Below are positions 1 through 64,000 of a stretch of DNA of 64,000 bases, piece after piece; positions within the stretch are counted from its first letter, which is position 1; each line of letters opens with the position of its first letter. The translations under genes and the position numbers were made by a program. The notes beneath the pieces were generated by a model, which made no database searches, was not told the origin of the DNA, and worked only from the letters and a program-made list of their open reading frames with translations. The stretch is from Bacilli bacterium (GTDB lineage: Bacteria > Bacillota_I > Bacilli_A > RFN20 > CAG-826), in the NCBI GenBank assembly GCA_017468925.1, contig JAFUHI010000009.1:462162-526161 (forward strand), read 5' to 3'.

Positions 1-611
1 CGCTATTCGTCAAACCATATTGGCCGATAGATTTCTTTAGGGAAAAGGTGGGTGTCTCTTCTTTTAACCTTGAGCCATCTTCTTTGATTTTGAATATCGC
101 CCAGAATAAAGATGTTGAGAAAATACGTGAAAGTCTATCTAGCAAATACCAAATGGAGAGATTTATAAATCCATCAGAGACGATTGAAAAATCAATCTCA
201 TCCACGATGAACTTTTTGAAGATTGCTTTGTTATTTGGTTCAATCGGATGTTTAGCGTTATCGCTTATTTTGCTTGTGGTCATCTCGCTTCTGACGATTT
301 TAGAAAGCGATAAAGAAGGAGAGGCTTTGTTTTTGATGGGATTTTCAAGAAAAGAGATAATGGATAGCTATTTTGCCTCGTCTTTTTCTTTGATTTCCAT
401 ATCCACATTGATATCGGTTATTTCAATGATAGCGGTGGAGTTTTTCGCCCATATGGAAATAGGCTCTTCCTTAGGGATGAATGGGACGTTCTCATTTTCA
501 TTAACGCCTCTATTGTGCATAATTAGCGCGGCTTTTGCGGGGTTAATTGTCACATCATTCGTTATTCATCAACTTGTTAGAAGACGTGATTTTGCAAGTA
601 AAGGAATATAA
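1..611 (+). CDS. FtsX-like ABC transporter permease, C-terminal part (cut by left edge)
   Basis: The reading frame is open from base 3 to the stop at 609-611, so the gene starts outside the window; a GTG at 48 is an internal codon, not a convincing start. About 200 residues are visible. Three strong hydrophobic segments (around 56-85, 105-130 and 145-170 counted from the GTG) flank a cytoplasmic stretch with the sequence ESDKEGEALFLMGFSRKEI. That segment matches the loop of FtsX/MacB-type permeases in which the protein contacts its ATPase. The final TM followed by a short basic tail is also typical. The substrate cannot be told from this fragment; lipoprotein release, peptide export or cell-division FtsEX are all possible. 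It lies upstream of ychF on the same strand but ychF seems to have its own promoter. Confidence 0.72.
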   Translation, partial: LFVKPYWPIDFFREKVGVSSFNLEPSSLILNIAQNKDVEKIRESLSSKYQMERFINPSETIEKSISSTMNFLKIALLFGSIGCLALSLILLVVISLLTILESDKEGEALFLMGFSRKEIMDSYFASSFSLISISTLISVISMIAVEFFAHMEIGSSLGMNGTFSFSLTPLLCIISAAFAGLIVTSFVIHQLVRRRDFASKGI

Positions 612-630
612 ACTATAATATTTCTTCCAA

Positions 631-647
631 TAGAGATATAATCTCTA
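631..647 (+). promoter_or_regulatory. ychF promoter -10 inside a perfect 17-bp inverted repeat
   Basis: TAGAGATATAATCTCTA is a perfect palindrome with 7-bp arms and a 3-base centre. It contains a consensus -10 hexamer TATAAT at 637-642. A second TATAAT lies at 614-619. The position over the -10 suggests an operator that could block polymerase; no regulator is identified here. The ychF start follows at 668 with a Shine-Dalgarno-like AGGAAAAAAGA. Confidence 0.5.
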
Positions 648-667
648 ATCGGGATAGGAAAAAAGAA

Positions 668-1783
668 ATGGCACTTAAAGCAGGAATTGTTGGATTACCA
701 AATGTAGGAAAATCAACGTTATTTAATGCGATAACAAATTCGCATGTTTTGGCGGAAAATTACCCATTCGCCACAATAAATCCAAACACAGGGGTGGTGG
801 TTGTCCCCGATGAAAGACTTGATTATCTATCTTCTATTTTTCATCCAGTTAAACAAATAAACGCCACATTCGAATTCTATGATATCGCAGGCTTGGTTAG
901 AGGTGCCTCTAAAGGAGAAGGCCTTGGTAATCAGTTTTTAGCCGCCATAAGAGAATGCGACGCTATAGTGGAAGTCGTCAGATGCTTTGAATCAAATGAT
1001 ATCCTTCATGTTGATAACACAGTCGACCCGGTTAGAGATATCGAGACAATCAACTTCGAACTCGCCATGGCGGATCTTGATTCAGTCAATAACCGCATTG
1101 GCAAGCAAGAGATTAAGGCCAGAGTCGCCAAAGATAAGGTAGCGGCTTATGAAATGCCTATATTATTAGCATTGAAAGAAGTTCTCCAAGAAGGCATCCC
1201 AGGACGTCTAGCCAAAGGCTTGAACGAAGAACAGAAAGCCTATGCTAGAAAGAATTTCTTCTTGCTCACCACCAAACCAATTCTATATGTCGCTAACGTC
1301 GCTGATTCTGATTATGCCGATCTCGATAATTGCAAATATTACCAGCAAGTCAAAGAAGTCGCGGAAAAAGAAGGAAGCCAATGCCTCCCAGTTTCCTGCG
1401 AGATAGAATATGAGATTTCTGAGCTTTCCAAAGAAGAAAGAAAAGAATTCCTAGAAACTCTGGGCCAAGAACAATCTGGATTGGAGAAATTGACCAAAGC
1501 CGCCTATAAATTGCTTAATCTATCATCATTCTTCACCGCAGGAAGCGATGAATGCAGGGCCTGGACCTTCAAAAACGGCATGACCGCTCCACAATGCGCC
1601 GGAATAATACACACCGACTTTGAAAAAGGGTTCATCAAAGCTGAGGTGTATGATTTTGAAGATATAAAGAAATACGGAAGCGAAGCCGCTATAAAAGAAG
1701 CGGGCAAACTAAGAAGTGAAGGAAAGGAATATTTGATGAAAGACGGGGATGTTGTCTTCTTCAAATTCAACGTGACAAAATGA
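668..1783 (+). CDS. ychF: Redox-regulated P-loop NTPase YchF/OLA1
   Basis: This 371-residue protein has the usual length of YchF. The P-loop GLPNVGKST is at residues 9-17 and the G3 motif DIAG at 72-75, followed by LVRGASKGEGLGNQFL, which is a YchF hallmark. The G4 position reads NVAD rather than NKxD, in keeping with the preference of this family for ATP over GTP. The C-terminal TGS domain (about residues 280-368) includes TFKNGMTAPQCAGIIHTDFEKGF. YchF binds ribosomes and is linked to stress responses in the cytosol. The start is chosen at the ATG preceded by AGGAAAAAAG. The stop overlaps the ispF start (ATGA), which suggests translational coupling. Confidence 0.96.
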   Translation: MALKAGIVGLPNVGKSTLFNAITNSHVLAENYPFATINPNTGVVVVPDERLDYLSSIFHPVKQINATFEFYDIAGLVRGASKGEGLGNQFLAAIRECDAIVEVVRCFESNDILHVDNTVDPVRDIETINFELAMADLDSVNNRIGKQEIKARVAKDKVAAYEMPILLALKEVLQEGIPGRLAKGLNEEQKAYARKNFFLLTTKPILYVANVADSDYADLDNCKYYQQVKEVAEKEGSQCLPVSCEIEYEISELSKEERKEFLETLGQEQSGLEKLTKAAYKLLNLSSFFTAGSDECRAWTFKNGMTAPQCAGIIHTDFEKGFIKAEVYDFEDIKKYGSEAAIKEAGKLRSEGKEYLMKDGDVVFFKFNVTK

Positions 1784-2256
1784 GAATCGGATACGGCGAA
1801 GACATACATAGAATAGTCAAAAAAGGTAGACCTTTGATTATTTGCGCCACTCCAATAAGCGAAGATATTCAAATTGACGCTCATAGTGATGGCGATTGCG
1901 CTCTCCATGCTTTATGCGATGCCTTGCTAGGCGCAATCGGAGAAAAAGACATTGGGTATTTCTTCAAAACAAGCGATTCCAAATGGGAAGGCGCACCTTC
2001 ATCTCTTATGGTGGAAGAAGTGAGAAAGATGGTCGATGAGAAAGGCTATAAGATTTCCAATGTAGACATCTCTATCATGCTAGAAAAACCACATTTATCG
2101 CCATTTAGAGAAAAGATGGTTGACAAAATCGCAAATTTGTTGATTATTGATAAGTCGCAAATTTCTATAAAATTTGGGACTAATGAGAAAATGGATGCAG
2201 TCGGGCAAGGGCTTGCTATCCGTTCTGTATCTGTAGTCTTGCTGGAGGAAAAATGA
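1780..2256 (+). CDS. ispF: 2-C-methyl-D-erythritol 2,4-cyclodiphosphate synthase
   Basis: IspF forms 2-C-methyl-D-erythritol 2,4-cyclodiphosphate with loss of CMP in the MEP route to isoprenoids. The 158-residue length is standard. Metal ligands are visible as D8 and H10 (GEDIH) and H43, and the family signature AHSDGD lies at 34-39. The C-terminal KFGTNEKMDAVGQGLAIRSVSVVLL matches the substrate-binding end of the family (usual form: TTTEGLGFTGRGEGIA), with some divergence. It overlaps ychF by 4 bases and argS by 4 bases (ATGA), so the three are probably one transcript. The IspD candidate at 35.7-36.4 kb would act earlier in the same pathway. Confidence 0.95.
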   Translation: MRIGYGEDIHRIVKKGRPLIICATPISEDIQIDAHSDGDCALHALCDALLGAIGEKDIGYFFKTSDSKWEGAPSSLMVEEVRKMVDEKGYKISNVDISIMLEKPHLSPFREKMVDKIANLLIIDKSQISIKFGTNEKMDAVGQGLAIRSVSVVLLEEK

Positions 2257-3884
2257 TGAGCAACGAAGAAATCATCATCAACGCGATTATCGAAGGGGCC
2301 TCATCCCTTGGTTTTTCTCTTGCCAAAGAAGAAATCACCATCGAAAGAAGCAAGGACTTAAAACATGGCGATTATGCAACAAACATCGCTTTGAAGAAAG
2401 CCAAAGCCTTTGGATTGCCTCCACAGGTTTTAGCAGGGAAAATCAAAGACTCTATATCCTCATCGTCCATCGACAAGATTGAAGTGGCGGGCCCAGGTTT
2501 CATCAATTTCTTTATGGCCGCCGCCTCATTAGGCTCAATCGTCACCAAAGTTTTGAAAGAAAAAGAGCATTTTGGCGATGGAACAAGCAAGAACAAGAAG
2601 ATCAACGTGGAATTCGTTTCCGCTAACCCAACCGGAGATTTGCATTTAGGCCACACAAGAGGCGCGGCAATCGGAGACTCGGTCGCTAATCTTTTGAAAA
2701 AGGCTGGATATGATGTAACCAAAGAATATTACGTCAATGACTGCGGTAACCAAGTCGAGCATCTAGGTGCTTCTTTAAGGGCGCGTTATCACGAACTATT
2801 CGGTGAGCCTCTTGTTTTGGGCGCAGACGACTACCATGGCGAAGATTTAATTAAGATTGCCAAGGAAATCAAGGAAAAATATGGCGATAAGTATCTAAAA
2901 GACGATCAAGAAAGCCACGATTTCTTTATCCGTTACGGAATTGATAAGGAACTCTCCAAAATCAAAAAAGATATGGCGGATTTCCGTGTCAATTTCGATA
3001 AATATTCCTATGAATCCGATATTAGGAAAGGCAACACAATTGAAAGAACCATATCCGAACTAAAAGAAAAAGGATATGTCTATGTCCAAGATGGAGCGAC
3101 TTATCTAAAAACAACAGCTTTCCTCGATGACAAAGATAGACCCATCATCAAAGCAGATGGGAAATATACGTATTTCATGCCGGATATCTGCTATCACTAT
3201 GAGAAGATGTCTAGAGGCTTTGATACCCTTATCGACATGCTTGGGGCAGACCATCATGGATATATAAACAGAATGAAATCCGCTTTGGCTATGAAAGGAT
3301 ATTCCCCAGATTCCCTTGAAATAGAGATCTATCAAATGGTCAGGGTTTATAAAGACGGAGTCGAAGTGAAGATGAGCAAGCGTACTGGCAAAGGCATCAC
3401 TCATCGTGAATTGGTCGAAGATGTAGGAGTGGATGCAGTCCGTTATTTCTTCGCCGAAAGAGCGGGTGGAAGCCATTTGGATTTCAATTACGATTTGGCG
3501 ACTTCCAAATCAAAAGACAACCCGGTTTATTACGCTCAATACGCCCACGCCAGATGTGTTTCACTTTTGCAAATGGGCGGCGATATTCCTCTAATTGAGG
3601 AACCAATTATGCTAAAAAATGAAAAAGAAACTGAAATTTTAAAGCAAATTGCCGATTTTGCTAGTATGATAGAAAACGCAGCGGAAAATCGCGCCCCTTC
3701 CAAAGTCGCTGGTTATATCCAGAAACTTGCCCAAGGGGTTCACGAATATTACGCTGACACGAAAATAATCGACCGCACCAATATAAGGTTAAGCGGTGAA
3801 AGGCTTGCTTTGATGAAAGCAGCCATGATTGTGTTGGAAAATGCTCTCTCCATCCTTGGGGTAAGCGCTCCAGATAAAATGTAA
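2253..3884 (+). CDS. argS: Arginyl-tRNA synthetase
   Basis: This is a class I aminoacyl-tRNA synthetase that charges tRNA-Arg in the cytosol. The N-terminal additive domain is followed by the HIGH-type motif HLGH at 131-134 within NPTGDLHLGHTRGAA. The KMSKR motif is at about residue 375. The C-terminal DALR anticodon-binding domain begins near YYAQYAHARC. The 543-residue length is normal. The start codon overlaps the ispF stop; a second ATG directly follows, so the first Met may be skipped. Transcription probably continues into rpoE, 13 bases downstream. Confidence 0.97.
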   Translation: MMSNEEIIINAIIEGASSLGFSLAKEEITIERSKDLKHGDYATNIALKKAKAFGLPPQVLAGKIKDSISSSSIDKIEVAGPGFINFFMAAASLGSIVTKVLKEKEHFGDGTSKNKKINVEFVSANPTGDLHLGHTRGAAIGDSVANLLKKAGYDVTKEYYVNDCGNQVEHLGASLRARYHELFGEPLVLGADDYHGEDLIKIAKEIKEKYGDKYLKDDQESHDFFIRYGIDKELSKIKKDMADFRVNFDKYSYESDIRKGNTIERTISELKEKGYVYVQDGATYLKTTAFLDDKDRPIIKADGKYTYFMPDICYHYEKMSRGFDTLIDMLGADHHGYINRMKSALAMKGYSPDSLEIEIYQMVRVYKDGVEVKMSKRTGKGITHRELVEDVGVDAVRYFFAERAGGSHLDFNYDLATSKSKDNPVYYAQYAHARCVSLLQMGGDIPLIEEPIMLKNEKETEILKQIADFASMIENAAENRAPSKVAGYIQKLAQGVHEYYADTKIIDRTNIRLSGERLALMKAAMIVLENALSILGVSAPDKM

Positions 3885-3897
3885 GTGAGGTACAGAC

Positions 3898-4314
3898 ATG
3901 AAAAACGACAAAAGCATGAGAGATGTAGCCTATGAGCTCATCAAAGCAAACAAAAATGAACCAATCCCATTCCCAAAGCTTTTTGATAAAGTAGCAGAAG
4001 AATTGGAGATGAGCCCAGAAGAAAAAGAAGACCGCATCAGCGACTTCTATACCGACTTGACAATGGATGGACGCTTTGTCACATTTGACGGCGAATCATG
4101 GGATTTGCGCGAGAATCACCTCTCTGACACCGTCACCTTCAGACCACTTGAGACCGAAGAAGAAACGGAAGAGGACGAGGAAGATAAAGAGGAAGCCAAG
4201 GAATTCGAATCCAAGATCAATGGCGGTTCCTCGGACGATGAAGTCCAGCCAGAGGATGGCGATGAGGAATCGGACGAGAAATTCTCCGCTCACGACCTCG
4301 GGGTCAATATCTAA
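3898..4314 (+). CDS. rpoE: DNA-directed RNA polymerase delta subunit
   Basis: The delta subunit is specific to Firmicutes. It promotes recycling of RNA polymerase and sensitivity to initiating-NTP levels. The N-terminal 85 residues form a HARE-HTH domain (MRDVAYELIKANKNEPIPF, FYTDLTMDGRFV). The C-terminal 50 residues are an almost purely acidic tail of E and D, as expected. The 138-residue length is slightly short for the family. The gene follows argS with a GTGAGG ribosome-binding site and is closed by an intrinsic terminator at 4322-4350. It is one of the better taxonomic markers in the window. Confidence 0.93.
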   Translation: MKNDKSMRDVAYELIKANKNEPIPFPKLFDKVAEELEMSPEEKEDRISDFYTDLTMDGRFVTFDGESWDLRENHLSDTVTFRPLETEEETEEDEEDKEEAKEFESKINGGSSDDEVQPEDGDEESDEKFSAHDLGVNI

Positions 4315-4321
4315 TTTTAAT

Positions 4322-4350
4322 AAGGCTATGAAGTTTTCATGGCCTTTTTA
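4322..4350 (+). terminator. Intrinsic terminator after rpoE
   Basis: AAGGCTATGAA pairs with TTCATGGCCTT (one G-T wobble) and runs into a T tract. It lies 8 bases after the rpoE stop and ends the ychF-ispF-argS-rpoE unit. Confidence 0.85.
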
Positions 4351-4358
4351 TATCGTTT

Positions 4359-5138
4359 ATGTGGGAAAAAGAATTAGAAATAGCGATTGAAGCGGCTTTA
4401 GAAGCAGAGAAGTGGATAATGGAAGTCTATTCCACTGATTTTGAAGTGGAAATCAAAAGCGATGACTCCCCAGTCACCAAAGCCGATAAAGGCGCGGACA
4501 AAATAATTGTCAAATACATAAAAGAAAGATTCCCTAATCATGCTTTCTTGACTGAAGAGAGCAAAGATAACAAATCGAGGCTTAATAACGATTTCGTTTG
4601 GATTGTCGACCCAGTCGATGGGACGACCGATTTTGTCTCAAAGAATGGGGAATTCACCACCAATATAGCTTTATGCTATAAACATGAGATAGTCGTGGGT
4701 GTTATAAACGCCCCGGCGCAAAATAAGATCTATTACGCTTCCAAAGGGAATGGAGCTTATCTCAAGGAAAAAGGCAAAGAGCCAAAAAGAATACACGTAA
4801 GCGACAAGGTAGATAATCTTACGGTTCTAAATTCAAGGAGCCACTTAACTGAGCAAGATAAATCTTGCGTTGAAAGGCATAAGGAGAAGATAGCGAATAT
4901 AATCCCGATGGGCGCTGCGTTAAAATTCGGCGCCATCGCTGAGGGTAAGGCGGAAATATCCTTCCGTTTCTCAGGCGGAACTAAAGAATGGGATACAGCT
5001 TCGGGCACCATAATATTAAAAGAAGCCGGTGGCAATATCTTGACTCCCAAAAGAGAAGAGATGACATATAACCGTGACGATGTCTATAATCGAGACGGAT
5101 ATGTGCTGTTCAATAGAATAGAGAACTTCATGATATGA
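4359..5138 (+). CDS. Inositol monophosphatase-family phosphatase, CysQ-like
   Basis: The 259-residue protein belongs to the Mg-dependent, Li-sensitive FIG superfamily. Visible metal-site motifs are EES at about 66-68, DPVDGTTDF at 84-92 and EWDTASG at about 210, which agree best with 3'(2'),5'-bisphosphate nucleotidase (CysQ). It would then recycle PAP from sulfur or acyl-carrier metabolism, but inositol-phosphate or fructose-bisphosphate activity cannot be excluded from sequence. The ATG lies only 9 bases after the rpoE terminator. No Shine-Dalgarno is visible, and a TTATAT five bases before the ATG may be a -10 of a leaderless transcript. A bidirectional terminator follows directly. Confidence 0.87.
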   Translation: MWEKELEIAIEAALEAEKWIMEVYSTDFEVEIKSDDSPVTKADKGADKIIVKYIKERFPNHAFLTEESKDNKSRLNNDFVWIVDPVDGTTDFVSKNGEFTTNIALCYKHEIVVGVINAPAQNKIYYASKGNGAYLKEKGKEPKRIHVSDKVDNLTVLNSRSHLTEQDKSCVERHKEKIANIIPMGAALKFGAIAEGKAEISFRFSGGTKEWDTASGTIILKEAGGNILTPKREEMTYNRDDVYNRDGYVLFNRIENFMI

Positions 5139-5139
5139 A

Positions 5140-5169
5140 AACGAGGACCTCGATTGGCCCTCGTTTTTC
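5140..5169. terminator. Bidirectional intrinsic terminator between convergent genes
   Basis: AACGAGG (5140-5146) pairs with CCTCGTT (5159-5165), with an A run on one side and a T run on the other. It can serve both the CysQ-like gene (+) and the Nfu gene (-). Confidence 0.8.
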
Positions 5170-5465
5170 TATTTGTTTTCGTTTGCCTGTTTTTTCTTAT
5201 CGATATAAGCTTGGAGAATATCGGGCGGGAAGTCGTGTGCCTCGACTCTAATAACGCCTGGCACTTCCTCCATAAGTATAATCTCAACGCCTGTAGAGAT
5301 ATCATCATCGGCGTACATGCAGCCTTGGCAGGCTCCGACCATGCTGACGTAGACAACCCCATCTCGATAACCGACAAGGTCGATATCTCCGCCCTCTCTT
5401 CTTAAGAATGGTCTTATCTTATCCAAGACTTTTTCTATTTGCTGAATCAATGCTTCATCTTCCAT
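5169..5465 (-). CDS. NifU-like iron-sulfur scaffold protein (Nfu domain)
   Basis: A single Nfu domain of 98 residues carries the FeS-binding CxxC as C46 and C49 (GACQGC). Such proteins carry and deliver Fe-S clusters in the cytosol. The reading frame extends upstream to a TTG at 5504 and an ATG at 5474, but a good promoter sits inside that extension: -35 TTGCTA (5499-5504), 17-base spacer, -10 TAGAAT (5476-5481). Transcription should then begin near 5469, so the ATG at 5465, with an almost absent leader, is preferred. Annotation pipelines may choose 5474 or 5504. It is convergent with the CysQ-like gene and divergent from the small gene at 5528. Confidence 0.88.
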   Translation of the reverse strand: MEDEALIQQIEKVLDKIRPFLRREGGDIDLVGYRDGVVYVSMVGACQGCMYADDDISTGVEIILMEEVPGVIRVEAHDFPPDILQAYIDKKKQANENK

Positions 5466-5475
5466 AGCGGTCATT

Positions 5476-5521
5476 ATTCTAGTTACATTTTTGCTATTTA
5501 GCAAGAAATGTGATTTATTAT
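5476..5521. promoter_or_regulatory. Overlapping divergent promoters around a palindromic -35
   Basis: TTGCTATTTAGCAA (5491-5504) is a perfect inverted repeat. Read on the minus strand TTGCTA is followed after 17 bases by TAGAAT (Nfu promoter). Read on the plus strand TTGCTA (5491-5496) is followed after 19 bases by TATTAT (5516-5521), which lies six bases before the ATG at 5528. The two promoters would compete for the same DNA. Confidence 0.55.
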
Positions 5522-5527
5522 TTGTTT

Positions 5528-5902
5528 ATGGAAGAAAAAGAGATAAAAACATCACACAAAAGGCTCCTAGCCCTTATTTCGATACTAAACGAAAGAAATA
5601 TCGTCGTGAGCCTAGAGGGTTTAGCGAAGATCGCTCACGGGGAAGAAGATGAAGAGACATCTCCTATAAAAGATGAATTCTTTTTCTCTATCTGCCCCTC
5701 CGTATCGAAAAAGAAAATCAAAAGCCGCATCAATTATCTTTATAGATATGGTTATCTATCCCTTAAATACGATGAGAGATTGGAGGACTATGCTTATTAT
5801 TTAAGCAAAAAAGGCAAAATAAACGCAGATATCTCTCTAATCAAGAAAAAAACAATTGAAAAACGACAAAAGAAAACCATTATTATCGAGGAGGAAAAAT
5901 AA
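5528..5902 (+). CDS. Small basic protein with winged-helix-like C-terminal half, function unknown
   Basis: The protein has 124 residues if it starts at the ATG at 5528; an in-frame GTG at 5510 is less likely because a -10 TATTAT lies six bases before the ATG. I do not recognise a family. The first 30 residues look helical (SHKRLLALISILNERNI). The section YLYRYGYLSLKYDERLEDYAYYLSKKGK looks like the recognition helix and wing of a winged-helix domain, which would allow DNA or RNA binding. The tail is highly basic and then acidic. It is followed after 5 bases by the peptidase gene and may form one transcript with it. Confidence 0.6.
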   Translation: MEEKEIKTSHKRLLALISILNERNIVVSLEGLAKIAHGEEDEETSPIKDEFFFSICPSVSKKKIKSRINYLYRYGYLSLKYDERLEDYAYYLSKKGKINADISLIKKKTIEKRQKKTIIIEEEK

Positions 5903-5907
5903 TAATT

Positions 5908-7623
5908 ATGGCAAAAAAAGAAATGAGTCCGTTTGAGACGTGGAAGTTCGTTGTCCCAAACATTAAGAAAATAATCGAGAACATTAAGAAACTAACTGAG
6001 GAATTCAAAGCCGCCTCAAGCGAGCAAGAGGCTTTGAAAGTCTTCAAGAAATTCGGCAGATACACTGACAAAGTTGGAGAGGAAATAACTCTTGTCCAGG
6101 TTCTTTATTCCATCGACACCACAAATAAGAAATATGAGAAGGCGATGAATACTTTGAATGAGGGTCTTCCCTATGTTAGCAATGAGCAGGTGGAATTCAC
6201 CAAAGCGGTGCTCTCTTCCCCATTCCGCCAATATTTGGAGAAGAAGTTGGGGACATTCTTATTCACAATGTATGAATATTCTTTGAAAGCCTTTGATCCG
6301 TGCATCTTGGAAGAGCTCATCGAAGAGAATAATCTCACGATGCAATATGACGCTTTAGTGGCTTCGGCCCAAATCCCCTTTAGAGGTGAAATCTATAACT
6401 TAACCCAGATGGGCAAATTCTTAATGGATTCCGACCGCAACACAAGAAAAGAAGCCGCAGATGCCTATTATGGATATCTCTCTTCAATTGAAGACCAAAT
6501 CGAGGATATCTTTGACAAATTGGTCAAGAATAGAGATAGGCAGGCTAAGAAACTTGGATACAAAGACTATGTTGAGTTAGGCTATATCAAGATGAGCCGT
6601 TTTGACTACGATAGAGAAGATGTAGCCAAATACCGCGAGGCGATTAGAGAGAATCTCACCCCGTTAGCGAACAAACTCATGAACGACCAATTCAAGAGGA
6701 CCAAAATCAAAGACCCTCACGTCTATGATTTGGGATATGAATTTATCACCGGCAATCCTCTTCCATTAGGGACGACTGAAGAAAAAGTCGAGAAGGCTAA
6801 AAAAATGTATGACGAATTGTCTCCAGATACCTCATATTTCTTTAGATTCATGTCGGATAACCATCTCCTTGATTTGGAAGCGAAACCAGGCAAGCAGCCA
6901 GGTGGCTATATGACATATTTCCCAGTCCACGGCTGCCCATTCATTTTCTCGAATTTCAACGGCACCAGCGGGGATATTGATGTATTGACCCATGAATTTG
7001 GTCATTCTTTCCAAGCCTATGTTGCTAGAAACATCAAGATAGCGGAATACCGTTCGCCAACGATGGAAAGCTGCGAGATCGATTCAATGTCGATGGAATT
7101 CTTCGCCGAGCCATGGATGGAACTATTCTTCGATGAGCCGGATAAATATCGTTATTCCCATTTAGCGGATTCAATCTGCTTCCTCCCATATGGAGTCACC
7201 GTGGATGAATTCCAGCATTTCGTCTATGAACATCCAGAGGCTACACCTGCAGAAAGGGATGCATTCTGGCATTCTCTAGAAGAGAAATACACCCCATGGA
7301 AAACCAAAGCCTATAAAGGCACCCCGTATATGGAAAAAGGCCATAGATGGCTTACCCAAGGGCATATATTCTCCAGCCCATTCTATTACATCGATTACAC
7401 ATTAGCCCAAATCATGGCCTTCCAATTCCTCGAAGCCAATCTAAAAGACCATACGAAAGCCTGGAAGAAGTACATGAAATTATGCGCGATGGGCGGGAAA
7501 TACCCATTCAGGACTTTGGTTAAGAAAGACGGGATGAAAGACCCATTCGAGCCAGGAGTGCTCAAGAAGACGATAAAACCACTTGTTAAGATATTAAAGT
7601 CTTACGATATTTCGAAATATTAA
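5908..7623 (+). CDS. M3-family oligoendopeptidase (PepF/M3 type)
   Basis: A 571-residue zinc metallopeptidase of family M3 without signal peptide, so it acts on peptides in the cytosol. The zinc motif HEFGH is at about 361-365. The downstream helix MESCEIDSMSMEFFAEP supplies the third ligand Glu and is typical of the TIGR02289 group of oligoendopeptidases. The Shine-Dalgarno GAGGAGG lies 13 bases before the ATG at the end of the preceding gene, a rather long spacing. Expected role: breakdown of imported or intracellular oligopeptides. Confidence 0.94.
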   Translation: MAKKEMSPFETWKFVVPNIKKIIENIKKLTEEFKAASSEQEALKVFKKFGRYTDKVGEEITLVQVLYSIDTTNKKYEKAMNTLNEGLPYVSNEQVEFTKAVLSSPFRQYLEKKLGTFLFTMYEYSLKAFDPCILEELIEENNLTMQYDALVASAQIPFRGEIYNLTQMGKFLMDSDRNTRKEAADAYYGYLSSIEDQIEDIFDKLVKNRDRQAKKLGYKDYVELGYIKMSRFDYDREDVAKYREAIRENLTPLANKLMNDQFKRTKIKDPHVYDLGYEFITGNPLPLGTTEEKVEKAKKMYDELSPDTSYFFRFMSDNHLLDLEAKPGKQPGGYMTYFPVHGCPFIFSNFNGTSGDIDVLTHEFGHSFQAYVARNIKIAEYRSPTMESCEIDSMSMEFFAEPWMELFFDEPDKYRYSHLADSICFLPYGVTVDEFQHFVYEHPEATPAERDAFWHSLEEKYTPWKTKAYKGTPYMEKGHRWLTQGHIFSSPFYYIDYTLAQIMAFQFLEANLKDHTKAWKKYMKLCAMGGKYPFRTLVKKDGMKDPFEPGVLKKTIKPLVKILKSYDISKY

Positions 7624-7660
7624 AAGTGGTCACCAAAAATAGCCGATTAAGTTTTGTTAA

Positions 7661-8230
7661 TTATTTTAAGTTCATTGTGAAGGTGTAAGTTGTGGTCAAA
7701 AAGTCCACTGTATTGATCAATTTGAGATATCCTTCCACTAAGATGCCATATTGGTCGTATTTGTATTCGCCTTCAATCGTGTAGTCATTGTCTTTGTCTT
7801 TTGTTTCGTATATGAGCCTATATGTTTTGGTGCTCGCACGATATTTATAGGCCCCGGTGGTTTTGCTTGTTTTGATGGATTGCAATTGGGTAATGAGATA
7901 ACCAGTATTTAATATTTTCAATTCCAAAGAATTGACCGGGTCATCGGTGACCCAGGCTTTGTTTTCGAAGGTGTAATTTGTTTCTTCTTCTTCGGCTTCA
8001 GAGTTCCCTTTCTGGACAGTCAGATTCAAAGTCCCCACGGTATATGGTGGATCTTGGAGATTTCTCTCCGCGACCATCGTGGCAAAATTATTGTATGTAT
8101 ATGATTTCTCTGGATCGACAACGTTGCTCACTATCTCATCGGCTTTACTGCCGGCTTGCTCGAAGAAAGAGCAGCCGCTTAAAGATAGAAGCGATATAAG
8201 CGAAATGAATGTGATTACTGTTTTTTTCAT
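7661..8230 (-). CDS. Putative lipoprotein, function unknown
   Basis: A 189-residue protein with a lipoprotein signal peptide (MKKTVITFISLISLLSLSGC, lipobox LSGC, Cys at 20). The mature part is mostly beta-prone with Tyr- and Thr-rich repeats in the C-terminal half (TYRLIYETKDKDNDYTIEGEYKYDQYG), which suggests an antiparallel beta sheet or barrel-like domain at the outer face of the membrane. No family is recognised. GCGAGGAAT before the ATG is a clear ribosome-binding site. It is convergent with the M3 peptidase gene and divergent from the AraC gene. Confidence 0.75.
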   Translation of the reverse strand: MKKTVITFISLISLLSLSGCSFFEQAGSKADEIVSNVVDPEKSYTYNNFATMVAERNLQDPPYTVGTLNLTVQKGNSEAEEEETNYTFENKAWVTDDPVNSLELKILNTGYLITQLQSIKTSKTTGAYKYRASTKTYRLIYETKDKDNDYTIEGEYKYDQYGILVEGYLKLINTVDFLTTTYTFTMNLK

Positions 8231-8358
8231 AATTATTCCTCGCTTTCATTTTGATATTCCCTCATTATTTTGTGAACGTTTTGCATTGATAATGGCGATA
8301 TTGATGTCATAAAATTGAAAAAATAACCAGTAGAGTCTATGTCAAAATATTGAAATAT

Positions 8359-8373
8359 TATAATAAAGCCATG
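8359..8373 (+). promoter_or_regulatory. -10 element six bases before the ATG of the AraC gene
   Basis: A consensus TATAAT at 8359-8364 is followed by AAAGCC and then the ATG at 8371. No Shine-Dalgarno is present. This decides the start against an in-frame TTG at 8350, which lies upstream of the -10, and suggests a leaderless mRNA. Confidence 0.6.
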
Positions 8374-9231
8374 AGTGTATATCTTGCCCATGGCAAAAAC
8401 GAAGAGGAAGTGAAGAAATACAATTTCATCGACGAATGGGAGGGATTTTCCATCGCTGAATATTTCTATGAGGAAGGGAAGGAAGCGATGTATCCATTCC
8501 GTCACTCCCATGATGAATATGAATTCATAATCCCCTTAAACACCATTCCGATTCTCCGTTATGGGAAGGCTAACTACATTGGAGAAGTGGGGTTTTGTTA
8601 TCCAGTTAACCCCTATGTTGATCATGGAATAGAATTCGACCTTAATTCCCATGTGATAAGCATCACCGTGGAGAAGGATATTGTCGAATCTCATAAAGAA
8701 AAACTTGGATTCAAAGATAAATATTTCTACACCCGTTTCATAGAGGGTAAGGAACTTTGCATAAGCATCGCCAAATTCCAGGAAGAGGCTAGGAAAAAGA
8801 TTCCAAACAAGATGATATTGGATCTTATCAAAAGGAATATTCTGGAGACTCTTGTTAAAGATGGTCTATCATCTGGCGTGGATAACCGCAGGCCCGAGAA
8901 GATATATGCGAAAAACATCAAAATGGTTTTGGTGTATATGTTTGAGAATTATCACGATAAAGATTTATCCATCCCCAGATTAGCGGAGATAGGAGGATAT
9001 TCTGTTGCATATTTTTCAAGAGCCTTCAAAGCCTTCATGGGCGACCCTCCTATAGTCCATTTAAATAAGCTTAGGCTATCCGAGGCTAAGGAATTATTTA
9101 ATGATAAAACCCTCTCTTTGGGGGAGATAGCCTCAAGAGTAGGGTTTAAAAATCTATCGACATTCAGCGAATCATTTAAGAATATAATCGGGATGACACC
9201 TAAAAAATATAGAGATAGATATTGCGGCTAA
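8371..9231 (+). CDS. AraC-family transcriptional regulator
   Basis: The protein has 286 residues. The N-terminal part (to about 170) has a cupin-like sensor with HSHDEYEFIIPL near the start; the C-terminal part carries two helix-turn-helix motifs, LSIPRLAEIGGYSVAYFSRAFKAFMG and LSLGEIASRVGFKNLSTFSESFKNIIGMTPKKYRD, the second being the AraC signature. It probably senses a small molecule, often a sugar, and activates neighbouring genes, yet there is no sugar transporter beside it. The divergent lipoprotein gene is a possible target. The start is set by the -10 at 8359-8364. Confidence 0.9.
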   Translation: MSVYLAHGKNEEEVKKYNFIDEWEGFSIAEYFYEEGKEAMYPFRHSHDEYEFIIPLNTIPILRYGKANYIGEVGFCYPVNPYVDHGIEFDLNSHVISITVEKDIVESHKEKLGFKDKYFYTRFIEGKELCISIAKFQEEARKKIPNKMILDLIKRNILETLVKDGLSSGVDNRRPEKIYAKNIKMVLVYMFENYHDKDLSIPRLAEIGGYSVAYFSRAFKAFMGDPPIVHLNKLRLSEAKELFNDKTLSLGEIASRVGFKNLSTFSESFKNIIGMTPKKYRDRYCG

Positions 9232-9267
9232 ACCGCTATATAACGTTTGGCTAAGCATATCAACCTT

Positions 9268-9326
9268 TCGAAACTTGTTCAAAACTTAGTCAACTCGTTT
9301 CAAAATGAACAAAACTTGTTTCAATT
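9268..9326. repeat. Dense direct and inverted repeats of GAAAC/GTTTC and TTGTTC/GAACAA
   Basis: Within 60 bases downstream of the AraC gene there are GAAAC, TTGTTCA, AAAACTT, GTTTC, TGAACAA, AAAACTT and TTGTTTC. TTGTTCA and TGAACAA are inverted to each other, as are CGAAAC and GTTTC, and AAAACTT occurs twice. No coding potential is seen in the surrounding 240-base gap. It may be an operator array or the relic of a hairpin. Confidence 0.4.
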
Positions 9327-9419
9327 TAATATAAAACATAAAAACGGATTACCCTCTTTATTTTTGTGTATAAGAGATAGAGGATATTTTCTTTTTTAGG
9401 GAAGATTGGGGATAATGTA

Positions 9420-9449
9420 TTGACAATGAATTGACATTTGCGATATAAA
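9420..9449 (+). promoter_or_regulatory. Promoter of the antitoxin gene
   Basis: TTGACA at 9420-9425 is separated by 18 bases from TATAAA at 9444-9449. A second TTGACA at 9431-9436 is a direct repeat but badly spaced for a -10. A CGGAG ribosome-binding site follows before the ATG. Confidence 0.6.
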
Positions 9450-9473
9450 TACAATATCAGACGGAGATGACAT

Positions 9474-9743
9474 ATGGCTAACATAAATATAAGAATTGAT
9501 AATGATATCAAAGCAAAAGCAGAGGAAGTTTTCTCAAAGCTTGGATTAACACCGACAACCGCGATCAATCTTTTTTATCATCAAGTCATAAGAACTAGAA
9601 GCATCCCTTTTGAATTGAAGCTCGATATACCAAATGACAAAACATTAATGGCAATCAAAGAAGTGGAAGAAATGGAAAGTAATCCTCATGAATATAAAGG
9701 CTACAGCAATGTAGATGATTTAATGGACGATTGCAACCCTTGA
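9474..9743 (+). CDS. RelB/DinJ-family antitoxin without adjacent toxin
   Basis: The 89-residue protein has the ribbon-helix-helix start ANINIRIDNDIKAKAEEVFSKLGL and the following TTAINLFYHQVIRTRSIPFEL that define RelB/DinJ antitoxins. These proteins bind their own promoter as dimers and neutralise a RelE/YafQ-type mRNA interferase through their C-terminal part. The usual toxin gene should follow within a few bases, but only about 40 bases and a terminator lie between this gene and the convergent M32 gene. So it is an orphan in this window, possibly acting on a toxin elsewhere or only as a regulator. Confidence 0.86.
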   Translation: MANINIRIDNDIKAKAEEVFSKLGLTPTTAINLFYHQVIRTRSIPFELKLDIPNDKTLMAIKEVEEMESNPHEYKGYSNVDDLMDDCNP

Positions 9744-9782
9744 TTTATGCAATTTCCTTTATTTAGAATCAAGTACTAATAT

Positions 9783-9825
9783 AAAAACCTCTCTTCCGAG
9801 TTGGAGGAGAGGCTATTTCTTTTTA
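9783..9825. terminator. Bidirectional intrinsic terminator
   Basis: CCTCTCTTCC (9788-9797) pairs with GGAGGAGAGG (9803-9812), 10 bp with one wobble, followed by a T-rich tract on one side and preceded by an A run on the other. It serves the antitoxin gene and the convergent carboxypeptidase gene. Confidence 0.85.
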
Positions 9826-11328
9826 TTCTTTGTTGTCAGCGTCTTTGCCGTATTTAGCTTTTAGATATTCGATGAATGGTGTGGCGCTTAATTCTTTGCC
9901 GGCGACCTTCATTATCCAATCTTTCGGTTTTAGATGATCGAATGGGAAGTCGTTTGTGGCAAACCATTCTCTAATTGGTTCGAGGTTGCCTTCTTTTAGA
10001 AGAGCAGGGACATCCAATGTCTCTTTCATCTTCTCTAGGATCATCGCTCCATAGAGGTTGCCTAAAGCGTAGGTCGGGAAGTAGCCAAAGCTTCCTGCTG
10101 TCCAATGGGTGTCTTGCATACAGCCAACTCCATTGTTTGGAACATCAACGCCAAGATAATCTTTGTATTTCTGGTTCCATACGGCTGGGATATCTTTGGC
10201 CTCAAGTTTGCCATTGATGATATCTTTTTCGATTTCGTAACGGATGATGATGTGGAGAGAATATGTTAATTCATCTGCCTCACATCTGATTAAGCCTGGC
10301 TCGACTTTGGTTAAGGCGTGGTAGAATCCCCATTCGCCATCCCAATGCTCGAAAGCGGAGCCTAAGTCTTTTCTCACTAATTCATAGAGCTTTGGCGATA
10401 ATTCTATGCTTTTTCCGAGGATATTCTCGTAGAATCTGCTGTGGGTTTCAGCGATGGAATAAGCAAAGCTTCTCTCTAAGAAATGCTCATATTGCTCTTC
10501 TGGCTTGTTCTGGAATTCCATGCAATGTCCACCTTCATGGAGGGTGGTGAAGAGGTTGCTTCTGAAATCGTAGAAGTCATATTTGGTTGTAAGTCTAGCA
10601 TCATGCCTTGCGATATCATCGCTAAATGGATGGGTGCTGGTTCTGATTGCTCCGCCTTTGAGGTCGTATTTGATTAACTTGAGCAAATCATATGATAAGG
10701 CTAATTGGTTGCTGTATCCGACTGGTGGCAAGGCGTGGTAGTGGTAATTGCTTTGTCTTTCGTTTACTTCTGGCAGTAATGCGACAATCGCTTCTTTTAG
10801 TTCAGTGAAGACTGCATCGATTGAGGCTTCGCTTGCCCCTTCCTCATAATCGTTGAGAAGAGCTTCGTATGGGGTTTGGCCTTTCTTTTGCTTATATTGG
10901 GCGATCTTCTTGCTCCATTTGATTGTCTCTTCGAAATATGGGAGCCAGGATTCATAATCGCCTGAGGCTTTGTATTTTCTCCACATTACATTGGATGTGG
11001 TGAAGGCTTCGTTGGCTTTGTTGTATTCTTCTAGTGGCATTTTCTCCAGAAGCTCGACTTGCTTATAGAGTATTTCGCCTAGACGATGCTCATATTCATT
11101 GGCTTTCTTGTCTTTTAGAAGGTTCTTAAGAGCCTTTTTGAACTCTTTTTCAACGAATAATGCGGCGTATTCCGCTTGGATTTGGTTGATGAGGTTGCCT
11201 TCTTCCTCCAAGGCTTTCTCTGGCGCGCAGGTCTCTAGATCGTAATTGATTAATGAAATCTCATGGCCATAACGTCTGATTTTCTTTAGAAAAGGAAGCA
11301 ACGCTTCGAATGATTTGCTATGATTCAT
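9823..11328 (-). CDS. M32-family carboxypeptidase (carboxypeptidase Taq type)
   Basis: A 501-residue metallocarboxypeptidase. The zinc motif HEGGH is at about 263-267 in TTLHEGGHCMEFQ, and the helix IAETHSRFYENILGKS, about 27 residues later, matches the M32 motif HES(Q/H)SRxxEN (here AETHSRFYEN), supplying the third ligand. There is no signal peptide, so it works in the cytosol and removes C-terminal residues from peptides, complementing the M3 endopeptidase at 5.9-7.6 kb. The ATG is preceded by GGAGGAAT at good spacing. Confidence 0.94.
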   Translation of the reverse strand: MNHSKSFEALLPFLKKIRRYGHEISLINYDLETCAPEKALEEEGNLINQIQAEYAALFVEKEFKKALKNLLKDKKANEYEHRLGEILYKQVELLEKMPLEEYNKANEAFTTSNVMWRKYKASGDYESWLPYFEETIKWSKKIAQYKQKKGQTPYEALLNDYEEGASEASIDAVFTELKEAIVALLPEVNERQSNYHYHALPPVGYSNQLALSYDLLKLIKYDLKGGAIRTSTHPFSDDIARHDARLTTKYDFYDFRSNLFTTLHEGGHCMEFQNKPEEQYEHFLERSFAYSIAETHSRFYENILGKSIELSPKLYELVRKDLGSAFEHWDGEWGFYHALTKVEPGLIRCEADELTYSLHIIIRYEIEKDIINGKLEAKDIPAVWNQKYKDYLGVDVPNNGVGCMQDTHWTAGSFGYFPTYALGNLYGAMILEKMKETLDVPALLKEGNLEPIREWFATNDFPFDHLKPKDWIMKVAGKELSATPFIEYLKAKYGKDADNKE

Positions 11329-11370
11329 ACTATTCCTCCGATAGATATAGATATTTTAAATTTAAAAAGC

Positions 11371-11411
11371 GAATGAATAAAGAAAATAGTGTTTATTCAC
11401 CGTATTCATTC
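11371..11411. repeat. 9-bp inverted repeat in the 270-base gap upstream of the M32 gene
   Basis: GAATGAATA (11371-11379) and TATTCATTC (11403-11411) are perfect inverted repeats with a 23-base spacer, in the 5' region of the minus-strand M32 gene. The rest of the gap up to the regulator at 11598 is AT-rich with no open frame of note. TTGACA at 11444 and TATAAT at 11464 are only 14 bases apart, too close for a normal promoter. Confidence 0.35.
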
Positions 11412-11583
11412 ACGTTTTACTTGGTTTACGCCTTTCTATCGCATTGACATAAATAGAAAGAAATATAATTCAAAGCGAGTTATAACAAATTGTTTAAAGT
11501 TATAAAAAATTATAAAAATAAATAAAACTTTGTTAAAAATATAAAAGAGGAATCTATACATAAACGCCCATTCATATTTGTGC

Positions 11584-11600
11584 TAAAATATTTGCGTATG
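11584..11600 (+). promoter_or_regulatory. -10 element close to the ATG of the Fur-family gene
   Basis: TAAAAT at 11584-11589 lies eight bases before the ATG at 11598 and no Shine-Dalgarno is visible, so the message probably begins at or next to the start codon. An in-frame TTG or GTG further upstream is therefore unlikely to be the start. Confidence 0.45.
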
Positions 11601-11996
11601 AGATATTCAACCAAACAAAGACAAGAGATATTGGACTTGATAAAAGGACACGGCGAAAGCCATGTAAGCGTTGAGACTCTTTTATCCGATATCAGCAAAA
11701 AGCAATTGAATATATCTAGGGCGACATTATATAGAACTTTGGACTCCTTGACTGAAGAAGGGATAATCAAAAGATTCTTTCTTGATGGCAAATTAGGAGC
11801 CTGCTATCAACTTTGCGAAGAAGAAGACCACAACCATTTCCACCTTATCTGCGAATCATGTGGGAAAATGCTTCATTTAGATTGTGATGAAGTGGAAACC
11901 CTTATGGGTCATATTGAAAAAGAGCACAATTTCAAGGTCAATAGCGATCGCGTTGTGCTATATGGCATCTGCGAAGAATGCCAATCTAAGAAATAG
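11598..11996 (+). CDS. zur: Fur-family metal-responsive repressor, probably Zur
   Basis: The 133-residue protein has the Fur winged helix (STKQRQEILDLIK, SRATLYRTLDSLTEEGIIKRF) and the dimerisation/metal part with HNHFHLICESCGKMLHLDCDE and a terminal CEEC. The two CxxC pairs form the structural zinc site of the family. It sits immediately upstream of a zinc-type ABC importer, and two strong inverted repeats lie between, so Zur is the best name; Fur or PerR function is less likely because of the neighbours. The start ATG follows a -10 element by eight bases. Confidence 0.88.
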   Translation: MRYSTKQRQEILDLIKGHGESHVSVETLLSDISKKQLNISRATLYRTLDSLTEEGIIKRFFLDGKLGACYQLCEEEDHNHFHLICESCGKMLHLDCDEVETLMGHIEKEHNFKVNSDRVVLYGICEECQSKK

Positions 11997-11999
11997 AAT

Positions 12000-12016
12000 T
12001 TGAGAACAATTCTCAA
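12000..12016. promoter_or_regulatory. Candidate Zur operator 1
   Basis: TTGAGAACAATTCTCAA has perfect 7-bp arms around a 3-base centre, the size and symmetry of a Fur-family box. It lies directly after the regulator stop codon and 82 bases before znuA. Confidence 0.7.
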
Positions 12017-12023
12017 TTTATGC

Positions 12024-12053
12024 TTTACATTTTTCATTTTTGCCTAATAATAT
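12024..12053 (+). promoter_or_regulatory. znuACB promoter
   Basis: TTTACA at 12024-12029 is separated by 18 bases from TAATAT at 12048-12053. The second inverted repeat starts at the last base of the -10. Confidence 0.55.
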
Positions 12054-12071
12054 TTGAGATTGAGTCTCAAA
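12053..12071. promoter_or_regulatory. Candidate Zur operator 2 overlapping the transcription start
   Basis: TTTGAGA and TCTCAAA are perfect inverted 7-bp arms with a 5-base centre. The core TTGAGA/TCTCAA is the same as in operator 1. Its position from the -10 to the expected start site is right for repression of znuACB when zinc is plentiful. Confidence 0.7.
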
Positions 12072-12081
12072 AGGAAGAAAA

Positions 12082-13026
12082 ATGAAGAAAGCATCGTTAA
12101 TCTGTCTAACCCCATTGCTGCTTGCCTCCTGTTTTTCTAATGAGACAGAAGGAAGAATCAACATCGTCTGCACGATTTTCCCAGAGCAAGAATGGGTAAG
12201 CGCCATATGTGAAGGAGTGGAAGGGATAAATGTCGACCTCATTTTAAAGGGGGCAAGCGACGTTCATTCTTATCAGCCATCCGTGAATGATATCGCTAAA
12301 ATCGTCAAATCAGATTTATTTGTCTATGTCGGCGGCGAAAGCGATGAATGGGCGGAACGAGTCGTAAACGAAAACAATCTAGGCGAAGAAAAAACCTATG
12401 ACCTTCTTGAATCCCTCGGAGAAAGAAGAAAAGAAGAGGAAGAGAAAGAAGGCATGGAAGAAGATGAAAAAGAGCATGAGCATGAGCACGAGGAAGGGGA
12501 AGAATACGATGAGCATGTGTGGAATTCCCTTCAAAACGCGTCTATTTTCGTCCAAGACATTGCCACAAAACTATCTTTGATTGACCCTGAAAACAAAGAC
12601 ATATATTTAGCGAACGCGAAAGAATACATCGCCTCAATAAACGCGTTGGATGCGACTTATAAATCGCTCTTATCAAATCCTCCTCACGATACTTTGGTGT
12701 TCGCCGACCGTTATCCTTTCTTATATTTATTAAATGATTATGGTTTGGATTATTATGCCGCATTCAAAGGCTGCTCGACCGATACCAACGCAAGCTTTGA
12801 GACCGTTATCTTTTTAGCAAAAAAGGTCGATGAATTAGGGTTAGATAACATTATCATCACCTCTTCTTCGGATGGAAGAGTGGCTTCTTCAGTCAAAACA
12901 AACACAAAGACAAAAGATCAAAAGATATTGGTGATGGATTCTTTGGAGACCAAGCCTCAAAAAGGCGGCACATATCTTTCGATTATGAAAGACAATCTTG
13001 ATATTTTAGTGGAGGCTTCATCTTGA
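12082..13026 (+). CDS. znuA: Zinc ABC transporter substrate-binding lipoprotein
   Basis: A 314-residue cluster A-I metal-binding lipoprotein with signal peptide and lipobox LASC. Likely metal ligands are His in SDVHSYQPS and His in YDEHVWNS. Between them is a long acidic, His-containing loop (EEEEKEG...EHEHEHEEGEE), typical of zinc-type proteins. The third His found in many ZnuA proteins is replaced by the DRYPFLYLLNDYGL version seen in part of the Firmicutes family. It delivers zinc to the ZnuB channel on the outer face of the membrane. A GGAAG ribosome-binding site precedes the ATG. Confidence 0.91.
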   Translation: MKKASLICLTPLLLASCFSNETEGRINIVCTIFPEQEWVSAICEGVEGINVDLILKGASDVHSYQPSVNDIAKIVKSDLFVYVGGESDEWAERVVNENNLGEEKTYDLLESLGERRKEEEEKEGMEEDEKEHEHEHEEGEEYDEHVWNSLQNASIFVQDIATKLSLIDPENKDIYLANAKEYIASINALDATYKSLLSNPPHDTLVFADRYPFLYLLNDYGLDYYAAFKGCSTDTNASFETVIFLAKKVDELGLDNIIITSSSDGRVASSVKTNTKTKDQKILVMDSLETKPQKGGTYLSIMKDNLDILVEASS

Positions 13027-13736
13027 GCGAATATTTAATCAAAGCAGAAGAACTAAAGGTCGGTTACTCCAAGCAAGTCGTCGCGGAGAATATTTCTTTT
13101 ACTGTCGAAAAAGGCGATATCGTCTGCGTTGTAGGCGAAAATGGCTCAGGCAAAAGCACCTTGCTTAAAACATTATTAGGGATAACCAAGCCTTTAGGCG
13201 GGAAAATATCTTTTGAAGGGGACGCTTCCTCCAAGCGTTTTGGTTATTTGCCTCAATTAGATGAAAGCCAATCTGATTTCCCTTCAACAGTCTATGAGAT
13301 TGTCGCATCTGGATGCATATCTAGAGGCAAATTCAAGCTCTTCTATAACAAAGAAGACAAGGAGATCATAAACAAATACATGAGGCTTGTGGGGATAGAA
13401 AACCTTGCAAAAAGCCGTTTTTCTTCTCTTTCTGGCGGTCAAAGGCAGAGAACCCTTATCGCTAGAGCCTTATGCACCTCATCCTCGCTTCTATTTCTGG
13501 ATGAGCCGTTAAACGGGCTTGATCCAAAATTCAGGAATGATTTCTTTGAATTGGTCAAAACGCTTCATGAGAATGGAGTCACGATTGTTATGATTTCGCA
13601 CGATTTGAAGCAATCATTATCTCTTGCAAATAAGATTCTATATATCGGCGAAGAATGCTATTTCGGAAGCAAAGAGGATTTCTTAAACAGCAAATTCGAT
13701 AATATCTTGGAAGGTGGGGAACATGGAAATATTTGA
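13023..13736 (+). CDS. znuC: Zinc ABC transporter ATPase
   Basis: The 237-residue ATPase has Walker A GENGSGKST (about 39-47), the signature LSGGQRQR, Walker B LLFLDEPLNGLD and the switch His in MISHDLK. It is of the length and type of ZnuC/AdcC. The start codon overlaps the znuA stop by 4 bases and the end overlaps znuB, so the three are translated as a unit. Confidence 0.94.
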   Translation: MSEYLIKAEELKVGYSKQVVAENISFTVEKGDIVCVVGENGSGKSTLLKTLLGITKPLGGKISFEGDASSKRFGYLPQLDESQSDFPSTVYEIVASGCISRGKFKLFYNKEDKEIINKYMRLVGIENLAKSRFSSLSGGQRQRTLIARALCTSSSLLFLDEPLNGLDPKFRNDFFELVKTLHENGVTIVMISHDLKQSLSLANKILYIGEECYFGSKEDFLNSKFDNILEGGEHGNI

Positions 13737-14571
13737 GAAACTCGCCTCTTATTTTGAATTCCCCTTTGTGAGATACGCTTTAATAGTGACAGTCGCTATT
13801 TCCATCTGCGCAGCAATGGTGGGGGTAACTATAGTCCTAAGAAGATTATCGAATATAGGCGATGGGTTATCTCACGTCGCTTTTGGTGCTTTAGCGATAG
13901 GAATAATCATCAATATCACCGACAAATTCTATATCGTCCTCCCCATAACGTTCCTCGCTGCGTTTTTGCTTCTTAAAACCAAAAACAGCAAGAAATTAAA
14001 AGGTGATTCGGCGATAGCCATGATTTCAGTGAGCGCTTTGGCGCTAGCATATTTCTTCTTGAATGTCTTTGATACATCATCGAATCTTGCAGGCGATGTA
14101 TGCTCGACTTTATTCGGATCAACAGCGATATTGACTCTTTCAAAGACCGATGTCCTAATAAGCGTCATTTTATCTTTGGTGACTGTTGCGTTATACACTA
14201 TTTTCTATAACAAACTCTTTGTTACGACATTCGATGAGAATTTCGCAAGGGCGATAGGAACAAAAGTGTGGCTATATGATATATTCATCGCATTGTCTAT
14301 TGCCTCGATCATCGTCATATCGATAAATCTAGTCGGCTCATTATTGGTGACAGCCTTATTGATATTCCCAGCCTTGTCGGCGATGAGATTGGTGAAGAGC
14401 TATAAGATGACCATCATCGTCTCGATAATTTTATCGATTGTCTGCTCTGTTATCGGGCTTCTTGTCTCTATTCTTGCATCGACTCCAACAGGTCCTACCA
14501 TCGTCATATTCTATCTAGGGGTGTTCCTTGTTTGTTTTGCCATTGGTAAGATCAAGGAAAGAATGGCATAG
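13723..14571 (+). CDS. znuB: Zinc ABC transporter permease
   Basis: A 282-residue permease of the ABC-3 family (ZnuB/AdcB/MntB) with eight to nine predicted membrane helices. It has the conserved RRLSNIGDGLSHVAFGALAIG near residue 45 and the LVGSLLVTALLIFPALSA region. The ATG at 13723 is preceded by GGTGGGGA within the end of znuC; a GTG at 13714 would add three residues. A hairpin without a strong T tract follows the stop. Confidence 0.93.
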   Translation: MEIFEKLASYFEFPFVRYALIVTVAISICAAMVGVTIVLRRLSNIGDGLSHVAFGALAIGIIINITDKFYIVLPITFLAAFLLLKTKNSKKLKGDSAIAMISVSALALAYFFLNVFDTSSNLAGDVCSTLFGSTAILTLSKTDVLISVILSLVTVALYTIFYNKLFVTTFDENFARAIGTKVWLYDIFIALSIASIIVISINLVGSLLVTALLIFPALSAMRLVKSYKMTIIVSIILSIVCSVIGLLVSILASTPTGPTIVIFYLGVFLVCFAIGKIKERMA

Positions 14572-14590
14572 CCATAACCGTCATTCTTTC
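14557..14590 (+). terminator. Hairpin at the end of znuB, weak terminator
   Basis: GAAAGAATG (14557-14565) pairs with CATTCTTTC (14582-14590), with an inner GGC/GCC pairing. No long T run follows directly, so termination is uncertain. Confidence 0.4.
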
Positions 14591-14624
14591 AACTCTTGAT
14601 ATTTTTGATAAAATCTATGGCGAT

Positions 14625-15134
14625 ATGAAATATATAGATAGGTTTTCATTGTTGATGTGCATGCCGATTGTTCTCGTTTCATGTGCCGATTTAGAGACGA
14701 GGAATTCTTCTATAAGCCGCGTTTTTTCAAATAATGAATCCTCATCATTCAGCATTTCTATGGAGGAAGATTTCATGAATAAAACAATCAGTCTTCTTAT
14801 CGACAGCGAGCCGATCGATGTCTCTTGGGAAGATAACACTTCTGTTTCCGCTTTAAAGAAGAGGGCGGAAGATGGATTAACTATTAAGATGAGGAAGTAT
14901 GGAGGATTCGAGCAAGTTGGATCTTTGGGGACGTCTCTTCCTTCGAATGATGTTAATATGAAAACAGAGCCAGGAGACATATGCCTATATTCTTCAAACC
15001 AGATTGTCGTCTTTTACGGCTCAAACACCTGGGATTACACGAAACTTGGGCATATCAATTTGTCCATAGAGGAGCTTCAATCTCTTCTAGGTGAAGAAGC
15101 AGTTACGCTTGTTCTTGAATTGAAAGATAAATAA
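14625..15134 (+). CDS. Lipoprotein with cyclophilin-like fold domain
   Basis: A 169-residue protein with a short lipoprotein signal (lipobox LVSC near residue 20), a Ser-rich linker to about 45, then a domain of about 115 residues. The domain contains LKKRAEDGLTIKMRKYGGFEQVGSLG, EPGDICLYSSNQIVVFYGSNTWDYTKLG and a final ALVLEL-type strand, which is the pattern of the cyclophilin_like2 family (PF18050). These domains lack known peptidyl-prolyl isomerase activity and their role is unclear. A TAAAAT at 14609-14614 lies ten bases before the ATG, with no good ribosome-binding site. An SDR gene follows after 12 bases. Confidence 0.75.
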   Translation: MKYIDRFSLLMCMPIVLVSCADLETRNSSISRVFSNNESSSFSISMEEDFMNKTISLLIDSEPIDVSWEDNTSVSALKKRAEDGLTIKMRKYGGFEQVGSLGTSLPSNDVNMKTEPGDICLYSSNQIVVFYGSNTWDYTKLGHINLSIEELQSLLGEEAVTLVLELKDK

Positions 15135-15146
15135 TAAGGAGATTTT

Positions 15147-15920
15147 ATGAAAAAGATTGCTATTGTAACGGGCGCCAGCGGAGGGCTAGGCGAAGAATTT
15201 GTCAAAGCTTTGGCAAAAGAAGAGGTCGACGAAGTCTGGGCTATAGCGAGAAGAAAAGAGAAATTAGAGGAAATAGCCGCCTTATGCGGGGATAAAGTGA
15301 TTTCTTTCCCTTTGGATTTGACCAAAGATGAATCTTATGAAGCGATAGAAAAAAGAATCATCGAAGAAGAAGCTTCTATCAAATGGATGGTCAATAATGC
15401 GGGAATGGGAAGAAGCCTATGCTTCAAGAACGAGAACGTCGATTATATGAAAAAATCAATCGACTTGAATGTCAAAGCCGTGACCATTTTATCTTTTATT
15501 GCCTTGAATCACATGGAAAAAGGCTCATATTTGCTTAATGTAGGCAGCCAAGCAGGTTGGCAGCCAGTACCGTATGAAACAACATATGCTGCCACGAAAG
15601 CCTATGTGAACAATTTCACGATGAATCTATATTACGAATATAAATCCAAAGGCATCCACGTGATGCTTGTGAGTCCTTATTGGATAGAGGATGATATGCT
15701 GCGTGAGATGGACCATGGGAAAGATGTCAAATTGAATATGGTTTCTACCACAAATGAGGTGGTTGTATACGCTATGAAGGCCGCCAAAAAGAAAAAGATG
15801 GTGGCGATGAATAAAAGAGGGGTGAGAACAATGAATTTCGCCCAAAGATTCGTAACAACTAATTATGCGGTTGGCACATGGCTAAAGACCGCCAAAAAGT
15901 TAGTGGACATTGACAATTAA
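15147..15920 (+). CDS. Short-chain dehydrogenase/reductase
   Basis: A 257-residue classical SDR. The nucleotide-binding motif TGASGGLG is at 9-16, NNAG at about 86-89, the Ser of the triad in NVGSQAGW, and YAATK with the catalytic Tyr and Lys near 151-155. The R in AIARRKEK after the second strand suggests NADP use. The C-terminal part (MKAAKKKKMVAMNKRGVRTMNFAQRF) resembles the DltE/YqjQ-like group. Substrate unknown. It has a strong AAGGAG ribosome-binding site and is probably co-transcribed with the preceding lipoprotein. Confidence 0.9.
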   Translation: MKKIAIVTGASGGLGEEFVKALAKEEVDEVWAIARRKEKLEEIAALCGDKVISFPLDLTKDESYEAIEKRIIEEEASIKWMVNNAGMGRSLCFKNENVDYMKKSIDLNVKAVTILSFIALNHMEKGSYLLNVGSQAGWQPVPYETTYAATKAYVNNFTMNLYYEYKSKGIHVMLVSPYWIEDDMLREMDHGKDVKLNMVSTTNEVVVYAMKAAKKKKMVAMNKRGVRTMNFAQRFVTTNYAVGTWLKTAKKLVDIDN

Positions 15921-15948
15921 CAATAACCAGCAAGTCTTAAACAATATA

Positions 15949-15977
15949 TAGACACTTTTGCTTTTTTTGTCTAAAAT
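15949..15977 (+). promoter_or_regulatory. Promoter with an inverted repeat joining -35 and -10
   Basis: TAGACA (15949-15954) and TAAAAT (15972-15977) are spaced by 17 bases and give a near-consensus promoter. TAGACA and TGTCTA (15968-15973) are exact inverted repeats, so the -35 and the edge of the -10 form a palindrome with a 13-base centre. Confidence 0.55.
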
Positions 15978-16006
15978 TATTTTATTAAGCAAAAAGGAGA
16001 AAACCT

Positions 16007-17524
16007 ATGAAAAAAGCTTTTCTTGTCTATTGTGCGGCCTTTGCTCTTCTTTTGGGTTCCTGCGCTTCAAATGAAAACCCTTCATCTGAAGGAACCAGCG
16101 AAAACCCTGTAAGCAGCCAAAGCCTCCCTCCATCATCATCGTCGTCTTCGGAACCTATGCCAGTTGAGACAAAAGGCATGGCCGAAGAAATCATTGAAAT
16201 GAGCGATTTCGATTTAGCGAAACCAGCCGCTATTGAAAAATTTTTGACATCCAAACAAGAAAACATCATCAAAGAAGCGCTTTTGGAGAATATTCCTTTG
16301 GCGGAAAGTGCTAGTTCTTCTGTCATTTCGAAACAGTTGATAGGAAGAAATGCGTCCTCATATGAGTATTCAGCCTCCTCTACAAGCATATATTCCGACG
16401 GAGGAGAGCTCGCCACTAAGCGTCTGTCCATGGTTGAATATCCGGAAATAAGTGCCATCACTTCAAGGATTGAAGAAGTTGAACGCAACGCGATAGGAGA
16501 TGAAATCACGTTCCGAGAAGTATTGCGAAAGTATAATAACGGCGATGATGCGAATGATTATGAGCTCAACTTCTCTAATAACCCAGCGAGTGAAACTTAT
16601 AAAGAAGATACGATTGATTATATGAGAGGATTGTATATCAATAACGTTGTTAATTCTGCTGGACAGATTAGAGACTTCATCAACATGGCCATCTTTGGAT
16701 ATGATAAAAATGGTTCGATTGTAGCGGCCATTCCCCCTGATGGCATCCCAGAAGGCGGAACAACGTACATGCCAGTTATAATTGATTCATCTTTGACTAC
16801 TTATATAAAGGGCTTTACAGGATACAAGGCGTCGGTTGATATCAAAATGAGAGAAGAAGGCGGGACATATTTCTTGGATGAATTTGATTTCCGCATGATT
16901 TCAGAATCAGATTATCTAACCGGCTCGTCTAACTATATTGAGCTTGGCGAGACAAAAGAAGTTATGAAGCGGCGTTTCGTTGTCAAACTCGATTACACTC
17001 CATCAAATAGAGTAATCTACCCAGAACTCGAGGCGAAAGCGAAGAGGGGAATCGTTTATGATTCTGATTTGTATCTAGCAAAGTCAACATATCATGAGAA
17101 TGAGGTGGATGGCGAATTGGTGACCTCTATGGAAGAGGATGATGGTTACTGGTTATCCACCGATATGTATACATATTTTGGCGAGGATACGACAAAATTA
17201 TGCAGAGATGGCACAATCTCACGAGAGCTCTCGAAAGATTATTACTATTCATTGAATAAATATTGCTATTGCGAGTATTGGGATGAAGAAAACGGTGATT
17301 TCAAGATAATGGAAGAATATATTCCTCTTGACTTAACCGTCTTAGCGGACTCTCTCCCAAATGGCGTTGAATTATTCACATTCGACGGAGTTGTCTATCT
17401 CAAAGCAAATGAAGATGGTCACACCTTTAATCTCGACGGATCCGCAACCACGACATTAAACGAAGATAAGACGGTGACGGTCGAAGAGCTCATAAGATCA
17501 ATCGAAGTCACTGAACTAATATAA
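16007..17524 (+). CDS. Large putative lipoprotein, function unknown
   Basis: A 505-residue protein with signal peptide and lipobox LGSC (Cys near 19). Residues 20-55 are a Ser/Pro/Glu-rich linker (SSQSLPPSSSSSSEPMP), then a mixed alpha/beta body without a motif that I recognise. Several Tyr/Asp-rich stretches (TYHENEVDGELVTS, YYYSLNKYCYCEYWDEENGD) suggest an extracellular beta-rich domain. The ribosome-binding site AAAGGAG is strong and a promoter lies at 15949-15977; a terminator follows at 17541. It is monocistronic. Confidence 0.75.
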   Translation: MKKAFLVYCAAFALLLGSCASNENPSSEGTSENPVSSQSLPPSSSSSSEPMPVETKGMAEEIIEMSDFDLAKPAAIEKFLTSKQENIIKEALLENIPLAESASSSVISKQLIGRNASSYEYSASSTSIYSDGGELATKRLSMVEYPEISAITSRIEEVERNAIGDEITFREVLRKYNNGDDANDYELNFSNNPASETYKEDTIDYMRGLYINNVVNSAGQIRDFINMAIFGYDKNGSIVAAIPPDGIPEGGTTYMPVIIDSSLTTYIKGFTGYKASVDIKMREEGGTYFLDEFDFRMISESDYLTGSSNYIELGETKEVMKRRFVVKLDYTPSNRVIYPELEAKAKRGIVYDSDLYLAKSTYHENEVDGELVTSMEEDDGYWLSTDMYTYFGEDTTKLCRDGTISRELSKDYYYSLNKYCYCEYWDEENGDFKIMEEYIPLDLTVLADSLPNGVELFTFDGVVYLKANEDGHTFNLDGSATTTLNEDKTVTVEELIRSIEVTELI

Positions 17525-17540
17525 ATATTATAAGGATAAG

Positions 17541-17578
17541 CACCTTAATCACGAAAAGATTGAGGTGTTTTTCTTTTT
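17541..17578 (+). terminator. Intrinsic terminator
   Basis: CACCTTAATC (17541-17550) pairs with GATTGAGGTG (17558-17567), 10 bp with one wobble, followed by TTTTTCTTTTT. Confidence 0.88.
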
Positions 17579-17638
17579 ACGCAAATAATACTTTAGTTGC
17601 ATTTTATTTTCTAATGGTTTCATAGACTGCCAAATGGT

Positions 17639-17666
17639 TTGAAAGCGATTACAACATATTTAATAT
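17639..17666 (+). promoter_or_regulatory. Promoter with a perfect cre-like (CcpA) site
   Basis: TTGAAA (17639-17644), 16-base spacer and TAATAT (17661-17666) form a promoter. TGAAAGCGATTACA at 17640-17653 matches the catabolite-responsive element TGNAANCGNNNNCA at every fixed position and overlaps the -35, so binding should repress. The same 12-mer AAAGCGATTACA recurs in reverse orientation before the Nudix gene at 62024. Confidence 0.65.
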
Positions 17667-17693
17667 AAAATCAAATACAGAAGAGGAGAAACA

Positions 17694-20153
17694 ATGAAAA
17701 AGAAAATTTTATTTGTTTTGGCCGGTGGTGCTCTAGCAACTACCGCCGCCGCTAGCATAAGCCTCCCTACCCTCGTTAAGGCTGAGACAAGAAATTATTT
17801 GTCTAGGACTTTCACGACCGATGGGATTGCAGATGCTTATTCGTCCACCAACATCACCGTTGCAGACTCGGCAGAATTCGTCGGAATCAGGCCGACTGAC
17901 GGTGCGCAAAATGCCTATTTGACTTACGAATTATCCACCTTAACTGAGGGAAATGTCTTCACTGCGTTGAATTTCTCTCTATCGGGAGGAAGGTTCGCCT
18001 ATTTCTATGAAGTCGCCCCAGGCGCAGGAGAAAGCTTCGATATCTATGTGGGCACCGATACCACATTAGGCTCGCCAGTATATCATTTAGAAGGAACCGA
18101 TAGCCCAGTGACTGAGATTACCGCGGATTTATCCACAGCAGTCTCCGCGCTTAATGCCTCAACATTCTATATCACCTTTGGTTTCACTCCAAAAGCACCT
18201 GGATTAGGATTCGACACCAGCTGGATTGGTTTGAATAACCTTTCAATCACCGGAGATGAGGGAGAAGGAGGGGAAGTCGATCCTGCCGTTCACACATACA
18301 GATACACCGATGATTTCGCTTCCGGCACTGATTGGCATGGAAAAACAACCGCCCAAGTCACTGGTTTGGGTGGAGACGGAAATACAACCCATGGCGCGAT
18401 AGTTGGCACTTGGGGAGCATCCTTAAGCGTTGAAGCAGGTGCTTCCGCCACAGTGGTCTACCATTTCGCTAGCGATACCGAGGCCCTTACCGAATTCACA
18501 TTCAATTTCCGCGCTTGCTTCAACAACATGGGCAACAATGAAATGCATTGGGGTGATGGAATAAGAGTCCTTTGCTCATTGGACGGCGCGAACTGGATCA
18601 CCCTTAAAGAATATCGCCACGCAGCCGAATACGGAGTCGAGACCGTCAATAGCAGCAATTATAACGGCTCAGTATCCTTGGATGGGTTAAAGAATCGAGA
18701 AGGATATGTCGGGATGCAGCTTGTCCACGACCAGGCGTTAACCAATATTGAATTAGGCAACTGGGGAATGAAATTATTCCAGACCAGTATTGAATTCAAG
18801 ACTCATGACGCTTTGACGGTTAAATACAATCTCGATGGTGGATCTTTGCCAGATGGCACATTGGATACATTCTATTCAACCGACTCTATATACACCTTGC
18901 CAACACCATCCAAAGAAGGATATGACTTTAATGGATGGGAAAATGCGCTTGGCGAAGTGGTCACAACATTCGATCCATCAAGCGGAGAAAGCCTTGAAGT
19001 TACCGCTAAATGGACACTTCAATCAACATCTCATTCCATCACCTATGTCGATGAAGTCGGGGCGGATAATCCGAACCCAGGCACTTATTCAACTGATGGA
19101 GGAGTTGTCACTTTATCCGATTTGGAAGCAACAGGATATACCTTCTTAGGCTGGTATACTGAAGATGGCACAAAAGTCACTGCGATCGATCCTGCTACAT
19201 CCGACACTGACATCACTTTATATGCCAGATGGGAAGAGAAAACCTACACCATCACATATGAAATCTCTGAGCACGCTCACTTGAGCGTTGATGGAGTTTC
19301 AACCCTCCCAAGCGAAGTCAAATTCACCGAGAGATTTGAATACACTTTGACAATCGATGAGGGATATGGACTTGCTAAAATCTTCATTGATGGAGCGGTC
19401 GTCAACCCAGATGATGATATAGTCATCGCTGGCTCAGGCGATAAAGCCCATACGCTTGCTATTGAAACATACGAATTGGGCCATGTCTCAACAACCGTCA
19501 ATCAAGACTTTGCCTCTTTATCAAGCTTCGATAATACTTGGGCGGCTGAACCATTCGAGTTCGCCAATCTCGTCTTGATTCACGACGGAAACGATGGGGC
19601 TGGATTATGCAAGAAAGCCGCTGGAGACGCATATTTGACATACAAATTCGTCGCCGGCGAGAACAAGATATTCGATAAAGTAAAAATCGGCGGTCTTGCT
19701 AGAATCTTTGATTTCAACGGAAATCCCGCTAACTTCACTGTCCTAGTCTCCACCGACAACAGCGATTGGACTCCATTCAAGGAATACAGCCCATTAAATC
19801 TCCAAGATGGAGGCGAGAAAGTATCCCTTGGCTATCAAGGCGCTATTGAAGAGACTGAAGTCTTATATGTGAAAATCGTTTGGAATTGCGAATCAGCCGG
19901 ATTTGATTGGGTTGTCTTAAAGAATCTAACCCTTGAAATAGGCGAGAAGGATAAGACACCTGATGTTCCTCCAACCTCAAGTGATGTTCCTACATCAAGT
20001 GAAGTCCCAACTTCCAGCGAGACTCCAGTCTCATCCGAGACGAGCCAAGGTGGAAGAGGCGGATGCGGTGGATCAATCATCGCCACTTCAGCGGTTGCTG
20101 GCATCACTTTGATCGGCGCTTTAGCCATCGCCTTATTCAAAAGGAAAAAATAA
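17694..20153 (+). CDS. Modular surface protein with InlB-type repeats and a GCGGS C-terminal anchor
   Basis: An 819-residue secreted protein with a signal peptide (about 1-30). Three beta-sandwich-like modules (about 34-195, 200-370, 600-750) look like carbohydrate-binding domains, with WIGLNNLSI, NWGMKLFQTSIEF and DWVVLKNLTLEI at their ends. Between them are two InlB/Listeria-Bacteroides repeats, recognisable by YNLDGG...GYDFNGW and GYTFLGWYTEDGTKV...LYARW. The tail is a Thr/Ser/Pro linker (PTSSDVPTSSEVPTSSE), then GGRGGCGGS, a hydrophobic helix and FKRKK. That is the layout of a sorted and cleaved surface protein but without LPXTG. Likely role: binding plant glycans. A cre-like site suggests repression by good carbon sources. 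Confidence 0.82.
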   Translation: MKKKILFVLAGGALATTAAASISLPTLVKAETRNYLSRTFTTDGIADAYSSTNITVADSAEFVGIRPTDGAQNAYLTYELSTLTEGNVFTALNFSLSGGRFAYFYEVAPGAGESFDIYVGTDTTLGSPVYHLEGTDSPVTEITADLSTAVSALNASTFYITFGFTPKAPGLGFDTSWIGLNNLSITGDEGEGGEVDPAVHTYRYTDDFASGTDWHGKTTAQVTGLGGDGNTTHGAIVGTWGASLSVEAGASATVVYHFASDTEALTEFTFNFRACFNNMGNNEMHWGDGIRVLCSLDGANWITLKEYRHAAEYGVETVNSSNYNGSVSLDGLKNREGYVGMQLVHDQALTNIELGNWGMKLFQTSIEFKTHDALTVKYNLDGGSLPDGTLDTFYSTDSIYTLPTPSKEGYDFNGWENALGEVVTTFDPSSGESLEVTAKWTLQSTSHSITYVDEVGADNPNPGTYSTDGGVVTLSDLEATGYTFLGWYTEDGTKVTAIDPATSDTDITLYARWEEKTYTITYEISEHAHLSVDGVSTLPSEVKFTERFEYTLTIDEGYGLAKIFIDGAVVNPDDDIVIAGSGDKAHTLAIETYELGHVSTTVNQDFASLSSFDNTWAAEPFEFANLVLIHDGNDGAGLCKKAAGDAYLTYKFVAGENKIFDKVKIGGLARIFDFNGNPANFTVLVSTDNSDWTPFKEYSPLNLQDGGEKVSLGYQGAIEETEVLYVKIVWNCESAGFDWVVLKNLTLEIGEKDKTPDVPPTSSDVPTSSEVPTSSETPVSSETSQGGRGGCGGSIIATSAVAGITLIGALAIALFKRKK

Positions 20154-20162
20154 TTAGTCGAC

Positions 20163-20190
20163 AAGGCTGGGTTTAGGCTCAGCCTTTTGT
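20163..20190 (+). terminator. Intrinsic terminator
   Basis: AAGGCTG (20163-20169) pairs with CAGCCTT (20180-20186) followed by TTTTGT. The outer GACA/TGTC can extend the stem. Confidence 0.8.
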
Positions 20191-20281
20191 CTAACCCAAT
20201 GGTGCGACAAAAATAATATAAAACGCAACCTTGGTTAAATTACTTCTTGGACGTGAAAAATTATAATAATTTTATAGAACT

Positions 20282-21097
20282 ATGAAACTGTTGCTTAACA
20301 AAAACCAGTTCGTTTACAATGTCGCCTTGTATCAAGTTGGCTATGAGAAATGCGGGCCTCATCATTCTTTCGGTCCGATTTTACGAGATTTCTATGTCTT
20401 GCATTTCATCGTGAGCGGGGAAGGCTATATCGAGCAAGATAACAAAGTCACCAAATTGAAGAAGGGGGATTTGTTCTTGGTCCCAGTCAACGAATTGGTT
20501 CGTTATTACTCGAATCCGGATGACCCTTATGAATATTATTGGGTCGGGTTCTTCGGAGTCTCAGTCGCAGAGATATTAAAAGAAGTGGGATTCTTGGTCA
20601 ATAGGAATCTCGTCATCCAAAGCGAAGACAAATTCGAGGAATTATTGCTTCTTTTCAAGAAACTGTCTTCTTATTCGGATGAGAGGTCACTAAAAGAGAA
20701 TCTATACATGCTAGGCCTTTTCTATCAAATCGTGGGCGCTCTCGTGCCTACTGGCATCGAATTCGATCTCGATGTGGGTCAGCAAAGTGCATTAAATCTA
20801 GCCGTATCCTACATCGAATTCAATTATTCAATCGACATCACGATGGAGACTTTGGAAAACGTCTGCCATATGCATAGGAGCAATTTATATAGGTTATTCA
20901 AGAAATATTACGGGATATCACCATCCGAATATATCAATGAATACAGGATGGATAGGTCGCTATATCTACTGAAGAACAGCGATTATTCAATCAAGAAAAT
21001 CGCATCGATGGTTGGGTATCCTAACACCTCATTCTTCTGCAAAATATTCAAAAAGAAATATCACAAAACGCCAAGTGAAGCTAGAAAGCTACTATAA
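20282..21097 (+). CDS. AraC-family regulator of the first glycan locus
   Basis: The 271-residue protein has an N-terminal cupin sensor (HHSFGPILRDFYVLHFIVSGEGYIEQ, KKGDLFLVPVNELVRYYSNP) and a C-terminal double helix-turn-helix (ITMETLENVCHMHRSNLYRLFKKYYGISPSEYI, YSIKKIASMVGYPNTSFFCKIFKKKYHKTPSEAR). This is the layout of RhaS/MsmR-type sugar regulators. It ends 10 bases before the solute-binding protein gene, so it probably controls and is transcribed with the transporter and hydrolase genes up to 33.3 kb. No Shine-Dalgarno is seen; TTTATA five bases before the ATG may be the -10, with TTGGAC about 18 bases upstream. Confidence 0.9.
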   Translation: MKLLLNKNQFVYNVALYQVGYEKCGPHHSFGPILRDFYVLHFIVSGEGYIEQDNKVTKLKKGDLFLVPVNELVRYYSNPDDPYEYYWVGFFGVSVAEILKEVGFLVNRNLVIQSEDKFEELLLLFKKLSSYSDERSLKENLYMLGLFYQIVGALVPTGIEFDLDVGQQSALNLAVSYIEFNYSIDITMETLENVCHMHRSNLYRLFKKYYGISPSEYINEYRMDRSLYLLKNSDYSIKKIASMVGYPNTSFFCKIFKKKYHKTPSEARKLL

Positions 21098-21107
21098 GGA
21101 GGGAATT

Positions 21108-22670
21108 ATGAAAAAATTCAGTTCGACGTTACTCATTCTATCGACCGTGTCGCTTCTATCGGCCTGTGGGGTGGGAGAAAGCACCGCCAATCACAAAATA
21201 CCAAGCACCGACAAAGTGCTGGTCGTTGATTTGCACACCTGGATGCCAACAGGCTCCAGCAGTTCTGCCGATTTAGTCTCCATCACCTCCACTCAGGAGA
21301 TTGCTGATGAATTCAAAGAATTGACCGGAATCACCATCAAATGGTTCACAGGAAAGACTTTATCAGGCGAGAAAAACGAGGCTTCTGCCGATTATATCAA
21401 AGCCATCCAGAACGGGACGATGCCTGCCATCGGTTTCTCTTGGAGTGCTTTCACCGATAGAGGCTATTACATGGATTTAAGCGAGGCTCTATCCACCGAG
21501 AATGAATTCCTAACAGAAGAAGAAAAAGCCCTTTATCCAACTTGGAAAGACCAATTCCCTTCATATTTGTGGGATACAAAAGACTGCCAAGATGTGAATG
21601 GCAAGCCTATCGCTCTTCCGGTATTGCTTAACCCAGGGCCGGCGACTGGCTGGTATTACAATAAAACCAAATTCGATTCACTTGGCTATGAAGTCCCTAA
21701 AACCTGGTCGGAATTCAGAACCTTGGCCTTGGATATAAACGCCAATCCCGATGCTGGTCCTTATGTCTATAAGCAGACGGTTGAATTGCAGAACTGGGCT
21801 TTCCAATTCGCGATCGGTCCTTCCTTCGCCCAGCTTCTTTTCGATGATGTCGATGAGAATAAGGATGGAGTCATCTCCAATCAGGAGAATATGAAAGCTT
21901 TAGCGGACGGGGTCTATTCTCCTTTGAAAGAGGAAAACCCGGATAGATATCAAATCGCTAGAGCGGCCTATTCAATCTTCAAGGATTTCTATAAGAACAT
22001 GCTTCCATATAACTGGAAGACGGCGAATAAAGATACGGCCTGGAGCGAAGGCAAAGCGATGCTTCGCGAGAATGGGTTGTGGTCCTTACGCGCGGAAAAA
22101 GGAAACGATAACACCAGGGATTGGAAGTTTGGCATCTTCCCCACCCCGATGGTAGGGGATGATAGCAAAGATTATCTCGTTGGCAAATCTTTGCCTTTAG
22201 CCGCTTCAAAATTAGTCAAAAACGAATCTATCCAGCTTGATCAAGAAAGAGAATACACGACTCTTTCTAGAGCCGAATCATTCATCAACCTTTATAAGCC
22301 AGATGCCTCTTTGTATCTAAATCTAATGTATAACGGCATATATGAGAACGAGACAGTGAAAGAAAATGCGATAAAATTCCTCAAATTCCTTTCAACTCCA
22401 GAAAATGTTTCGAAGATATGCGTTGAGCATCAAGCGGTTCTAGGCGGAGTCAAGGGGGCAGTCCCAGGCCGTTCGCTAGATGAATGGCTTATGTCTTCCT
22501 TCCCGAAAACCAAGCCAATCACTTGGCCAACAAGCGCTTCGCTAGGGGATGATGTGACGATCAACCAGAATTTCTCGAAATGGGTGAGCGATTCGATAGA
22601 TGACAATGAATTCTATTCGTCAATCGCCTCAATTCAGAGGGAATCTGCAAAGAAATTCTTAGGAGAATAA
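21108..22670 (+). CDS. Sugar ABC transporter solute-binding lipoprotein
   Basis: A 520-residue family-1 type extracellular solute-binding protein with signal peptide and lipobox LSAC (Cys near 18). The order TSTQEIADEFKELTGI, GIPAL-type hinge (IALPVLLNPGPATGWYYNKTKFDSLGYEVPKTWSEF) and a late WLMSSF region fit carbohydrate-binding members. A calcium-loop-like DVDENKDGVISNQE is present, similar to EF-hand inserts in such proteins. The ATG at 21108 is chosen because AAGGAGGG precedes it; an earlier in-frame start would lie inside the AraC gene. It captures oligosaccharides for the permeases encoded next. Confidence 0.92.
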   Translation: MKKFSSTLLILSTVSLLSACGVGESTANHKIPSTDKVLVVDLHTWMPTGSSSSADLVSITSTQEIADEFKELTGITIKWFTGKTLSGEKNEASADYIKAIQNGTMPAIGFSWSAFTDRGYYMDLSEALSTENEFLTEEEKALYPTWKDQFPSYLWDTKDCQDVNGKPIALPVLLNPGPATGWYYNKTKFDSLGYEVPKTWSEFRTLALDINANPDAGPYVYKQTVELQNWAFQFAIGPSFAQLLFDDVDENKDGVISNQENMKALADGVYSPLKEENPDRYQIARAAYSIFKDFYKNMLPYNWKTANKDTAWSEGKAMLRENGLWSLRAEKGNDNTRDWKFGIFPTPMVGDDSKDYLVGKSLPLAASKLVKNESIQLDQEREYTTLSRAESFINLYKPDASLYLNLMYNGIYENETVKENAIKFLKFLSTPENVSKICVEHQAVLGGVKGAVPGRSLDEWLMSSFPKTKPITWPTSASLGDDVTINQNFSKWVSDSIDDNEFYSSIASIQRESAKKFLGE

Positions 22671-23153
22671 ATGAATAAGGAGCGATTGACTACAATTCTA
22701 AAAGCAGTCGGCAGGTTCTTCAAAAGGACTATCGCCGTATGGATAATCGCTTCTTTGTTTCTTGTTGCCTCTTTAGGCGATTACATATATTTCCGCACAT
22801 TCGATTTGGTGTTGCTTTCAGTTGAAGGAACTGACCATGATTCATCTTTGTATTATTCAACGATAGATAATGATGAGATGGTCTATTTCTCATTGCTATT
22901 GACGTCGAATGGCAAGCCGGTGCAAGGTCATTCTTTGGTGGGGATTGGCAAAAAAGGAGGACAGGTGAAAGTCCCTAGAATCGTCACTGACGAAGAAGGG
23001 AAAGCCACATTTGAATTCGCCCCGAACCCCCAATATAGAGAGCCTCCTACTCTAGAAGGGGAGATATACGTCTACGATGAAGACAATTCAGTCATAATCG
23101 AATTCAGGATAGAAAGATATTTCGATATCACGATGGTGAAAAGGGAATCATGA
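22671..23153 (+). CDS. Single-pass membrane protein with extracellular Ig-like domain
   Basis: A 160-residue protein with one membrane helix (about 20-40; IAVWIIASLFLVASLGDYIYF) and an outer domain of about 110 residues. The part VYFSLLLTSNGKPVQGHSLVGIGKKGG...VTDEEGKATFEFAP follows the bacterial Ig-like pattern (strand, GxPVxGxxV, TDxxGxAxFxF). It lies between the solute-binding protein and the first permease, abutting the former and overlapping the latter by 4 bases, which suggests an accessory part of the transporter. I know of no characterised counterpart. Confidence 0.75.
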   Translation: MNKERLTTILKAVGRFFKRTIAVWIIASLFLVASLGDYIYFRTFDLVLLSVEGTDHDSSLYYSTIDNDEMVYFSLLLTSNGKPVQGHSLVGIGKKGGQVKVPRIVTDEEGKATFEFAPNPQYREPPTLEGEIYVYDEDNSVIIEFRIERYFDITMVKRES

Positions 23154-24079
23154 TGAGAAGCGCTTTGGATTCTACGCATTTTTTCAAAAAAATCCGCAAA
23201 AGCAAATACGGATATTTGATGGTGGCCCCTTTGATGATTGGTCTAGCCATATTCTCCATTTTCCCATTCGTCTACGGCATCGGGATGAGCTTCTTTGATA
23301 TTTCCACATCGAATCCGGTCTGGAATTTCGTTGGCTTTGGGAATTACAAAGAATTGTTTAATGATCCGATATTCTGGCAAAGCTTTAGGACGATGTTCAT
23401 TCTTCTTATTCCTAAACTCATCATAAATGTGTTTGTTCCATTTATTTTTGCAGAGATAATATTCAACTTAAGGAATCAGAAGGCGGCGAAGATATATCGC
23501 GTTTTGATGCTTTTGCCAGTGGTCGCCCCTGGTGTTGTGGGGATGCTAATATGGAAATCGCTATATGCGACCGATGGTTTGTTCAATTTGCTATTCTCCG
23601 CTTTTTCGGGCAATAGCGTCACCATCGATTGGCTTAGCTCCGATTCAAAGCCATTCCTTACTTATCTTGCCTTGATTTTCCTTGGCTTCCCTTGGGTAGG
23701 AGGGACCAATGTCCTTATATATTTATCTGGCTTAATGAATATCAACGCCGAAATAAAGGAGTCTTCGATTCTTGATGGATGCGGGACTTGGAGAAGGATA
23801 TTCGCGATTGATATGCCTTTAACTTTGGGCCAATTCAGATATTTCTTAACGTTTGGAATCATCGGGGGACTACAGGATTATGGCATCCAGATGATTTTAT
23901 ACAAAGATGCTCCAGATTATGTCTATGTCCCCGGATATTATCTATACCGCATGGCCTATACGAATGATAGGTCTGGATATGCTTCCACAATAGGAGTTGT
24001 CCTCTTTGTATTGATTTTGATATTGACTCTATTGGGCAATAAGTTGCTAAAAAGAGATCCGACGGAGGGCAAAAGATGA
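23150..24079 (+). CDS. Sugar ABC transporter permease (MalF/UgpA type)
   Basis: A 309-residue permease with six predicted helices. The EAA loop is represented by INAEIKESSILDGCGTWRRIFAIDMPL, in which the usual EAAxxDGA reads ESSILDGC. Its start overlaps the preceding gene by 4 bases (ATGATG) and its end overlaps the second permease gene. It pairs with that permease to form the importer channel. No ATPase gene is present in the cluster. Confidence 0.94.
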   Translation: MMRSALDSTHFFKKIRKSKYGYLMVAPLMIGLAIFSIFPFVYGIGMSFFDISTSNPVWNFVGFGNYKELFNDPIFWQSFRTMFILLIPKLIINVFVPFIFAEIIFNLRNQKAAKIYRVLMLLPVVAPGVVGMLIWKSLYATDGLFNLLFSAFSGNSVTIDWLSSDSKPFLTYLALIFLGFPWVGGTNVLIYLSGLMNINAEIKESSILDGCGTWRRIFAIDMPLTLGQFRYFLTFGIIGGLQDYGIQMILYKDAPDYVYVPGYYLYRMAYTNDRSGYASTIGVVLFVLILILTLLGNKLLKRDPTEGKR

Positions 24080-24918
24080 AGCAAAGAGTGATAAGCACCA
24101 AAACAAAGCAAATCATCTCACAAAGCACCTTGCATGCGGTCCTTGCCGTAACGCTTATTTTGACATTGCTTCCTTTAGGGCTCACCCTCATCAACTCGAT
24201 GAAGAGCCTTAGAGATTATCAATTCAATATGTGGCTTCCTTCCTTACCTTTGAGATTCTTCAATTATGGCGAGGCGTGGAGCCGTCTTTCCCCATATTTC
24301 TGGAATACGATGATCGTATCCGTTTTAGGGGTAGGAGGGATGCTTCTGATATCGTCTTTGGCATCTTACGCGATTGGCAAAATCAGATTCCCCGGAAGCA
24401 ATATTTGCTTGTGGATCGTCTTATCGCTTATGATGCTTCCTGGCGTTATGACATTGGTGCCTTCCGTTATGGTTTATCGTTCGCTTCATTTAAACGACAC
24501 CATCTGGGCGTTGATATTCCCGATTTGGACAAATGGATGCCTTATGTCAACGTTCCTATTAACCACATTCTTCCGTTCATTGCCATTAGAGATATTTGAA
24601 GCGGCGGAGATTGATGGGGCTGGTGAGCTTAGGCAATACGCCTCAATCGCTCTACCTTTATCTCTTCCGATGGTAGGGACATGCACAATCATCCAAATAG
24701 TGTCCATCTGGAATGATTATCTCTGGCCAATGACCATCCAAAGCGATGAATCGCTATATACGCTTCCGGCAGGAATTCTCTTTAATTACCAGAATTATGA
24801 GAATGTCCCGGAGATGTACGCTTCTTACGTTATAGCCGCTTTGCCTTTATTATTCATCTTCATATTCTTGAACAAATATTACGTGAAAGGCCTATTAGAC
24901 TCGGCCATAAAAATGTAG
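24076..24918 (+). CDS. Sugar ABC transporter permease (MalG/UgpE type)
   Basis: A 280-residue permease with six predicted helices and a textbook EAA motif IFEAAEIDGAGELRQYASIALPLSLPMVGT. The C-terminal NKYYVKGLLDSAIKM ends as in CUT1 permeases (usual YFVKGLTAGAVKG). It overlaps the first permease gene by 4 bases. A generic ATPase, such as the MsmX-like protein encoded at 40.8-42.6 kb, would power it. Confidence 0.95.
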   Translation: MKQRVISTKTKQIISQSTLHAVLAVTLILTLLPLGLTLINSMKSLRDYQFNMWLPSLPLRFFNYGEAWSRLSPYFWNTMIVSVLGVGGMLLISSLASYAIGKIRFPGSNICLWIVLSLMMLPGVMTLVPSVMVYRSLHLNDTIWALIFPIWTNGCLMSTFLLTTFFRSLPLEIFEAAEIDGAGELRQYASIALPLSLPMVGTCTIIQIVSIWNDYLWPMTIQSDESLYTLPAGILFNYQNYENVPEMYASYVIAALPLLFIFIFLNKYYVKGLLDSAIKM

Positions 24919-24930
24919 GAGGGGAACAAA

Positions 24931-27240
24931 ATGAAAAAGAACCCAATTTATGTCTCATTGCCTTTGATTCTATTGAGCATCATCCCATTAAGCGGATGCA
25001 ACGGAGAGAGCCCAAAAGAGAAAGGAAATAGGCAAAATGATCAAGAGGTTGAGGTGTTTTCCAAAAACGTTGGTAATGACCGCTCATACAATAGAGACTA
25101 TTTCTTGAACCCCAATAACCGTTACAGGGTTTTACCTGTCAATAATGATTCTCCTCTTTCCCCATATGGCTGCTCAACATCGATGGTGGACACCTATAAG
25201 GAATGGGGATATGGAGGAGTGGTCACAAATGTGGCCTGGGGAGACCAATACCTAGTATCCGACCAAGCTTGGGAGTTGCTTGAAGAAGTGGTTGCCCACA
25301 CGATTGATGATAACGGCATGAGGGTGATGCTATACGATGAAGATGTCTATCCTTCAGGCGGAGCGAGGCAATTGACGCTTAAAGCCACCCCAGAAGGAGA
25401 GAATTGGGAAGCCCAAGGAATAGTTAGGCAATTGGTCCCATGCACAAAGGATATTGAGATAGAAATCCCCGCAATTTACGGCCATACCTTATTGCAGGCT
25501 TATTTCCACGAAGGCACGAACAATGGGGCGTTAATCGTTAATAACCCAAAGAAAATAGACTGTGCTGAAGGTGATAAATTCACCCCAGAGGCAAACGGAT
25601 ATCTCGCTTTGATATTTCATAAGCAATTCTACGAAGGCACCCATTTCCAATACAATCTTCTTGAAAGCCGTCGCTACATCGATTTATTACAAGAGGCCCC
25701 GATACAAGAATTCTTAAGGAACACATATGATGCCTATTATGAACATTTAGGCAAATATTTTGGCAACGGGATTGAAGCGACATTCATGGATGAGCCCTCG
25801 ATGCCTGGTTTCTATTTCACTCCGACAACCGCTAGAGAAATCGATCCAGTCGATCCTAATATCCCTCAGCTTCCGGCGATAAATTATTCTCATACATTAT
25901 CGGAGAAATTCTTTGAAAAATATGGATATGAGATGGAACCATATCTCCCATATTTATTTGAGCAAGGCGATTCCTCTAATAGCGTCCGCCGCTTCAGATG
26001 GGATTACCATGAATTGCTTGGCGAATTGGTTAACCATAATCTAGTTGAACAGATTCATGACTGGGGTGAAGAGCATGGAGTCAGATCTTCAGGCCATTTC
26101 TTGGTGGAAGAAGATTTATCCGCGAATGCGTTGCTTGCAGGCAATTACCTCCAGAATTTTCACAAAGAGGCGATTCCTGGGATGGATATAACTAAAGGCG
26201 ACGCCAATAGTGCTATCACCATAGGCGCAGTCACGGCGAAAGAAGTCTCATCTGCTGCGGATTTTGATGGAAAATTCGATACATTCGCGGAAATCGGTCA
26301 AGACCAGGGATTTGGCTCAAGCATCGAGGAAAATATCGCCAATGTCGCGGTAATCCAAGCCTTGGGCATCAATTATCTTGCGTCCTATTATCGATATTCC
26401 AGTGATGAAGATAATCTTCTTTTCTCAAATACTTTGGCGAGAATCAACTATATGTTGCATGGCAATGTATCTGATAAATCGTTAGGTGTCTATTTGCCAA
26501 TGGAATCCATTTATTCTTCAACCACCCCATATAATTCAACGGGCGGAAGGATTTATACAGGTCAATGGGGTTTCAACGCCGAAACCACAACCATAAGCGA
26601 GAATTACAACAACCTTTTGGCGACATTGCTTAAAAACCAAGTCGATTATCACGTTTTTGACTCAATCGATTTGCCAAAGTGCACGATTGATAATGGGGCG
26701 ATCATAACCCCGAATGGCGAAAGATTCACAAGTTTCATCGTCCCATCCGCCAAAGCGATGGATTTGGAGGCTGCTAGATTCTTAAAGCGAGCCAAAGAAA
26801 AGGGAGTGAAAGTCTATTTGCACCGCAATCTGCCTTGGTTAGCAAGAAACGATGAAGAGCAAGAAGAATTAAGCGGCATTTATGAATATCTTGCTACTGA
26901 AGGGGCGGTGAATGGAGACTATAACATCATGGTGTCCACCTTGCTTAAAGAGATGCCAGAAGCGAAAAACGTATCAATATCTCCTCAATCATCGACTTTG
27001 ATCACGAGGAAACAGACAAATGGCAACAATACTTTATATATGGTCGTTAACACTTCATCGAAGGCGGCCAATTTCACTTTGAACGCCCCAGAAGTAGGAG
27101 ACGAATATCTTTCATGGAATCCTAAAACTGGCTCGGTCAATGGCATGGCGGTCAATGTCGATGAGAAAGGGTCTCATCTAAGAATAGAATTGCCTTCATA
27201 TGGCGTTGGCCTATTCACGATTGAGAAGAAAGGAGAATGA
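24931..27240 (+). CDS. Lipoprotein glycoside hydrolase, GH106/rhamnosidase-like
   Basis: A 769-residue lipoprotein (lipobox LSGC) carried on the outer face of the membrane. Parts recall alpha-L-rhamnosidase family GH106 and relatives: WGYGGVVTNVAW near 80, MLYDEDVYPSGGARQ near 130-145, FMDEPSMPGFYF near 285, a central EEHGVRSSGHFLVEED near 375-395, then a glutamine-amidotransferase-like segment (FTSFIVPSAKAMDLEAARFL...GVKVYLHRNLP) and a C-terminal beta domain. The Glu and Asp of MDEP and EED are candidate catalytic residues. The assignment to GH106 is by pattern memory only. The gene follows the permeases by 12 bases and overlaps the next gene. Confidence 0.6.
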   Translation: MKKNPIYVSLPLILLSIIPLSGCNGESPKEKGNRQNDQEVEVFSKNVGNDRSYNRDYFLNPNNRYRVLPVNNDSPLSPYGCSTSMVDTYKEWGYGGVVTNVAWGDQYLVSDQAWELLEEVVAHTIDDNGMRVMLYDEDVYPSGGARQLTLKATPEGENWEAQGIVRQLVPCTKDIEIEIPAIYGHTLLQAYFHEGTNNGALIVNNPKKIDCAEGDKFTPEANGYLALIFHKQFYEGTHFQYNLLESRRYIDLLQEAPIQEFLRNTYDAYYEHLGKYFGNGIEATFMDEPSMPGFYFTPTTAREIDPVDPNIPQLPAINYSHTLSEKFFEKYGYEMEPYLPYLFEQGDSSNSVRRFRWDYHELLGELVNHNLVEQIHDWGEEHGVRSSGHFLVEEDLSANALLAGNYLQNFHKEAIPGMDITKGDANSAITIGAVTAKEVSSAADFDGKFDTFAEIGQDQGFGSSIEENIANVAVIQALGINYLASYYRYSSDEDNLLFSNTLARINYMLHGNVSDKSLGVYLPMESIYSSTTPYNSTGGRIYTGQWGFNAETTTISENYNNLLATLLKNQVDYHVFDSIDLPKCTIDNGAIITPNGERFTSFIVPSAKAMDLEAARFLKRAKEKGVKVYLHRNLPWLARNDEEQEELSGIYEYLATEGAVNGDYNIMVSTLLKEMPEAKNVSISPQSSTLITRKQTNGNNTLYMVVNTSSKAANFTLNAPEVGDEYLSWNPKTGSVNGMAVNVDEKGSHLRIELPSYGVGLFTIEKKGE

Positions 27241-29561
27241 AAATGAAATTCAGGTATTTGCTTTCTTTATTATTGTCGGCAGTAGCGTTTTCTTCGCTTT
27301 CAGGCATGAATCGCGGGGATATTCATTCCCTTAAAGCGGAAGAAAGTGTAATTGATGAAGCTTTTGCAAGGGAAAATTTCCTCAATCCTGATAATTACAA
27401 ATACGACACCAAGCCGGTGGTGGTTGAAGATGGGATTAAATTATCAGGCTCGACAACATATTTAAAACCATTCTCTTTTGATAGAGGTTATTCAAAGAAA
27501 ATCAAATTCAAATTCAACATCGACGAGATGAATGATAACGAAGTCGCTTATATTCTTTTCTCACCAGATCCTGAAGTTGGATTCGCGGATATAAATATGA
27601 GCGCGGTCGGCGTTTATTTCACCATCACCAAAATGGCGACTTCTTATAGATTGGATGGATATTATACGGATGGGCTCAACTATACGGGCCAGGCGTTAAC
27701 GCTAAATAAAATAATGCAAGGAAGCGTCATTAGGGATCACACTTTGCAATTAGAGACCTCCTTAGTTAGTGGCTACACAGATGGCATTCGTCTATTTTAT
27801 AATGGCGAGCAATTCGCCGACTGGCTTTGCTATTCGATGGTTAAAAACAATGTAATAACGGATAGCAATGGCAGGATATATATATCGGTGCACGGGAAGA
27901 TAAGAGTGACTAACATCGTTCCTGGCGACACCGATGGGCCGAGGATTGATTATGAAGAAAGCGAAAGCAAGGCCTATGCAGGTGATGAATACACATTCGG
28001 GGATATTTCTTCATATGATGAAATTGATGGGTATTTGCCTTGGACTTATAGGCTATATGACCCAAACGGCAATGAGATAACAAACAAAATAACTGTGAAT
28101 AACGAAGGAAATCTCGTTTTTAAACCTTTGAAAGTTGGTGAGCATACCCTCAGGGTGCTTTCTTCCGATTATTCCACCAACTCTGCGGCGAAAAGAATCC
28201 TTCTTAATGTCCTTCGTCATGAACATTACCCGGTATTTGACGAGGATTATATTTTCCCAAAGGACGCTAGAACGTCTACGGAATACATAATCCCTCAAGT
28301 ATCCGCGCACGATATCGATTCCGGAAACGAAGACAATGATATCTCTTACGCGTATGATGTCTATTATTACGCAGATTCGGGATTGAAAAGGAATGTTGAG
28401 CTCAAACAAAAAGAAGATGGTGCATATTATTTCCTCCCAAAGAAAGAGTCCGCATATCTAAGCGATGGAATTGGTAAATACTACATCAACGTCACCGCGA
28501 CCAATTCATATGGTTCTACGGTCTTAGAAAGAGAGATATATGTCAAACCTGATGTGGTTGGCGAAGAAGCAGTCAAATCAGTCAATTATTTAAACGAAGA
28601 TAACTGGGCATTATCAAGCTATAACACCTTCGACCAATCTATTCATCTTGCTGGACCAACATATTACAAAGCAGGATTAAACCTAGAGAAAGGCATATTC
28701 ATTTATTTCAATGTGGATCAGCTTATCGATAAGAGCACGATAGATAACTGGTTCTCTTTCGGTTTCTCTACCCATCCGGGAAATGGCAAATATGGCTCAT
28801 TCAGCCAAGGCCTCTATTTCATGTTCTTCTATCAAAACGGGGCTTTCCGTTACAACATGCAATACGTGACGGAAGAAAAAGTGGCAATTGATATCAAAAA
28901 CAATGAGCCTTTGGCGGTCAATTTCGAAGGGGAGACATCCTTAGCCATCTATCCTTTCGACGTATCGCTCGATCCTTCGATGTATGACAATATCGATGTC
29001 TCGCTAAATGGAGGAAAAGTGGATTCGTTTGAGATATATAAGATTGCTAGAAGCGAGATGATGGATGATGAGGGCTTCGTCTATTTGAATTATTCATATA
29101 GCAATGATAGAGAAGAAACAACATTCGATCCTTTTGAGACAAACAATCCAATGGTTTCGCTTAATAGGATAAGATTCGCGGATATAACCGCCCCAACATT
29201 AACAATAGAAGGCAATATACCGACCGTAGGAAAAGTAGGTGATAAGATAACTTTCCCAACCGCAAAAGCAGTCGATGAGACAGATGGGGAAGTAGAAGCC
29301 TATCTTTCCTCGATTGTCGATGCTTCTGGAGTGGGAATAACAGTCATCAATAACACAGCGACTTTCTCTTCTCCGGGCGAATATAAGGTTTATTACAAGG
29401 CCACTGATTTATCCGGCAATGTCGCAACATTCGTCTCCACCATAACGATACAAGGTGGCTCGGGATGCGGTGGCTCGCTTGCAGGAGGGTTGTTTGCCTC
29501 ACTAACTGTCTTATGCATCTCGATATTCATTGTCAGAAGAAGGTATAAAGAACATGAGTAA
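27237..29561 (+). CDS. Surface protein with repeated glycan-binding-like modules and a GCGGS C-terminal anchor
   Basis: A 774-residue secreted protein with signal peptide. Two related beta modules (starting at FLNPDNYKYDTKPV near 44 and YLNEDNWALSSYNT near 445) share the pattern GIKLSG/SIHLAG, TTYLKPFSFDRGYSKKI/PTYYKAGLNLEKGIFI and FNIDEM/FNVDQL. Ig-like stretches lie between them and another (DUF5011-like, PTVGKVGDKITFPTAKAVDETDG) precedes the C-terminus. The tail is GGSGCGGS, a hydrophobic helix, then RRRYKEHE, the same layout as the protein at 17.7-20.2 kb. It probably binds the substrate at the cell surface. The stop overlaps the GH36 start by 8 bases. Confidence 0.8.
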   Translation: MKMKFRYLLSLLLSAVAFSSLSGMNRGDIHSLKAEESVIDEAFARENFLNPDNYKYDTKPVVVEDGIKLSGSTTYLKPFSFDRGYSKKIKFKFNIDEMNDNEVAYILFSPDPEVGFADINMSAVGVYFTITKMATSYRLDGYYTDGLNYTGQALTLNKIMQGSVIRDHTLQLETSLVSGYTDGIRLFYNGEQFADWLCYSMVKNNVITDSNGRIYISVHGKIRVTNIVPGDTDGPRIDYEESESKAYAGDEYTFGDISSYDEIDGYLPWTYRLYDPNGNEITNKITVNNEGNLVFKPLKVGEHTLRVLSSDYSTNSAAKRILLNVLRHEHYPVFDEDYIFPKDARTSTEYIIPQVSAHDIDSGNEDNDISYAYDVYYYADSGLKRNVELKQKEDGAYYFLPKKESAYLSDGIGKYYINVTATNSYGSTVLEREIYVKPDVVGEEAVKSVNYLNEDNWALSSYNTFDQSIHLAGPTYYKAGLNLEKGIFIYFNVDQLIDKSTIDNWFSFGFSTHPGNGKYGSFSQGLYFMFFYQNGAFRYNMQYVTEEKVAIDIKNNEPLAVNFEGETSLAIYPFDVSLDPSMYDNIDVSLNGGKVDSFEIYKIARSEMMDDEGFVYLNYSYSNDREETTFDPFETNNPMVSLNRIRFADITAPTLTIEGNIPTVGKVGDKITFPTAKAVDETDGEVEAYLSSIVDASGVGITVINNTATFSSPGEYKVYYKATDLSGNVATFVSTITIQGGSGCGGSLAGGLFASLTVLCISIFIVRRRYKEHE

Positions 29562-31581
29562 AGCCAGTATTTCTCTTCAAAGCGGTGATATCACGTTAGA
29601 TTTGTCTTTTGCGGATGAATCACATGTTATTTATGGCGAAAAGAAGGAATTTTATATCGATGTGAATCACGATAATCCTTTCCTTTTAAGCACATTTGGT
29701 TCCTTGGATTATAGGGATCCGATGGTGCTTATCACCGATGAAAATGGCTATGCATCAAGAAGATTCTTGGTTAAGAAAGTAGAAGATGAGGAAAATGATT
29801 GCAAAGGTCTTCCTCTTTCCTTTGGCCATAATAGAAGCGTCTGCATAACCTACATCGATGATCTAAATGAAATCGAAATAAAGCAATTCATCAAAACATT
29901 CGATGAATCGGCATTCTCTTTTTCCTTAAAGATAACTAACATCGGAAAAAAAGCATCATTCATCAAAAGAGCCTACTCGATGGAATACGGGTTAGAAGGA
30001 AAAGGGTATGACATTTATTCATTCCCAGGCCACTGGGGAAGAGAAAGAAATATCCAAAAGACGAATCTGGAGACCGGCGAATTCATAAATCAATCGATAT
30101 GTGGGATATGTTCGAGTTTTGCGAATCCTCTTATTGTGGTGGGCAAGGGTTCTTCCTTCTATGGATTTAACATCCTTTATTCGGGAAATCATAAGGAAAG
30201 TGTCTCTGTTTCCTATGTGGGTAACACCAAAGTGATGATTGGGATGAATGATTTCCTTCTTGATTGGAAATTATCTCCATCTGAATCATTTTTCACCCCA
30301 GAAGTCATAATGACAAAAGGCAATAATATCGACGAAATTCAACAAAGACTATCCTCTTTTGTTAGAAAACACATCATGAAGAAAAGAGATATCAGGCCGA
30401 TTGTCTATAATACCTGGGAAGGCTCTGGGTACGATATAGGCGAAGCGAAATGGAAGAATTTAGCGAAATTGGCATCTGAAGTTGGCTGCGAAGTGTTTTT
30501 ATTCGATGATGGATGGTTCTTAAACAGGAACAGCGATACAACTAGTTTAGGCGACTTCGTTCTCGATGAAGCAAAAATCGGGGGAGATTTTGAACATATT
30601 AATGAATATTTGAATAACCTAGACCTAAAGCTTGGCTTATGGATTGAACCGGAAATGATTAGCCCTGTTTCGCTTCTAGCAAAAAGCCATCCAGAATTCA
30701 TTTTGAGAAGAAAAGAAGTGGAGCCAATTCAATCGAGAAATCAGCTGTTGCTTGATTTGGCTAATCATAAATGTGTTGAATATGTTAAAAACATGATCGT
30801 CTCTTTAATCGAGAAATCGAAATGTTCATACATAAAATGGGATTTCAATAGATTGCTAACCGATATCGAAAGCGAATCGTGCAGAGGTGGAGAATATTTC
30901 CATCGCTTCATCCTTGGATATTATGAAATCATTTCTTCAATTAGAGACATGTATCCCGACTTGTATATAGAAGGGTGCGCTTCAGGTGGTGCGAGATTTG
31001 ATTTAGGGACATTAAGATATGTCGATTGCATTTGGACCAGCGACAACACCTCTCCACGTTCAAGGCTCCTTATCCAAGAAGGGACGTCTATTGGATATCC
31101 TTTATGCTCCATATCTAATCATTATTCCGCTTCTCCGAATGTCACCACACATGAGGAATATCCCTGCAAAACCCGCGCGGAAGTCGCTTTTTTCGGTGTT
31201 TATGGGGTAGAAGTTGATCTAAGCAAAATATCATTAGAAGAGACTGAATATATTGCAAAAACCATCTCTTTTTATAAAAAACACCGCCAGATGATTGGGG
31301 ATGGGACATTCCATATCATAGGCGATCCGATGAATAGGGTTTCTAGATGCTGGCTTTTGCAAAAAGATGACGAATCACTTTTGCTAACATCAAATGAAGA
31401 TGGCCATAAAACGATTCCATATAGGCTTCCTTATTTCGATGCGAAAGCAAAATACATCTTGGAATATTGGGATGGCAGAACCGTAGATATAAAAGGAAGC
31501 GATCTTATAAATGGATTGGCTCTCCCTAATGGGAAAGGGCTTAAGACCCAGATGGTTTATATAAGGAGGATAAAAGAATGA
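29554..31581 (+). CDS. Alpha-galactosidase, family GH36
   Basis: A 675-residue cytosolic enzyme, no signal peptide. The nucleophile motif YIKWDFNR places Asp near 430, and the acid/base Asp is near 496 in DCIWTSDNTSPRSRL. Other GH36 landmarks are VYNTWEGSGYDIGE, EVFLFDDGWF, LGLWIEPEMISPVSLLAKSHPEF and EGCASGGARFD. It releases alpha-linked galactose from imported oligosaccharides such as melibiose, raffinose types or galacto-mannooligosaccharides. The ATG at 29554 is chosen for its GAAGAAGG leader and for alignment with the family; it overlaps the previous stop. Confidence 0.95.
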   Translation: MSKASISLQSGDITLDLSFADESHVIYGEKKEFYIDVNHDNPFLLSTFGSLDYRDPMVLITDENGYASRRFLVKKVEDEENDCKGLPLSFGHNRSVCITYIDDLNEIEIKQFIKTFDESAFSFSLKITNIGKKASFIKRAYSMEYGLEGKGYDIYSFPGHWGRERNIQKTNLETGEFINQSICGICSSFANPLIVVGKGSSFYGFNILYSGNHKESVSVSYVGNTKVMIGMNDFLLDWKLSPSESFFTPEVIMTKGNNIDEIQQRLSSFVRKHIMKKRDIRPIVYNTWEGSGYDIGEAKWKNLAKLASEVGCEVFLFDDGWFLNRNSDTTSLGDFVLDEAKIGGDFEHINEYLNNLDLKLGLWIEPEMISPVSLLAKSHPEFILRRKEVEPIQSRNQLLLDLANHKCVEYVKNMIVSLIEKSKCSYIKWDFNRLLTDIESESCRGGEYFHRFILGYYEIISSIRDMYPDLYIEGCASGGARFDLGTLRYVDCIWTSDNTSPRSRLLIQEGTSIGYPLCSISNHYSASPNVTTHEEYPCKTRAEVAFFGVYGVEVDLSKISLEETEYIAKTISFYKKHRQMIGDGTFHIIGDPMNRVSRCWLLQKDDESLLLTSNEDGHKTIPYRLPYFDAKAKYILEYWDGRTVDIKGSDLINGLALPNGKGLKTQMVYIRRIKE

Positions 31582-33311
31582 AAAAGAAGCCGATTATCTT
31601 TATTTTAGCTACTTTGCTATTATCCTCTTGTCTTGGCGAGAATAATCAATCGACCTATTTTTCTAGCGATGATTATTCGAATCCTGGCACCCAAACCCTT
31701 GCACCCGATACAAGCGAGGAAACGAGCGATAATGCAAGAAGTTCGGCGTCAAATTCTACAACCAAATCCGAGTCTTCTATTTTTTCTTCATCCATCTCAT
31801 CTATTGAACCGGAGGATTTAACCATGAAACCCATCGCATTCCCCAAAGCAAGGACATTATCGTCTTCTGAGCTTGCTACTTATATTGGAAGCGACATCCA
31901 AAATGATGATGGATGGGTTAATGTCGCTCACAATGATGGCCTTATTGTCTCGCCATACCATAGAGTTAAACATAACGGGGCTTACGCACCAGTATATGCG
32001 ACTAGAACAACATATGGCGCGCATTCATTTGCCCTTTTTGAAGGAGGAATTGATGAATTCCCTCTAGTTGTCTCAATTACATCAAGAGAGAACTCTTCAT
32101 TCAAGAATGCGAGGGTTCTACCAAATGAAAACGTGAATCAGGCAGTAAGCGGTGGGGCAATAACATTAACAATCTCTAAGCCAGGTAACTATACGGTTAT
32201 ACCAGATTCTAATTATGAGAAACCAATCACCATTTTCGCATATGAGAAAACCCAATTCATTCAGCCAGATGGATATTCTACGATAGAATTGGAGCCAGGT
32301 GACCATGGGGAGTTGATAATAAGCACTCAAAAAACGACGCTTGTGTTTAAAAAAGGTTTGCATCGAGTCGGAAGATTAGAACTAAATTCCAATTGTTTGG
32401 TTTATTTTGAGTCCGGTGCGCAGCTAGAGGCCCAAAACCCGACAATCGAAAGCGAAACGCCGATACTCAATCCCGATTGGGCTGGAATGTTAAGATACAA
32501 AGCATTTATAAATGGCTACGCTTTGAATAACGTAAAAATACATGGGCATGGCTATATTGATTTGAGCAAACTCGATTGGCACGCAAGGCTAGGGATGTAT
32601 CTAGAAAAATGCACCTATATTGATTTGGATGGATTCATTATGTCGAATTCACCAGAATGGACATTGGAATTTATGGCCTGTTCCCAAGGAAAAATCAATG
32701 AATGTGGGATATTTGGCTATAGACAAAATTCAGATGGCTATGCGATATGCGATTCCTCCCATATCGAGGTCACAAGTTGTTTTGCTAGGTCTGGTGATGA
32801 TCTCTTTGAAGTCAAGACGATGGATGGCAATCTTAACAATAGCGTTGGAAACATAACTTTCTCATCTTGTGTTGGCTGGCCCGATAAATGTAGAGGCTTT
32901 GGCATAATCCATGAGACACAAAGGAATATAACCACGGTGAAATATGAAGATATCACGGTTATATCCGCCCCAGCAGATTGGATGGATGCTTTGGGGGCCT
33001 TGGTTGTGATTGTTGCGGGAAATGCAAGGATTTCTGATATTGTTTTCGAAAATGTTAATATCAATTCTTGCTCGTTTTATCCAATAAACGTGACTCTTTC
33101 TTCGTCTTCCACAAGTGGAGTCATAGACAATATCACATTCAAGAATATCTCAATTCCGAATTCAAATAAAATAAGACTTCTAAATGAATCTTCAGGAAGC
33201 GTTGGTAACATTCATTTCTCCTCAATTAGAAGAAACGGCACATTGGTTAGCAACACTTTAGCTTTGGGACTTAATAAAAGCGGCTCAATCGGAAATATCA
33301 CATTAGAATAG
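31578..33311 (+). CDS. Lipoprotein with right-handed beta-helix, GH28/GH49-like
   Basis: A 577-residue lipoprotein (lipobox LSSC), with a Ser/Thr/Glu-rich linker to about 85, an N-terminal beta domain, then a pectate-lyase-like beta-helix from about 300. GH28-like catalytic motifs are visible: NSDG near 383-386, GDD near 406-408 and CRGFGIIHE near 440. The second motif has two Asp, as in polygalacturonases, but the usual GHG is GFG. Dextranase-type GH49 is an alternative. It would cut polysaccharide outside the cell. It is the last gene of the first glycan locus and its start overlaps the GH36 stop. Confidence 0.72.
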   Translation: MKKKPIIFILATLLLSSCLGENNQSTYFSSDDYSNPGTQTLAPDTSEETSDNARSSASNSTTKSESSIFSSSISSIEPEDLTMKPIAFPKARTLSSSELATYIGSDIQNDDGWVNVAHNDGLIVSPYHRVKHNGAYAPVYATRTTYGAHSFALFEGGIDEFPLVVSITSRENSSFKNARVLPNENVNQAVSGGAITLTISKPGNYTVIPDSNYEKPITIFAYEKTQFIQPDGYSTIELEPGDHGELIISTQKTTLVFKKGLHRVGRLELNSNCLVYFESGAQLEAQNPTIESETPILNPDWAGMLRYKAFINGYALNNVKIHGHGYIDLSKLDWHARLGMYLEKCTYIDLDGFIMSNSPEWTLEFMACSQGKINECGIFGYRQNSDGYAICDSSHIEVTSCFARSGDDLFEVKTMDGNLNNSVGNITFSSCVGWPDKCRGFGIIHETQRNITTVKYEDITVISAPADWMDALGALVVIVAGNARISDIVFENVNINSCSFYPINVTLSSSSTSGVIDNITFKNISIPNSNKIRLLNESSGSVGNIHFSSIRRNGTLVSNTLALGLNKSGSIGNITLE

Positions 33312-33427
33312 GCTTAGTTTCGTCCTTGATTGTTTTCTTTTTAAAAAAAAGCACCACTTTTACTTGTTGGTCGAAACGAAAAAGAAGAGGCCAAATTTCT
33401 TAATGTATACAAAAACAGGAACCGCAA

Positions 33428-33449
33428 ATAAAAAATCGGCTAAGCCGAC
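33428..33449 (-). terminator. Terminator of the tRNA operon
   Basis: On the minus strand TCGGC-TTA-GCCGA is followed by a run of T (the A run 33430-33435 on the plus strand). It lies 14 bases after the tRNA-Leu gene. Confidence 0.8.
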
Positions 33450-33462
33450 TGTAACCTATTGT

Positions 33463-33548
33463 TGGTGCCCGGGACCGGACTCGAACCGGTATGAGTTTGA
33501 CCTCGAGGGATTTTAAGTCCCTTGCGTCTACCATTTCGCCACCCGGGC
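33463..33548 (-). tRNA. tRNA-Leu (UAA)
   Basis: Cloverleaf with acceptor GCCCGGG/CCCGGGC, anticodon loop CTTAAAA with anticodon TAA, a long variable arm as expected for Leu, T loop GTTCGAGTC and encoded CCA. It is the last gene of the tRNA operon. Confidence 0.96.
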
Positions 33549-33557
33549 AACAATGGG

Positions 33558-33633
33558 TGGTCCCCCGCCCGAGGCTCGAACTCGGGACCCCTTGATTAAA
33601 AGTCAAGTGCTCTACCACTGAGCTAGCGGAGGA
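33558..33633 (-). tRNA. tRNA-Lys (UUU)
   Basis: Acceptor TCCTCCG pairs with CGGGGGA; the D arm is GCTCAGTGGTAGAGC; anticodon loop CTTTTAA with anticodon TTT; T loop GTTCGAGCC; CCA is encoded. Confidence 0.96.
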
Positions 33634-33638
33634 AGAAT

Positions 33639-33713
33639 TGGCTGGGGTGACTGGGATCGGACCAGTGCATCAGGGAGTCAAAGTCCCTTGCCTTACCGCT
33701 TGGCTACACCCCA
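33639..33713 (-). tRNA. tRNA-Gln (UUG)
   Basis: Acceptor TGGGGTG/CACCCCA, D arm AGCCAAGCGGTAAGGC, anticodon loop CTTTGAC with anticodon TTG, discriminator G and encoded CCA. The 75-base length is normal. Confidence 0.96.
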
Positions 33714-33719
33714 ATGTGG

Positions 33720-33804
33720 TGGTGGGTGAAGATGGATTTGAACCACCGAACCCGAAGGAGCTGATTTACAGTCAGCCGCGTTTGGCCACTTCGCTATTCA
33801 CCCA
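33720..33804 (-). tRNA. tRNA-Tyr (GUA)
   Basis: Acceptor TGGGTGA/TCACCCA, anticodon loop CTGTAAA with anticodon GTA, a long variable arm as in bacterial tRNA-Tyr, T loop GTTCAAATC and encoded CCA. Confidence 0.96.
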
Positions 33805-33834
33805 CGTCCTTGTCACTCGCACGTTTGGACTTAC

Positions 33835-33909
33835 TGGTGGATGCTGTAGGGTTCGAACCTACGACCCCCGCCTTGTAAGGGCGATGCTCTCCCGCTGAGC
33901 TAAGCATCC
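33835..33909 (-). tRNA. tRNA-Val (UAC)
   Basis: Acceptor GGATGCT/AGCATCC, D arm AGCTCAGCGGGAGAGC, anticodon loop CTTACAA with anticodon TAC, T loop GTTCGAACC and encoded CCA. It is the first gene of the tRNA operon. Confidence 0.96.
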
Positions 33910-33941
33910 AAACCGGAGTGCCCGCCAAAACGTGCTTGTAT

Positions 33942-33970
33942 AATATATCACTTGTGTTTTGTGCGGTCAA
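33942..33970 (-). promoter_or_regulatory. Promoter of the five-gene tRNA operon
   Basis: On the minus strand TTGACC (33965-33970) is followed after exactly 17 bases by TATATT (33942-33947). The first tRNA begins about 33 bases downstream. Confidence 0.8.
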
Positions 33971-34031
33971 TAAAATAGAAACGTTATTTTTAATATGATG
34001 TTTTGTTTAAAACAAAAATGGTCTTTTTGGT

Positions 34032-34859
34032 TTAGAATCCAGGTTTGCCCAATAGATGGAACATGTTTTTTTTGTATATTTCCACACCTGGTTGATCGAA
34101 TGGGTTAACTCCATTTAAATATGCAGAAACAGCGCAGGCTCTTTCAAAGAAATAGAAGAGGTAGCCAAGTCCTTTGGCGTCCATCTTATCTAATTCTAAA
34201 ATCACGTTGTCGTTGTTTCCGTCTTCTGTATGGGCTTGGACAGTTCCTTCTAGAGCTTTTTCATTGACGAATGATAAAGATTTCCCTTCTAAATAATTCA
34301 AACCATCAAGGTTTTCTTCATCGTGCGGTATGAATACATCGACATCGCATTCTTTAATTTTTAATGTTGTTTCAAAGAAACATTTTGTCCCTTCTTGGAT
34401 GAATTGGCCCAAGGAGTGGAGGTCGGTGCTGAAGGTGAGGGATACAGGGAATAAAGATTTCCCTTCTTTTCCTTCGCTTTCGCCGAATAATTGCTTGAAC
34501 CATTCGCCAAGCTGGGTAAGAGCAGGCTCATATGTTATAAACATTTCCATTTTCTTGCCGTTCTTGTATTCTTCATGCCTGATTATGGCGTATCTATAGC
34601 AATCATTTTCCTCTAGATTCTCTTTTGAGCATTCTTCTTTTCCTAGCCTATATCCTTCCATGAGCTTATCGATGTTAATGCCCGCAGCGGCGATTGGAAG
34701 AAGGCCAACAGCGGTGGTGACGCTATAGCGGCCGCCGATATTTGAAGGGAGGACAAATCTCTCGTATCCTTCTTTTTCCGATAATTCTAGCAGAGCGCCT
34801 TTTTCTTTATCTGTGGTGGCGAATATAGCTTCTTTTGCGTATTCTTTGCCATGCTCTTT
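34032..34859 (-). pseudogene. pgi: Glucose-6-phosphate isomerase, C-terminal part in shifted frame
   Basis: This frame is open from the frameshift point (34857-34860) to the stop and encodes EHGKEYAKEAIFATTDKEKGALLEL and onward. It contains both later GPI signatures, NIGGRYSVTTAVGLLPIAAAG and GYLFYFFERACAVSAYLNGVNPFDQPGVE. Joined to the upstream part it gives a full-length enzyme of about 430 residues. One A too few in a four-A run separates the two halves; no other damage is seen. So it is either a sequencing or assembly indel, a very recent mutation, or a minus-one frameshift signal. An ATG at 34661 exists but would drop essential residues. Confidence 0.85.
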
Positions 34860-35668
34860 TCCATCAATTCCTTTAATAATCTAAAGGAGATGCTGGTTTC
34901 GGTGGTGGTGCCAGATTTAGAGATGACATTGATGGAGAATCTTTTTCCTTTTAGGTGATTTAGAACCTGGTTTACATAGGAAGGGCTAAATGTTTGACCC
35001 ATATATATGATCTCTAATTTGTCGTTTGGATGGAGGCCTTTGATGGCTTCGATGGCTGCTCTAGCGCCTAGATATGAGCCACCGATTCCACATACTACTA
35101 ATATTTCGTAGTTTTCGCGGATTCTTCTTGCGGCGGCTTTGATTCTTTCGAATTCTTCCTTGTCATATGTATTTGGGTAATCCGCCCAACCTAAATAATC
35201 TGCGCCTTTTCCGGTTTTGTTTTCAATCCATTCGTGAATTGTGGCGATTTTTTCCTTATATGAATCGAAATCGATTTGGGTTTTAACGTTGTCGAGATTG
35301 AGTTTTATCATCTTGGTTCTCTCCTCTTTATTCTCTTCTTTTATCCAGCCTTCTAACCTTTCTTCAAGGGCTTTGAAAGAAATCTCTTCTTCTGGAATCT
35401 CCCCGTGGGTTGTCGCTTGTTTTCTTTCCTCTGGGGTTAATTGCTTGACACTGACTTTCATGCTTTGTTTCTCTTCATCGACCTCGATGACTTTTACTCG
35501 GTAGATGTTTCCGACTGCAACATAAGAAGTGAAATTCCTTATATATCCATCGGTTATCTCGCTTATATGCAATAGGCCAGTTGATCCGCTTTCGAAAAGC
35601 ATTATCGCGTAATTGGGATAAACCCTAACTACTGTTCCTTCAAGAATATCGCCAACTTTCTCTATCAT
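34787..35668 (-). CDS. S1-domain protein joined in frame to glucose-6-phosphate isomerase N-terminal part
   Basis: Residues 1-119 are a YugI/GSP13-type S1 RNA-binding protein (KVGDILEGTVVRVYPNYAIMLFESGSTGLLHISEIT), including its C-terminal LEERLEGWIKEEN helix. Residue 120 is the Met at which a normal GPI would begin (MIKLNLDNVK), followed by GPI landmarks ADYLGWADYP, CGIGGSYLGARAAIEA and SKSGTTTETSISFRLL. A strong GAGGAGAG lies seven bases before that Met codon (35309-35311), so GPI may start there separately. The last 15 residues or so are out of frame. The start overlaps the ispD stop (ATGA) and has AAAGGAG before it. GPI converts glucose-6-phosphate and fructose-6-phosphate in glycolysis. 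Confidence 0.85.
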   Translation of the reverse strand: MIEKVGDILEGTVVRVYPNYAIMLFESGSTGLLHISEITDGYIRNFTSYVAVGNIYRVKVIEVDEEKQSMKVSVKQLTPEERKQATTHGEIPEEEISFKALEERLEGWIKEENKEERTKMIKLNLDNVKTQIDFDSYKEKIATIHEWIENKTGKGADYLGWADYPNTYDKEEFERIKAAARRIRENYEILVVCGIGGSYLGARAAIEAIKGLHPNDKLEIIYMGQTFSPSYVNQVLNHLKGKRFSINVISKSGTTTETSISFRLLKELMEKSMAKNTQKKLYSPPQIKKKALC

Positions 35669-36372
35669 TTTAGACTCCTTTCAAACATCTCTAGGTCTTC
35701 TAAGACTGTTATCTTTATATTAGTTTTATCACCTTTTACTATGTAAGGGTGAACATTAAGCGTTTTCATAACCAAACTTCCTTCATCGGTGTATGAATCT
35801 ATTTCTTTTGCGGACTCATACGCTTTCTCTAAGATATCTAATTTGAATGTTTGAGGTGTTTGGATAATAAGAATGGATTCTCTTGGCAAATAGGAATCGA
35901 TTGTTTCGCCTTTAGAAACAGCGATAGAGTCGATCGCGTTTATTGCAACAATGGCTGCACCAGTCGATTTTGCATTATCGATTGTTTCCTCAATATATCT
36001 TTCTTTTAAGTTTGGTCTAGCCCCATCGCATATGATCACCATCGAGTTTGGCCCATAATTATTTTTGAGTAGGTATTTGATTGCATTATGGACGGATTCC
36101 GCTCTAGTTTTACCGCCTTCTATGACGTTGATGATTTTTGTTTTGCATCCCGTTAAATCCTTAACCGTTTCAATATGTTCTTTAGCGGAAACGATTAAAA
36201 TCTCATCTATTTGATTTGAGTTCTCTAAAACATCCAATGCAAAAAAGAAGAGGGGTTTGCCACTGATTTTGATGAATTGTTTCGGTGTTTCGCTGTCTAA
36301 TCTTTTCCCAACGCCACCTAAAAGTAGTATTGCTATTTTCTTAGGCGAAGAATGGGTGTCCATGTTATTCAT
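35665..36372 (-). CDS. ispD: 2-C-methyl-D-erythritol 4-phosphate cytidylyltransferase (IspD family)
   Basis: A 235-residue IspD/TarI-family nucleotidyltransferase. The nucleotide-binding motif is LLLGGVGKRLDSETPKQF near 17-34, slightly off the common AAGxGxRM; the catalytic Lys is in PKQF. ICDGARPNL, AINAIDSIAVSKG and IIQTPQTFKLDIL are further family landmarks. With ispF in the same window, IspD in the MEP pathway is the best call, but ribitol-5-phosphate cytidylyltransferase (TarI) is a close relative and cannot be excluded. No Shine-Dalgarno; TAAAAT lies exactly six bases before the ATG. Confidence 0.84.
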   Translation of the reverse strand: MNNMDTHSSPKKIAILLLGGVGKRLDSETPKQFIKISGKPLFFFALDVLENSNQIDEILIVSAKEHIETVKDLTGCKTKIINVIEGGKTRAESVHNAIKYLLKNNYGPNSMVIICDGARPNLKERYIEETIDNAKSTGAAIVAINAIDSIAVSKGETIDSYLPRESILIIQTPQTFKLDILEKAYESAKEIDSYTDEGSLVMKTLNVHPYIVKGDKTNIKITVLEDLEMFERSLK

Positions 36373-36378
36373 ATTGTA

Positions 36379-36384
36379 ATTTTA
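36379..36384 (-). promoter_or_regulatory. -10 element six bases before the ispD ATG
   Basis: On the minus strand TAAAAT is followed by TACAAT and then the ATG at 36372. No ribosome-binding site is visible, in keeping with a leaderless transcript. Confidence 0.5.
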
Positions 36385-36426
36385 ACACTTTGTGTTGTTT
36401 TAATTAATCATGGACGAGAAATACGA

Positions 36427-37266
36427 TTAATCGTTATTTGTTTCTTTGCTCTCTTTGGCGCCTAACTGCTCGTTGATGGCGATTGATTGAAGCAATAGAT
36501 GCATGACTAAATCAAGCTCTTTGCCTTCTCTATAGTCTGCTGGGCAGATATAGTTGACTCTGCCTTCTTCGAAAAGGCTTTGGACCTTGTCTTTCTTGCC
36601 TCTAGGGTAGACGGCGATTGATTTGCCTCCGTTGTTTTTGGCAAGAATCATTGCGGGTATATCGGTCATTCCATCACCGATGTAGATGATGTTTCTATAG
36701 GCGATTCTCTTCTCGCTTGATTTCTCATTTACGCCTTGATCGTCATTTGCATCATATGCGCCTTTGGCGATACGGAAGAAATATTGGGTCTTCTGGGTGT
36801 AATTGATAGCGAGTTTTGGCCATAGAGGTTCGCCTGTTTTTTCATCGAACAGGAATTCGCAGGCGTATATTTCTTTGAATTCTTTTGCGATGGCGCATCC
36901 ATCGACGATTTCCTTGTTGCCGCTGGAAATGAGATAATGCTCGATTTTAAGACCGAGTGAATCACCTAAGGCATTGACCCTAGAGAACCATTCCTCAACT
37001 CCTTGGAAGAATTTGATGTCTTTGCCTTGGTTTCTCAGCCATTCTCTTGTCATTGAGATGCCTTTTTCCTTGGCGATAACTGTCATCATGTATAAATACG
37101 AAAGAGTTCTTTCGGTTTGGGTTTTCTTTGAGAATTCGCTTGTAGCCGACCAGAATTCATCCGGCGTCATTCCCAAAGAAGGGATGAAGGAGAAGTTTTG
37201 CATGTCGCTTCTCGCTAGAGTTGAATCGAAATCGTATAGAATTGCGACGATTGGTTTTTTGTTCAT
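36427..37266 (-). CDS. HAD-family phosphatase
   Basis: The protein has 279 residues. The catalytic motif I DFDSTLA is at about 12-18 (YDFDSTLARSD), motif II is LISSGNKE, and motif III/IV is YIGDGMTDIPAM. This matches phosphoserine-phosphatase-like HAD enzymes with a helical cap. Substrate unknown. The ATG at 37266 is chosen because GAGGAGGT lies seven bases upstream; an upstream in-frame ATG would put the ribosome-binding site inside the gene. A promoter TTGACT-16-TAAAAT lies at 37291-37318. Confidence 0.84.
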   Translation of the reverse strand: MNKKPIVAILYDFDSTLARSDMQNFSFIPSLGMTPDEFWSATSEFSKKTQTERTLSYLYMMTVIAKEKGISMTREWLRNQGKDIKFFQGVEEWFSRVNALGDSLGLKIEHYLISSGNKEIVDGCAIAKEFKEIYACEFLFDEKTGEPLWPKLAINYTQKTQYFFRIAKGAYDANDDQGVNEKSSEKRIAYRNIIYIGDGMTDIPAMILAKNNGGKSIAVYPRGKKDKVQSLFEEGRVNYICPADYREGKELDLVMHLLLQSIAINEQLGAKESKETNND

Positions 37267-37290
37267 AGAAACTACCTCCTCGAACATTAT

Positions 37291-37318
37291 ATTTTATGGC
37301 ATATTTACAATTAGTCAA
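37291..37318 (-). promoter_or_regulatory. Promoter of the HAD phosphatase gene
   Basis: On the minus strand TTGACT (37313-37318) is followed after 16 bases by TAAAAT (37291-37296). The ribosome-binding site and ATG follow within 25 bases. Confidence 0.6.
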
Positions 37319-37332
37319 TTTTGTTAAAATAA

Positions 37333-37370
37333 CAAAAAAGAGCTGGTTTTTGGAACCAACTCATTTTTTG
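37333..37370 (-). terminator. Intrinsic terminator after the small membrane protein gene
   Basis: GAGCTGGTT (37340-37348) pairs with AACCAACTC (37354-37362), with a run of A on the left and of T on the right, so it can work on both strands. Confidence 0.82.
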
Positions 37371-37379
37371 AATTCTTAA

Positions 37380-37616
37380 TTAGGCTTTGAACCAGAAGAT
37401 TCTGTTGAAGAGGATGATCCAAATGATATCAAGAATCCATCCAACTGTTCCAGCGGCTAAAATCCAAAGGATGCCTAAGACAAGGTGAAGCACGTTCTTG
37501 TGGACAACGGCTTGACCAATACGATAGACAGCCCAGGTGATATCCAAGATCCAAATGCAAAGAATGATTTTGACTAATCTAGAATGACCTTCCATCCATT
37601 TCAAATAATTTGCCAT
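37380..37616 (-). CDS. Small membrane protein, paralogue of the neighbour
   Basis: A 78-residue protein with two predicted hydrophobic helices (VKIILCIWILDITWAVYRI and HLVLGILWILAAGTVGWILDIIWIILF). It starts MANYLKWMEGHSRLVKI, parallel to MAYKKFIEGLSKPAKI of the next gene upstream, so the two are duplicates. The ATG at 37616 has AAAGGAGA ahead. The pattern resembles TM2-like or inner-membrane proteins of unknown role. The gene has its own terminator. Confidence 0.78.
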   Translation of the reverse strand: MANYLKWMEGHSRLVKIILCIWILDITWAVYRIGQAVVHKNVLHLVLGILWILAAGTVGWILDIIWIILFNRIFWFKA

Positions 37617-37670
37617 ATTAATTCTCCTTTCGATTAAAACATACACCGATTTAAACAATAATCAAATAAA

Positions 37671-37698
37671 AAATAAAAACCCGTCTTAAAAGACGGGC
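37671..37698 (-). terminator. Intrinsic terminator
   Basis: CCCGTCTT and AAGACGGG (37680-37697) form a tight hairpin followed on the minus strand by TTTTTATTTTTTA. It ends the transcript of the gene at 37726-38055. Confidence 0.88.
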
Positions 37699-37725
37699 AA
37701 ATAAACTAGAATATGTCGAATTATT

Positions 37726-38055
37726 TTATTCTTTCTTTTCTTCGACTTCGACAACGTTTTCTTCTTTGGCTTCTTCTTTCTTCTCTTCTTCGAATTGGAT
37801 GCCACCATCATCTCCGAACCAAGCGGCAAAGGAGAAGACGGCATTGTTCTTGATGATTGAGATGATGTCGAAGATATAGAAGACGATGCCTAGAATGACA
37901 CCAAATACGCCATCCCATACGACCAATCCCCATTTTTTATCTAGGATGTCGCTTAGGATGCGATACACCAAGAACAATAGGCTGGTTGGAGGGATGATTG
38001 CCAAAACGATTTTGGCTGGTTTCGATAGACCTTCAATGAATTTTTTGTAAGCCAT
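37726..38055 (-). CDS. Small membrane protein with acidic C-terminal tail
   Basis: A 109-residue protein with two hydrophobic helices (AKIVLAIIPPTSLLFLVYRI and GLVVWDGVFGVILGIVFYIFDIISII) and a last 30 residues made mainly of E and K (EEEKKEEAKEENVVEVEEKKE). Its first half is related to the 78-residue protein downstream; the acidic tail is an addition. No function known. AAAGGAG lies before the ATG. Confidence 0.76.
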   Translation of the reverse strand: MAYKKFIEGLSKPAKIVLAIIPPTSLLFLVYRILSDILDKKWGLVVWDGVFGVILGIVFYIFDIISIIKNNAVFSFAAWFGDDGGIQFEEEKKEEAKEENVVEVEEKKE

Positions 38056-38139
38056 TTAATATGACTCCTTTCTAACTGCAATAATGTTATTATATGGCGA
38101 AAGAAAAATAAAGAGCCTTGGATTGTAATCTTTTTATTT

Positions 38140-38154
38140 TAAAATTATGTCATG
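38140..38154 (+). promoter_or_regulatory. -10 element six bases before the ATG of the LemA-like gene
   Basis: TAAAAT at 38140-38145, then TATGTC, then ATG at 38152. TTGGAT at 38118-38123 is a possible -35 with a 16-base spacer. No Shine-Dalgarno is seen. Confidence 0.55.
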
Positions 38155-38682
38155 GCGTTGCAGTGGTATCAGATATTAGTGTGGGTGGTTATCGTTATAG
38201 TTATTGCGTATATCGCTGGCTTCATTTTCGTATTCTCTAGGATGGTCGATTTCCGAGTAAAGATGAGGAAGGGCTTGATAGCCGCCTCAATCCTTTTTTC
38301 TGAGAAGAAAGAGGTTTTGATTAATTTTTATTCGTTATTCCTTGAAATGGGCGTGATTCTAAACGACAACGATGGGGATATGCTCACTAGGTTAAGATGG
38401 AAGAAGACCGATGTTAAAAAAGGAGCTTTAGCGCAGGAACTGAATGATATGCTTAACGAAGTAAGCAAAAGACTTTCATATATAGCGATGAGAGAGAAGT
38501 TGGAACAGGATCCTAAAATAATCTCTTATTTTGACACACTTAGTGATATCGATGTCTCTTATAGAAGGATAGTGGCAATATACAACAACAATTTGACCGC
38601 ATACGAATATTGGAGACAGAGAAAAATATATACTTGGGCGTTTTGGCTATTATTCTTTAGAAAACAAAGTCGCTTGTATTAA
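38152..38682 (+). CDS. LemA-like membrane protein
   Basis: A 176-residue protein with an N-terminal membrane helix (ILVWVVIVIVIAYIAGFIFVF) and a helical body. The part LSDIDVSYRRIVAIYNNNLTAYEYW resembles the conserved ARxxYNxxVxxYN region of LemA proteins, and the layout of TM followed by a helical bundle fits. The level of similarity is modest, so this is a tentative call. It converges with the ABC-F gene and their stop codons overlap by 4 bases. Confidence 0.55.
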   Translation: MALQWYQILVWVVIVIVIAYIAGFIFVFSRMVDFRVKMRKGLIAASILFSEKKEVLINFYSLFLEMGVILNDNDGDMLTRLRWKKTDVKKGALAQELNDMLNEVSKRLSYIAMREKLEQDPKIISYFDTLSDIDVSYRRIVAIYNNNLTAYEYWRQRKIYTWAFWLLFFRKQSRLY

Positions 38683-40211
38683 AAATGCAATTCGTAATCA
38701 ACTAGGCCATCATAGAAATCTTTTTCGTGGCTGATTAGAATGACCGCGCCCGGGAATCTTTCAATCGCATCGAATAAAGCGTCTTTTGCTTTTTGATCAA
38801 GGTGATTGGTAGGCTCATCCAACACCAAGAAATTGCTTTTCTTTCTGCACATTAATGCGAATCTGGTTTTGCTGATTTCGCCTCCCGACAACTCATTCAT
38901 TTTTCTTAAAGCCATTTCTTTCTTCACCCCGGTCGCGCCAAGCGCTTTTCTTATGTCGGTATTGCTCATCTCTGGATAATGTTGCCTGATATATTCAAAA
39001 GGTGTCAATGATAAATCGATTTTCTCGTCTTGATTGAAATAATTAATTTCTGTTCCTTTAAGCCATTCATAACTTCCGCCTAAAGAAGAAATGACACCTA
39101 GAATAGTTTTAACAAATGTAGTTTTTCCAACTCCATTTTGTCCAAGTATTGCAATCTTTTGACCTTTCATCAAAGTGAAAGAAATTGGATCTATTAAAGG
39201 ATATTCATAGCCGATTTGAAGCTCATTCACCTTTAATACTTCTTTTCCGACATCATGGGTAAATGGGAATGCAAAATATACTTTTCCATCCTCGTTTTGT
39301 GGGGATTCTAATCTATCTAAGTGTTCTAATCTCGCACGTCTTGATTTGGCTGCTTTGGAAGAAGTTGCTCTAACTATGTGTTTTGCGATGAATGTTTCTT
39401 CTTTCTTTATATATCTTTGCTGGGCGATATAATTCTTCATATATTGCTCTTTATCTAATTCATGCTGCTCCAGATAATGATCAAATGTCCCTTTGTATCT
39501 TGTGCATGTTTGGTTTTCTAAAACAAAAACCACATTTGCAATTTTTCTTAGGAATTCTTGGTCGTGAGAAACAATGAGAAACGCTTTTGGATAAGACACT
39601 AAATAATTTGTCAACCAATCAACTTGATTTGCATCTAAAAAATTAGTGGGCTCATCCATTATCAAGACATCTTTTTCTTCTAGTAGCATCTTTGCCAGAT
39701 ATGCCTTTTCTCTTTGACCGCTGGATAGTTGCTTTAATGGCGTCTCGAGCTGCTCTTTTAGAAATCCTAATCCATCCGTTAGCCTTCCAACTTTTTCTTG
39801 AAGAGAATAAAAAGAGGAATTCATAAGCTCATCGCCAAGCTTTTCCGCTTTGGAAAGGAGTTTTTCATAATCTCCTTCGCCGTTTGCGGCTTCTTCATAT
39901 AATTGCTCCATTCTCTTTTCTTTATCGAAAAGATCTTTATATACACCATATAGATATTCGGATACGGGCATATTCACTGCGACTTTCAGCTGCTGGTCCA
40001 AATATGAAAATGTTGTGCCAGGGGTCCAATATACTTTGCCTTTGTCTGGCTTGATTTCGCCGACAAGGATATTTAATAAAGTAGTTTTGCCAGAACCATT
40101 GATTCCGACCAAACAGCAATGCTCACCATTGTTTATCTTGAGGGTGATGCTTTTGTATAGTTCCTTGTCGCTGTAATTGAATTGTATATCCGATAATTCT
40201 ACTAATGCCAT
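38679..40211 (-). CDS. ABC-F family ATPase
   Basis: A 510-residue protein with two ABC domains and no membrane helices. Walker A motifs: GINGSGKTT near 37-45 and GQNGVGKTT near 350. Signatures: LSSGQREKAYLAK and LSGGEISKTRFAL; Walker B: VLIMDEPTNFLD and FLVLDEPTNHLD. The linker between domains (QYMKNYIAQQRYIKKEETFI...SSKAAKSRRARLEHL) is the P-site tRNA interaction motif region of ABC-F proteins. They act on ribosomes, either in translation or in antibiotic protection; which one cannot be told here. The start is 1 base after the upstream HTH gene, so translation is coupled. Confidence 0.92.
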   Translation of the reverse strand: MALVELSDIQFNYSDKELYKSITLKINNGEHCCLVGINGSGKTTLLNILVGEIKPDKGKVYWTPGTTFSYLDQQLKVAVNMPVSEYLYGVYKDLFDKEKRMEQLYEEAANGEGDYEKLLSKAEKLGDELMNSSFYSLQEKVGRLTDGLGFLKEQLETPLKQLSSGQREKAYLAKMLLEEKDVLIMDEPTNFLDANQVDWLTNYLVSYPKAFLIVSHDQEFLRKIANVVFVLENQTCTRYKGTFDHYLEQHELDKEQYMKNYIAQQRYIKKEETFIAKHIVRATSSKAAKSRRARLEHLDRLESPQNEDGKVYFAFPFTHDVGKEVLKVNELQIGYEYPLIDPISFTLMKGQKIAILGQNGVGKTTFVKTILGVISSLGGSYEWLKGTEINYFNQDEKIDLSLTPFEYIRQHYPEMSNTDIRKALGATGVKKEMALRKMNELSGGEISKTRFALMCRKKSNFLVLDEPTNHLDQKAKDALFDAIERFPGAVILISHEKDFYDGLVDYELHF

Positions 40212-40212
40212 T

Positions 40213-40716
40213 TTATTTGATATATAAGGGGATGGAGTTTTTTCTTATTTCTCTATCCTTTTTTGAATTAAGAATTAATTTGCTTTTGTCGACTACTTCA
40301 ACCTTTTTATGCAAAAGCGTCTTAAGTTGTGAGGCAAGGCCATAGAACTTCATTCCCGTAAGATTGCATTTGATTAGTAATGATATTTGAGAAGAAGCGG
40401 TGGCCTTCCCTTCGGCGTATTCGCCAAACAAATATACTTCATCTAAGTTCTTTTCTATGCAAAACGCGGTTATTTTATGTTTCAATTCAGAGAATAGATA
40501 AACACCTTTTGTCTCATTGTATTTGAAAGTGGTTTCCCTTTCGTAGTCAGAAAGCTTGTCTATTATAAGATCCAAAGTCCATTCATTCGGCTCTCTTAAC
40601 CCCTGCTCCCAGTTGCATAATGTGGTTTTCGGAATGCCTAGATATGTGCAAAACTGCTCCTGGGTTAACCCTGCATTTTTCCTAAGTTTTTTGATGATGC
40701 TTTCTTTTTTGGCCAT
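40213..40716 (-). CDS. XRE-type HTH protein with degenerate MNT-like nucleotidyltransferase domain
   Basis: The 167-residue protein starts with an XRE helix-turn-helix (IKKLRKNAGLTQEQFCTYLGIPKTTLCNWEQGLREPNE). The C-terminal half has the layout of a minimal nucleotidyltransferase: VYLFGEYAEGKATASSQISLLI...KFYGLASQLKTLLHKKVEVVD. In active members the motif is GSYARG...SDIDL; here the Ser is Glu and the DxD is QIS, so metal binding should be lost. It probably works as a DNA-binding regulator, perhaps of the ABC-F gene that follows 1 base downstream. An inverted repeat in its promoter may be its operator. Confidence 0.75.
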   Translation of the reverse strand: MAKKESIIKKLRKNAGLTQEQFCTYLGIPKTTLCNWEQGLREPNEWTLDLIIDKLSDYERETTFKYNETKGVYLFSELKHKITAFCIEKNLDEVYLFGEYAEGKATASSQISLLIKCNLTGMKFYGLASQLKTLLHKKVEVVDKSKLILNSKKDREIRKNSIPLYIK

Positions 40717-40725
40717 GTTAAAAGT

Positions 40726-40746
40726 TTATACTTCATTGGGGTATAA
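40726..40746. promoter_or_regulatory. Candidate operator of the HTH/ABC-F pair
   Basis: TTATAC (40726-40731) and GTATAA (40741-40746) are perfect inverted repeats with a 9-base spacer. They lie just upstream of the HTH gene start, and on the minus strand a TATAAA that partly overlaps the inner arm ends eight bases before the ATG, so the site would cover the -10. Confidence 0.5.
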
Positions 40747-40761
40747 GAAAAGAATAATCAA

Positions 40762-42645
40762 TTATTTTAGAGCAAAACCATCTTCAGGCACGTATAGCTT
40801 GAATTTTGGCAGCTTATATACTGAGAAGGAATATGGTATTTGAATGGTTATATAGTCCTCAAATCCTGCGATTTTCGCATAGACGATGTTGGTGTTGTTT
40901 GATGGATCTTCATCATAGCAAGAGGCGGATAGACATTGATTCTTTGGGGCGATGGTTTCTGGTAGATTAAGCTTTTTTGCTTTTTTCCTCTCATAAACCG
41001 GATGGCATTTATCTTGCTTTAATTCAAAATCATATTCTCCATCTTCATATGGAAGAGATTCGTAAACAAGTTTCTCTCCTCCTGAAATGGAGATTATTCT
41101 CTTTCCGTCTTTCTTGGTGCTTAATTTCGCTTTGGCGACATTCTTATATATTCTTTCTTTTGAGAATAACGAATCGCCATTATCGTCGATTATTCTTATT
41201 TTATCGATTGGGAGATATATCGTCATCGCATCTTTGTTTTTGATGTCATTCCCTTTTGGGGCTCTAAAAACGATATATTCTTTCTCATCGCCGATAATTG
41301 CATAGATGATGTCATAATTCGTTCTTTCCTCCTTGAAATCAACGGTTATGTTGATAGGAATATTATCCTCATTTCCTTTTAACTCTATGGCCTCTGGCTT
41401 GATTGCAAAAAACGCTTTTCCTTCTTTGGCTCTGTCTAATAAATGCATAAAGAATTCATCGTTCATATCGATTGAGCTGCCTTTATCAAATATGAGTTTG
41501 CCTTCATTAAAAGAGCAGGGGATCTTGTTTAGTGAAGGAAGGCCGATTAGAGAATGCTCGGTTTCTTTGTCAAATAGATAGATTTTGTCTCTATTGATTT
41601 CTATTTTGACGTCATCTCCAGATTTGACCCCAATGGTGAGAGGAGCTTTCAAGGTGATATTACCTTTGTGGGAGGCGATTGATACATATATTAACGTCTC
41701 ATCGCCAAGTTGTTCTACTGCCTCAACGTGAGCGGGGATGCCTTCCTTGCTTAACTTAATTTGGTCTGGCCTTATGCCAAGTAGATATTCTTTCTCCAAA
41801 GGCAATGATGAATGTTCTATTTGTTTAACCGCCCTTTCATTTAATTCAATGAAGTTTTCCTCGATATTTTCCAATAAGAAGCGGGTTTTGCCGCTGTTTT
41901 TGATGATTTTTCCGCTTATTATATTCATCTGCGGAGAACCTAAGAAAGTGGCAACGAATAGGTTTGAAGGATCCTCGAACAAAGTGACTGGTGCGTCCGC
42001 TTGCTGGACGAATCCTTTATTCATGACCACGATCACATCGCCCATTGTCATGGCCTCTGTCTGGTCGTGAGTGACATATATGAAAGTTGTTTGTAGTTTC
42101 TCATGCAGCTTTGTTATCTCGGTTCTCATCTGCACACGGAGTTTCGCATCAAGGTTGCTTAATGGCTCATCGAGCAAGAATATATTTGGCTCTCTAACTA
42201 TGGCTCTTCCTAAGGCGACACGTTGTCTTTGCCCGCCCGATAATTCCTTAGGCTTGCGATCCAATAAATCTGTAATTTCAAGGATTTCCGCGGCCTTCAA
42301 GACTTTCTCTTTTATGACATCGGCTTTTTGGTGTCTTAGTTTTAATCCGAATCCCATATTTTGGTACACAGTCATGTGAGGGTATAAAGCATAGCTTTGA
42401 AATACCATCGCGATATCCCTATCCTTGCTTTCTAAATCATTGACGCAGACATTATCGATATAGAGTTGGCCCGCTGTAATGGATTCTAGGCCTGCAATCA
42501 TTCTTAAAGTAGTCGATTTTCCACATCCTGAAGGACCGACTAAGACGACGAATGATTTGTCTTTGATCGTCAAATCGAAATCATTGACGGCGCGTACCCC
42601 TCCTTGATAGACCTTGTAAATGTGATTAAGACGTAGAACAGCCAT
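40762..42645 (-). CDS. MsmX/UgpC-like sugar ABC transporter ATPase with long C-terminal extension
   Basis: A 627-residue protein. The N-terminal 240 residues are a CUT1-type ATPase: Walker A GPSGCGKST near 37-45, signature LSGGQRQR, Walker B FLLDEPLSNLDA and THDQTEAMT. The next 130 residues form the regulatory TOBE-type barrel (FLGSPQMNIISG, GIRPDQIKLS). Then come about 250 residues that MsmX-type proteins (usually 360-380) lack; they repeat the phrase FAIKPEAIEL, so they look like a second regulatory barrel, followed by another beta-rich domain. As both sugar importers in the window lack an ATPase, it probably serves both. AAAGGAGG before the ATG; last gene of the mannan-like operon. Confidence 0.9.
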   Translation of the reverse strand: MAVLRLNHIYKVYQGGVRAVNDFDLTIKDKSFVVLVGPSGCGKSTTLRMIAGLESITAGQLYIDNVCVNDLESKDRDIAMVFQSYALYPHMTVYQNMGFGLKLRHQKADVIKEKVLKAAEILEITDLLDRKPKELSGGQRQRVALGRAIVREPNIFLLDEPLSNLDAKLRVQMRTEITKLHEKLQTTFIYVTHDQTEAMTMGDVIVVMNKGFVQQADAPVTLFEDPSNLFVATFLGSPQMNIISGKIIKNSGKTRFLLENIEENFIELNERAVKQIEHSSLPLEKEYLLGIRPDQIKLSKEGIPAHVEAVEQLGDETLIYVSIASHKGNITLKAPLTIGVKSGDDVKIEINRDKIYLFDKETEHSLIGLPSLNKIPCSFNEGKLIFDKGSSIDMNDEFFMHLLDRAKEGKAFFAIKPEAIELKGNEDNIPINITVDFKEERTNYDIIYAIIGDEKEYIVFRAPKGNDIKNKDAMTIYLPIDKIRIIDDNGDSLFSKERIYKNVAKAKLSTKKDGKRIISISGGEKLVYESLPYEDGEYDFELKQDKCHPVYERKKAKKLNLPETIAPKNQCLSASCYDEDPSNNTNIVYAKIAGFEDYITIQIPYSFSVYKLPKFKLYVPEDGFALK

Positions 42646-42647
42646 AA

Positions 42648-43481
42648 TTATGCCTCCTTTTCTTTCCTTAATCCCTTCCTGTAATATTCTGGGAAATTAT
42701 CTTTGTTGATATATTTATCAAACGTGGATAAGGCGTTTAAATACCAAATTAGATGGGCAAACGACGAGAAGATGATGCCTAAAACAATCCCAACATACAT
42801 CGTTATGCTCATTATCGAAACTAAAGCGATGAATATCCCTGGGCAAACGATGAAGAAGAGGAGGTTGATAGGGAATTTCATCAAAGAGAAATACAAAGAA
42901 TTCTTTATGTTAGAAATGAAAGAATTGGAATAAATCATGCTTTCGGATAACGAATAATATGACATCATTATCACCACGATTAATTGAATCAAAAGCAATG
43001 ATATACCCAATGCGCTTATCCAGCCATCGGCGATTGCGTTATTAGCGAAAAGATAAGATGAGCCAATTAAAGTCGCTGCTGCGCTTATTGAAACGATTAA
43101 ACCAATCCTTAAGCCCGTTTTCCATTCTTCTTTGAAACCGATGAAGAATGAGGAAGAAACGAATTCACCTTCTAAGAACGAAAGCTTTCTAAAACAATAG
43201 AACATCCCGCTTAACCCTAAATAAATAAGAGGGATGGTCAAAACGAAAGAAGAGGCTGTGAACAGCGAGACGGTAAAGAATGAATTAAAATCGCTTGCCT
43301 TCTCCGAGAACATGTAGAAGAGAATAAGACTCGCGTAGAACGGCAAAGAGAAAATGGTTTGCAATAAGGATATTTTTAGCAAATCCAAAAAGCGATGACG
43401 GAAAAAATCCAAGAATTGGCCTCTTCTGGTAGAAGGCCTGTTTTCTTCCAAGAATTCTTTATCTTCCCTTGTATTCTTCAT
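42648..43481 (-). CDS. YesL/DUF624-like membrane protein
   Basis: A 277-residue protein with five to six predicted helices. The N-terminal LLKISLLQTIFSLPFY and LTIPLIYLGLSGMFYCFRKL fit the YesL (DUF624) pattern, and such proteins are regularly coded with LplB/LplC-type sugar importers, as here. The similarity is moderate. Function unknown, perhaps assembly or regulation of the transporter. It ends 2 bases before the ATPase gene and overlaps the gene upstream. Confidence 0.68.
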   Translation of the reverse strand: MKNTREDKEFLEENRPSTRRGQFLDFFRHRFLDLLKISLLQTIFSLPFYASLILFYMFSEKASDFNSFFTVSLFTASSFVLTIPLIYLGLSGMFYCFRKLSFLEGEFVSSSFFIGFKEEWKTGLRIGLIVSISAAATLIGSSYLFANNAIADGWISALGISLLLIQLIVVIMMSYYSLSESMIYSNSFISNIKNSLYFSLMKFPINLLFFIVCPGIFIALVSIMSITMYVGIVLGIIFSSFAHLIWYLNALSTFDKYINKDNFPEYYRKGLRKEKEA

Positions 43482-44098
43482 TCGCCTTTCTCCAATATGC
43501 CTAAAACTTTTAAAGCGTTATCGAATTTCGCATTATTTTCATCCAGAACGTCGCCTAGGTTTTTGCTTGATCTAGATAAGGCGACGTAATACGAATCATC
43601 ATCGAATGTCATGTATTCATCAAGCCAGCACGCTTCGCCTTTTTCTTTTATTTCTAAACCGTAGTTTTTACTTTCAACAGTGAAAAACGATGGGGATTCG
43701 CTTAGATATTTTTCTATTATCGAATCATTTATCTCAACGACTATCTTATCCAAATCGTTTCCAAATTCCTTCATTATTCTCTCTGGTAGAACTAGCAAAT
43801 CGCTGTTGGCGAGCCTCATATTGAGGACGGTGTAATAATCCTTAACCTGTGGCCAGCAGGAATATGTGTTCAATTCTCTAAGATCCTCTTTGGAGAAATT
43901 TGTTTCGATGGTTTTCTTGAACGAATCATCGTTTATGTTTGTCGAGAAGAAGATGTTTATTATTTGGTGGTCGCTAGGCAAATGAATCGCCTGATATCCC
44001 CACACCCAAAGCAAGGAGATGACTGCTGCGGCGACCGGATAGATGTACCAGGTGTGCGAGAAGGTGTTTTTGACTGATTGCCTATCAATTATTTTCAC
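43478..44098 (-). CDS. Single-pass membrane protein, function unknown
   Basis: About 206 residues. After a short basic start there is one membrane helix (WYIYPVAAAVISLLWVWGYQAI), then an outer domain of about 165 residues with IINIFFSTNIND, YTVLNMRLANSDLLVLPERIM and SYYVALSRSSKNLG. The order (strand with Asn-rich loop, helix, short strand with the phrase DLLVLPE) recalls one lobe of a solute-binding protein, but I cannot support a family. The GTG at 44098 is chosen because GAGGTG lies seven bases upstream; an in-frame TTG at 44113 would be earlier. It overlaps the preceding gene. Confidence 0.65.
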   Translation of the reverse strand: MKIIDRQSVKNTFSHTWYIYPVAAAVISLLWVWGYQAIHLPSDHQIINIFFSTNINDDSFKKTIETNFSKEDLRELNTYSCWPQVKDYYTVLNMRLANSDLLVLPERIMKEFGNDLDKIVVEINDSIIEKYLSESPSFFTVESKNYGLEIKEKGEACWLDEYMTFDDDSYYVALSRSSKNLGDVLDENNAKFDNALKVLGILEKGE

Positions 44099-44588
44099 TT
44101 TCAAGCACCTCAAATCTTATAATCAAACTCTGATAGACATATAGCCTATATCTTTTGTTTGGCTCAAAATTAATTTCATCATTATTCAGAATATAGAAAT
44201 TCTCGAAATAATTTTGCTGATTTTCTTCATATGAGAACCTTAAAGATCGGTGTCTTACGTTCTTGATGATCTTATCTGGGTTTGATTCATCAAACGACAT
44301 GACTTTCCTTTTGGTTATGTTGAATTCGTTTATGCCTCCTAGTGTTTTATTCAAATATGAATACGCTGGGAAAACGTTCAAAAAATAGAATATCGCCAAA
44401 AGGATAGATAAAACACAAAGGACAATTGAAATGACCAAAGGCAAAATGTAATCAAGAGAAGAAGTGACTAAGAGGAATATTGAAACGCCTATTGATATAG
44501 CGAGGAAAGCAAAAACCAAAACAAGGCTGAAATGTAATCTCAGCTTTGCTTTTTTGGCTTCTTCCTTGTAATCAAATACCTCGCTCAT
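44085..44588 (-). CDS. Two-helix membrane protein, function unknown
   Basis: A 167-residue protein with two adjacent membrane helices (LVLVFAFLAISIGVSIFLLV and ILPLVISIVLCVLSILLAIFYFL) and a C-terminal domain of about 85 residues ending in a strand-rich RYRLYVYQSLIIRFEVLE. No family recognised. It overlaps the esterase gene by 4 bases and the next gene by 14, so it is a fixed part of the operon. Confidence 0.68.
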   Translation of the reverse strand: MSEVFDYKEEAKKAKLRLHFSLVLVFAFLAISIGVSIFLLVTSSLDYILPLVISIVLCVLSILLAIFYFLNVFPAYSYLNKTLGGINEFNITKRKVMSFDESNPDKIIKNVRHRSLRFSYEENQQNYFENFYILNNDEINFEPNKRYRLYVYQSLIIRFEVLESENN

Positions 44589-45859
44589 TTATTCAGCCAA
44601 TCAACGATTGCCTCCTTTACGGCTTTGCCCCACAATACATATCCATAATGCGACATATGGAGACCATCAGGTCTAAAGTATGCATAATGAGGATTGCCGT
44701 TTTCTTTTAATAAGCCTTTTCCAGCGTCGATGCAAGTAAGCCACTCATTCTCTTTTTCAAAATCCAACGCGGCTTTGTTGGCAATATCGAATTCGCTTTG
44801 GTACTGCAAATATCCCGGCAATTTGTTGATCAATACGTAAAATACCTGGGAATTGGGGAGATATTCGTGCGTTTTGTTAAATAAGTCAATTAAATATTGA
44901 CCAGTAGTGGTTCCATTATCCGTGGAATTGATAATGTTATTGACTCCGACATAATAGGCAACAGCTTTTGGTGAATAGGGGAAGATTAATCTTTGGGCTA
45001 ATTTATTCGTCCATTGCTGAACCTTTGTTCCCCCGATGCCGTGGTTATAGGAAATAATAGGGCTCATATCCAAAGCGCTGCTAGTCCAATATTCCATAGA
45101 GGAGCTTCCCGCTAGCATAATGTGGTAATTGGTGTACTCTCTGCCCGCTTCTTCGTATTTATTCGCTTTCGTTTCGAATCCGGCATTTTCGTTTGCGATG
45201 CTTAAAGTTGGTGTTATGTCAGTAACCTGTATCTCGAATGACTCGCCAGAAGAGACACTGACATTTATTTTCATCTCATCGGGATCATATGTGGCGGATG
45301 TCACATTGACATCAGCTTTTCTTTCGTAATTCAAGGCAAAGGAGATATCATCTTTTTTCTCTTCTAGCCTTCTTATGGCGCCTAGCGTCAATCCAACATT
45401 GTTCCCATTTATCGGAGTGTTCAAAATCCCTTTGAGCCTATAGTTATCATCGGTTATTATGGTTTCCGGATAAGTGTATTCTGGCTCAATGATATCATCT
45501 CCTCCGCTTGTGGAATTCCATTTGGCGTAGAGGATAACAGAAGAAGAGGCAGTCTCGTTAGCGAAGTCCCATATATTCAAGCATTTCGCCTCTTTGTACC
45601 AGCCTTGGAAACTATATCCGTTTCTTTCTGGGTTAATCTCAGGGGCGTCTATCGTTTCGCCTAAGACTATTTCTTTCTTTTCATAAAGGAGATTATCCGT
45701 TTTGGCGGTGTTGCCACTAGGCAAATCGACATTTACGCCATGGTAGTTTTGCATAAACAAAGCATAATATTTAGTTTCTTCGATGCTTATATCAGTTTCA
45801 ATAGAAGAACAGGATGAAACTAGCATCGTTAATAGACAAAATAACGGAAATCTTTTCAT
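44585..45859 (-). CDS. Lipoprotein SGNH/GDSL esterase with an InlB-type repeat
   Basis: A 424-residue lipoprotein (lipobox VSSC). Residues 60-115 form an InlB-type repeat (GYSFQGWYKEAKCLNIWDF...LYAKW). From about 245 an SGNH hydrolase follows: block I IMLAGSSSMEYW with the nucleophile Ser, block II GIGGTKVQQW, block III YVGVNNI, and the catalytic Asp/His in PDGLHMSHYGY. Block III has GVNN where GxND is usual. Likely a carbohydrate deacetylase acting on acetylated glycans outside the cell, which suits acetylated mannan or xylan. AAAGGAG before the ATG. Confidence 0.83.
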   Translation of the reverse strand: MKRFPLFCLLTMLVSSCSSIETDISIEETKYYALFMQNYHGVNVDLPSGNTAKTDNLLYEKKEIVLGETIDAPEINPERNGYSFQGWYKEAKCLNIWDFANETASSSVILYAKWNSTSGGDDIIEPEYTYPETIITDDNYRLKGILNTPINGNNVGLTLGAIRRLEEKKDDISFALNYERKADVNVTSATYDPDEMKINVSVSSGESFEIQVTDITPTLSIANENAGFETKANKYEEAGREYTNYHIMLAGSSSMEYWTSSALDMSPIISYNHGIGGTKVQQWTNKLAQRLIFPYSPKAVAYYVGVNNIINSTDNGTTTGQYLIDLFNKTHEYLPNSQVFYVLINKLPGYLQYQSEFDIANKAALDFEKENEWLTCIDAGKGLLKENGNPHYAYFRPDGLHMSHYGYVLWGKAVKEAIVDWLNK

Positions 45860-46878
45860 CTTAGATTCTCCTTTCTTGTCAATTCTTCAAGCAACTCTTT
45901 CTTGCTTATTGAAGCTAAGCAAATGCATTGGTCGCCAGCGCCATAATATATTAGGTATTTGCCATCCTTTTCTACGATGCCTGTAGGGAAAACGCATCCA
46001 CTATAGAAGCCATCAGTTTCGTGATGGAATTCAGGTTCCATTATGAAATTCTTGGTTTTTGCAAGGATTTTGGTCGGATCATTTAAATCTAGAAGCATCG
46101 CGCCGACCCTATAATTCTTATCTTTGGAATCAACCCCGTGATATATGAATAGCCATCCTTTTTCCGTTTTGATTGGGGGGCAGCTTCCTCCGATTTTTTC
46201 GCTTTCCCAGTCTTCCTCTCCCTTGTAGAGAAGCCTTTCTTCCTCTCTCCATTCTAAAAGATCGTTTGAGAAAGAAATCCATATCGCAGGTTTTTCGTTT
46301 GGATATCCTTCTCCACATTTATTCATTGCCCTGGAGATTTTGACGTATTTGCCATTTATTCTTTCAGGGAAGATGATGACATCCCTATCATCATTCCTAG
46401 AGTCTGTGATGCGTCCTAATTTCTTCCAATGTATCAAATCACGGCTAACGGCTAAATGTGTTTCGGTGTCATTGTATATAAGCACTTTTGGTCCGGCTTT
46501 AGGTTGGAAACCAAAATATTTCTTATCTTCTCTCCAATATTGCCCTGGAGCGAAGGGCCTTGAAGCGTACGTTAAGAAATAATAGTCGTCTATTTTGACC
46601 AATCTAGGATCTTCGATTCCCCCTCCATCCGCTCCATTAACGTCTGGGGAGATGAGTGGCTTATCGCTTGCTCTAGTAAAATTAATTCCATCCTCGCTTG
46701 TGGCCAAACCGATATAGATGTAGTGCTCTACATCGTTTCCTGCCGCGCGATAAAGCATGTAATATTTCCCATCTTCATCGTTTTTTATAACTGCCGGATT
46801 CAAGACACAAAGCTCTTCCCATTTGTTTTTGGGATTGGCTCTTAGGACTGGATTGTTTTGGTATTTGTTGAGCTTCAT
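45856..46878 (-). CDS. Glycoside phosphorylase/hydrolase family GH130 (copy 1)
   Basis: A 340-residue five-bladed propeller enzyme without signal peptide. GH130 landmarks: NPVLRANPKNKWEELCVLNPAVI, the YRAAG segment, GGIEDPRLVKI, IIFPERINGKYVKISRAM, GGSCPPIKTEKGWLFIYHGVD and RVGAMLLDL. Members phosphorolyse beta-mannosidic bonds and release alpha-mannose-1-phosphate from mannosylglucose or mannooligosaccharides in the cytosol. The precise substrate cannot be read from sequence. GGAGGAGG precedes the ATG. Together with the copy at 54.5-55.5 kb it is the main reason to call this locus mannan-type. Confidence 0.9.
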   Translation of the reverse strand: MKLNKYQNNPVLRANPKNKWEELCVLNPAVIKNDEDGKYYMLYRAAGNDVEHYIYIGLATSEDGINFTRASDKPLISPDVNGADGGGIEDPRLVKIDDYYFLTYASRPFAPGQYWREDKKYFGFQPKAGPKVLIYNDTETHLAVSRDLIHWKKLGRITDSRNDDRDVIIFPERINGKYVKISRAMNKCGEGYPNEKPAIWISFSNDLLEWREEERLLYKGEEDWESEKIGGSCPPIKTEKGWLFIYHGVDSKDKNYRVGAMLLDLNDPTKILAKTKNFIMEPEFHHETDGFYSGCVFPTGIVEKDGKYLIYYGAGDQCICLASISKKELLEELTRKENLR

Positions 46879-46889
46879 ATATCCTCCTC

Positions 46890-49529
46890 CTATTGAATCG
46901 TCCTTGTTGATAGGTCCGTATAACTCAAGGAATAATCGAACATCAGATTATCGATGTAGAAGTCGTACAATGATGCAGTTGCATCACCTGATTGAACTGC
47001 GCCGAAAGAAATTCTAGAGATGTTCTTTATGTCATTTGCGTCTGGCCTATAAGTTGTGGTGTCCACCGCGACGAAATTATTCAAACCAATCGAATATTCG
47101 GTCCATGATTCGCTGGCATTCGCTACCGTGTATCTATATTGCAAAGTGTTGCTTCCGATTGTGATATAGAGATTGATATAGATAGTCGCTAATCCGTTCG
47201 CTTTGATGGAAACGCGCAACCCTCTTCCGACTACATTTTGATCGAAAGTTGGAGCGCAATAATATGAAATTGATTCTGAATTGCTCTTGTATTGCAGTTT
47301 GGCTGAATGGTTTCCGCCTTCTGAAGAGACTTCATTTGAAAGTTCCTTCTTCTGGTATTCATATGTTCTTCCGTCGAGCCAATAGGAAGATAAATCATCG
47401 CTATCCTCATACCCTTCGAAATCATCCACTAAGGCGATATTGCCATTCATCCTTACGACTCTTTCGATTTCTTGGGCGCTGTATTCGTCTGCTTGGCCGA
47501 ACTTGATGTTATCCAGATAGACGGCGTTGCTGATTGAATACATAGGAAGCGGATTCCCATATATGTCGTAATAGAAGAATTGCAATGATATTCCTATCTT
47601 TATTATGTTTTTGGCGACGATTGGGCTAGGAATTGAGATGTCCTCTTCATTAGCCAAAGTGAAGGAGGAGAAAGGCAAATCATATCTAGTCCACACCCTT
47701 TCTATGTTCCCTAAGGAATATTTATACATTTCGCCAGATACGAGATGGAGATATATAGCCGCATCGGCTGAATAGACACTTACATGGGATAGACGTCTAT
47801 CCGAACTCTTGGTCGAATTGTCTTTCAAATCGATGGAAATGGAAGAGAAAGAAGAAGCGGTTTCGATTAGAAGAGTATAGGTTGCCGCTTCCATATCGCT
47901 CTTGTATTCGAATTGGGCGCAGTTGACGTTTTTGTTCCCGGTTTTGGCGGCGGAACTTATTAACATCTGCTCATCTTTGTTTGCTTCAGTGGTCTCCCAG
48001 ATGAAATAGAGCTCATTGGCGCTTTGGTATTTATCGAAATCCTCAATCATCCCATCGCTTTCGACTAAGCGAGATGTCTCTACTGCGTAATCTGATTTGT
48101 TGACTATTTCAAAATCTTTGAATGAGATGTCACCCGTTCCATACTGGCCCTCTAAGCCAAATTGGAGGTTGATGATGTAATAGAACTGGCGTTTTCCATC
48201 TCCTAGAATATCGCTTTTCATGAATGCGGCAAAAGGGATGACCAATTCTTTGTATTCACCTTCATCTAGCAAGGAGAAGGGGATGCGATATGACCACCTA
48301 TCGGTATCTTCTTCATAGACCCTTATGACCACATTCGTTCCTTTCGATCCGTTGTATCTCACTTTGACTTTTATTGAATCTCCGCCAAAGAAGTAGCGGC
48401 CGACATATATTTTTGCAAAGCCATACCCTGATTGGCCGATTCTTGGTTTGCCCTCGGTGTTGCTATAGTAATTCAATGTCAATTCGTCATTTGTCACAGT
48501 CTTTTCGAATTCATATCCTTCGTTTACCCAAAGGGACTCATCGTATTCAAGATAATTAAGCTTTTCGATGAATCTGTCGCGATAATTATCGAATTTGATG
48601 GCTTTTACATCGGATATTAAGAAAACTCCATCGCCAAATGTCTTCTCGAAGACGACTTCCATGTATTTGATGCGTTCGTAATCGAATGTCTCATTTGCGA
48701 CAGTGACGTCGTTATATCTTTGGATGAAGTCGGTGAACTTAAGAAAGACAGTCTGCTTGGCGTTGTTGCTAATTTGGACTGGGCAATACCAGTATTCGTT
48801 ATCTTTATCGACTAAACGGATAAAGACTGATGCATCTTGCCCAGCGTAATACATATTGAAATATAAAGCGTCGGTGCCGTAGATGCTTTTCTCTATCGTT
48901 TTGGTGACGACAATCCATCCATCGCTTTCGATGATTCCTCTCTTCATGTCTTCGCCTTTGAAGGAGATGACTAAAGATTCTTCATCATTTTCAAAGAAAT
49001 TGGAGTTATCGATTGATATATCGGCGTGCGATCCTAGGCTATGAAGAGTCCAATCGTCAGCATCCCCCAAATCGAATTTGACTTCTTCGACTTCAGGCGC
49101 TTTGTAATAGAAAGAGTAAGTGGAAGTGCTTTGCTTTGATCCATCGTGGTTATAGGCAAACACCCTCCAATAGTAGTAGGTGTTCTGTGTCGAGAAAGAG
49201 GCTTTCACCGCGAAAGATGTGGCGGCTATATTTCTCTCGATATAATAGTCAATGATATCGATATCGCTTATGAAATATTCGCTCGCGCAAATTTCTAAGG
49301 AATAGGTTTCTGCGTTAGAAGAAGCTGTCCAAGAAAATGTTGTTATTTCATCGAGTTCCACCAAATTTCCTGGCGAAACTAGGTCGAAATCGCCTAATTC
49401 CCCAGTCACATAAGAAGAAGAAAATGAATTATCCTCAATCTCATTTTTGTTGATGTTTTTTGTTCCTTCTTGGCAAGAAGCAAGAAGCAAGAGGCTAGTC
49501 AATAATATTACGCTTTTTTTCATATTCAT
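46890..49529 (-). CDS. Multi-module lipoprotein, probably glycan-binding
   Basis: An 879-residue lipoprotein (lipobox LASC). An FN3-like domain at about 50-150 (TTFSWTASSNAETYSLEICAS) is followed by three or four beta-sandwich modules that resemble CBM11/CIA30-like binding domains. The last two modules align with each other: MIEDFDKYQSANELYFIW...AQFEYKSDMEAATYT and LVDDFEGYEDSDDLSSYW...AKLQYKSNSESISYY. No catalytic motif is visible, so a binding role at the membrane is most likely. The first ATG overlaps the upstream stop (ATGA); the ATG at 49523 has better spacing to GAGAGG. Confidence 0.75.
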   Translation of the reverse strand: MNMKKSVILLTSLLLLASCQEGTKNINKNEIEDNSFSSSYVTGELGDFDLVSPGNLVELDEITTFSWTASSNAETYSLEICASEYFISDIDIIDYYIERNIAATSFAVKASFSTQNTYYYWRVFAYNHDGSKQSTSTYSFYYKAPEVEEVKFDLGDADDWTLHSLGSHADISIDNSNFFENDEESLVISFKGEDMKRGIIESDGWIVVTKTIEKSIYGTDALYFNMYYAGQDASVFIRLVDKDNEYWYCPVQISNNAKQTVFLKFTDFIQRYNDVTVANETFDYERIKYMEVVFEKTFGDGVFLISDVKAIKFDNYRDRFIEKLNYLEYDESLWVNEGYEFEKTVTNDELTLNYYSNTEGKPRIGQSGYGFAKIYVGRYFFGGDSIKVKVRYNGSKGTNVVIRVYEEDTDRWSYRIPFSLLDEGEYKELVIPFAAFMKSDILGDGKRQFYYIINLQFGLEGQYGTGDISFKDFEIVNKSDYAVETSRLVESDGMIEDFDKYQSANELYFIWETTEANKDEQMLISSAAKTGNKNVNCAQFEYKSDMEAATYTLLIETASSFSSISIDLKDNSTKSSDRRLSHVSVYSADAAIYLHLVSGEMYKYSLGNIERVWTRYDLPFSSFTLANEEDISIPSPIVAKNIIKIGISLQFFYYDIYGNPLPMYSISNAVYLDNIKFGQADEYSAQEIERVVRMNGNIALVDDFEGYEDSDDLSSYWLDGRTYEYQKKELSNEVSSEGGNHSAKLQYKSNSESISYYCAPTFDQNVVGRGLRVSIKANGLATIYINLYITIGSNTLQYRYTVANASESWTEYSIGLNNFVAVDTTTYRPDANDIKNISRISFGAVQSGDATASLYDFYIDNLMFDYSLSYTDLSTRTIQ

Positions 49530-51040
49530 AACCTCTCATTCGAAACAACGACCGCGCTATTCTGCGGGACATCGATTGTGAACTTCTTATTGAGCGAGCC
49601 CTCTATTTCGTAATTGGGGATAATATATCCGCTTTCATCTAATCGATACGAGGAGCCATTGAAGATATAGACATATAGCTTATCTCCCTCAATCTCATCA
49701 TCGATATAGAAGGTCTTATTGACGGAAGCTAAACCGGCATTTACCGCGACAAAGCCTCCTTGCTTGCCGTCTTGGCTTCTTGTAGCGATGCTTCTAAACG
49801 TCTTATCGAGGTTATTGTCATTCTGCGGTGGGGAATAGATTAGATTCCCTTTCTTTATCATATGGCAAAGCAAAGATGATGAATGGTACCAAGGCCTCAA
49901 CTCTTGCTTGTTGCTAGTGGCCTCCGCCAAAGATGAGAACATGCCCCATTCTTTTGGTGTCATAGTGGTGGCGGTATACATAAAATGCATTGCATCATCA
50001 AAGTCCCAATAAACCACCCCATTGACGCCGGCGGCTAAGCATTGAATTGTGTAATCGACCATTCTTACTGCGTAATTACCAGTTCTTATTGCAGTTTGGC
50101 AATCTAGCAATGTTTTGCCATCTAATAATCCTGCTTCCCAGACGTTTGCCTGTCTTTTTACGCCTAATCCTCCATCGATATCTTTGACTTTCTTGTATAT
50201 CGAATTGATTTGGTCGAACATCTCGCCTCTATCAACGGCGATGTTGGATAGATATAGGTGGAATCCATAATCGCCTACTTGCTCTGGGATGTTTCTAGCG
50301 ATGTTGGTCAAATATTCTTCGGTTCCCGCGTATCCAGTCGTGTCGCCTCCAACAATCGATATGGATTTTAGACCTAGGGAATCGAGCGTCGCTCTAACGT
50401 TTTTAACGCCTTGCTCCCATTTATCATAGGTGTTGTTGTAGTTTTTGGAAGAGCCTCTATTGCCGCTATAATTTGGCTCATTGGAGTTGACGAACCACTT
50501 GATGCAGTCAAATCCTTTTTTGTTAACCAGATAGTCAAGAATATCGCCTGTTATCTTGGCCCAGCGGATATCACTGGTGACTTCTTCCATCATTCCCCAT
50601 ACATCTTCGCCAGAGAGATTGGCGATGACATTCCACGCGCCAAAAGCCACATCTATATTATGTATTTGGCAATATTCGAGTATTTCTATGGTGTTTTTTG
50701 CATATTTGTTGGTGAGGTTATATGTCCAGGTATCATCGTTTTTATCATCCGTTCCTTTGCCATCGAAATTTTGGCAGAACCAATCATATGAGACCATCAA
50801 ACGGATTCTTGCGGGTTTAAGATGATCCATATGGGCGATGATTCTTTCCCATCCGCCTTCGACTATCTTATCCGTATCTTCGTATGTGCCCCATTCAACG
50901 CCTAGTCCCCCAAAAGATTTCTGAACTATATCTTGAGAGGTGAAGGCGATGAAATCCTTTTCAACAGTTCTTGCTTCTTGGCAGGAAAAACAAGTCAAAA
51001 GCCCAATCGTTCCTAAAATTAAGAATTTGCCAGGCTTCAT
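49526..51040 (-). CDS. Lipoprotein glycoside hydrolase of clan GH-A
   Basis: A 504-residue lipoprotein (lipobox CFSC). The mature part has a TIM-barrel start (KSFGGLGVEWGTYEDTD, PARIRLMVSYDWF), the acid/base Glu near 187 in FVNSNEPNYSG and the likely nucleophile Glu near 301 in NVWEAGLLDG. The two Glu at the ends of strands 4 and 7 are characteristic of clan GH-A (GH5, GH26, GH30, GH39, GH113). A small beta domain follows the barrel, as in GH30/GH39. Given the GH130 genes, an extracellular mannanase is a reasonable guess, but the family is not settled. Confidence 0.72.
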   Translation of the reverse strand: MKPGKFLILGTIGLLTCFSCQEARTVEKDFIAFTSQDIVQKSFGGLGVEWGTYEDTDKIVEGGWERIIAHMDHLKPARIRLMVSYDWFCQNFDGKGTDDKNDDTWTYNLTNKYAKNTIEILEYCQIHNIDVAFGAWNVIANLSGEDVWGMMEEVTSDIRWAKITGDILDYLVNKKGFDCIKWFVNSNEPNYSGNRGSSKNYNNTYDKWEQGVKNVRATLDSLGLKSISIVGGDTTGYAGTEEYLTNIARNIPEQVGDYGFHLYLSNIAVDRGEMFDQINSIYKKVKDIDGGLGVKRQANVWEAGLLDGKTLLDCQTAIRTGNYAVRMVDYTIQCLAAGVNGVVYWDFDDAMHFMYTATTMTPKEWGMFSSLAEATSNKQELRPWYHSSSLLCHMIKKGNLIYSPPQNDNNLDKTFRSIATRSQDGKQGGFVAVNAGLASVNKTFYIDDEIEGDKLYVYIFNGSSYRLDESGYIIPNYEIEGSLNKKFTIDVPQNSAVVVSNERL

Positions 51041-51041
51041 T

Positions 51042-52625
51042 CTAATTTCCTCCTAAAACCGTGTTGATTTCATCCAATACTTGATCCCAAGTGCCGTTGC
51101 TTATCGCCCTATCGGATTTGTAGTCATTGATGGATTTGATTTTGTCAAAGACGTATTTGGTGACGGTCTTCAAGGCGTTTGTTCTTAGGGTTCCAGAATG
51201 CAGCGCCTTCTTTTCGGAAGTGAGCCACATGACTTCTGGCGATTCTTTTAAAACCCTTAGTTCGCCATCCGCTAAAGCGGTTTTCATTTGGGCATCCCAA
51301 TCATTTAGATATTGGACGACGCTTTTCTCCGTCATTGGGTCGTACTCCAATGTGTCATAGCCTAAAGAAAGCATGTATCGGAGGTATTTCGCCCCGTTGA
51401 CTCTATCGATAAGCGATCCATCGTCGTTATACCAACGGTCTCTTACAATCTCCACTTTGCCCGTCTCATCTTTCGTATAGTCATATCCTTCGAATCCATA
51501 GATGGCAAAGTTCGTTCCACTTTCTGAAAGAAGCCAGTCATATAAATCCAAGATCTTGTTTAGCTTCATCTCAGAGATATTGTTGTTGATGAAAGTCATG
51601 GAGAACCAGTTGTCGGTGCCTTCCAAAGCGTATTTGCCATCTGGTCCTTTGATTTTCATGATGGCGGTCGCATCATCGACATTGAAATCCTTGTCATTGA
51701 CGTTGGTGCGTTTTAGCTGGATTCTTAAAGCCTCCATATTGGAATATGAGAGGTTTTCGTAGAGCACACCGCATTGATTCGAATAATATTTCTCGTTCAT
51801 CTTTCCTTCGGTTGCCGTATATTGGTCGGATGAATAATATTTGTCGGTTATGGCGAATTCTTTTGATTTCTCCAATCCCAAGATGTATTCATCGGTAGAG
51901 TAGTTGTTGACGTATTTGCGCTCGGTTTCGTCATAGGCAAAGCAGTGGGGGACCTGCTTATAGAAATTGGTGATTGAAGGGAAACCCCATTCGACATCGC
52001 CTAAGGCAAATTTCCTTTTTCCCGACAATTCCCTGTTGAATTTGTCTAGAAGCGTGTTGAATTGCTCCCATGTGTATTCATCGTTTTCCTGGTAAACCCC
52101 ATATTGCTTGGCCCAGTCTCTTCTATATAGATAAGTGAATGGGGAGAAGCTCGTGCTAAAATCGGTCGTGTTTTTGGCGATAGGGATGCCATAAAGATGT
52201 CCATCAAGCTTTAAAGCTTCGATGTTAGATGTGTTATCGATCATCCTCTTTAGATTGGGCCAATTTGATAAATCATCCGGAAGTTGTTTGATAACTTTAT
52301 CTTCCGCCCAATATTTGTAATATGAAACGAAGTTATAAGAATCGATATTCGCATGGAATACGTCTGGGGAATTGCCCGCTAAAACATGGCCATTTACCTG
52401 CGTTGTCCAATCTTGCCAGGAATACGGCTCAAGTTTGAAGGACAAACCGAACATATCCTCGACTTCCTTGATATAGCTGTCGCCTCCGCTATAGTTATCG
52501 AAATAGAGGTTGCGGAACGATACCTTGAGTTTATCTCCGTCGTATTCATCCGCCCCATTGTTGTTTTTGCATCCGAATAGGCACATTGATGCAACCGCTC
52601 CTAATAGAATAATCTTTGTTTTCAT
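51042..52625 (-). CDS. Sugar ABC transporter solute-binding lipoprotein (LplA/YtcQ type)
   Basis: A 527-residue lipoprotein (lipobox LFGC). It belongs to the long solute-binding type paired with LplB/LplC permeases: NSPDVFHANIDS, GHLYGIPIAKN, YLYRRDWAKQYGV and an aromatic-rich cleft. It brings oligosaccharides to the permeases encoded just upstream. AAAGGAGGAA lies before the ATG. Confidence 0.93.
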   Translation of the reverse strand: MKTKIILLGAVASMCLFGCKNNNGADEYDGDKLKVSFRNLYFDNYSGGDSYIKEVEDMFGLSFKLEPYSWQDWTTQVNGHVLAGNSPDVFHANIDSYNFVSYYKYWAEDKVIKQLPDDLSNWPNLKRMIDNTSNIEALKLDGHLYGIPIAKNTTDFSTSFSPFTYLYRRDWAKQYGVYQENDEYTWEQFNTLLDKFNRELSGKRKFALGDVEWGFPSITNFYKQVPHCFAYDETERKYVNNYSTDEYILGLEKSKEFAITDKYYSSDQYTATEGKMNEKYYSNQCGVLYENLSYSNMEALRIQLKRTNVNDKDFNVDDATAIMKIKGPDGKYALEGTDNWFSMTFINNNISEMKLNKILDLYDWLLSESGTNFAIYGFEGYDYTKDETGKVEIVRDRWYNDDGSLIDRVNGAKYLRYMLSLGYDTLEYDPMTEKSVVQYLNDWDAQMKTALADGELRVLKESPEVMWLTSEKKALHSGTLRTNALKTVTKYVFDKIKSINDYKSDRAISNGTWDQVLDEINTVLGGN

Positions 52626-52644
52626 AGATGATTCCTCCTTTTTC

Positions 52645-53550
52645 TCATCCTTTTATGGCACCGACGACAATGCCTTTAACGAAATACCTTTGCAAGAAAG
52701 GATAGAAGCACATCATCGGAATAATCGTGAAGAAAATTGCCGCCATCTTTATTGATTCGTTGTTTATGGCGCCTGGGTTGACGCTAGGTATCATTGAGCT
52801 TTCTTTGACGATGATGCTTTGCAAGACCTGCTGCAATGTCCTGATGGATGGGTCTTGGTTGAAAAGCATGCCGTTATACCATGAATTCCAGTTGCCGACC
52901 GCGAAGAATAGCCCAACTGTAGCAAGCATTGGCAAAGAAAGAGGCAAGAATATTTTCGCGAATATCTGGATGTCGTTTGCCCCGTCGATTCTCGCGCTTT
53001 CCTCCAATTCTTTTGGCAATGAAGCGAAATAATTCCTCATCAAAAGCATATTGAACGTATCTATCGCGCCCGGGATTATCATGACCGCGATGGTGTTTGT
53101 CATGCCTAATGATTTAATCAATATGTAGTAGGGGATAAGGCCTCCACCAAAGAACATCGTGACGATGATCATATTCATAACGAAATTCTTTCCAAACCAT
53201 TTATTCCTCGATAAAGCGTACCCCGTAATAACGGTGAAGAATAATTGATAGGCCGTTCCTCCAAATAGAAGGATCAATGTGATCTTAAGCCCATTCCATA
53301 TCTGGCTGTTTTCGAAAACGCTTTGGTAGGCGTCGAATGTGATGCGGGGAGTCCATAAGAGGAAGGGGCTTTCCGCATATATATCCTGAGGGGTGATGGA
53401 AATGATGAAAAGATAATAGAATGGGAAGATGATCGCTAAGGCATAAATCAGCAAAATCACCAGCAAAACCACGTCGAATTTGCCAAATTTGCTGGAAGGA
53501 CCACGCTTATCTTTTTTATTTAACGGAAGCTTTTCTAATTTCGCGCCCAT
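52645..53550 (-). CDS. Sugar ABC transporter permease (LplC/YtcP type)
   Basis: A 301-residue permease with six predicted helices. The EAA loop reads LEESARIDGANDIQIFAKIFLPLSLPM. The ending FVKGIVVGAIKG is typical for the YtcP/LplC side of CUT1 importers. It starts at the base where the partner permease gene ends (53550). Confidence 0.95.
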   Translation of the reverse strand: MGAKLEKLPLNKKDKRGPSSKFGKFDVVLLVILLIYALAIIFPFYYLFIISITPQDIYAESPFLLWTPRITFDAYQSVFENSQIWNGLKITLILLFGGTAYQLFFTVITGYALSRNKWFGKNFVMNMIIVTMFFGGGLIPYYILIKSLGMTNTIAVMIIPGAIDTFNMLLMRNYFASLPKELEESARIDGANDIQIFAKIFLPLSLPMLATVGLFFAVGNWNSWYNGMLFNQDPSIRTLQQVLQSIIVKESSMIPSVNPGAINNESIKMAAIFFTIIPMMCFYPFLQRYFVKGIVVGAIKG

Positions 53551-54503
53551 TATATGATCCCCCTTTCTCCGCAGGCTTTGGCGATTCTATCGGTGGTTAT
53601 GACCAAGACGAAACCGACAAGCGATTTGAATAACCCTAATGCGGTGGTCACACCCTCCCTAAATTGATGCGATACGAATGTGGTGTTGTAGATATATGTG
53701 TCGATGATTTCCGAAGCTTCTTCAACCATATCGTTCGACATATTGAATATTTGCTCAAATCCGGCTGAAAGAACACCTCCGACCGACATGATTAATAGCA
53801 ATATCGCTGTGGCTTTGATGCCAGGGAGAGTGATATGCCATATTTTCTGTAATCTAGTCGCCCCGTCTATATCCGCAGCCTCGTACAAATCAGTGGAGAT
53901 TCCCGCCATTGTGGCGATGTAGATGATTGAGCCCCAACCAGCCTCTTTCCAGATGTCGCTGCCGAAGATGAGGCCAAGGAATAGATGGTCTTCGCTCAAG
54001 AATCCGACCGTATTCCCTCCCATCCCGCGGATGATTTGGTTTATCGAACCATTATCCGAGAACATCAAGATGAACAATGATGCGACTATGACCCAAGAGA
54101 GGAAGTGAGGGAAAGTAACGATTATCTGCACCGCTTTCTTGAAGAAGCGGAGTCTTATTTCATTGATAAGAAGGGCTACAGTCACCGCCGAAACGAAGGC
54201 GATTATGACTTTGGTTGTGCCGATGAAAATCGTATTGAGGAACACCCTCCAGAAATCTTGGAGATTGAATATCGTTTCGAAGTTCTTCAATCCGATCCAA
54301 TGGTTGAAAACCGATCCCATGATGCCTTCGCTTGATGAGAAGTCCGTAAAGGCGATGAGGACGCCATACATTGGGACGTAGCAAAACAGAATATAGTAAA
54401 CGATGGCGGGTATTATCATCATGATCAAAAAGCGAGACCGGTAAATATATTTACCTAGCGACTTGTCTTTCTTTTGCTTTTTCTCAATCAGAATCCCGTC
54501 CAT
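53550..54503 (-). CDS. Sugar ABC transporter permease (LplB/YteP type)
   Basis: A 317-residue permease with six predicted helices and an EAA loop YEAADIDGATRLQKIWHITLPGI. The IIPAIVYYILFCYVPMYGVLIAF segment near the start is characteristic of the LplB/YteP group, whose substrates are mostly plant-derived oligosaccharides. Partner of the LplC-type permease. Confidence 0.95.
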   Translation of the reverse strand: MDGILIEKKQKKDKSLGKYIYRSRFLIMMIIPAIVYYILFCYVPMYGVLIAFTDFSSSEGIMGSVFNHWIGLKNFETIFNLQDFWRVFLNTIFIGTTKVIIAFVSAVTVALLINEIRLRFFKKAVQIIVTFPHFLSWVIVASLFILMFSDNGSINQIIRGMGGNTVGFLSEDHLFLGLIFGSDIWKEAGWGSIIYIATMAGISTDLYEAADIDGATRLQKIWHITLPGIKATAILLLIMSVGGVLSAGFEQIFNMSNDMVEEASEIIDTYIYNTTFVSHQFREGVTTALGLFKSLVGFVLVITTDRIAKACGERGII

Positions 54504-54505
54504 TT

Positions 54506-55474
54506 TTATCTAGCGTTCTCCTTTATGAATTTGACTAGTCTATCGATTGTGCTGAAAGCCAATCCTGTATAGGTGTCTGCGCAGCCATAATATATGGCTA
54601 TTCTTCCGCTTTCCTTGTCAACGATCGTGGAAGTGGGGAAGATGACATTGCTTACAAATCCTACCGTCTCATAATCTTCTTCTGGGGTAAGCAAGTAGTC
54701 TTTGCAGCGATATTTGACAACCGAAGGGTCGTTTTTATCCAAAATCATTCCTCCGATTGAGTAGACATATCCGTTGCATGTGCGGTTGACTCCATGCGTC
54801 AATAAAAGCCACCCATCTTCTATTTCTATTGGGGTTGGGCCTGGCCCTATTTTTAAAGCGCACCACCATTCATAGCCGCTTCTAGCCACAAGCTTATGAC
54901 GTCCCCAGTGAATCAAATCATCGCTTTCGGAGATGAAGATATCGCCGAAAGGGGTGTGTCCTAGGTCGCTTGGCCTAGAAAGCATGTAGTAGTGGCCATT
55001 GATTTTCCTTGGGAAAAGAACTCCATTGCGGTTGCATGGCAAGAATGGATAATCGAATTTGATGAATTTCTTGAAGTCGGTGGTGTAGGCAATGGATATT
55101 GCGGGCCCGCAGAAATCATCGCACCAGACGATATAATATTTATCCTCAAGTGGAATCAATCTTGGATCGTACTGATATCCAGTTTCCGGCAAGATATTTC
55201 CTTTTTCGTCTTCGAATATGATTCGCTTATCGCTTATGTCGAAATTGACGCCATCTTTTGAGCAACCTACGTAGAGGTGGGGGATGTCATCATTCCCGTC
55301 TCCTCTAAAAATGCCGATGAATCCATCGCCATATTGGATGACTGAGCTATTGAAGACCCTCGAGGCTTTCTTTGTCGGGTGTCTTTTGATAACTGGGTTT
55401 CCGGAGAATCTCCAAATAGGTCCTTCAAAACCTTCTGGGCATTCTTCGTAAGGGAATACTTGTTCTTTACTCAT
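54506..55474 (-). CDS. Glycoside phosphorylase/hydrolase family GH130 (copy 2)
   Basis: A 322-residue cytosolic protein: WRFSGNPVIKRHPTKKASRVFNSSVI, the FRGDG segment, YQYDPRLIPLEDKYY, GVLFPRKINGHYYMLSRPSD, KIGPGPTPIEIEDGWLLLTHGV and IYYGCADTYTGLAFS. This is the type of mannooligosaccharide or mannosyl-N-acetylglucosamine phosphorylases and is clearly different from copy 1, so the two enzymes may act on different chain ends or lengths. The start overlaps the LacI gene stop by 8 bases; the ribosome-binding site is weak, so coupling is likely. Confidence 0.89.
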   Translation of the reverse strand: MSKEQVFPYEECPEGFEGPIWRFSGNPVIKRHPTKKASRVFNSSVIQYGDGFIGIFRGDGNDDIPHLYVGCSKDGVNFDISDKRIIFEDEKGNILPETGYQYDPRLIPLEDKYYIVWCDDFCGPAISIAYTTDFKKFIKFDYPFLPCNRNGVLFPRKINGHYYMLSRPSDLGHTPFGDIFISESDDLIHWGRHKLVARSGYEWWCALKIGPGPTPIEIEDGWLLLTHGVNRTCNGYVYSIGGMILDKNDPSVVKYRCKDYLLTPEEDYETVGFVSNVIFPTSTIVDKESGRIAIYYGCADTYTGLAFSTIDRLVKFIKENAR

Positions 55475-56501
55475 TATTTTTACCTATGGCTCTAATCGAG
55501 CTCCTTTCTATGAATTCGCTGCGGATGATAAATTCCGAATATTGTGGTTTGTCTTCTTGCGTAAGACGGAGAATGTAGTGGCCTATCTCATCGCCTATTT
55601 GTTCTCTAGGCACATTGAAGGTGGATAAAGGTGGTCTAGCGTATTCGCCGATTTTCACATTGTCGAAACCGATTATCGAATAATCTTCTGGCACCCTTTT
55701 GCCCATCTTGTCCAATACTTTGTATACGTTGAGGGCGATGATGTCGTTAGCGCAGACAATCGCAGTAATATCCTTATTTTTCTCTAACGTGCTTCTTAAT
55801 AACTCATTGTCGCTATATTGAAGATCGCTGTTATCGAAATTGATGATTATTCCTCTGATTTTCTTGTCCTTGACGCTGTCGATGCAAGCGGCAAACCCTT
55901 CTCTTCTTTCCCTAAATGACATCGAGTGGGAGTCGCTCCCATAGAAGCAAAGGCATTTGTGGCCGTAATCAATCAGTCTTTGAGTAACCTCATACATCGA
56001 TGTATAGTTGGAGAATTTAATCTGTGTCACGCCTGCTGGATGCATGTATTTGGGGTCGACTTCGATTATTGGTTTGCCAAAATTCTTCAATTCCTTGACC
56101 ACGGCATCCGGATTGACGTGGAGGATGATGAAAGCGATGCAAGGATTGTTTTTTAATTCCCTTAATTTCTGGACATCGATTCTATCGGCGTCGAAAACAA
56201 AATACTCGAGGTTTATTGATGACCTATTTAATGTCGCGTAAAGGTTTTTGATGATTGGCTGCCAGAAATCCTCTTTCATAAGAACGCTGGTGGAGACGAT
56301 TAAAACAACGGATGTTTTAGGCTTATTTTTCACTCTTAGGCGAGAGAAGTCATAGCCGAGCTCGACGGCTTTTTTCATTATCTCGTTGCGGGTTTCATCC
56401 CCGACGTTGTATTTGCCCGCCAAAGCACGGGAGACTAAACCTTTAGTGACCCCGCATTCCTTCGCTATATCATCAAGTCTTACTTTTTTGCCGTTTGGCA
56501 T
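55467..56501 (-). CDS. LacI-family transcriptional regulator
   Basis: A 344-residue protein. The helix-turn-helix VRLDDIAKECGVTKGLVSRALAGKYNVGDETRNEIMKKAVELGYD is followed by a periplasmic-binding-protein-like sensor (SVVLIVST..., AIVCANDIIALNVYKVLDKMGKRVPEDYSIIGFDN). It probably represses the glycan operon in which it lies and is released by a mannooligosaccharide or mannose derivative. GGGGGA before the ATG. A 15-bp palindrome in the promoter before 58614 is a candidate binding site. Confidence 0.93.
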   Translation of the reverse strand: MPNGKKVRLDDIAKECGVTKGLVSRALAGKYNVGDETRNEIMKKAVELGYDFSRLRVKNKPKTSVVLIVSTSVLMKEDFWQPIIKNLYATLNRSSINLEYFVFDADRIDVQKLRELKNNPCIAFIILHVNPDAVVKELKNFGKPIIEVDPKYMHPAGVTQIKFSNYTSMYEVTQRLIDYGHKCLCFYGSDSHSMSFRERREGFAACIDSVKDKKIRGIIINFDNSDLQYSDNELLRSTLEKNKDITAIVCANDIIALNVYKVLDKMGKRVPEDYSIIGFDNVKIGEYARPPLSTFNVPREQIGDEIGHYILRLTQEDKPQYSEFIIRSEFIERSSIRAIGKNNE

Positions 56502-56502
56502 C

Positions 56503-58614
56503 TTAATTCCCCCAAGGCGATATGTCGTTATAAATCGTTATGTCATCGATGAAGAAGAAGGCATTGCTCACCAAATAATCTTTAACTGGTATGATGCTGA
56601 AACCATAGTAGACGGTATTTTGATTGAGTTCGATTGTGTATTCGCACCAATCACTGTCTTTGACGATCACTATCCCTTCGGTTAACAAGCTTGGTCCTCC
56701 TTGCCCTTGGTTGGTTGAATTCACCTGAGGAGCATAGAAGATTCTTATTTTCAAGGAGATGTCTTTTGCTGTAGAACCTTTAGCGAAGAAGGAGAAATAT
56801 TTTCCACTTCCCATTGCTTTTCCGCTTCCCTTGTATAATCCCCAGGAAGTGAAGCGCATATCCATGTCTTTGTTGTGTTTGATTTTGGCGCAACCATCGA
56901 CTGAATTGCCATCGGTTTTGACTAAATCTAGATAGTCGGATGAGCCCATAAGCTCCCAGCCGCTTCCACCCATTGGGGAGGTGCCATTTCCAGAGAAGTA
57001 GTCGCAATAATACGCCGCTCTTAATCCGCTTACTTCAGTTTCCGCGTGGTTTTTATCATATCCAACTCCGGTTGACTCATAATCGAATGAATCAACTGGG
57101 GTGTAGGCTCCCATTCTAAAGCCGGTAAATTTAGATGATAGAGAACCGCTGACACTATCCAAAACGAAGGTGTTTCCACCATCTTCTGAATGGGTTATTA
57201 GGTCAAAATCCATTCCGTTCTCGCTTGAAATTATTCTAGCTTGATTATCGCTTTCCTTGCTTACTGTGACCGGGATTATAGTATTCTCGCCTTCTTGGAT
57301 GAGGACCATTGTCCAATCATTCCCGTTTTTGTTCAAATATCCTCCTACTCCGGTTTCGGTGCTTATCGCGTAATTGTCTTTTATCGCGGCCATCACAACG
57401 ATGCTAGTAGGATTGCCTGTATTATGGAGTTTGATGTCATCTATCCAAATGTATGATTTGGAGCCAGTGCTATCGCTTGGAGCCATGCATCTCATTTGGA
57501 AAACGTTGAAATATGGAAGCATATGGCCTAAAGATGGGATGGTGTAGCCTGCACTATCCAACATCGCCAAAACCGTTCTTACTTCCATTCTTTGCTGGTT
57601 GTAGTCAACTCTCCAATTGCTATCGTTTAAGGAGATATCGTATTTCGACCAGCCTTCAGGGACATGCTCTATTTGATAAATGATATATACGCCTGCGAGG
57701 TCAATTCCTCCGACTATGACATGCTCATTTATTTGGAATGATAGAGATATCCTATTTGTTCCATCGCCTTTGATGAAGAAGGAGAAGGTGTCGAAATAAT
57801 TCTCAAAACTCACCTCTTTCTCATATTTGAACCATTCACCATGGTGCCAGAATTGCAGTTTTGCGCATTTGCCTTCGCTTATCCCTTCGTTGGTATCGTC
57901 CAAGGTGATGGAGGCAGTGCTTTTCACCCATTCGTTATTGTGGTTTTTCTCGATGCTATAATTCTCTTTCAAATCAGTATCCGATGGAGCGGAAGCATCT
58001 TCCAAAATTACCGTGGCGTCAGCGTATGGGGAGACGACAATATGTTTTTCTATGGTTCCACCAAAGAAGAAGGTGGATGTTTCTTCGTTAAACCCTTCTT
58101 CGACTTTGAAGGTGTAGATTCCGCTTCTATCGATTTGGAGGAAATTGCCTTCTACAGCAAAGTATTCGCCTTCGTCGATTTTGGCTTTTAGTTGACCAGA
58201 GGCCTCGCCCCAGGTGATTTTGTTTTCTTGGAAAGACAGATTTTCTAATTTCGTCAAATCGCTTGAATAAGTGAAAGGATTAGAGAATTCGCTATCCATT
58301 TCATGATTAGAAGCGACTGCTTTAACTTTGACTGTGTATTCTCCTACGGCGTCTATGAATTGGTGGGATGTCCCCTCAACAGGTTCTTCCTCGTTTACGT
58401 AGATTTCGTAAGATGATGCTCCAGGAACTTCATCCCAGGTCAATCCAGTTCTGGCATCGTTTAGTCTTAAGACAGGGGAATCGATCTTTCCTCCGATGTC
58501 TCCGCTGAAAGTAGAGGTGGTTGCGGGCGTTACCTCCTGAGGCGTGCAACTTGCCATAGATAACACAAAAATCGACAAAAAGAGCCTTGCTTTTCCGTTT
58601 TTAATATTTTTCAT
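56503..58614 (-). CDS. Lipoprotein with FN3-like, CBM-like and a shared C-terminal module
   Basis: A 703-residue lipoprotein (lipobox MASC). The N-terminal part has FN3-like strands (RTGLTWDEVPGASSYEIYVNEEEP). A CBM-like module follows at about 225-395 (KCAKLQFWHHGEWFKYEKEVSFENY...YIWIDDIKLHNTG). The C-terminal 190 residues (from FDYESTGVGYDKNH to FFFIDDITIYND) are clearly homologous to the centre of the divergent secreted protein at 59.7-62.0 kb. No catalytic motif seen. Likely binds the target glycan. A promoter with -10 GATAAT six bases before the ATG precedes it; it seems to begin the main operon. Confidence 0.76.
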   Translation of the reverse strand: MKNIKNGKARLFLSIFVLSMASCTPQEVTPATTSTFSGDIGGKIDSPVLRLNDARTGLTWDEVPGASSYEIYVNEEEPVEGTSHQFIDAVGEYTVKVKAVASNHEMDSEFSNPFTYSSDLTKLENLSFQENKITWGEASGQLKAKIDEGEYFAVEGNFLQIDRSGIYTFKVEEGFNEETSTFFFGGTIEKHIVVSPYADATVILEDASAPSDTDLKENYSIEKNHNNEWVKSTASITLDDTNEGISEGKCAKLQFWHHGEWFKYEKEVSFENYFDTFSFFIKGDGTNRISLSFQINEHVIVGGIDLAGVYIIYQIEHVPEGWSKYDISLNDSNWRVDYNQQRMEVRTVLAMLDSAGYTIPSLGHMLPYFNVFQMRCMAPSDSTGSKSYIWIDDIKLHNTGNPTSIVVMAAIKDNYAISTETGVGGYLNKNGNDWTMVLIQEGENTIIPVTVSKESDNQARIISSENGMDFDLITHSEDGGNTFVLDSVSGSLSSKFTGFRMGAYTPVDSFDYESTGVGYDKNHAETEVSGLRAAYYCDYFSGNGTSPMGGSGWELMGSSDYLDLVKTDGNSVDGCAKIKHNKDMDMRFTSWGLYKGSGKAMGSGKYFSFFAKGSTAKDISLKIRIFYAPQVNSTNQGQGGPSLLTEGIVIVKDSDWCEYTIELNQNTVYYGFSIIPVKDYLVSNAFFFIDDITIYNDISPWGN

Positions 58615-58650
58615 ACTTCCATTATCAATGGATTGGGCACTTTAATTCAA
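58612..58650 (-). promoter_or_regulatory. Promoter of the mannan-like operon with a 15-bp palindrome
   Basis: On the minus strand TTGAAT (58645-58650), 18-base spacer, GATAAT (58621-58626), six bases, ATG. TCCATTATCAATGGA (58618-58632) is a perfect inverted repeat covering the -10, so a repressor, for instance the LacI protein of the locus, could act here. Confidence 0.6.
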
Positions 58651-58655
58651 ATAAA

Positions 58656-58712
58656 TTTGGTAAACAAAAAATTATTTCGGTAAACATTCGGCTAAGTTTA
58701 CTCAGAGTTTAC
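58656..58712. repeat. GTTTAC/GTAAAC box cluster upstream of the operon promoter
   Basis: TTTGGTAAACA (58656-58666) and TTCGGTAAACA (58676-58686) are direct repeats 20 bp apart. GTTTAC occurs at 58696-58701 and 58707-58712, 11 bp apart and in opposite orientation to the first pair. All four lie upstream of the -35 of the operon, where activator sites are expected. Confidence 0.6.
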
Positions 58713-58724
58713 AAAATTAAATGG

Positions 58725-59486
58725 TTATAAATTGTGATTGATGTTCTTTGAAATAACTTTCCTTGCGACATCCACAAGGATATCAAAAGTCTCATCATCG
58801 ATTGGTCCAGTGACATCATCGTAACTGTATCCAGATGGCTTAAATCCTTCTAAATTTATATTGTTTCCCAGGAAAAACATCGTCCAGATCGTGCTCGCCA
58901 AAGTTCTTCCTATTTCGTTTAAATGAAACCCATCCCTGTTGAGATTGTCTCCTAGGGTTTTTCTTGCTTCTTTTACGGCATTTCCTACGGGAATAATATA
59001 TTTAATCCCGGTTTTTTCACTGACAGTTTGGTAGGCGTTCTCTATATCCTTATCCATCCTATTTTGGTCCAATGGATTGCTGCCATAGAGCCAATGTGAA
59101 TATGTTTTGGCGTAGCTCCAGGTTTCATGCAGCACAAAGGTAGCCTTGCTCATTTCTCTAACCTTATTTAACAATAGGGTTAACTCAGGGAAATAAGAGG
59201 TGGGATCGCCTGATTTATGCGATACCTGCTGGAATGTTATATAATCCCATTCTTTTAACATTATCCCTTCTTTCAAACTGATATTGCATTCAGGGGTTCT
59301 ATTGCCGTTTATGTAGAGTTCATAGTCTTTCTTATCGTTTTGGATATTTTCCCAATGCAGTGAAATAGGGCATCCTCCTATATACAAAACATAAATATCA
59401 ACGTCAAATCCCGCGTGTTTTGCCTCTTGATGGACGTATGTCGCTGCATCCACCGCGAACGAATTTCCTACACATAAAACTTTCAT
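58725..59486 (-). CDS. SGNH-like hydrolase of the DUF4886 family
   Basis: A 253-residue protein without signal peptide. The landmarks are VLCVGNSFAVDA (nucleophile Ser in GNS), LYIGGCPISLHW, FQQVSHKSGDP, HETWSYAKTYSHWLYGSNPLDQNRM and NRDGFHLNEIGR (Asp/His). These are the DUF4886 pattern, an SGNH relative found in glycan-utilisation loci and thought to be an esterase. The first in-frame ATG at 59492 overlaps a -10 TAAAAT at 59493-59498; the ATG at 59486 is exactly six bases from that element and begins the family's normal MKVLCVGNS, so it is preferred. Confidence 0.84.
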   Translation of the reverse strand: MKVLCVGNSFAVDAATYVHQEAKHAGFDVDIYVLYIGGCPISLHWENIQNDKKDYELYINGNRTPECNISLKEGIMLKEWDYITFQQVSHKSGDPTSYFPELTLLLNKVREMSKATFVLHETWSYAKTYSHWLYGSNPLDQNRMDKDIENAYQTVSEKTGIKYIIPVGNAVKEARKTLGDNLNRDGFHLNEIGRTLASTIWTMFFLGNNINLEGFKPSGYSYDDVTGPIDDETFDILVDVARKVISKNINHNL

Positions 59487-59492
59487 AACCAT

Positions 59493-59498
59493 ATTTTA
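59493..59498 (-). promoter_or_regulatory. -10 element six bases before the DUF4886 gene ATG
   Basis: On the minus strand TAAAAT, then ATGGTT, then ATG at 59486. No Shine-Dalgarno is visible. This spacing equals that of several other genes in the window. Confidence 0.5.
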
Positions 59499-59568
59499 AT
59501 ACCTATAAATATAGTTTCGCATAAGGTTTTGGAGATGTTTTTCCTAAATATAAATATTTACTGATTTT

Positions 59569-59589
59569 GTTTACTTGATGTTTACCAAA
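59569..59589. repeat. GTTTAC direct repeat with 11-bp period in the divergent promoter region
   Basis: GTTTAC at 59569-59574 and 59580-59585, period 11, the same arrangement as at 58696-58712. The 11-mer TGTTTACCAAA (59579-59589) is the exact reverse complement of TTTGGTAAACA at 58656-58666. Confidence 0.6.
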
Positions 59590-59685
59590 AAACCATTTTG
59601 TTGACAAAGATTTTCTTCATCAAGACGTTTTTCTAAACAAAAATTAAATTAATAAATAAGGATTAAAATCCAAAGGAGACGAATT

Positions 59686-61974
59686 ATGAAAAAGAAGTTT
59701 CTTTTGATGTCTGGAGCGGCCATTCTATCAATCGGCGCGACTGCCGTTATGGCCAATGCCTTTGTGCCGGATATCTTAAAACCAACATTCATCAACGCGG
59801 AATTGGCGGATTCAAAGCTGAGCCTTAATTCAACAAACGTCCCAGTTGAGGTCACCTCCTCGTTCCAAAATCATGTTGAAGCATCGGTCTCAACAGATCT
59901 AGGCAACCCAGTCAATCTCCATTATGTCTTAGCAAGAAGCGCAAGCGACGTTCATGTTGAACTAGCAAGTAGAGGCATGATCTATAACTATAACAACGAT
60001 GGTTATAAGAATGGTAAAATCACCGGAATCAAAAAGATAACGGCATCATTCTCTGGCGTTTTATATGTTGAGACCGCGACCAGCAGAGATGGCGATTTCT
60101 TCGGAGACAAAGTTGCCCTCACAAGCGGAACCCCCTATGTTTTAGGCGACGAAAGAACGTTCTTCAGAATCATTGCAGGAGATGGTGGTGCATCCATCAC
60201 CAACCTCGACATTGATTTTAGCTGTATTGAAAGCGATGGAATATCTTTAGATGATCTAAACGGTTTTTATACTGGAGTAGGCGACGACGGATATACATAT
60301 TCCCTTGAGATCACCGACGGAGATGCGACAATCAGAACGCTAGACCAAGCATCCCCAAAGACATTTGAAGGCACTGTTGCCTTGGGTGGCGATTCCGAAG
60401 TCCTATGCGATTTCGATATGTCAGGATATGATGTCCATTATCATTCAATCGCTGATAGCAAAGTTCATAAATTAACCTGCGATACCATCACGGATGATGT
60501 CGGTGGTGCTGTGGCCTCAAGCGTTGCCAGAATCGACTTTGAAAGAGTCTATAACGTAGAAGACTTTGAATCATATTCGGCGACTGGTGCCGGATACGAT
60601 AAAAACAACAGCCAATATACAACAACTGGATTAAGAAGCGCATATTACGCCGACTATTACGCAGGAAGCGGCAGCTCCCCAATTGGAGGAAGCAGCTGGA
60701 ATCTTATGGGTTCCACCGATTATTTGAATTTCAACTCATCCAAAGGCCATAACGGCAGCAAAGTCGGTGTTTTTAAAGGGAACAACAACTCACTTCGTTA
60801 TATCCAAATGAAAGGGCTATACGGCACGGATGATTATGTAGGAAAAGGAACCACATTGTCATTCTGGGCAAGAGGCGCTTATTCCAACTCAGGCTTAACA
60901 ACCAATTCAACCGCCGATGCTTCTTTAAGCGTCTATGCCTTTTCTGAAAAAGCCTTGACCCCATCCAATCAGCAAACGGCTAGAACCGCAGCTACATTCA
61001 CTATCCCAGCAGGAAGCGATTGGACAAGATATACGATGACGCTTGATTCATCCAAAACCTATTATTCCATCGGTTTCTTCTGCAAGCAAAGCGCCACAAC
61101 GTATCTCCCAATCGATGACGTCCAAATCTATACCGCCGATCCGTATGCCGAATATGAGGACCCAACCCCAACTGAATATGCATTTGGAGGGGATTTTGTG
61201 GGGAATATCACCGCAGCAGGCAACTCATTGCTTGTCAATGTTGGCTTTGGAAATAATGGAGAAGTGGCCGCTAAAGCAGCGGGATCATCCATGACTCCAA
61301 CAGGCTATACATACGATTCTTCCACCAATGAATTCTCCATCACGACAACAGGAAGTTATAGCGGATTGACTTATGGCACAATAACCGGCAAATTCGATTC
61401 CACGAACAACAAACTCTACAACGTCGGATTGGATGGCACTATATCGTCTTATATCACAGATAACGGCAGCATCGAACTATCGAGACCTGGATATTATTAC
61501 GAGTGCGAAGATGACACCAGCACGATGATATCGATTTTCAAGAGAAGATATTGCAGAACCGGAGTCGATGGAGGCTGGGTCGTAGACACCTCCAATGGCG
61601 ATAGAGTGTCTCAAGACAAGACAAATGTGCTATCCGGTTCCTCCTCGCTTAAACTCCGTGCCTTAAACGTTACCGGAAGAGTGGGACTTGCCCTCAATAA
61701 CGACATCGCGGAAAAGAATTACGGCAATATCGGCTTCTGGGCCTACAACCCAACAGAAAGCGATGTGACAATTAGATTATTCATCTACAAAGCTGCATCT
61801 TTAGGCAGCAACGCCGAAATCGGATCGGTCACTGCCAAGGCCGGTGGATGGAGCTATTGCTCATGCGGATTCGGAAGCAAATTCACTGTCGGGACCGACA
61901 CATTGTATAACTTCCAACTCTATATTGAGCCATACATGACCGCGATGAGCTTCGATAACCTCGCCTTGTTCTAA
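59686..61974 (+). CDS. Large secreted protein sharing a module with the neighbouring lipoprotein
   Basis: A 762-residue protein with signal peptide (cleavage probably after about 35). It has an N-terminal beta domain, then from about 290 a module of about 170 residues (FESYSATGAGYDKNNSQYTTT to LPIDDVQIYTA) that is homologous to the C-terminal module of the lipoprotein at 56.5-58.6 kb, and a last CBM-like domain (GSSSLKLRALNVTGRVGLALNND...MSFDNLALF). There is no membrane anchor or sorting tail, so it may be released or held by binding. AAAGGAG precedes the ATG. It is divergent from the DUF4886 gene, with GTTTAC boxes between. Confidence 0.76.
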   Translation: MKKKFLLMSGAAILSIGATAVMANAFVPDILKPTFINAELADSKLSLNSTNVPVEVTSSFQNHVEASVSTDLGNPVNLHYVLARSASDVHVELASRGMIYNYNNDGYKNGKITGIKKITASFSGVLYVETATSRDGDFFGDKVALTSGTPYVLGDERTFFRIIAGDGGASITNLDIDFSCIESDGISLDDLNGFYTGVGDDGYTYSLEITDGDATIRTLDQASPKTFEGTVALGGDSEVLCDFDMSGYDVHYHSIADSKVHKLTCDTITDDVGGAVASSVARIDFERVYNVEDFESYSATGAGYDKNNSQYTTTGLRSAYYADYYAGSGSSPIGGSSWNLMGSTDYLNFNSSKGHNGSKVGVFKGNNNSLRYIQMKGLYGTDDYVGKGTTLSFWARGAYSNSGLTTNSTADASLSVYAFSEKALTPSNQQTARTAATFTIPAGSDWTRYTMTLDSSKTYYSIGFFCKQSATTYLPIDDVQIYTADPYAEYEDPTPTEYAFGGDFVGNITAAGNSLLVNVGFGNNGEVAAKAAGSSMTPTGYTYDSSTNEFSITTTGSYSGLTYGTITGKFDSTNNKLYNVGLDGTISSYITDNGSIELSRPGYYYECEDDTSTMISIFKRRYCRTGVDGGWVVDTSNGDRVSQDKTNVLSGSSSLKLRALNVTGRVGLALNNDIAEKNYGNIGFWAYNPTESDVTIRLFIYKAASLGSNAEIGSVTAKAGGWSYCSCGFGSKFTVGTDTLYNFQLYIEPYMTAMSFDNLALF

Positions 61975-61990
61975 TCACCACTATTTATTC

Positions 61991-62017
61991 GCCTCGGGTT
62001 AACGCCTGGGGCTTTTT
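61991..62017 (+). terminator. Intrinsic terminator
   Basis: GCCTCGGG (61991-61998) pairs with CCTGGGGC (62005-62012), 8 bp with two wobbles, followed by TTTTT. Confidence 0.8.
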
Positions 62018-62023
62018 ATATTA

Positions 62024-62037
62024 TGTAATCGCTTTTG
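62024..62037. promoter_or_regulatory. Partial cre-like site before the Nudix gene
   Basis: TGTAATCGCTTTTG matches 12 of 14 positions including all of the first half TGNAANCG. Its reverse complement contains AAAGCGATTACA, identical to the site at 17642-17653. Confidence 0.4.
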
Positions 62038-62062
62038 AGATGAAATTTGCTTTCATAGCAAA

Positions 62063-62077
62063 TAAAATAAATACATG
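62063..62077 (+). promoter_or_regulatory. -10 element six bases before the Nudix ATG
   Basis: TAAAAT at 62063-62068, AAATAC, then ATG at 62075. No Shine-Dalgarno precedes the gene. Confidence 0.55.
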
Positions 62078-62563
62078 AGCGAAAAAGATAATTATGTGAT
62101 GCGGGTCACGAATGCCTTAAAAGGAGAGCCTCATCTTTTCGCTTACAGCATTGTCATTCTTCTGAATGAGAATAATGAAGTCTTGATGGAAGAAAGAGCG
62201 GATGATGGCTTCTATGATTTCCCTGGCGGGGCAATAGAGATAGGCGAAAGCGCAGAAGATGCAGCAGCAAGGGAATTAGAAGAAGAGACAGGGCTAAAAG
62301 CCAAATCACTTTCCTTCTTCAAATTGTATTCCGGCCCTATAACTTATTACCGTTACCCGGACGGCGATGAGATATATGGGGTTGACGCGGTCTATATCTG
62401 TAAAGAATACGAGGGAAATATAATGGAGCAGAAAGAAGAAGTGAAAGTTGCTAGATTCTATAATATAGAAGATATACCAAACAAATTATCCCCGCGAAAT
62501 AAGCAAATAATATTAGATCTGCAGAGATATCTGAAAGGAGAACAGCATGGAAAAGGCAATTAA
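62075..62563 (+). CDS. Nudix hydrolase
   Basis: A 162-residue protein with a complete Nudix box at about 50-72 (GGAIEIGESAEDAAARELEEETGL, matching Gx5Ex7REUxEExGU). It should hydrolyse a nucleoside diphosphate derivative in the cytosol; members with this length and the flanking FFKLYSGPITYYRYPDGDEIYGVDAVY are often annotated as 8-oxo-dGTP or ADP-sugar enzymes, but the substrate cannot be told. The end overlaps the phosphomutase gene by 17 bases, whose ribosome-binding site AAAGGAG lies within this gene. Confidence 0.92.
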   Translation: MSEKDNYVMRVTNALKGEPHLFAYSIVILLNENNEVLMEERADDGFYDFPGGAIEIGESAEDAAARELEEETGLKAKSLSFFKLYSGPITYYRYPDGDEIYGVDAVYICKEYEGNIMEQKEEVKVARFYNIEDIPNKLSPRNKQIILDLQRYLKGEQHGKGN

Positions 62564-64000
62564 AGACAATTATGAGAGATGGCTAAAAAAAGCCACGCTT
62601 GACCCATCATTGGTTGAAGAACTAGAAAAGATGGGCGAAGATACGATTTATGAATCGTTCTATCGCGAACTGGAATTCGGCACCGGAGGGCTTAGAGGCG
62701 TTATCGGAGCGGGCACCAACAGAATGAACGTCTACACCGTTATGGGGGCGACCCAAGGATTAGCCAATTACATCCTTTCGAAAAACAAGACGAATCCTAA
62801 AGCCGCGATAAGCTTTGATTCAAGAATCAAATCGGATTTGTTTGCCAAAATATCCGCGATGGTTTTATCGGCAAATGGAATCCACGCCTATATCTATAAA
62901 GAATTGATGCCTACCCCTTGCCTATCTTTCGCAGTAAGAGAACTTGGGTGCGATGCAGGCATCATGGTCACCGCCAGCCACAACCCAAGCAAATACAATG
63001 GCTATAAGGTCTATGGGCCAGATGGATGCCAAATAACGAATGAGGCCGCGGATGCAATTCTTGCCTCGATTAGATCGATCGACGTATTCGAAGATGTGAA
63101 GATCGAAAAATATGAAGAAGCGGAGGCAAAAGGGCTTATCTCCACCATAAGAGATGAGGTGTATGAGAAATTCCTCAATCATGTTTTGAATGAATCCGTT
63201 ACCAAAGGCAAAAAGATAGATAAATCCGCCAAAATAATCTATACACCGCTTCATGGAACTGGTTTGAAGCCTGTGACTGATATCCTCGCTTTAGCGGGAT
63301 TCACAAACGTCTCAATCGTCAAAGAACAAGAATTGCCAGATGGATATTTCACTACCTGCCCATATCCAAACCCAGAGATAAGGGAAGCGATGCAATTGGG
63401 CATTGAATATGCCACAAAAGAAAATGCTGATTTATTAATCGCCACCGATCCCGATTGCGATAGGGTTGGAATCGCTGTGAAAAACAAGAAAGGCGAATTC
63501 ACTTTATTGACTGGAAACGAAACGGGCTCCCTTTTAATCGATTTCATCATAAAGATGAGAGAAGAGACAAAGACAATGCCAGTAGATCCAGTTATGGTCA
63601 AAACCATAGTCACAACACCGCTCGCAGAAGATATTGCCACCAAACATGGGGTAAAAACAATCAATGTTTTGACTGGATTTAAATACATCGGTGAGCAGAT
63701 CGCAGCCTTAGAGAAAGCAGGACATCCCGAATCATATATCCTTGGGTTTGAAGAAAGCTATGGCTATTTAACCGGCACATATGTTAGAGATAAAGATGCG
63801 GTGGATGGCTCTTTACTAATCGCTGAGATGTTTGCCTATTATAAGGAAAGAGGTATCTCTCTCCTTGATAGATTAGAGGAACTATATAAAGAATATGGCC
63901 ATTACAGCGCAAAACTCCTTACCTATCAATTTGAAGGGGCGGATGGCCTATTAACCATGAAGAAATTGATGGAGAAAACAAGGAATGGAGAATTCTCCAC
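62547..64000 (+). CDS. Phosphoglucomutase/phosphomannomutase, N-terminal part (cut by right edge)
   Basis: The frame starts at the ATG at 62547 and stays open to the window end, giving about 484 residues. The phosphoserine loop TASHNPSKYNGYK is near 140-152 and the metal-binding loop ATDPDCDRVGIAV near 300. FGTGGLRGVIGAGTNRMN near the start and FEESYGYLTGTYVRDKDAVDG near 410 (sugar-binding EExYG) mark the alpha-D-phosphohexomutase family, long type of Firmicutes (PgcA-like). It interconverts hexose-1- and hexose-6-phosphates; if it accepts mannose it would take the product of the GH130 enzymes. AAAGGAG is spaced well before the ATG. Confidence 0.93.
   Translation, partial: MEKAIKDNYERWLKKATLDPSLVEELEKMGEDTIYESFYRELEFGTGGLRGVIGAGTNRMNVYTVMGATQGLANYILSKNKTNPKAAISFDSRIKSDLFAKISAMVLSANGIHAYIYKELMPTPCLSFAVRELGCDAGIMVTASHNPSKYNGYKVYGPDGCQITNEAADAILASIRSIDVFEDVKIEKYEEAEAKGLISTIRDEVYEKFLNHVLNESVTKGKKIDKSAKIIYTPLHGTGLKPVTDILALAGFTNVSIVKEQELPDGYFTTCPYPNPEIREAMQLGIEYATKENADLLIATDPDCDRVGIAVKNKKGEFTLLTGNETGSLLIDFIIKMREETKTMPVDPVMVKTIVTTPLAEDIATKHGVKTINVLTGFKYIGEQIAALEKAGHPESYILGFEESYGYLTGTYVRDKDAVDGSLLIAEMFAYYKERGISLLDRLEELYKEYGHYSAKLLTYQFEGADGLLTMKKLMEKTRNGEFS

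Follow-up and report, generated by a model that had tools for sequence, protein, structure and literature searches.

In the window (the whole 64,000-nucleotide stretch of Bacilli DNA that was analysed), a gene for a helix-turn-helix (HTH) protein with an MNT nucleotidyltransferase fold lies between genes for a MalK-type ABC transporter ATPase and an ABC-F ATPase (Table 1). In the AlphaFold2 model of this HTH-MNT protein (mean pLDDT 90.6), the N-terminal residues 5–65 match the XRE structure 2ppx (Z 9.6), and residues 71–167 fit MNT antitoxins best (8xeo, Z 13.2; 7bxo, MntA with AMP-PNP, Z 11.5). Aminoglycoside nucleotidyltransferases resemble the same fold at Z 7–8, and profile matches to the MNT structures 8xeh, 8xeo and 5yep were also obtained. 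The Pfam Polbeta NTase match (residues 81–165; 1.5e-5, 25.5 bits) falls slightly below the gathering score of 26.9, and the NCBIfam cut-off for MntA (NF047752) is not reached (25.2 vs 60 bits). The HTH, described as intact in an earlier note on this DNA, is indeed so by both its Pfam HTH_3 match and the 2ppx fold match; its recognition region, PKTTLCNWEQGLREPNEW, is of the R41/P43 type common to the operator clade described below.

Table 1. Position and basis of the features at the HTH-MNT locus (window coordinates)
Feature	Position	Strand	Basis or remark
ABC-F ATPase (510 aa), encoded by a core gene in this genus	38679..40211	-	one base separates it from the HTH-MNT stop codon
HTH-MNT protein (167 aa), an orphan without the core catalytic residues	40213..40716	-	intact ORF; AlphaFold2 model
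MNT nucleotidyltransferase fold, residues 71–167	40216..40506	-	structure matches 8xeo, 7bxo
Degenerate catalytic motif, residues 98–112, GE...QIS replacing GS...DxD	40381..40425	-	alignment with relatives
XRE helix-turn-helix, residues 8–53	40558..40695	-	PF01381 (Pfam HTH_3), 9.5e-9
-10-like TAAACT (4/6), in register of clade promoters	40723..40728	-	inferred from layout
TTATAC-N9-GTATAA, 21 bp around the operator	40726..40746	.	read from sequence
15-bp odd palindromic operator TACCCCAATGAAGTA	40729..40743	-	13/15 to consensus TACCCCAWTGGGGTA; predicted
-35-like TTTTCT (3/6), weak	40746..40751	-	inferred from layout
MalK-type ABC transporter ATPase (TOBE, OB_MalK)	40762..42645	-	neighbouring gene outside the unit, 45 bp from the HTH-MNT start on the upstream side

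The best relative found is 42% identical to the window protein, whose gene is known from one genome and sits on a long branch of the family tree (1.05 vs a median of 0.34). A search of a plasmid collection with the window protein gave no match. The sole match in the phage collection was an unannotated human faecal phage record (MT836394.1:9486-9944) with an HTH-MNT relative, 30% identical over 95%; because of this record, the HTH-MNT module may travel on phages.

The HTH-MNT family and its HepT partners

The window protein matches in 73 of the 279 genomes of the order at E<=1e-15, and a 19-row profile (A1) matches 159 of the 279 at E<=1e-12, the weaker profile matches probably being MNT or HTH domains alone. 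The family set comprised 147 unique full-length proteins covering both domains, among the matches listed (to E ~1e-43), so defined that more degenerate members may be missing from it. Among these listed matches, the core catalytic residues S/D/D are intact in 137 proteins, with a HEPN gene adjoining in 94, none in 36 and a contig end in 7; intact members lacking HEPN are thus common (36 of the 130 not at contig ends). The HEPN gene usually overlaps the HTH-MNT gene by 8 or 11 bases, and the RX4HXY motif is present in all 80 HEPN partners of at least 95 aa, the other 14 being shorter ORFs. The arrangement corresponds to the type VII HepT/MntA system, its antitoxin here carrying a fused XRE domain.

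At least one core residue has been lost in 10 of the 147 proteins, and the profile detected HEPN beside none of the ten among the matches listed (Fisher 7e-6, with cut contigs left out; a rough number, as the rows are related). After one of these, L204, comes a 72-aa ORF which, judged by eye, resembles a broken HEPN start; so does the ORF that follows L082, a member with no detected HEPN. At the class level, locus L368 runs against the pattern, its protein carrying D112N and its gene nevertheless having a HEPN neighbour.

The window protein belongs to the degenerate minority. Where relatives read GSYAKG...SDVD, it reads GEYAEGKATASSQIS: all three core residues are replaced (S99E, D110Q, D112S), and the GSX10DXD motif of the MntA type is absent from the protein, GEX10QXS standing in its place. 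The earlier claim that the Ser and the metal-binding Asp pair are lost is therefore borne out: S, D and D have become E, Q and S. The conserved non-catalytic positions of the nucleotidyltransferase (NTase) are kept at 21 of 30 (70%), the same level as in the closest intact relative, its sister L033, whereas 0 of 4 catalytic positions are kept, the fourth being the third acidic residue. The change at that residue (D to E at 140) was dropped as a sign of inactivity; HEPN-paired members of the clade have E, G or Q there. According to the available text of PMC7641770, GSX10DXD is required for AMPylation of HepT by MntA. Adenylylation of HepT by the window protein is predicted to be absent, because replacement of GS by AT, or of DxD by ExE, is already sufficient to abolish the reaction in the part of that study at hand (PMC7641770).

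No HepT (HEPN) gene was found next to the window gene: in a six-frame scan of positions 37001–44000, the HEPN profile gave nothing better than E 0.19. Judged from its sequence, the window gene is an orphan of the HTH-MNT antitoxin family. It shares the loss of at least three of the four tabulated positions with three other members: L044 (G000:C9), from the same genome, L081 and L236. Four separate changes are needed on the tree to account for these four dead members, with L081 on a long, unsure branch.

The second orphan of the window's genome (G000:C9:30549-31010; L044:6541-7014, plus strand) reads GEYAKN...SSTIT, with catalytic residues lost, and its Ser-to-Glu change appears independent on the tree. 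A 20-base gap separates it from a gene for a DUF2188 protein, and a perfect 7-bp inverted repeat, TATTTGC-N8-GCAAATA, lies upstream. The two remaining dead HTH-MNT orphans (L081:1468-1983 and L236:1294-1776) come from other genera; L081 retains the clade operator, TCACCCAATGAGTGA, and is followed by a gene for a 188-aa protein without a Pfam match. The window's own genome also carries an intact pair (G000:C7:175587-175865, L134), composed of a 151-aa MNT protein with GSYARG...SDVD and a HepT with RDWVAHGY.

A predicted operator within the promoter spacer

A perfect inverted repeat, TTATAC-N9-GTATAA, had been noted over the promoter of the window gene. It is present, although as a bare 6+6 repeat it does not exceed chance: when the 100 bp upstream were shuffled 1000 times, 37% of the shuffles contained an arm of at least 6. 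Across the family, upstream palindromes are barely longer than those of other genes (mean 6.04 vs 5.76, p 0.001), and arms of at least 7 occur in 23% of the family vs 26% of other genes. What makes the window repeat significant is the conservation of its core among relatives: the conserved operator core, TACCCCA-W-TGGGGTA, falls within what had been taken as the N9 spacer of the TTATAC repeat, the repeat arms being the outer part.

This conservation follows the HTH. The HTH residues R41 and P43 are common to seven members, which form a clade with 98% SH-aLRT support. CCAWTG or CAWTGG occurs in the same 35-bp upstream interval in 6 of the 6 R41/P43-type members with upstream DNA vs 1 of 140 others, these counts being drawn from the 147-protein order set, among the matches listed. 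With a leave-one-out matrix built on the six sites, the window site ranks first in the 64 kb; the other five rank 1, 2, 1, 6 and 1, where rank 2 is L085, behind its own tandem copy, and rank 6 is L086. Tandem copies of the operator were also seen in L349 and L356.

A class-level search of 395 genomes with a subfamily profile listed 89 places, from which 29 loci were fetched. One of them (L341) is identical to L086 and was not counted, six (L362–L367) have a different HTH type and served as negatives, and the remaining 22 are new R41/P43-type members, a held-out set that contains near-copies (L353–L355). With the six-site matrix, the upstream site is the best of the whole locus in 19 of the 22 held-out loci; the exceptions, L357, L361 and L368, rank 10, 4 and 15. 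The CAWTG core is kept in 21 of the 22, L368 being without it, and the exact operator in 5 of the 22. The six loci of the other HTH type have no such site (ranks 5–47). The half-site also varies with HTH type: TLRNWEQ goes mostly with TACCCCA and TIENWES with CCACYCA, from which L368, also TIENWES, is off by one base. Such a link would be expected if the HTH reads the site, and relatedness may explain part of it.

In the window's own genome, the operator is the sole site at up to 2 mismatches, and no regulon was seen elsewhere in that genome: 25 further sites at 3 mismatches compare with 41 control hits. Exact TAYCCCAWTGRGGTA sites number six in the 279 genomes; those in G057, G275 and G277 precede HTH-MNT genes, and the other three lie inside other ORFs. 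The site in G057 lies before the likely HTH-MNT start, though within the longest ORF.

In the same HTH clade, the operator typically occupies the 17-bp promoter spacer. In 11 of the 22 held-out loci it lies exactly between the -35 and -10 hexamers, both perfect (TTGACA and TATAAT) and 17 bp apart, and L085 and L088 of the order set have the same perfect-promoter layout. The corresponding promoter of the window gene, TTTTCT-17-TAAACT, scores 7/12, the lowest of 23 scored, vs 12/12 in many paired relatives, and its operator is symmetrical at 5 of 7 pairs vs 6–7 of 7 in many of these. TATAAA overlaps the -10-like hexamer at 40725–40730. By eye, no Shine-Dalgarno-like sequence precedes the HTH-MNT gene; one is found in 22 of the 43 long ATG-start ORFs of the window vs 4 of 43 at a control position.

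The ABC-F gene downstream

As reported earlier, the HTH-MNT gene ends one base before the ABC-F gene (the gap is position 40212, the ABC-F ATG being at 40211). ABC-F was detected in 35 of the 37 genomes of the genus at E<=1e-100, and in many of these loci its neighbours are a gene for a putative phosphatase, which we take from its motif to be of the HAD type, and a gene for a protein of about 175 aa without a Pfam family. By sequence, the ABC-F protein is nearest to YheS and YbiT among solved structures, and it does not reach the NCBIfam cut-off for ribosomal protection ABC-F (NF000355; 350.5 vs 380 bits). The nearest records are from uncultured Bacilli/Erysipelotrichaceae and Candidatus Alloenteromonas MAGs.

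An HTH-MNT gene before ABC-F was found in 0 of 29 other loci of the genus (one, L121, begins inside the gene) and in 0 of 79 loci from named genomes, a set that overlaps the first, includes several loci beginning inside the gene and spans 26–77% identity to the window ABC-F. The specific link to ABC-F that had been proposed thus finds no support in these loci, and relatives of the HTH-MNT protein instead have intact catalytic residues and an adjoining HepT toxin, the very outcome that the earlier note had named as refuting its proposal. ABC-F was accordingly rejected as a conserved partner. XRE-type HTH genes do occur near ABC-F in L275 (opposite strand) and L317 (downstream), neither of them HTH-MNT.

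A -10-like hexamer starting 12–18 bases before the ATG, with a score of at least 5/6, was found at 31 of 49 ABC-F starts of relatives vs 6% of 392 shifted controls, and Shine-Dalgarno sequences are nearly absent there (1 of 47). The window ABC-F has TATATA (4/6) at the same place, inside the last HTH-MNT codons; a score as low or lower is seen at 5 of the 49 starts, the window included, and 34% of control positions reach 4/6. The window ABC-F may thus be transcribed independently of the HTH-MNT promoter.

As a side observation, the ABC-F genes of the genus (L104–L133, L261–L314) look leaderless because of this combination of a start-proximal -10-like hexamer and near absence of Shine-Dalgarno sequences. 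A start-proximal -10 also occurs in 9 of the 43 long ATG-start ORFs of the window vs 2 of 43 at the control position.

An orphaned antitoxin as a candidate autorepressor

Family membership, the orphan state, the core catalytic loss and the retention of fold, HTH and operator can all be read directly from the DNA and its translation. We consider it somewhat more likely than not that the window gene descends from a type VII antitoxin that was orphaned, having lost toxin and catalysis, and was exapted as an autorepressor. An HTH-MNT/HepT antitoxin gene would have lost its toxin and its adenylyltransferase site, and an insertion would have placed it before ABC-F, whose control would then be owed to the chance of insertion. 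The protein would bind the 15-bp operator between -35 and -10 and repress its own promoter, in the manner expected of paired members, and the NTase fold would serve on as a scaffold for dimerisation or as the structural body. Transcription from the HTH-MNT promoter would continue into ABC-F, which would be at least partly under the autorepressor in one species. The pairing with ABC-F is not an old system. Of the earlier overall reading, a dead NTase, an intact HTH and a repeat within a conserved operator stand, and the specific tie to ABC-F does not.

The main rival to the autorepressor reading is that the gene is a decaying remnant, a drifting antitoxin that lost its toxin, has no function and no control over ABC-F, and whose ORF is open by chance or youth. 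We regard decay as rather improbable, though it deserves serious weight. Its occurrence in a single genome on a long branch, the weakness of its promoter and operator beside those of many paired relatives, the frequency of intact orphans without detected HEPN and the broken-looking HEPN starts after L082 and the core-lost L204 are all consistent with decay. However, the ORF is full-length, exactly the core catalytic positions are gone while the non-catalytic ones stay at the level of an intact relative, the operator remains the best match in 64 kb, and three other deep-dead full-length copies occur elsewhere on the tree.

It had also been suggested that the dead fold became a sensor for a nucleotide or antibiotic and controls an ABC-F ribosome-protection factor. 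Adjacency to ABC-F, the HTH, the operator and the likeness to aminoglycoside nucleotidyltransferases fit such a sensor, which we nevertheless judge very unlikely: the phosphate- and metal-binding residues are lost, the ABC-F gene belongs to the conserved core, its product scores under the ribosomal-protection cut-off and is nearest YheS/YbiT, and the linkage was seen in the window genome alone. A nucleotide sensor in particular is improbable because the GS Ser is now Glu and both Mg-binding DxD Asp residues are gone; in MntA, it is these that make contact with AMP-PNP or Mg, according to the text available from PMC7641770.

Least probable of all by a small margin, and likewise very unlikely, is a pseudo-antitoxin that binds HepT in trans, for example that of the genome's one intact MNT–HepT pair, as a decoy or co-repressor; MntA does bind HepT, and the non-modifying MntA(D39E,D41E) still builds a hetero-octamer with it in the accessible part of PMC7641770, but neutralisation requires the catalytic motif, and no XRE HTH can be recognised, by reading, among the 151 aa of that pair's MNT protein.

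Among known systems, XRE autorepressor antitoxins such as HipB, HigA, MqsA and PezA have palindromic operators over the promoter. The window protein shares their XRE HTH by profile and fold matches; it differs in that its C-terminal part is a dead nucleotidyltransferase and no toxin gene is present. With MntA (S. oneidensis SO_3165; PDB 5yep, 7bxo) it shares the MNT fold, and its family shares the HepT partner with RX4HXY and the antitoxin gene in first place, whereas the window protein has neither GSX10DXD nor HepT and carries an N-terminal XRE HTH that SO_3165 lacks. In the available portions of PMC7641770 and PMC4621449, the MNT antitoxin of the Shewanella system is described as without a DNA-binding domain; this antitoxin, devoid of an HTH, represses its own promoter, as far as the latter source goes (PMC4621449). 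The Xre-MNT module of Streptococcus suis likewise combines Xre and MNT, with Xre autorepression extending to downstream genes, but there, in the excerpted report, they are two separate proteins and MNT is the toxin (PMC8406773), whereas the window protein is a fusion of the HepT family. Solo antitoxins, toxin-less homologues, have been proposed to regulate other operons in the consulted part of PMC2701414, which differs in viewing MNT as a likely toxin, and an MNT solo antitoxin gene is mentioned for Geobacillus in the section seen of PMC6929052. The available text of these two papers describes neither an XRE fusion nor a dead MNT, and that of PMC3710099, PMC11586414 and PMC7157771 describes no XRE-MNT fusion. 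In the open-access literature, as far as its text was available, no description was found of an XRE-MNT fused antitoxin with HepT, of its operator or of recurrent dead orphans.

Many HepT-adjoining MNT antitoxins in these Bacilli bear their own XRE DNA-binding domain. The predicted operator of the R41/P43 clade is a 15-bp palindrome that occupies the -35/-10 spacer, with a half-site that varies with the recognition helix. This one operator-sharing clade contains three stages (intact with a toxin partner, intact but orphaned, orphaned and dead), which trace how an enzyme-antitoxin may turn into an ordinary gene regulator. More tentatively, and as a possibility that we hold to be short of probable, HTH-fused type VII antitoxins could have been repeatedly stripped of toxin and catalysis to leave pure transcription factors with the ancestral operator retained, one of which would have captured a core ABC-F translation factor as a new target, in place of the toxin as the operon's second gene.

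Elsewhere in the window, a glucose-6-phosphate isomerase looks split (34032–35668, minus strand; gene names by eye). An in-frame fusion joins its N-terminal part to an S1-like ORF (34787–35668), and its C-terminal part is a separate ORF (34032–34661), while relative L036 has a 428-aa isomerase gene and a separate 119-aa S1-like protein; the split is either an assembly frameshift or real.

Follow-up and report, generated by a model that had tools for sequence, protein, structure and literature searches.

A jelly-roll module, probably carbohydrate-binding, shared by a surface lipoprotein and a secreted protein of a Bacilli mannoside locus

Two divergently oriented neighbouring genes lie within a 64,000-nucleotide stretch (the window) from a Bacilli bacterium of the gut, probably the rumen, whose named relatives are largely rumen MAGs. 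Their products, a lipoprotein (P0001) and a secreted protein (P0002), had been noted to share an ordered set of motifs, and the locus therefore raises the question of whether the two truly have a module in common and, if so, what this module is and which ligand it might bind. We report a computational analysis of the module, of its family and of the genes around it. The reading that we favour, to which we give a probability of roughly 0.6, takes the module for a carbohydrate-binding domain without catalytic activity, the founder of its own family within the CBM4/CBM11/choice-of-anchor-J/MAM jelly-roll superfamily; on this view a mannose-containing, probably acetylated glycan that feeds the locus is the ligand of both copies. 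The features of the locus are collected in Table 1.

Table 1. Features of the module locus, with positions in the window
Feature	Position	Strand	Basis or detail
GH130 closest to 1,2-beta-oligomannan / beta-1,2-mannobiose phosphorylases	45856..46878	-	sequence matches
GHx, GH30-fold (clan GH-A) hydrolase lipoprotein, outside assigned families	49526..51040	-	fold; conserved partner of module
Sugar ABC transporter (solute-binding lipoprotein and two permeases)	51042..54503	-	synteny
GH130 closest to beta-1,4-mannooligosaccharide phosphorylases (TM1225, UHGB_MP)	54506..55474	-	E 1e-105 to 1e-123
LacI-type regulator	55467..56501	-	Pfam LacI/Peripla_BP; synteny
Lipoprotein P0001, 703 aa	56503..58614	-	lipobox LSMASC; module at C-terminus
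Shared CBM-fold module, copy 1 (P0001 residues 505-703)	56506..57102	-	BLASTP E 4e-22 to copy 2; 44-member family
X domain before copy 1	57106..57411	-	profile-profile match to other protein groups 90-97%, controls at most 15%; no Pfam
Operator-like boxes upstream of lipoprotein	58660..58712	.	GTAAAC (58660), GTAAAC (58680)-N10-GTTTAC (58696)-N5-GTTTAC (58707)
SGNH-type esterase (DUF4886), encoded between P0001 and P0002	58725..59492	-	
GTTTAC-N5-GTTTAC upstream of secreted protein	59569..59585	+	two boxes
Secreted protein P0002, 762 aa	59686..61974	+	signal peptide; X domain and module inside
X domain before copy 2	60241..60546	+	same profile-profile match; no Pfam
Shared CBM-fold module, copy 2 (P0002 residues 288-488)	60547..61149	+	BLASTP; AlphaFold2 model, pLDDT 95.8; CBM4/11/16/29 fold match

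Every one of the motifs first noted is present, in the order and places given for it. BLASTP yields a single strong segment (residues 484-695 of the lipoprotein against 268-482 of the secreted protein; 32% identity, 50% positives, 88 bits, E 4e-22), beyond which there is only noise, and the similarity is kept in a proper alignment over the whole length of the module. This alignment and the 44-member family rule out chance similarity of low-complexity sequence. The homology thus stands, but the module is slightly longer than the 170-190 residues first proposed, at about 200. A beta-domain of some 90-100 residues, here called X, directly precedes the module in both proteins and is homologous between them (by hhalign between protein groups, 90-97% versus at most 15% for unrelated controls), with no match to a Pfam family; the shared unit is therefore nearer 290 residues.

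In P0001, a pair of stretches judged FN3/Ig-like by inspection (about 44-195) and a CBM11-like jelly roll (about 196-400) lead to the X domain and the C-terminal module, while P0002 consists of a signal peptide, an N-terminal beta-domain, the X domain, the module, a second small beta-domain and a second jelly roll (about 600-762). The expectation of one membrane-bound and one released copy agrees with the lipobox of the former and with the signal peptide of the latter, which has neither an LPxTG motif nor a C-terminal membrane helix. The source genome (a 79.6% complete assembly) contains no further copy. The two fall in separate, old lineages common to several genera, which rules out a tandem or recent local duplication, and on their sequences they are old paralogues.

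An AlphaFold2 model of the module, built with the 44 homologues, is a confident jelly-roll (pLDDT 95.8) whose nearest solved folds are CBM4, CBM11, CBM16 and CBM29 modules (Z 11-12). Alignment with VIA-align gives Z 12.1 for CBM4-2 (rmsd 2.8 A over 143), 11.5 for CBM11, 11.3 for CBM29 with mannohexaose and 10.8 for the mannanase CBM 1wky, and the Foldseek matches include CBM16, one of them a mannopentaose complex. The likeness to CBM4, CBM11, CBM16 and CBM29 covers 127-149 residues at Z 10-12, and CBM16 and CBM29 are represented in the PDB by manno-oligosaccharide complexes; however, identity is only 9-19%, the window copies fall below every Pfam model, and the module has an insertion of its own of about 30 residues. 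This extra segment, GxGYDxN...GLRAAYYxDYY, lies between the first strands. The original suggestion of a glycan-binding beta-sandwich is therefore borne out as regards a CBM-type sandwich, though the fold is a known one, and glycan binding is what this likeness would suggest.

The window copies have no match among Pfam, NCBIfam or PDB sequences, in keeping with the earlier view that the module lies outside the recognised CBM families. CBM_4_9 (PF02018) matches neither window protein and only weakly 2 of the 44 homologues (best E 8e-5); CBM27 (PF09212) appears in one homologue alone at E 0.079, short of Pfam membership; and CBM11 (PF03425) is absent from the module, a weak CBM_11 match lying elsewhere in the lipoprotein, at residues 274-350 (19.6 bits, cut-off 27). 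As judged by these searches and by the predicted structure, the module represents a family that is new in sequence but not in fold. In the strict sense, the CBMs of CAZy are parts of enzymes. The module is a compact, non-catalytic domain with a predicted CBM fold, and neither protein contains a catalytic family in Pfam or NCBIfam, both being encoded beside enzymes. The lipoprotein, with its lipobox, its C-terminal module and a stalk that is Ig/FN3-like by inspection, would function like the surface glycan-binding proteins of mannan loci.

The genes around the module fit the mannan-type locus that had been proposed: both GH130 enzymes match mannoside phosphorylases (E 1e-123 to 1e-51), a phosphomannomutase is also present in the window and several esterase-like genes lie in the locus, while its sugar-processing genes give no support to xylan. 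GHx has no Pfam, NCBIfam or PDB sequence match; its fold matches GH30 (Z 33) and its invariant residues include N187-E188-P189 and W301-E302. Within the order, 30 of 279 genomes carry the module, and no genome sampled elsewhere does; a contig scan with the full-length secreted protein as query gave no match, and a phage or plasmid origin was rejected, with no relatives in plasmid records or viral contigs. Of the 30 genomes, 28 also carry the locus (LacI, two GH130, sugar ABC transporter, esterases and GHx), the hypergeometric p for GHx being 8e-34 with relatedness ignored. In nearly every carrier the module lipoprotein adjoins the LacI-GH130-permeases-SBP genes, with LacI as the next gene. The module thus occurs almost only beside one conserved gene set, which would serve the use of plant or fungal sugars containing mannose. 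Mannans are usually opened by enzymes of families GH26, GH113, GH92 and GH76. Ten carriers were checked and contain no GH26, GH92 or GH76 and no GH113 above the cut-off, and GH5 is mostly missing from carriers, which weighs against the favoured reading.

Both genes also lie under GTTTAC boxes, as first noted: the lipoprotein gene is preceded by four boxes in a stretch of 53 bp, the gene of the secreted protein by two. The window contains exactly two instances of GTTTACnnnnnGTTTAC, one upstream of each module gene. GTTTAC shows no enrichment over the window as a whole (16 found versus 15.9 expected); what is enriched is its clustering upstream of these genes. Ahead of module genes no 6-mer is more enriched than GTAAAC (39 of 44 versus 92 of 563; p 3e-23, relatedness ignored); at least two boxes precede 35 of the 44 module genes, and boxes are almost absent before downstream operon genes. 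A perfect GTAAACGTTTAC palindrome is absent, the actual arrangement being GTAAAC-N10-GTTTAC and GTTTAC-N5-GTTTAC.

Two known systems invite comparison. CBM112, a new mannan-binding family of Bacteroides mannan loci, is likewise found C-terminally on Ig-stalk surface glycan-binding proteins in such loci, but has been described chiefly in Bacteroidota and for the most part within GH26 enzymes; it was compared with the module by description only (PMC13357471). The mannan-utilization loci of Roseburia intestinalis, where extracellular CBMs recruit mannan, similarly comprise LacI, an ABC transporter, two GH130, a phosphomutase and acetyl esterases, but their GH26 carries CBM27 and CBM23 (PMC6385246), whereas the Bacilli locus has no GH26 and has instead separate putative binding proteins and a GH30-fold hydrolase.

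Most likely both proteins bind an acetylated mannoside glycan, one of them tethered to the surface and the other released. The lipoprotein bears the module at the far end of its FN3/Ig-like and CBM11-like stalk and so would carry it on the cell surface, while P0002 would release it with a second jelly roll behind. Both may capture one and the same glycan, mannose-containing and probably acetylated, and retain it close to the GH30-fold hydrolase at the cell surface and to the SGNH esterases; the products would then pass through the ABC transporter to the two cytoplasmic GH130 phosphorylases. Candidate ligands are beta-1,4- and beta-1,2-mannan. A bolder version, tentative and with the odds somewhat against it, is that the extra segment forms the ligand site and that the family serves a Bacilli-specific mannoside system opened by the GH30-fold hydrolase in place of a known mannanase family.

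The same jelly-roll fold also serves non-sugar roles, and the module could instead be an adhesin-type domain (MAM, cleaved adhesin or choice-of-anchor J) whose partner is a protein or another cell and not a polysaccharide, its place in a sugar locus reflecting attachment to plant particles or partner microbes. The Foldseek list is headed by gingipain cleaved-adhesin domains, MAM and CIA30 folds are also matched, and weak similarity to choice_anch_J (NF038128) and to MAM is seen in 15 and 13 of the 44 members, respectively. The window copies themselves have no such match, and among 20 members scanned singly one passes the choice_anch_J cut-off (31.3 versus 30 bits), the others falling below. 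By VIA-align, however, the match to CBM modules is as good or better, and the almost one-to-one pairing of the module with a mannoside-degrading locus, together with the shared upstream boxes, makes the adhesin role unlikely. It is more improbable still that the module is structural filler, a ligand-free spacer kept as part of a stalk: the members do vary widely except at a few positions (mean column identity 39%), yet Y10, G14, W51, R84 and D190 (module numbering) are invariant, the extra segment is conserved and aromatic-rich, and separate, long-lived lineages have been retained in both proteins.

A ligand other than classical beta-1,4-mannan, such as beta-1,2-mannan or a beta-mannose-containing glycan of fungi or of the host, is a somewhat doubtful but weightier alternative. 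Of the two GH130 enzymes, one has its nearest match in 1,2-beta-oligomannan phosphorylase (E 1.8e-55; NF052550 at E 3e-74, under its cut-off), paired GH130 beta-1,2-mannoside phosphorylases occur in Thermoanaerobacter (PMC4264767), and the ten carriers without GH26, or GH113 above the cut-off, point the same way. Against this, the second GH130 is closest to the beta-1,4 enzymes, and the esterase-like genes and rumen-MAG relatives fit acetylated plant mannan.

Standard libraries miss this sequence family of probable sugar-binding domains in uncultured gut Bacilli, a family tied to a conserved mannoside locus that lacks, in the ten carriers checked, GH26, GH92, GH76 and any GH113 above the cut-off. 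The finding raises the questions of which mannan the module may bind and of whether its GH30-fold neighbour may be a new mannan-active enzyme.

The module lipoprotein P0001 and the divergently encoded secreted protein P0002 each carry one copy of the module, and these are the only two copies in the genome to which the window belongs. BLASTP comparison of the two proteins returned a single common segment of approximately 200 residues, with 32% identity (E 4e-22); the similarity that had been proposed is thus retained in a proper alignment, and all of the motifs listed in the original prediction align in the same order. The description of the pair as one lipoprotein and one secreted protein is borne out by a lipobox in P0001 and by a plain signal peptide in P0002, in which neither an LPxTG motif nor a C-terminal membrane helix was found.

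An AlphaFold2 model of the module, based on an alignment of 44 module sequences, is a beta-sandwich (pLDDT 95.8, pTM 0.90), as had been predicted, and both Foldseek and VIA-align place it amongst the carbohydrate-binding jelly rolls. The matches include CBM4-2 (Z 12.1 over 143 residues, 2.8 A), CBM11 (Z 11.5), CBM29 (Z 11.3) and a mannanase CBM from Bacillus (Z 10.8); domains of the CBM16, CBM61, MAM, cleaved adhesin and CIA30 types also lie nearby. The suggestion that the module is not a known CBM family holds in that the window copies have no meaningful match in Pfam or NCBIfam. However, its homologues weakly match MAM (13/44), choice_anch_J (15/44, the cut-off being passed by one of 20 members scanned singly) and CBM_4_9 (2/44, best 8e-5) and, taken with the fold matches, this places the module within a known superfamily, as a divergent branch.

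Across the 44 aligned sequences Y10, G14, W51, R84 and D190 are invariant, and E8, G28, R30, G47, G93, W159, Y172, Y173 and G174 are nearly so. E8 and D190 would occupy the usual structural-calcium position of CBM4-type modules. In comparison to CBM4-type domains, the module has some 30 extra residues between E8, the first glutamate, and W51, the first tryptophan; the GxGYDxN...GLRAAYYxDYY hallmark lies within this segment, which may form the ligand site.

Searches seeded with the two window copies found the module in 9 of 97 close genomes and in 30/279 genomes of the same order, 29 of these carriers falling within a single family and the remaining one in a second. A class and phylum sample of approximately 790 genomes returned the same two carriers and no others, and none was found in the plasmids or viral contigs searched. 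Named relatives are uncultured MAGs labelled Erysipelotrichaceae, Bacillales or Bacilli, with one Christensenella, and several derive from rumen, reticulum or omasum. The module is a true, well-bounded, lineage-restricted domain family on a known fold, with a probable role in sugar binding.

The unit that the proteins have in common extends beyond the module. In hhalign comparisons between the lipoprotein, secreted and tandem groups, the stretch of about 90 residues in front of the module (the X domain) is homologous (89.9-97.4%, E 1.7e-6 to 1.6e-11, against <=15% for control pairs); it matches no Pfam family. The module itself is distantly related to the CBM11-like jelly roll of P0001 (96.5%) and to the last jelly roll of P0002 (93%). 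Other genera carry two tandem copies on one lipoprotein. In a maximum-likelihood tree, eleven secreted-type copies, including that of the window, form one branch and the second tandem copies another (support 100/96 for each); clustering thus follows position and protein type rather than genome, implying that the P0001/P0002 pair is old. To judge by eye, the N-terminal beta-domain of P0002 also opens further large secreted proteins of the locus in relatives, such as a 1236-aa protein and a 1045-aa SGNH/DUF4886-type protein (L023 17835-20000 and L024, G058). The C-terminal end of the latter resembles the last P0002 jelly roll, which suggests that the second jelly roll of P0002 is likewise a shared binding domain.

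Features of the module locus (window positions)
Feature	Position	Strand	Description
Second GH130	45856-46878	minus	matches 1,2-beta-oligomannan phosphorylase, E 1.8e-55
Large lipoprotein	46890-49529	minus	several jelly-roll domains; CIA30 match 42.4 bits
GHx	49526-51040	minus	lipoprotein, GH30-like fold; clan GH-A catalytic residues N187-E188-P189, W301-E302
First GH130	54506-55474	minus	matches beta-1,4-mannooligosaccharide phosphorylases TM1225 (E 1.6e-123) and UHGB_MP (E 8e-105)
P0001	56503-58614	minus	703 aa; lipobox LSMASC
Operator-like boxes GTAAAC-N10-GTTTAC and GTTTAC-N5-GTTTAC	58660-58712 and 59569-59585		conserved
P0002	59686-61974	plus	762 aa; plain signal peptide
P0002 N-terminal beta-domain	59803-60240	plus	residues 40-185; ITGIKKITASFSG...FFRIIAGDGGASITNLDI

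Leading away from P0001, the gene order is LacI, GH130, two permeases, solute-binding lipoprotein, GHx, CBM/CIA30-type lipoprotein, second GH130 and SGNH lipoprotein, and this is kept across several carrier genera and the second family. LacI directly follows the module lipoprotein in 25/30 lipoprotein-type ORFs; of the other five, three lie at or near a contig edge, one is separated from LacI by the secreted module protein and the last has GH130 as its next gene. The two GH130 enzymes are of different types, one nearest beta-1,4- and the other nearest beta-1,2-mannoside enzymes. The large lipoprotein, also kept in the locus, is probably a further glycan-binding protein. A phosphomannomutase (PMM) gene follows P0002, and relatives have, by inspection, a ManA-like isomerase, a ROK kinase and a 'VISGQSNAVG' esterase-like gene beside the locus. 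The gene set is similar to the Roseburia mannan loci (PMC6385246), but in the ten carriers tested GH26, GH92 and GH76 are absent, no GH113 exceeds the cut-off and GH5 is mostly missing.

GHx, the GH30-fold lipoprotein (Z 33), has no sequence match in Pfam, NCBIfam or PDB, though the Asn-Glu-Pro and Trp-Glu of clan GH-A are invariant. It occurs in 30/279 genomes, 28 of which also carry the module (hypergeometric p 8e-34, only indicative as related genomes are not independent). GHx would be the likeliest polymer-cleaving enzyme of the locus and may represent a new mannan-active hydrolase family.

Within 300 bp upstream of module genes, GTAAAC/GTTTAC is the top enriched 6-mer (39/44 versus 92/563 other genes, p 3e-23, relatedness ignored). 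At least two boxes are found before 35/44 module genes and before practically none of the downstream operon genes; the boxes thus mark an operon promoter before the lipoprotein and a separate promoter before the secreted protein. As predicted, both window genes lie under such boxes, GTTTAC-N5-GTTTAC occurring upstream of each and nowhere else in the window. The obvious candidate regulator to bind them is the LacI of the locus. The boxes mark a small regulon, which includes the module genes and also, among relatives, certain PMM and SASA/CE6-like esterase genes.

We infer the binding steps of the following scheme. P0001 would hold the module out from the cell surface on a stalk, and released P0002 would bear the same module and a second jelly roll. 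Both proteins would enrich a mannose-containing, probably acetylated glycan at the site of action of GHx and the SGNH esterases, and the cleavage products would be taken up by the ABC transporter for phosphorolysis. Such action would follow the same surface glycan-binding-protein principle as that described for CBM112 (PMC13357471).
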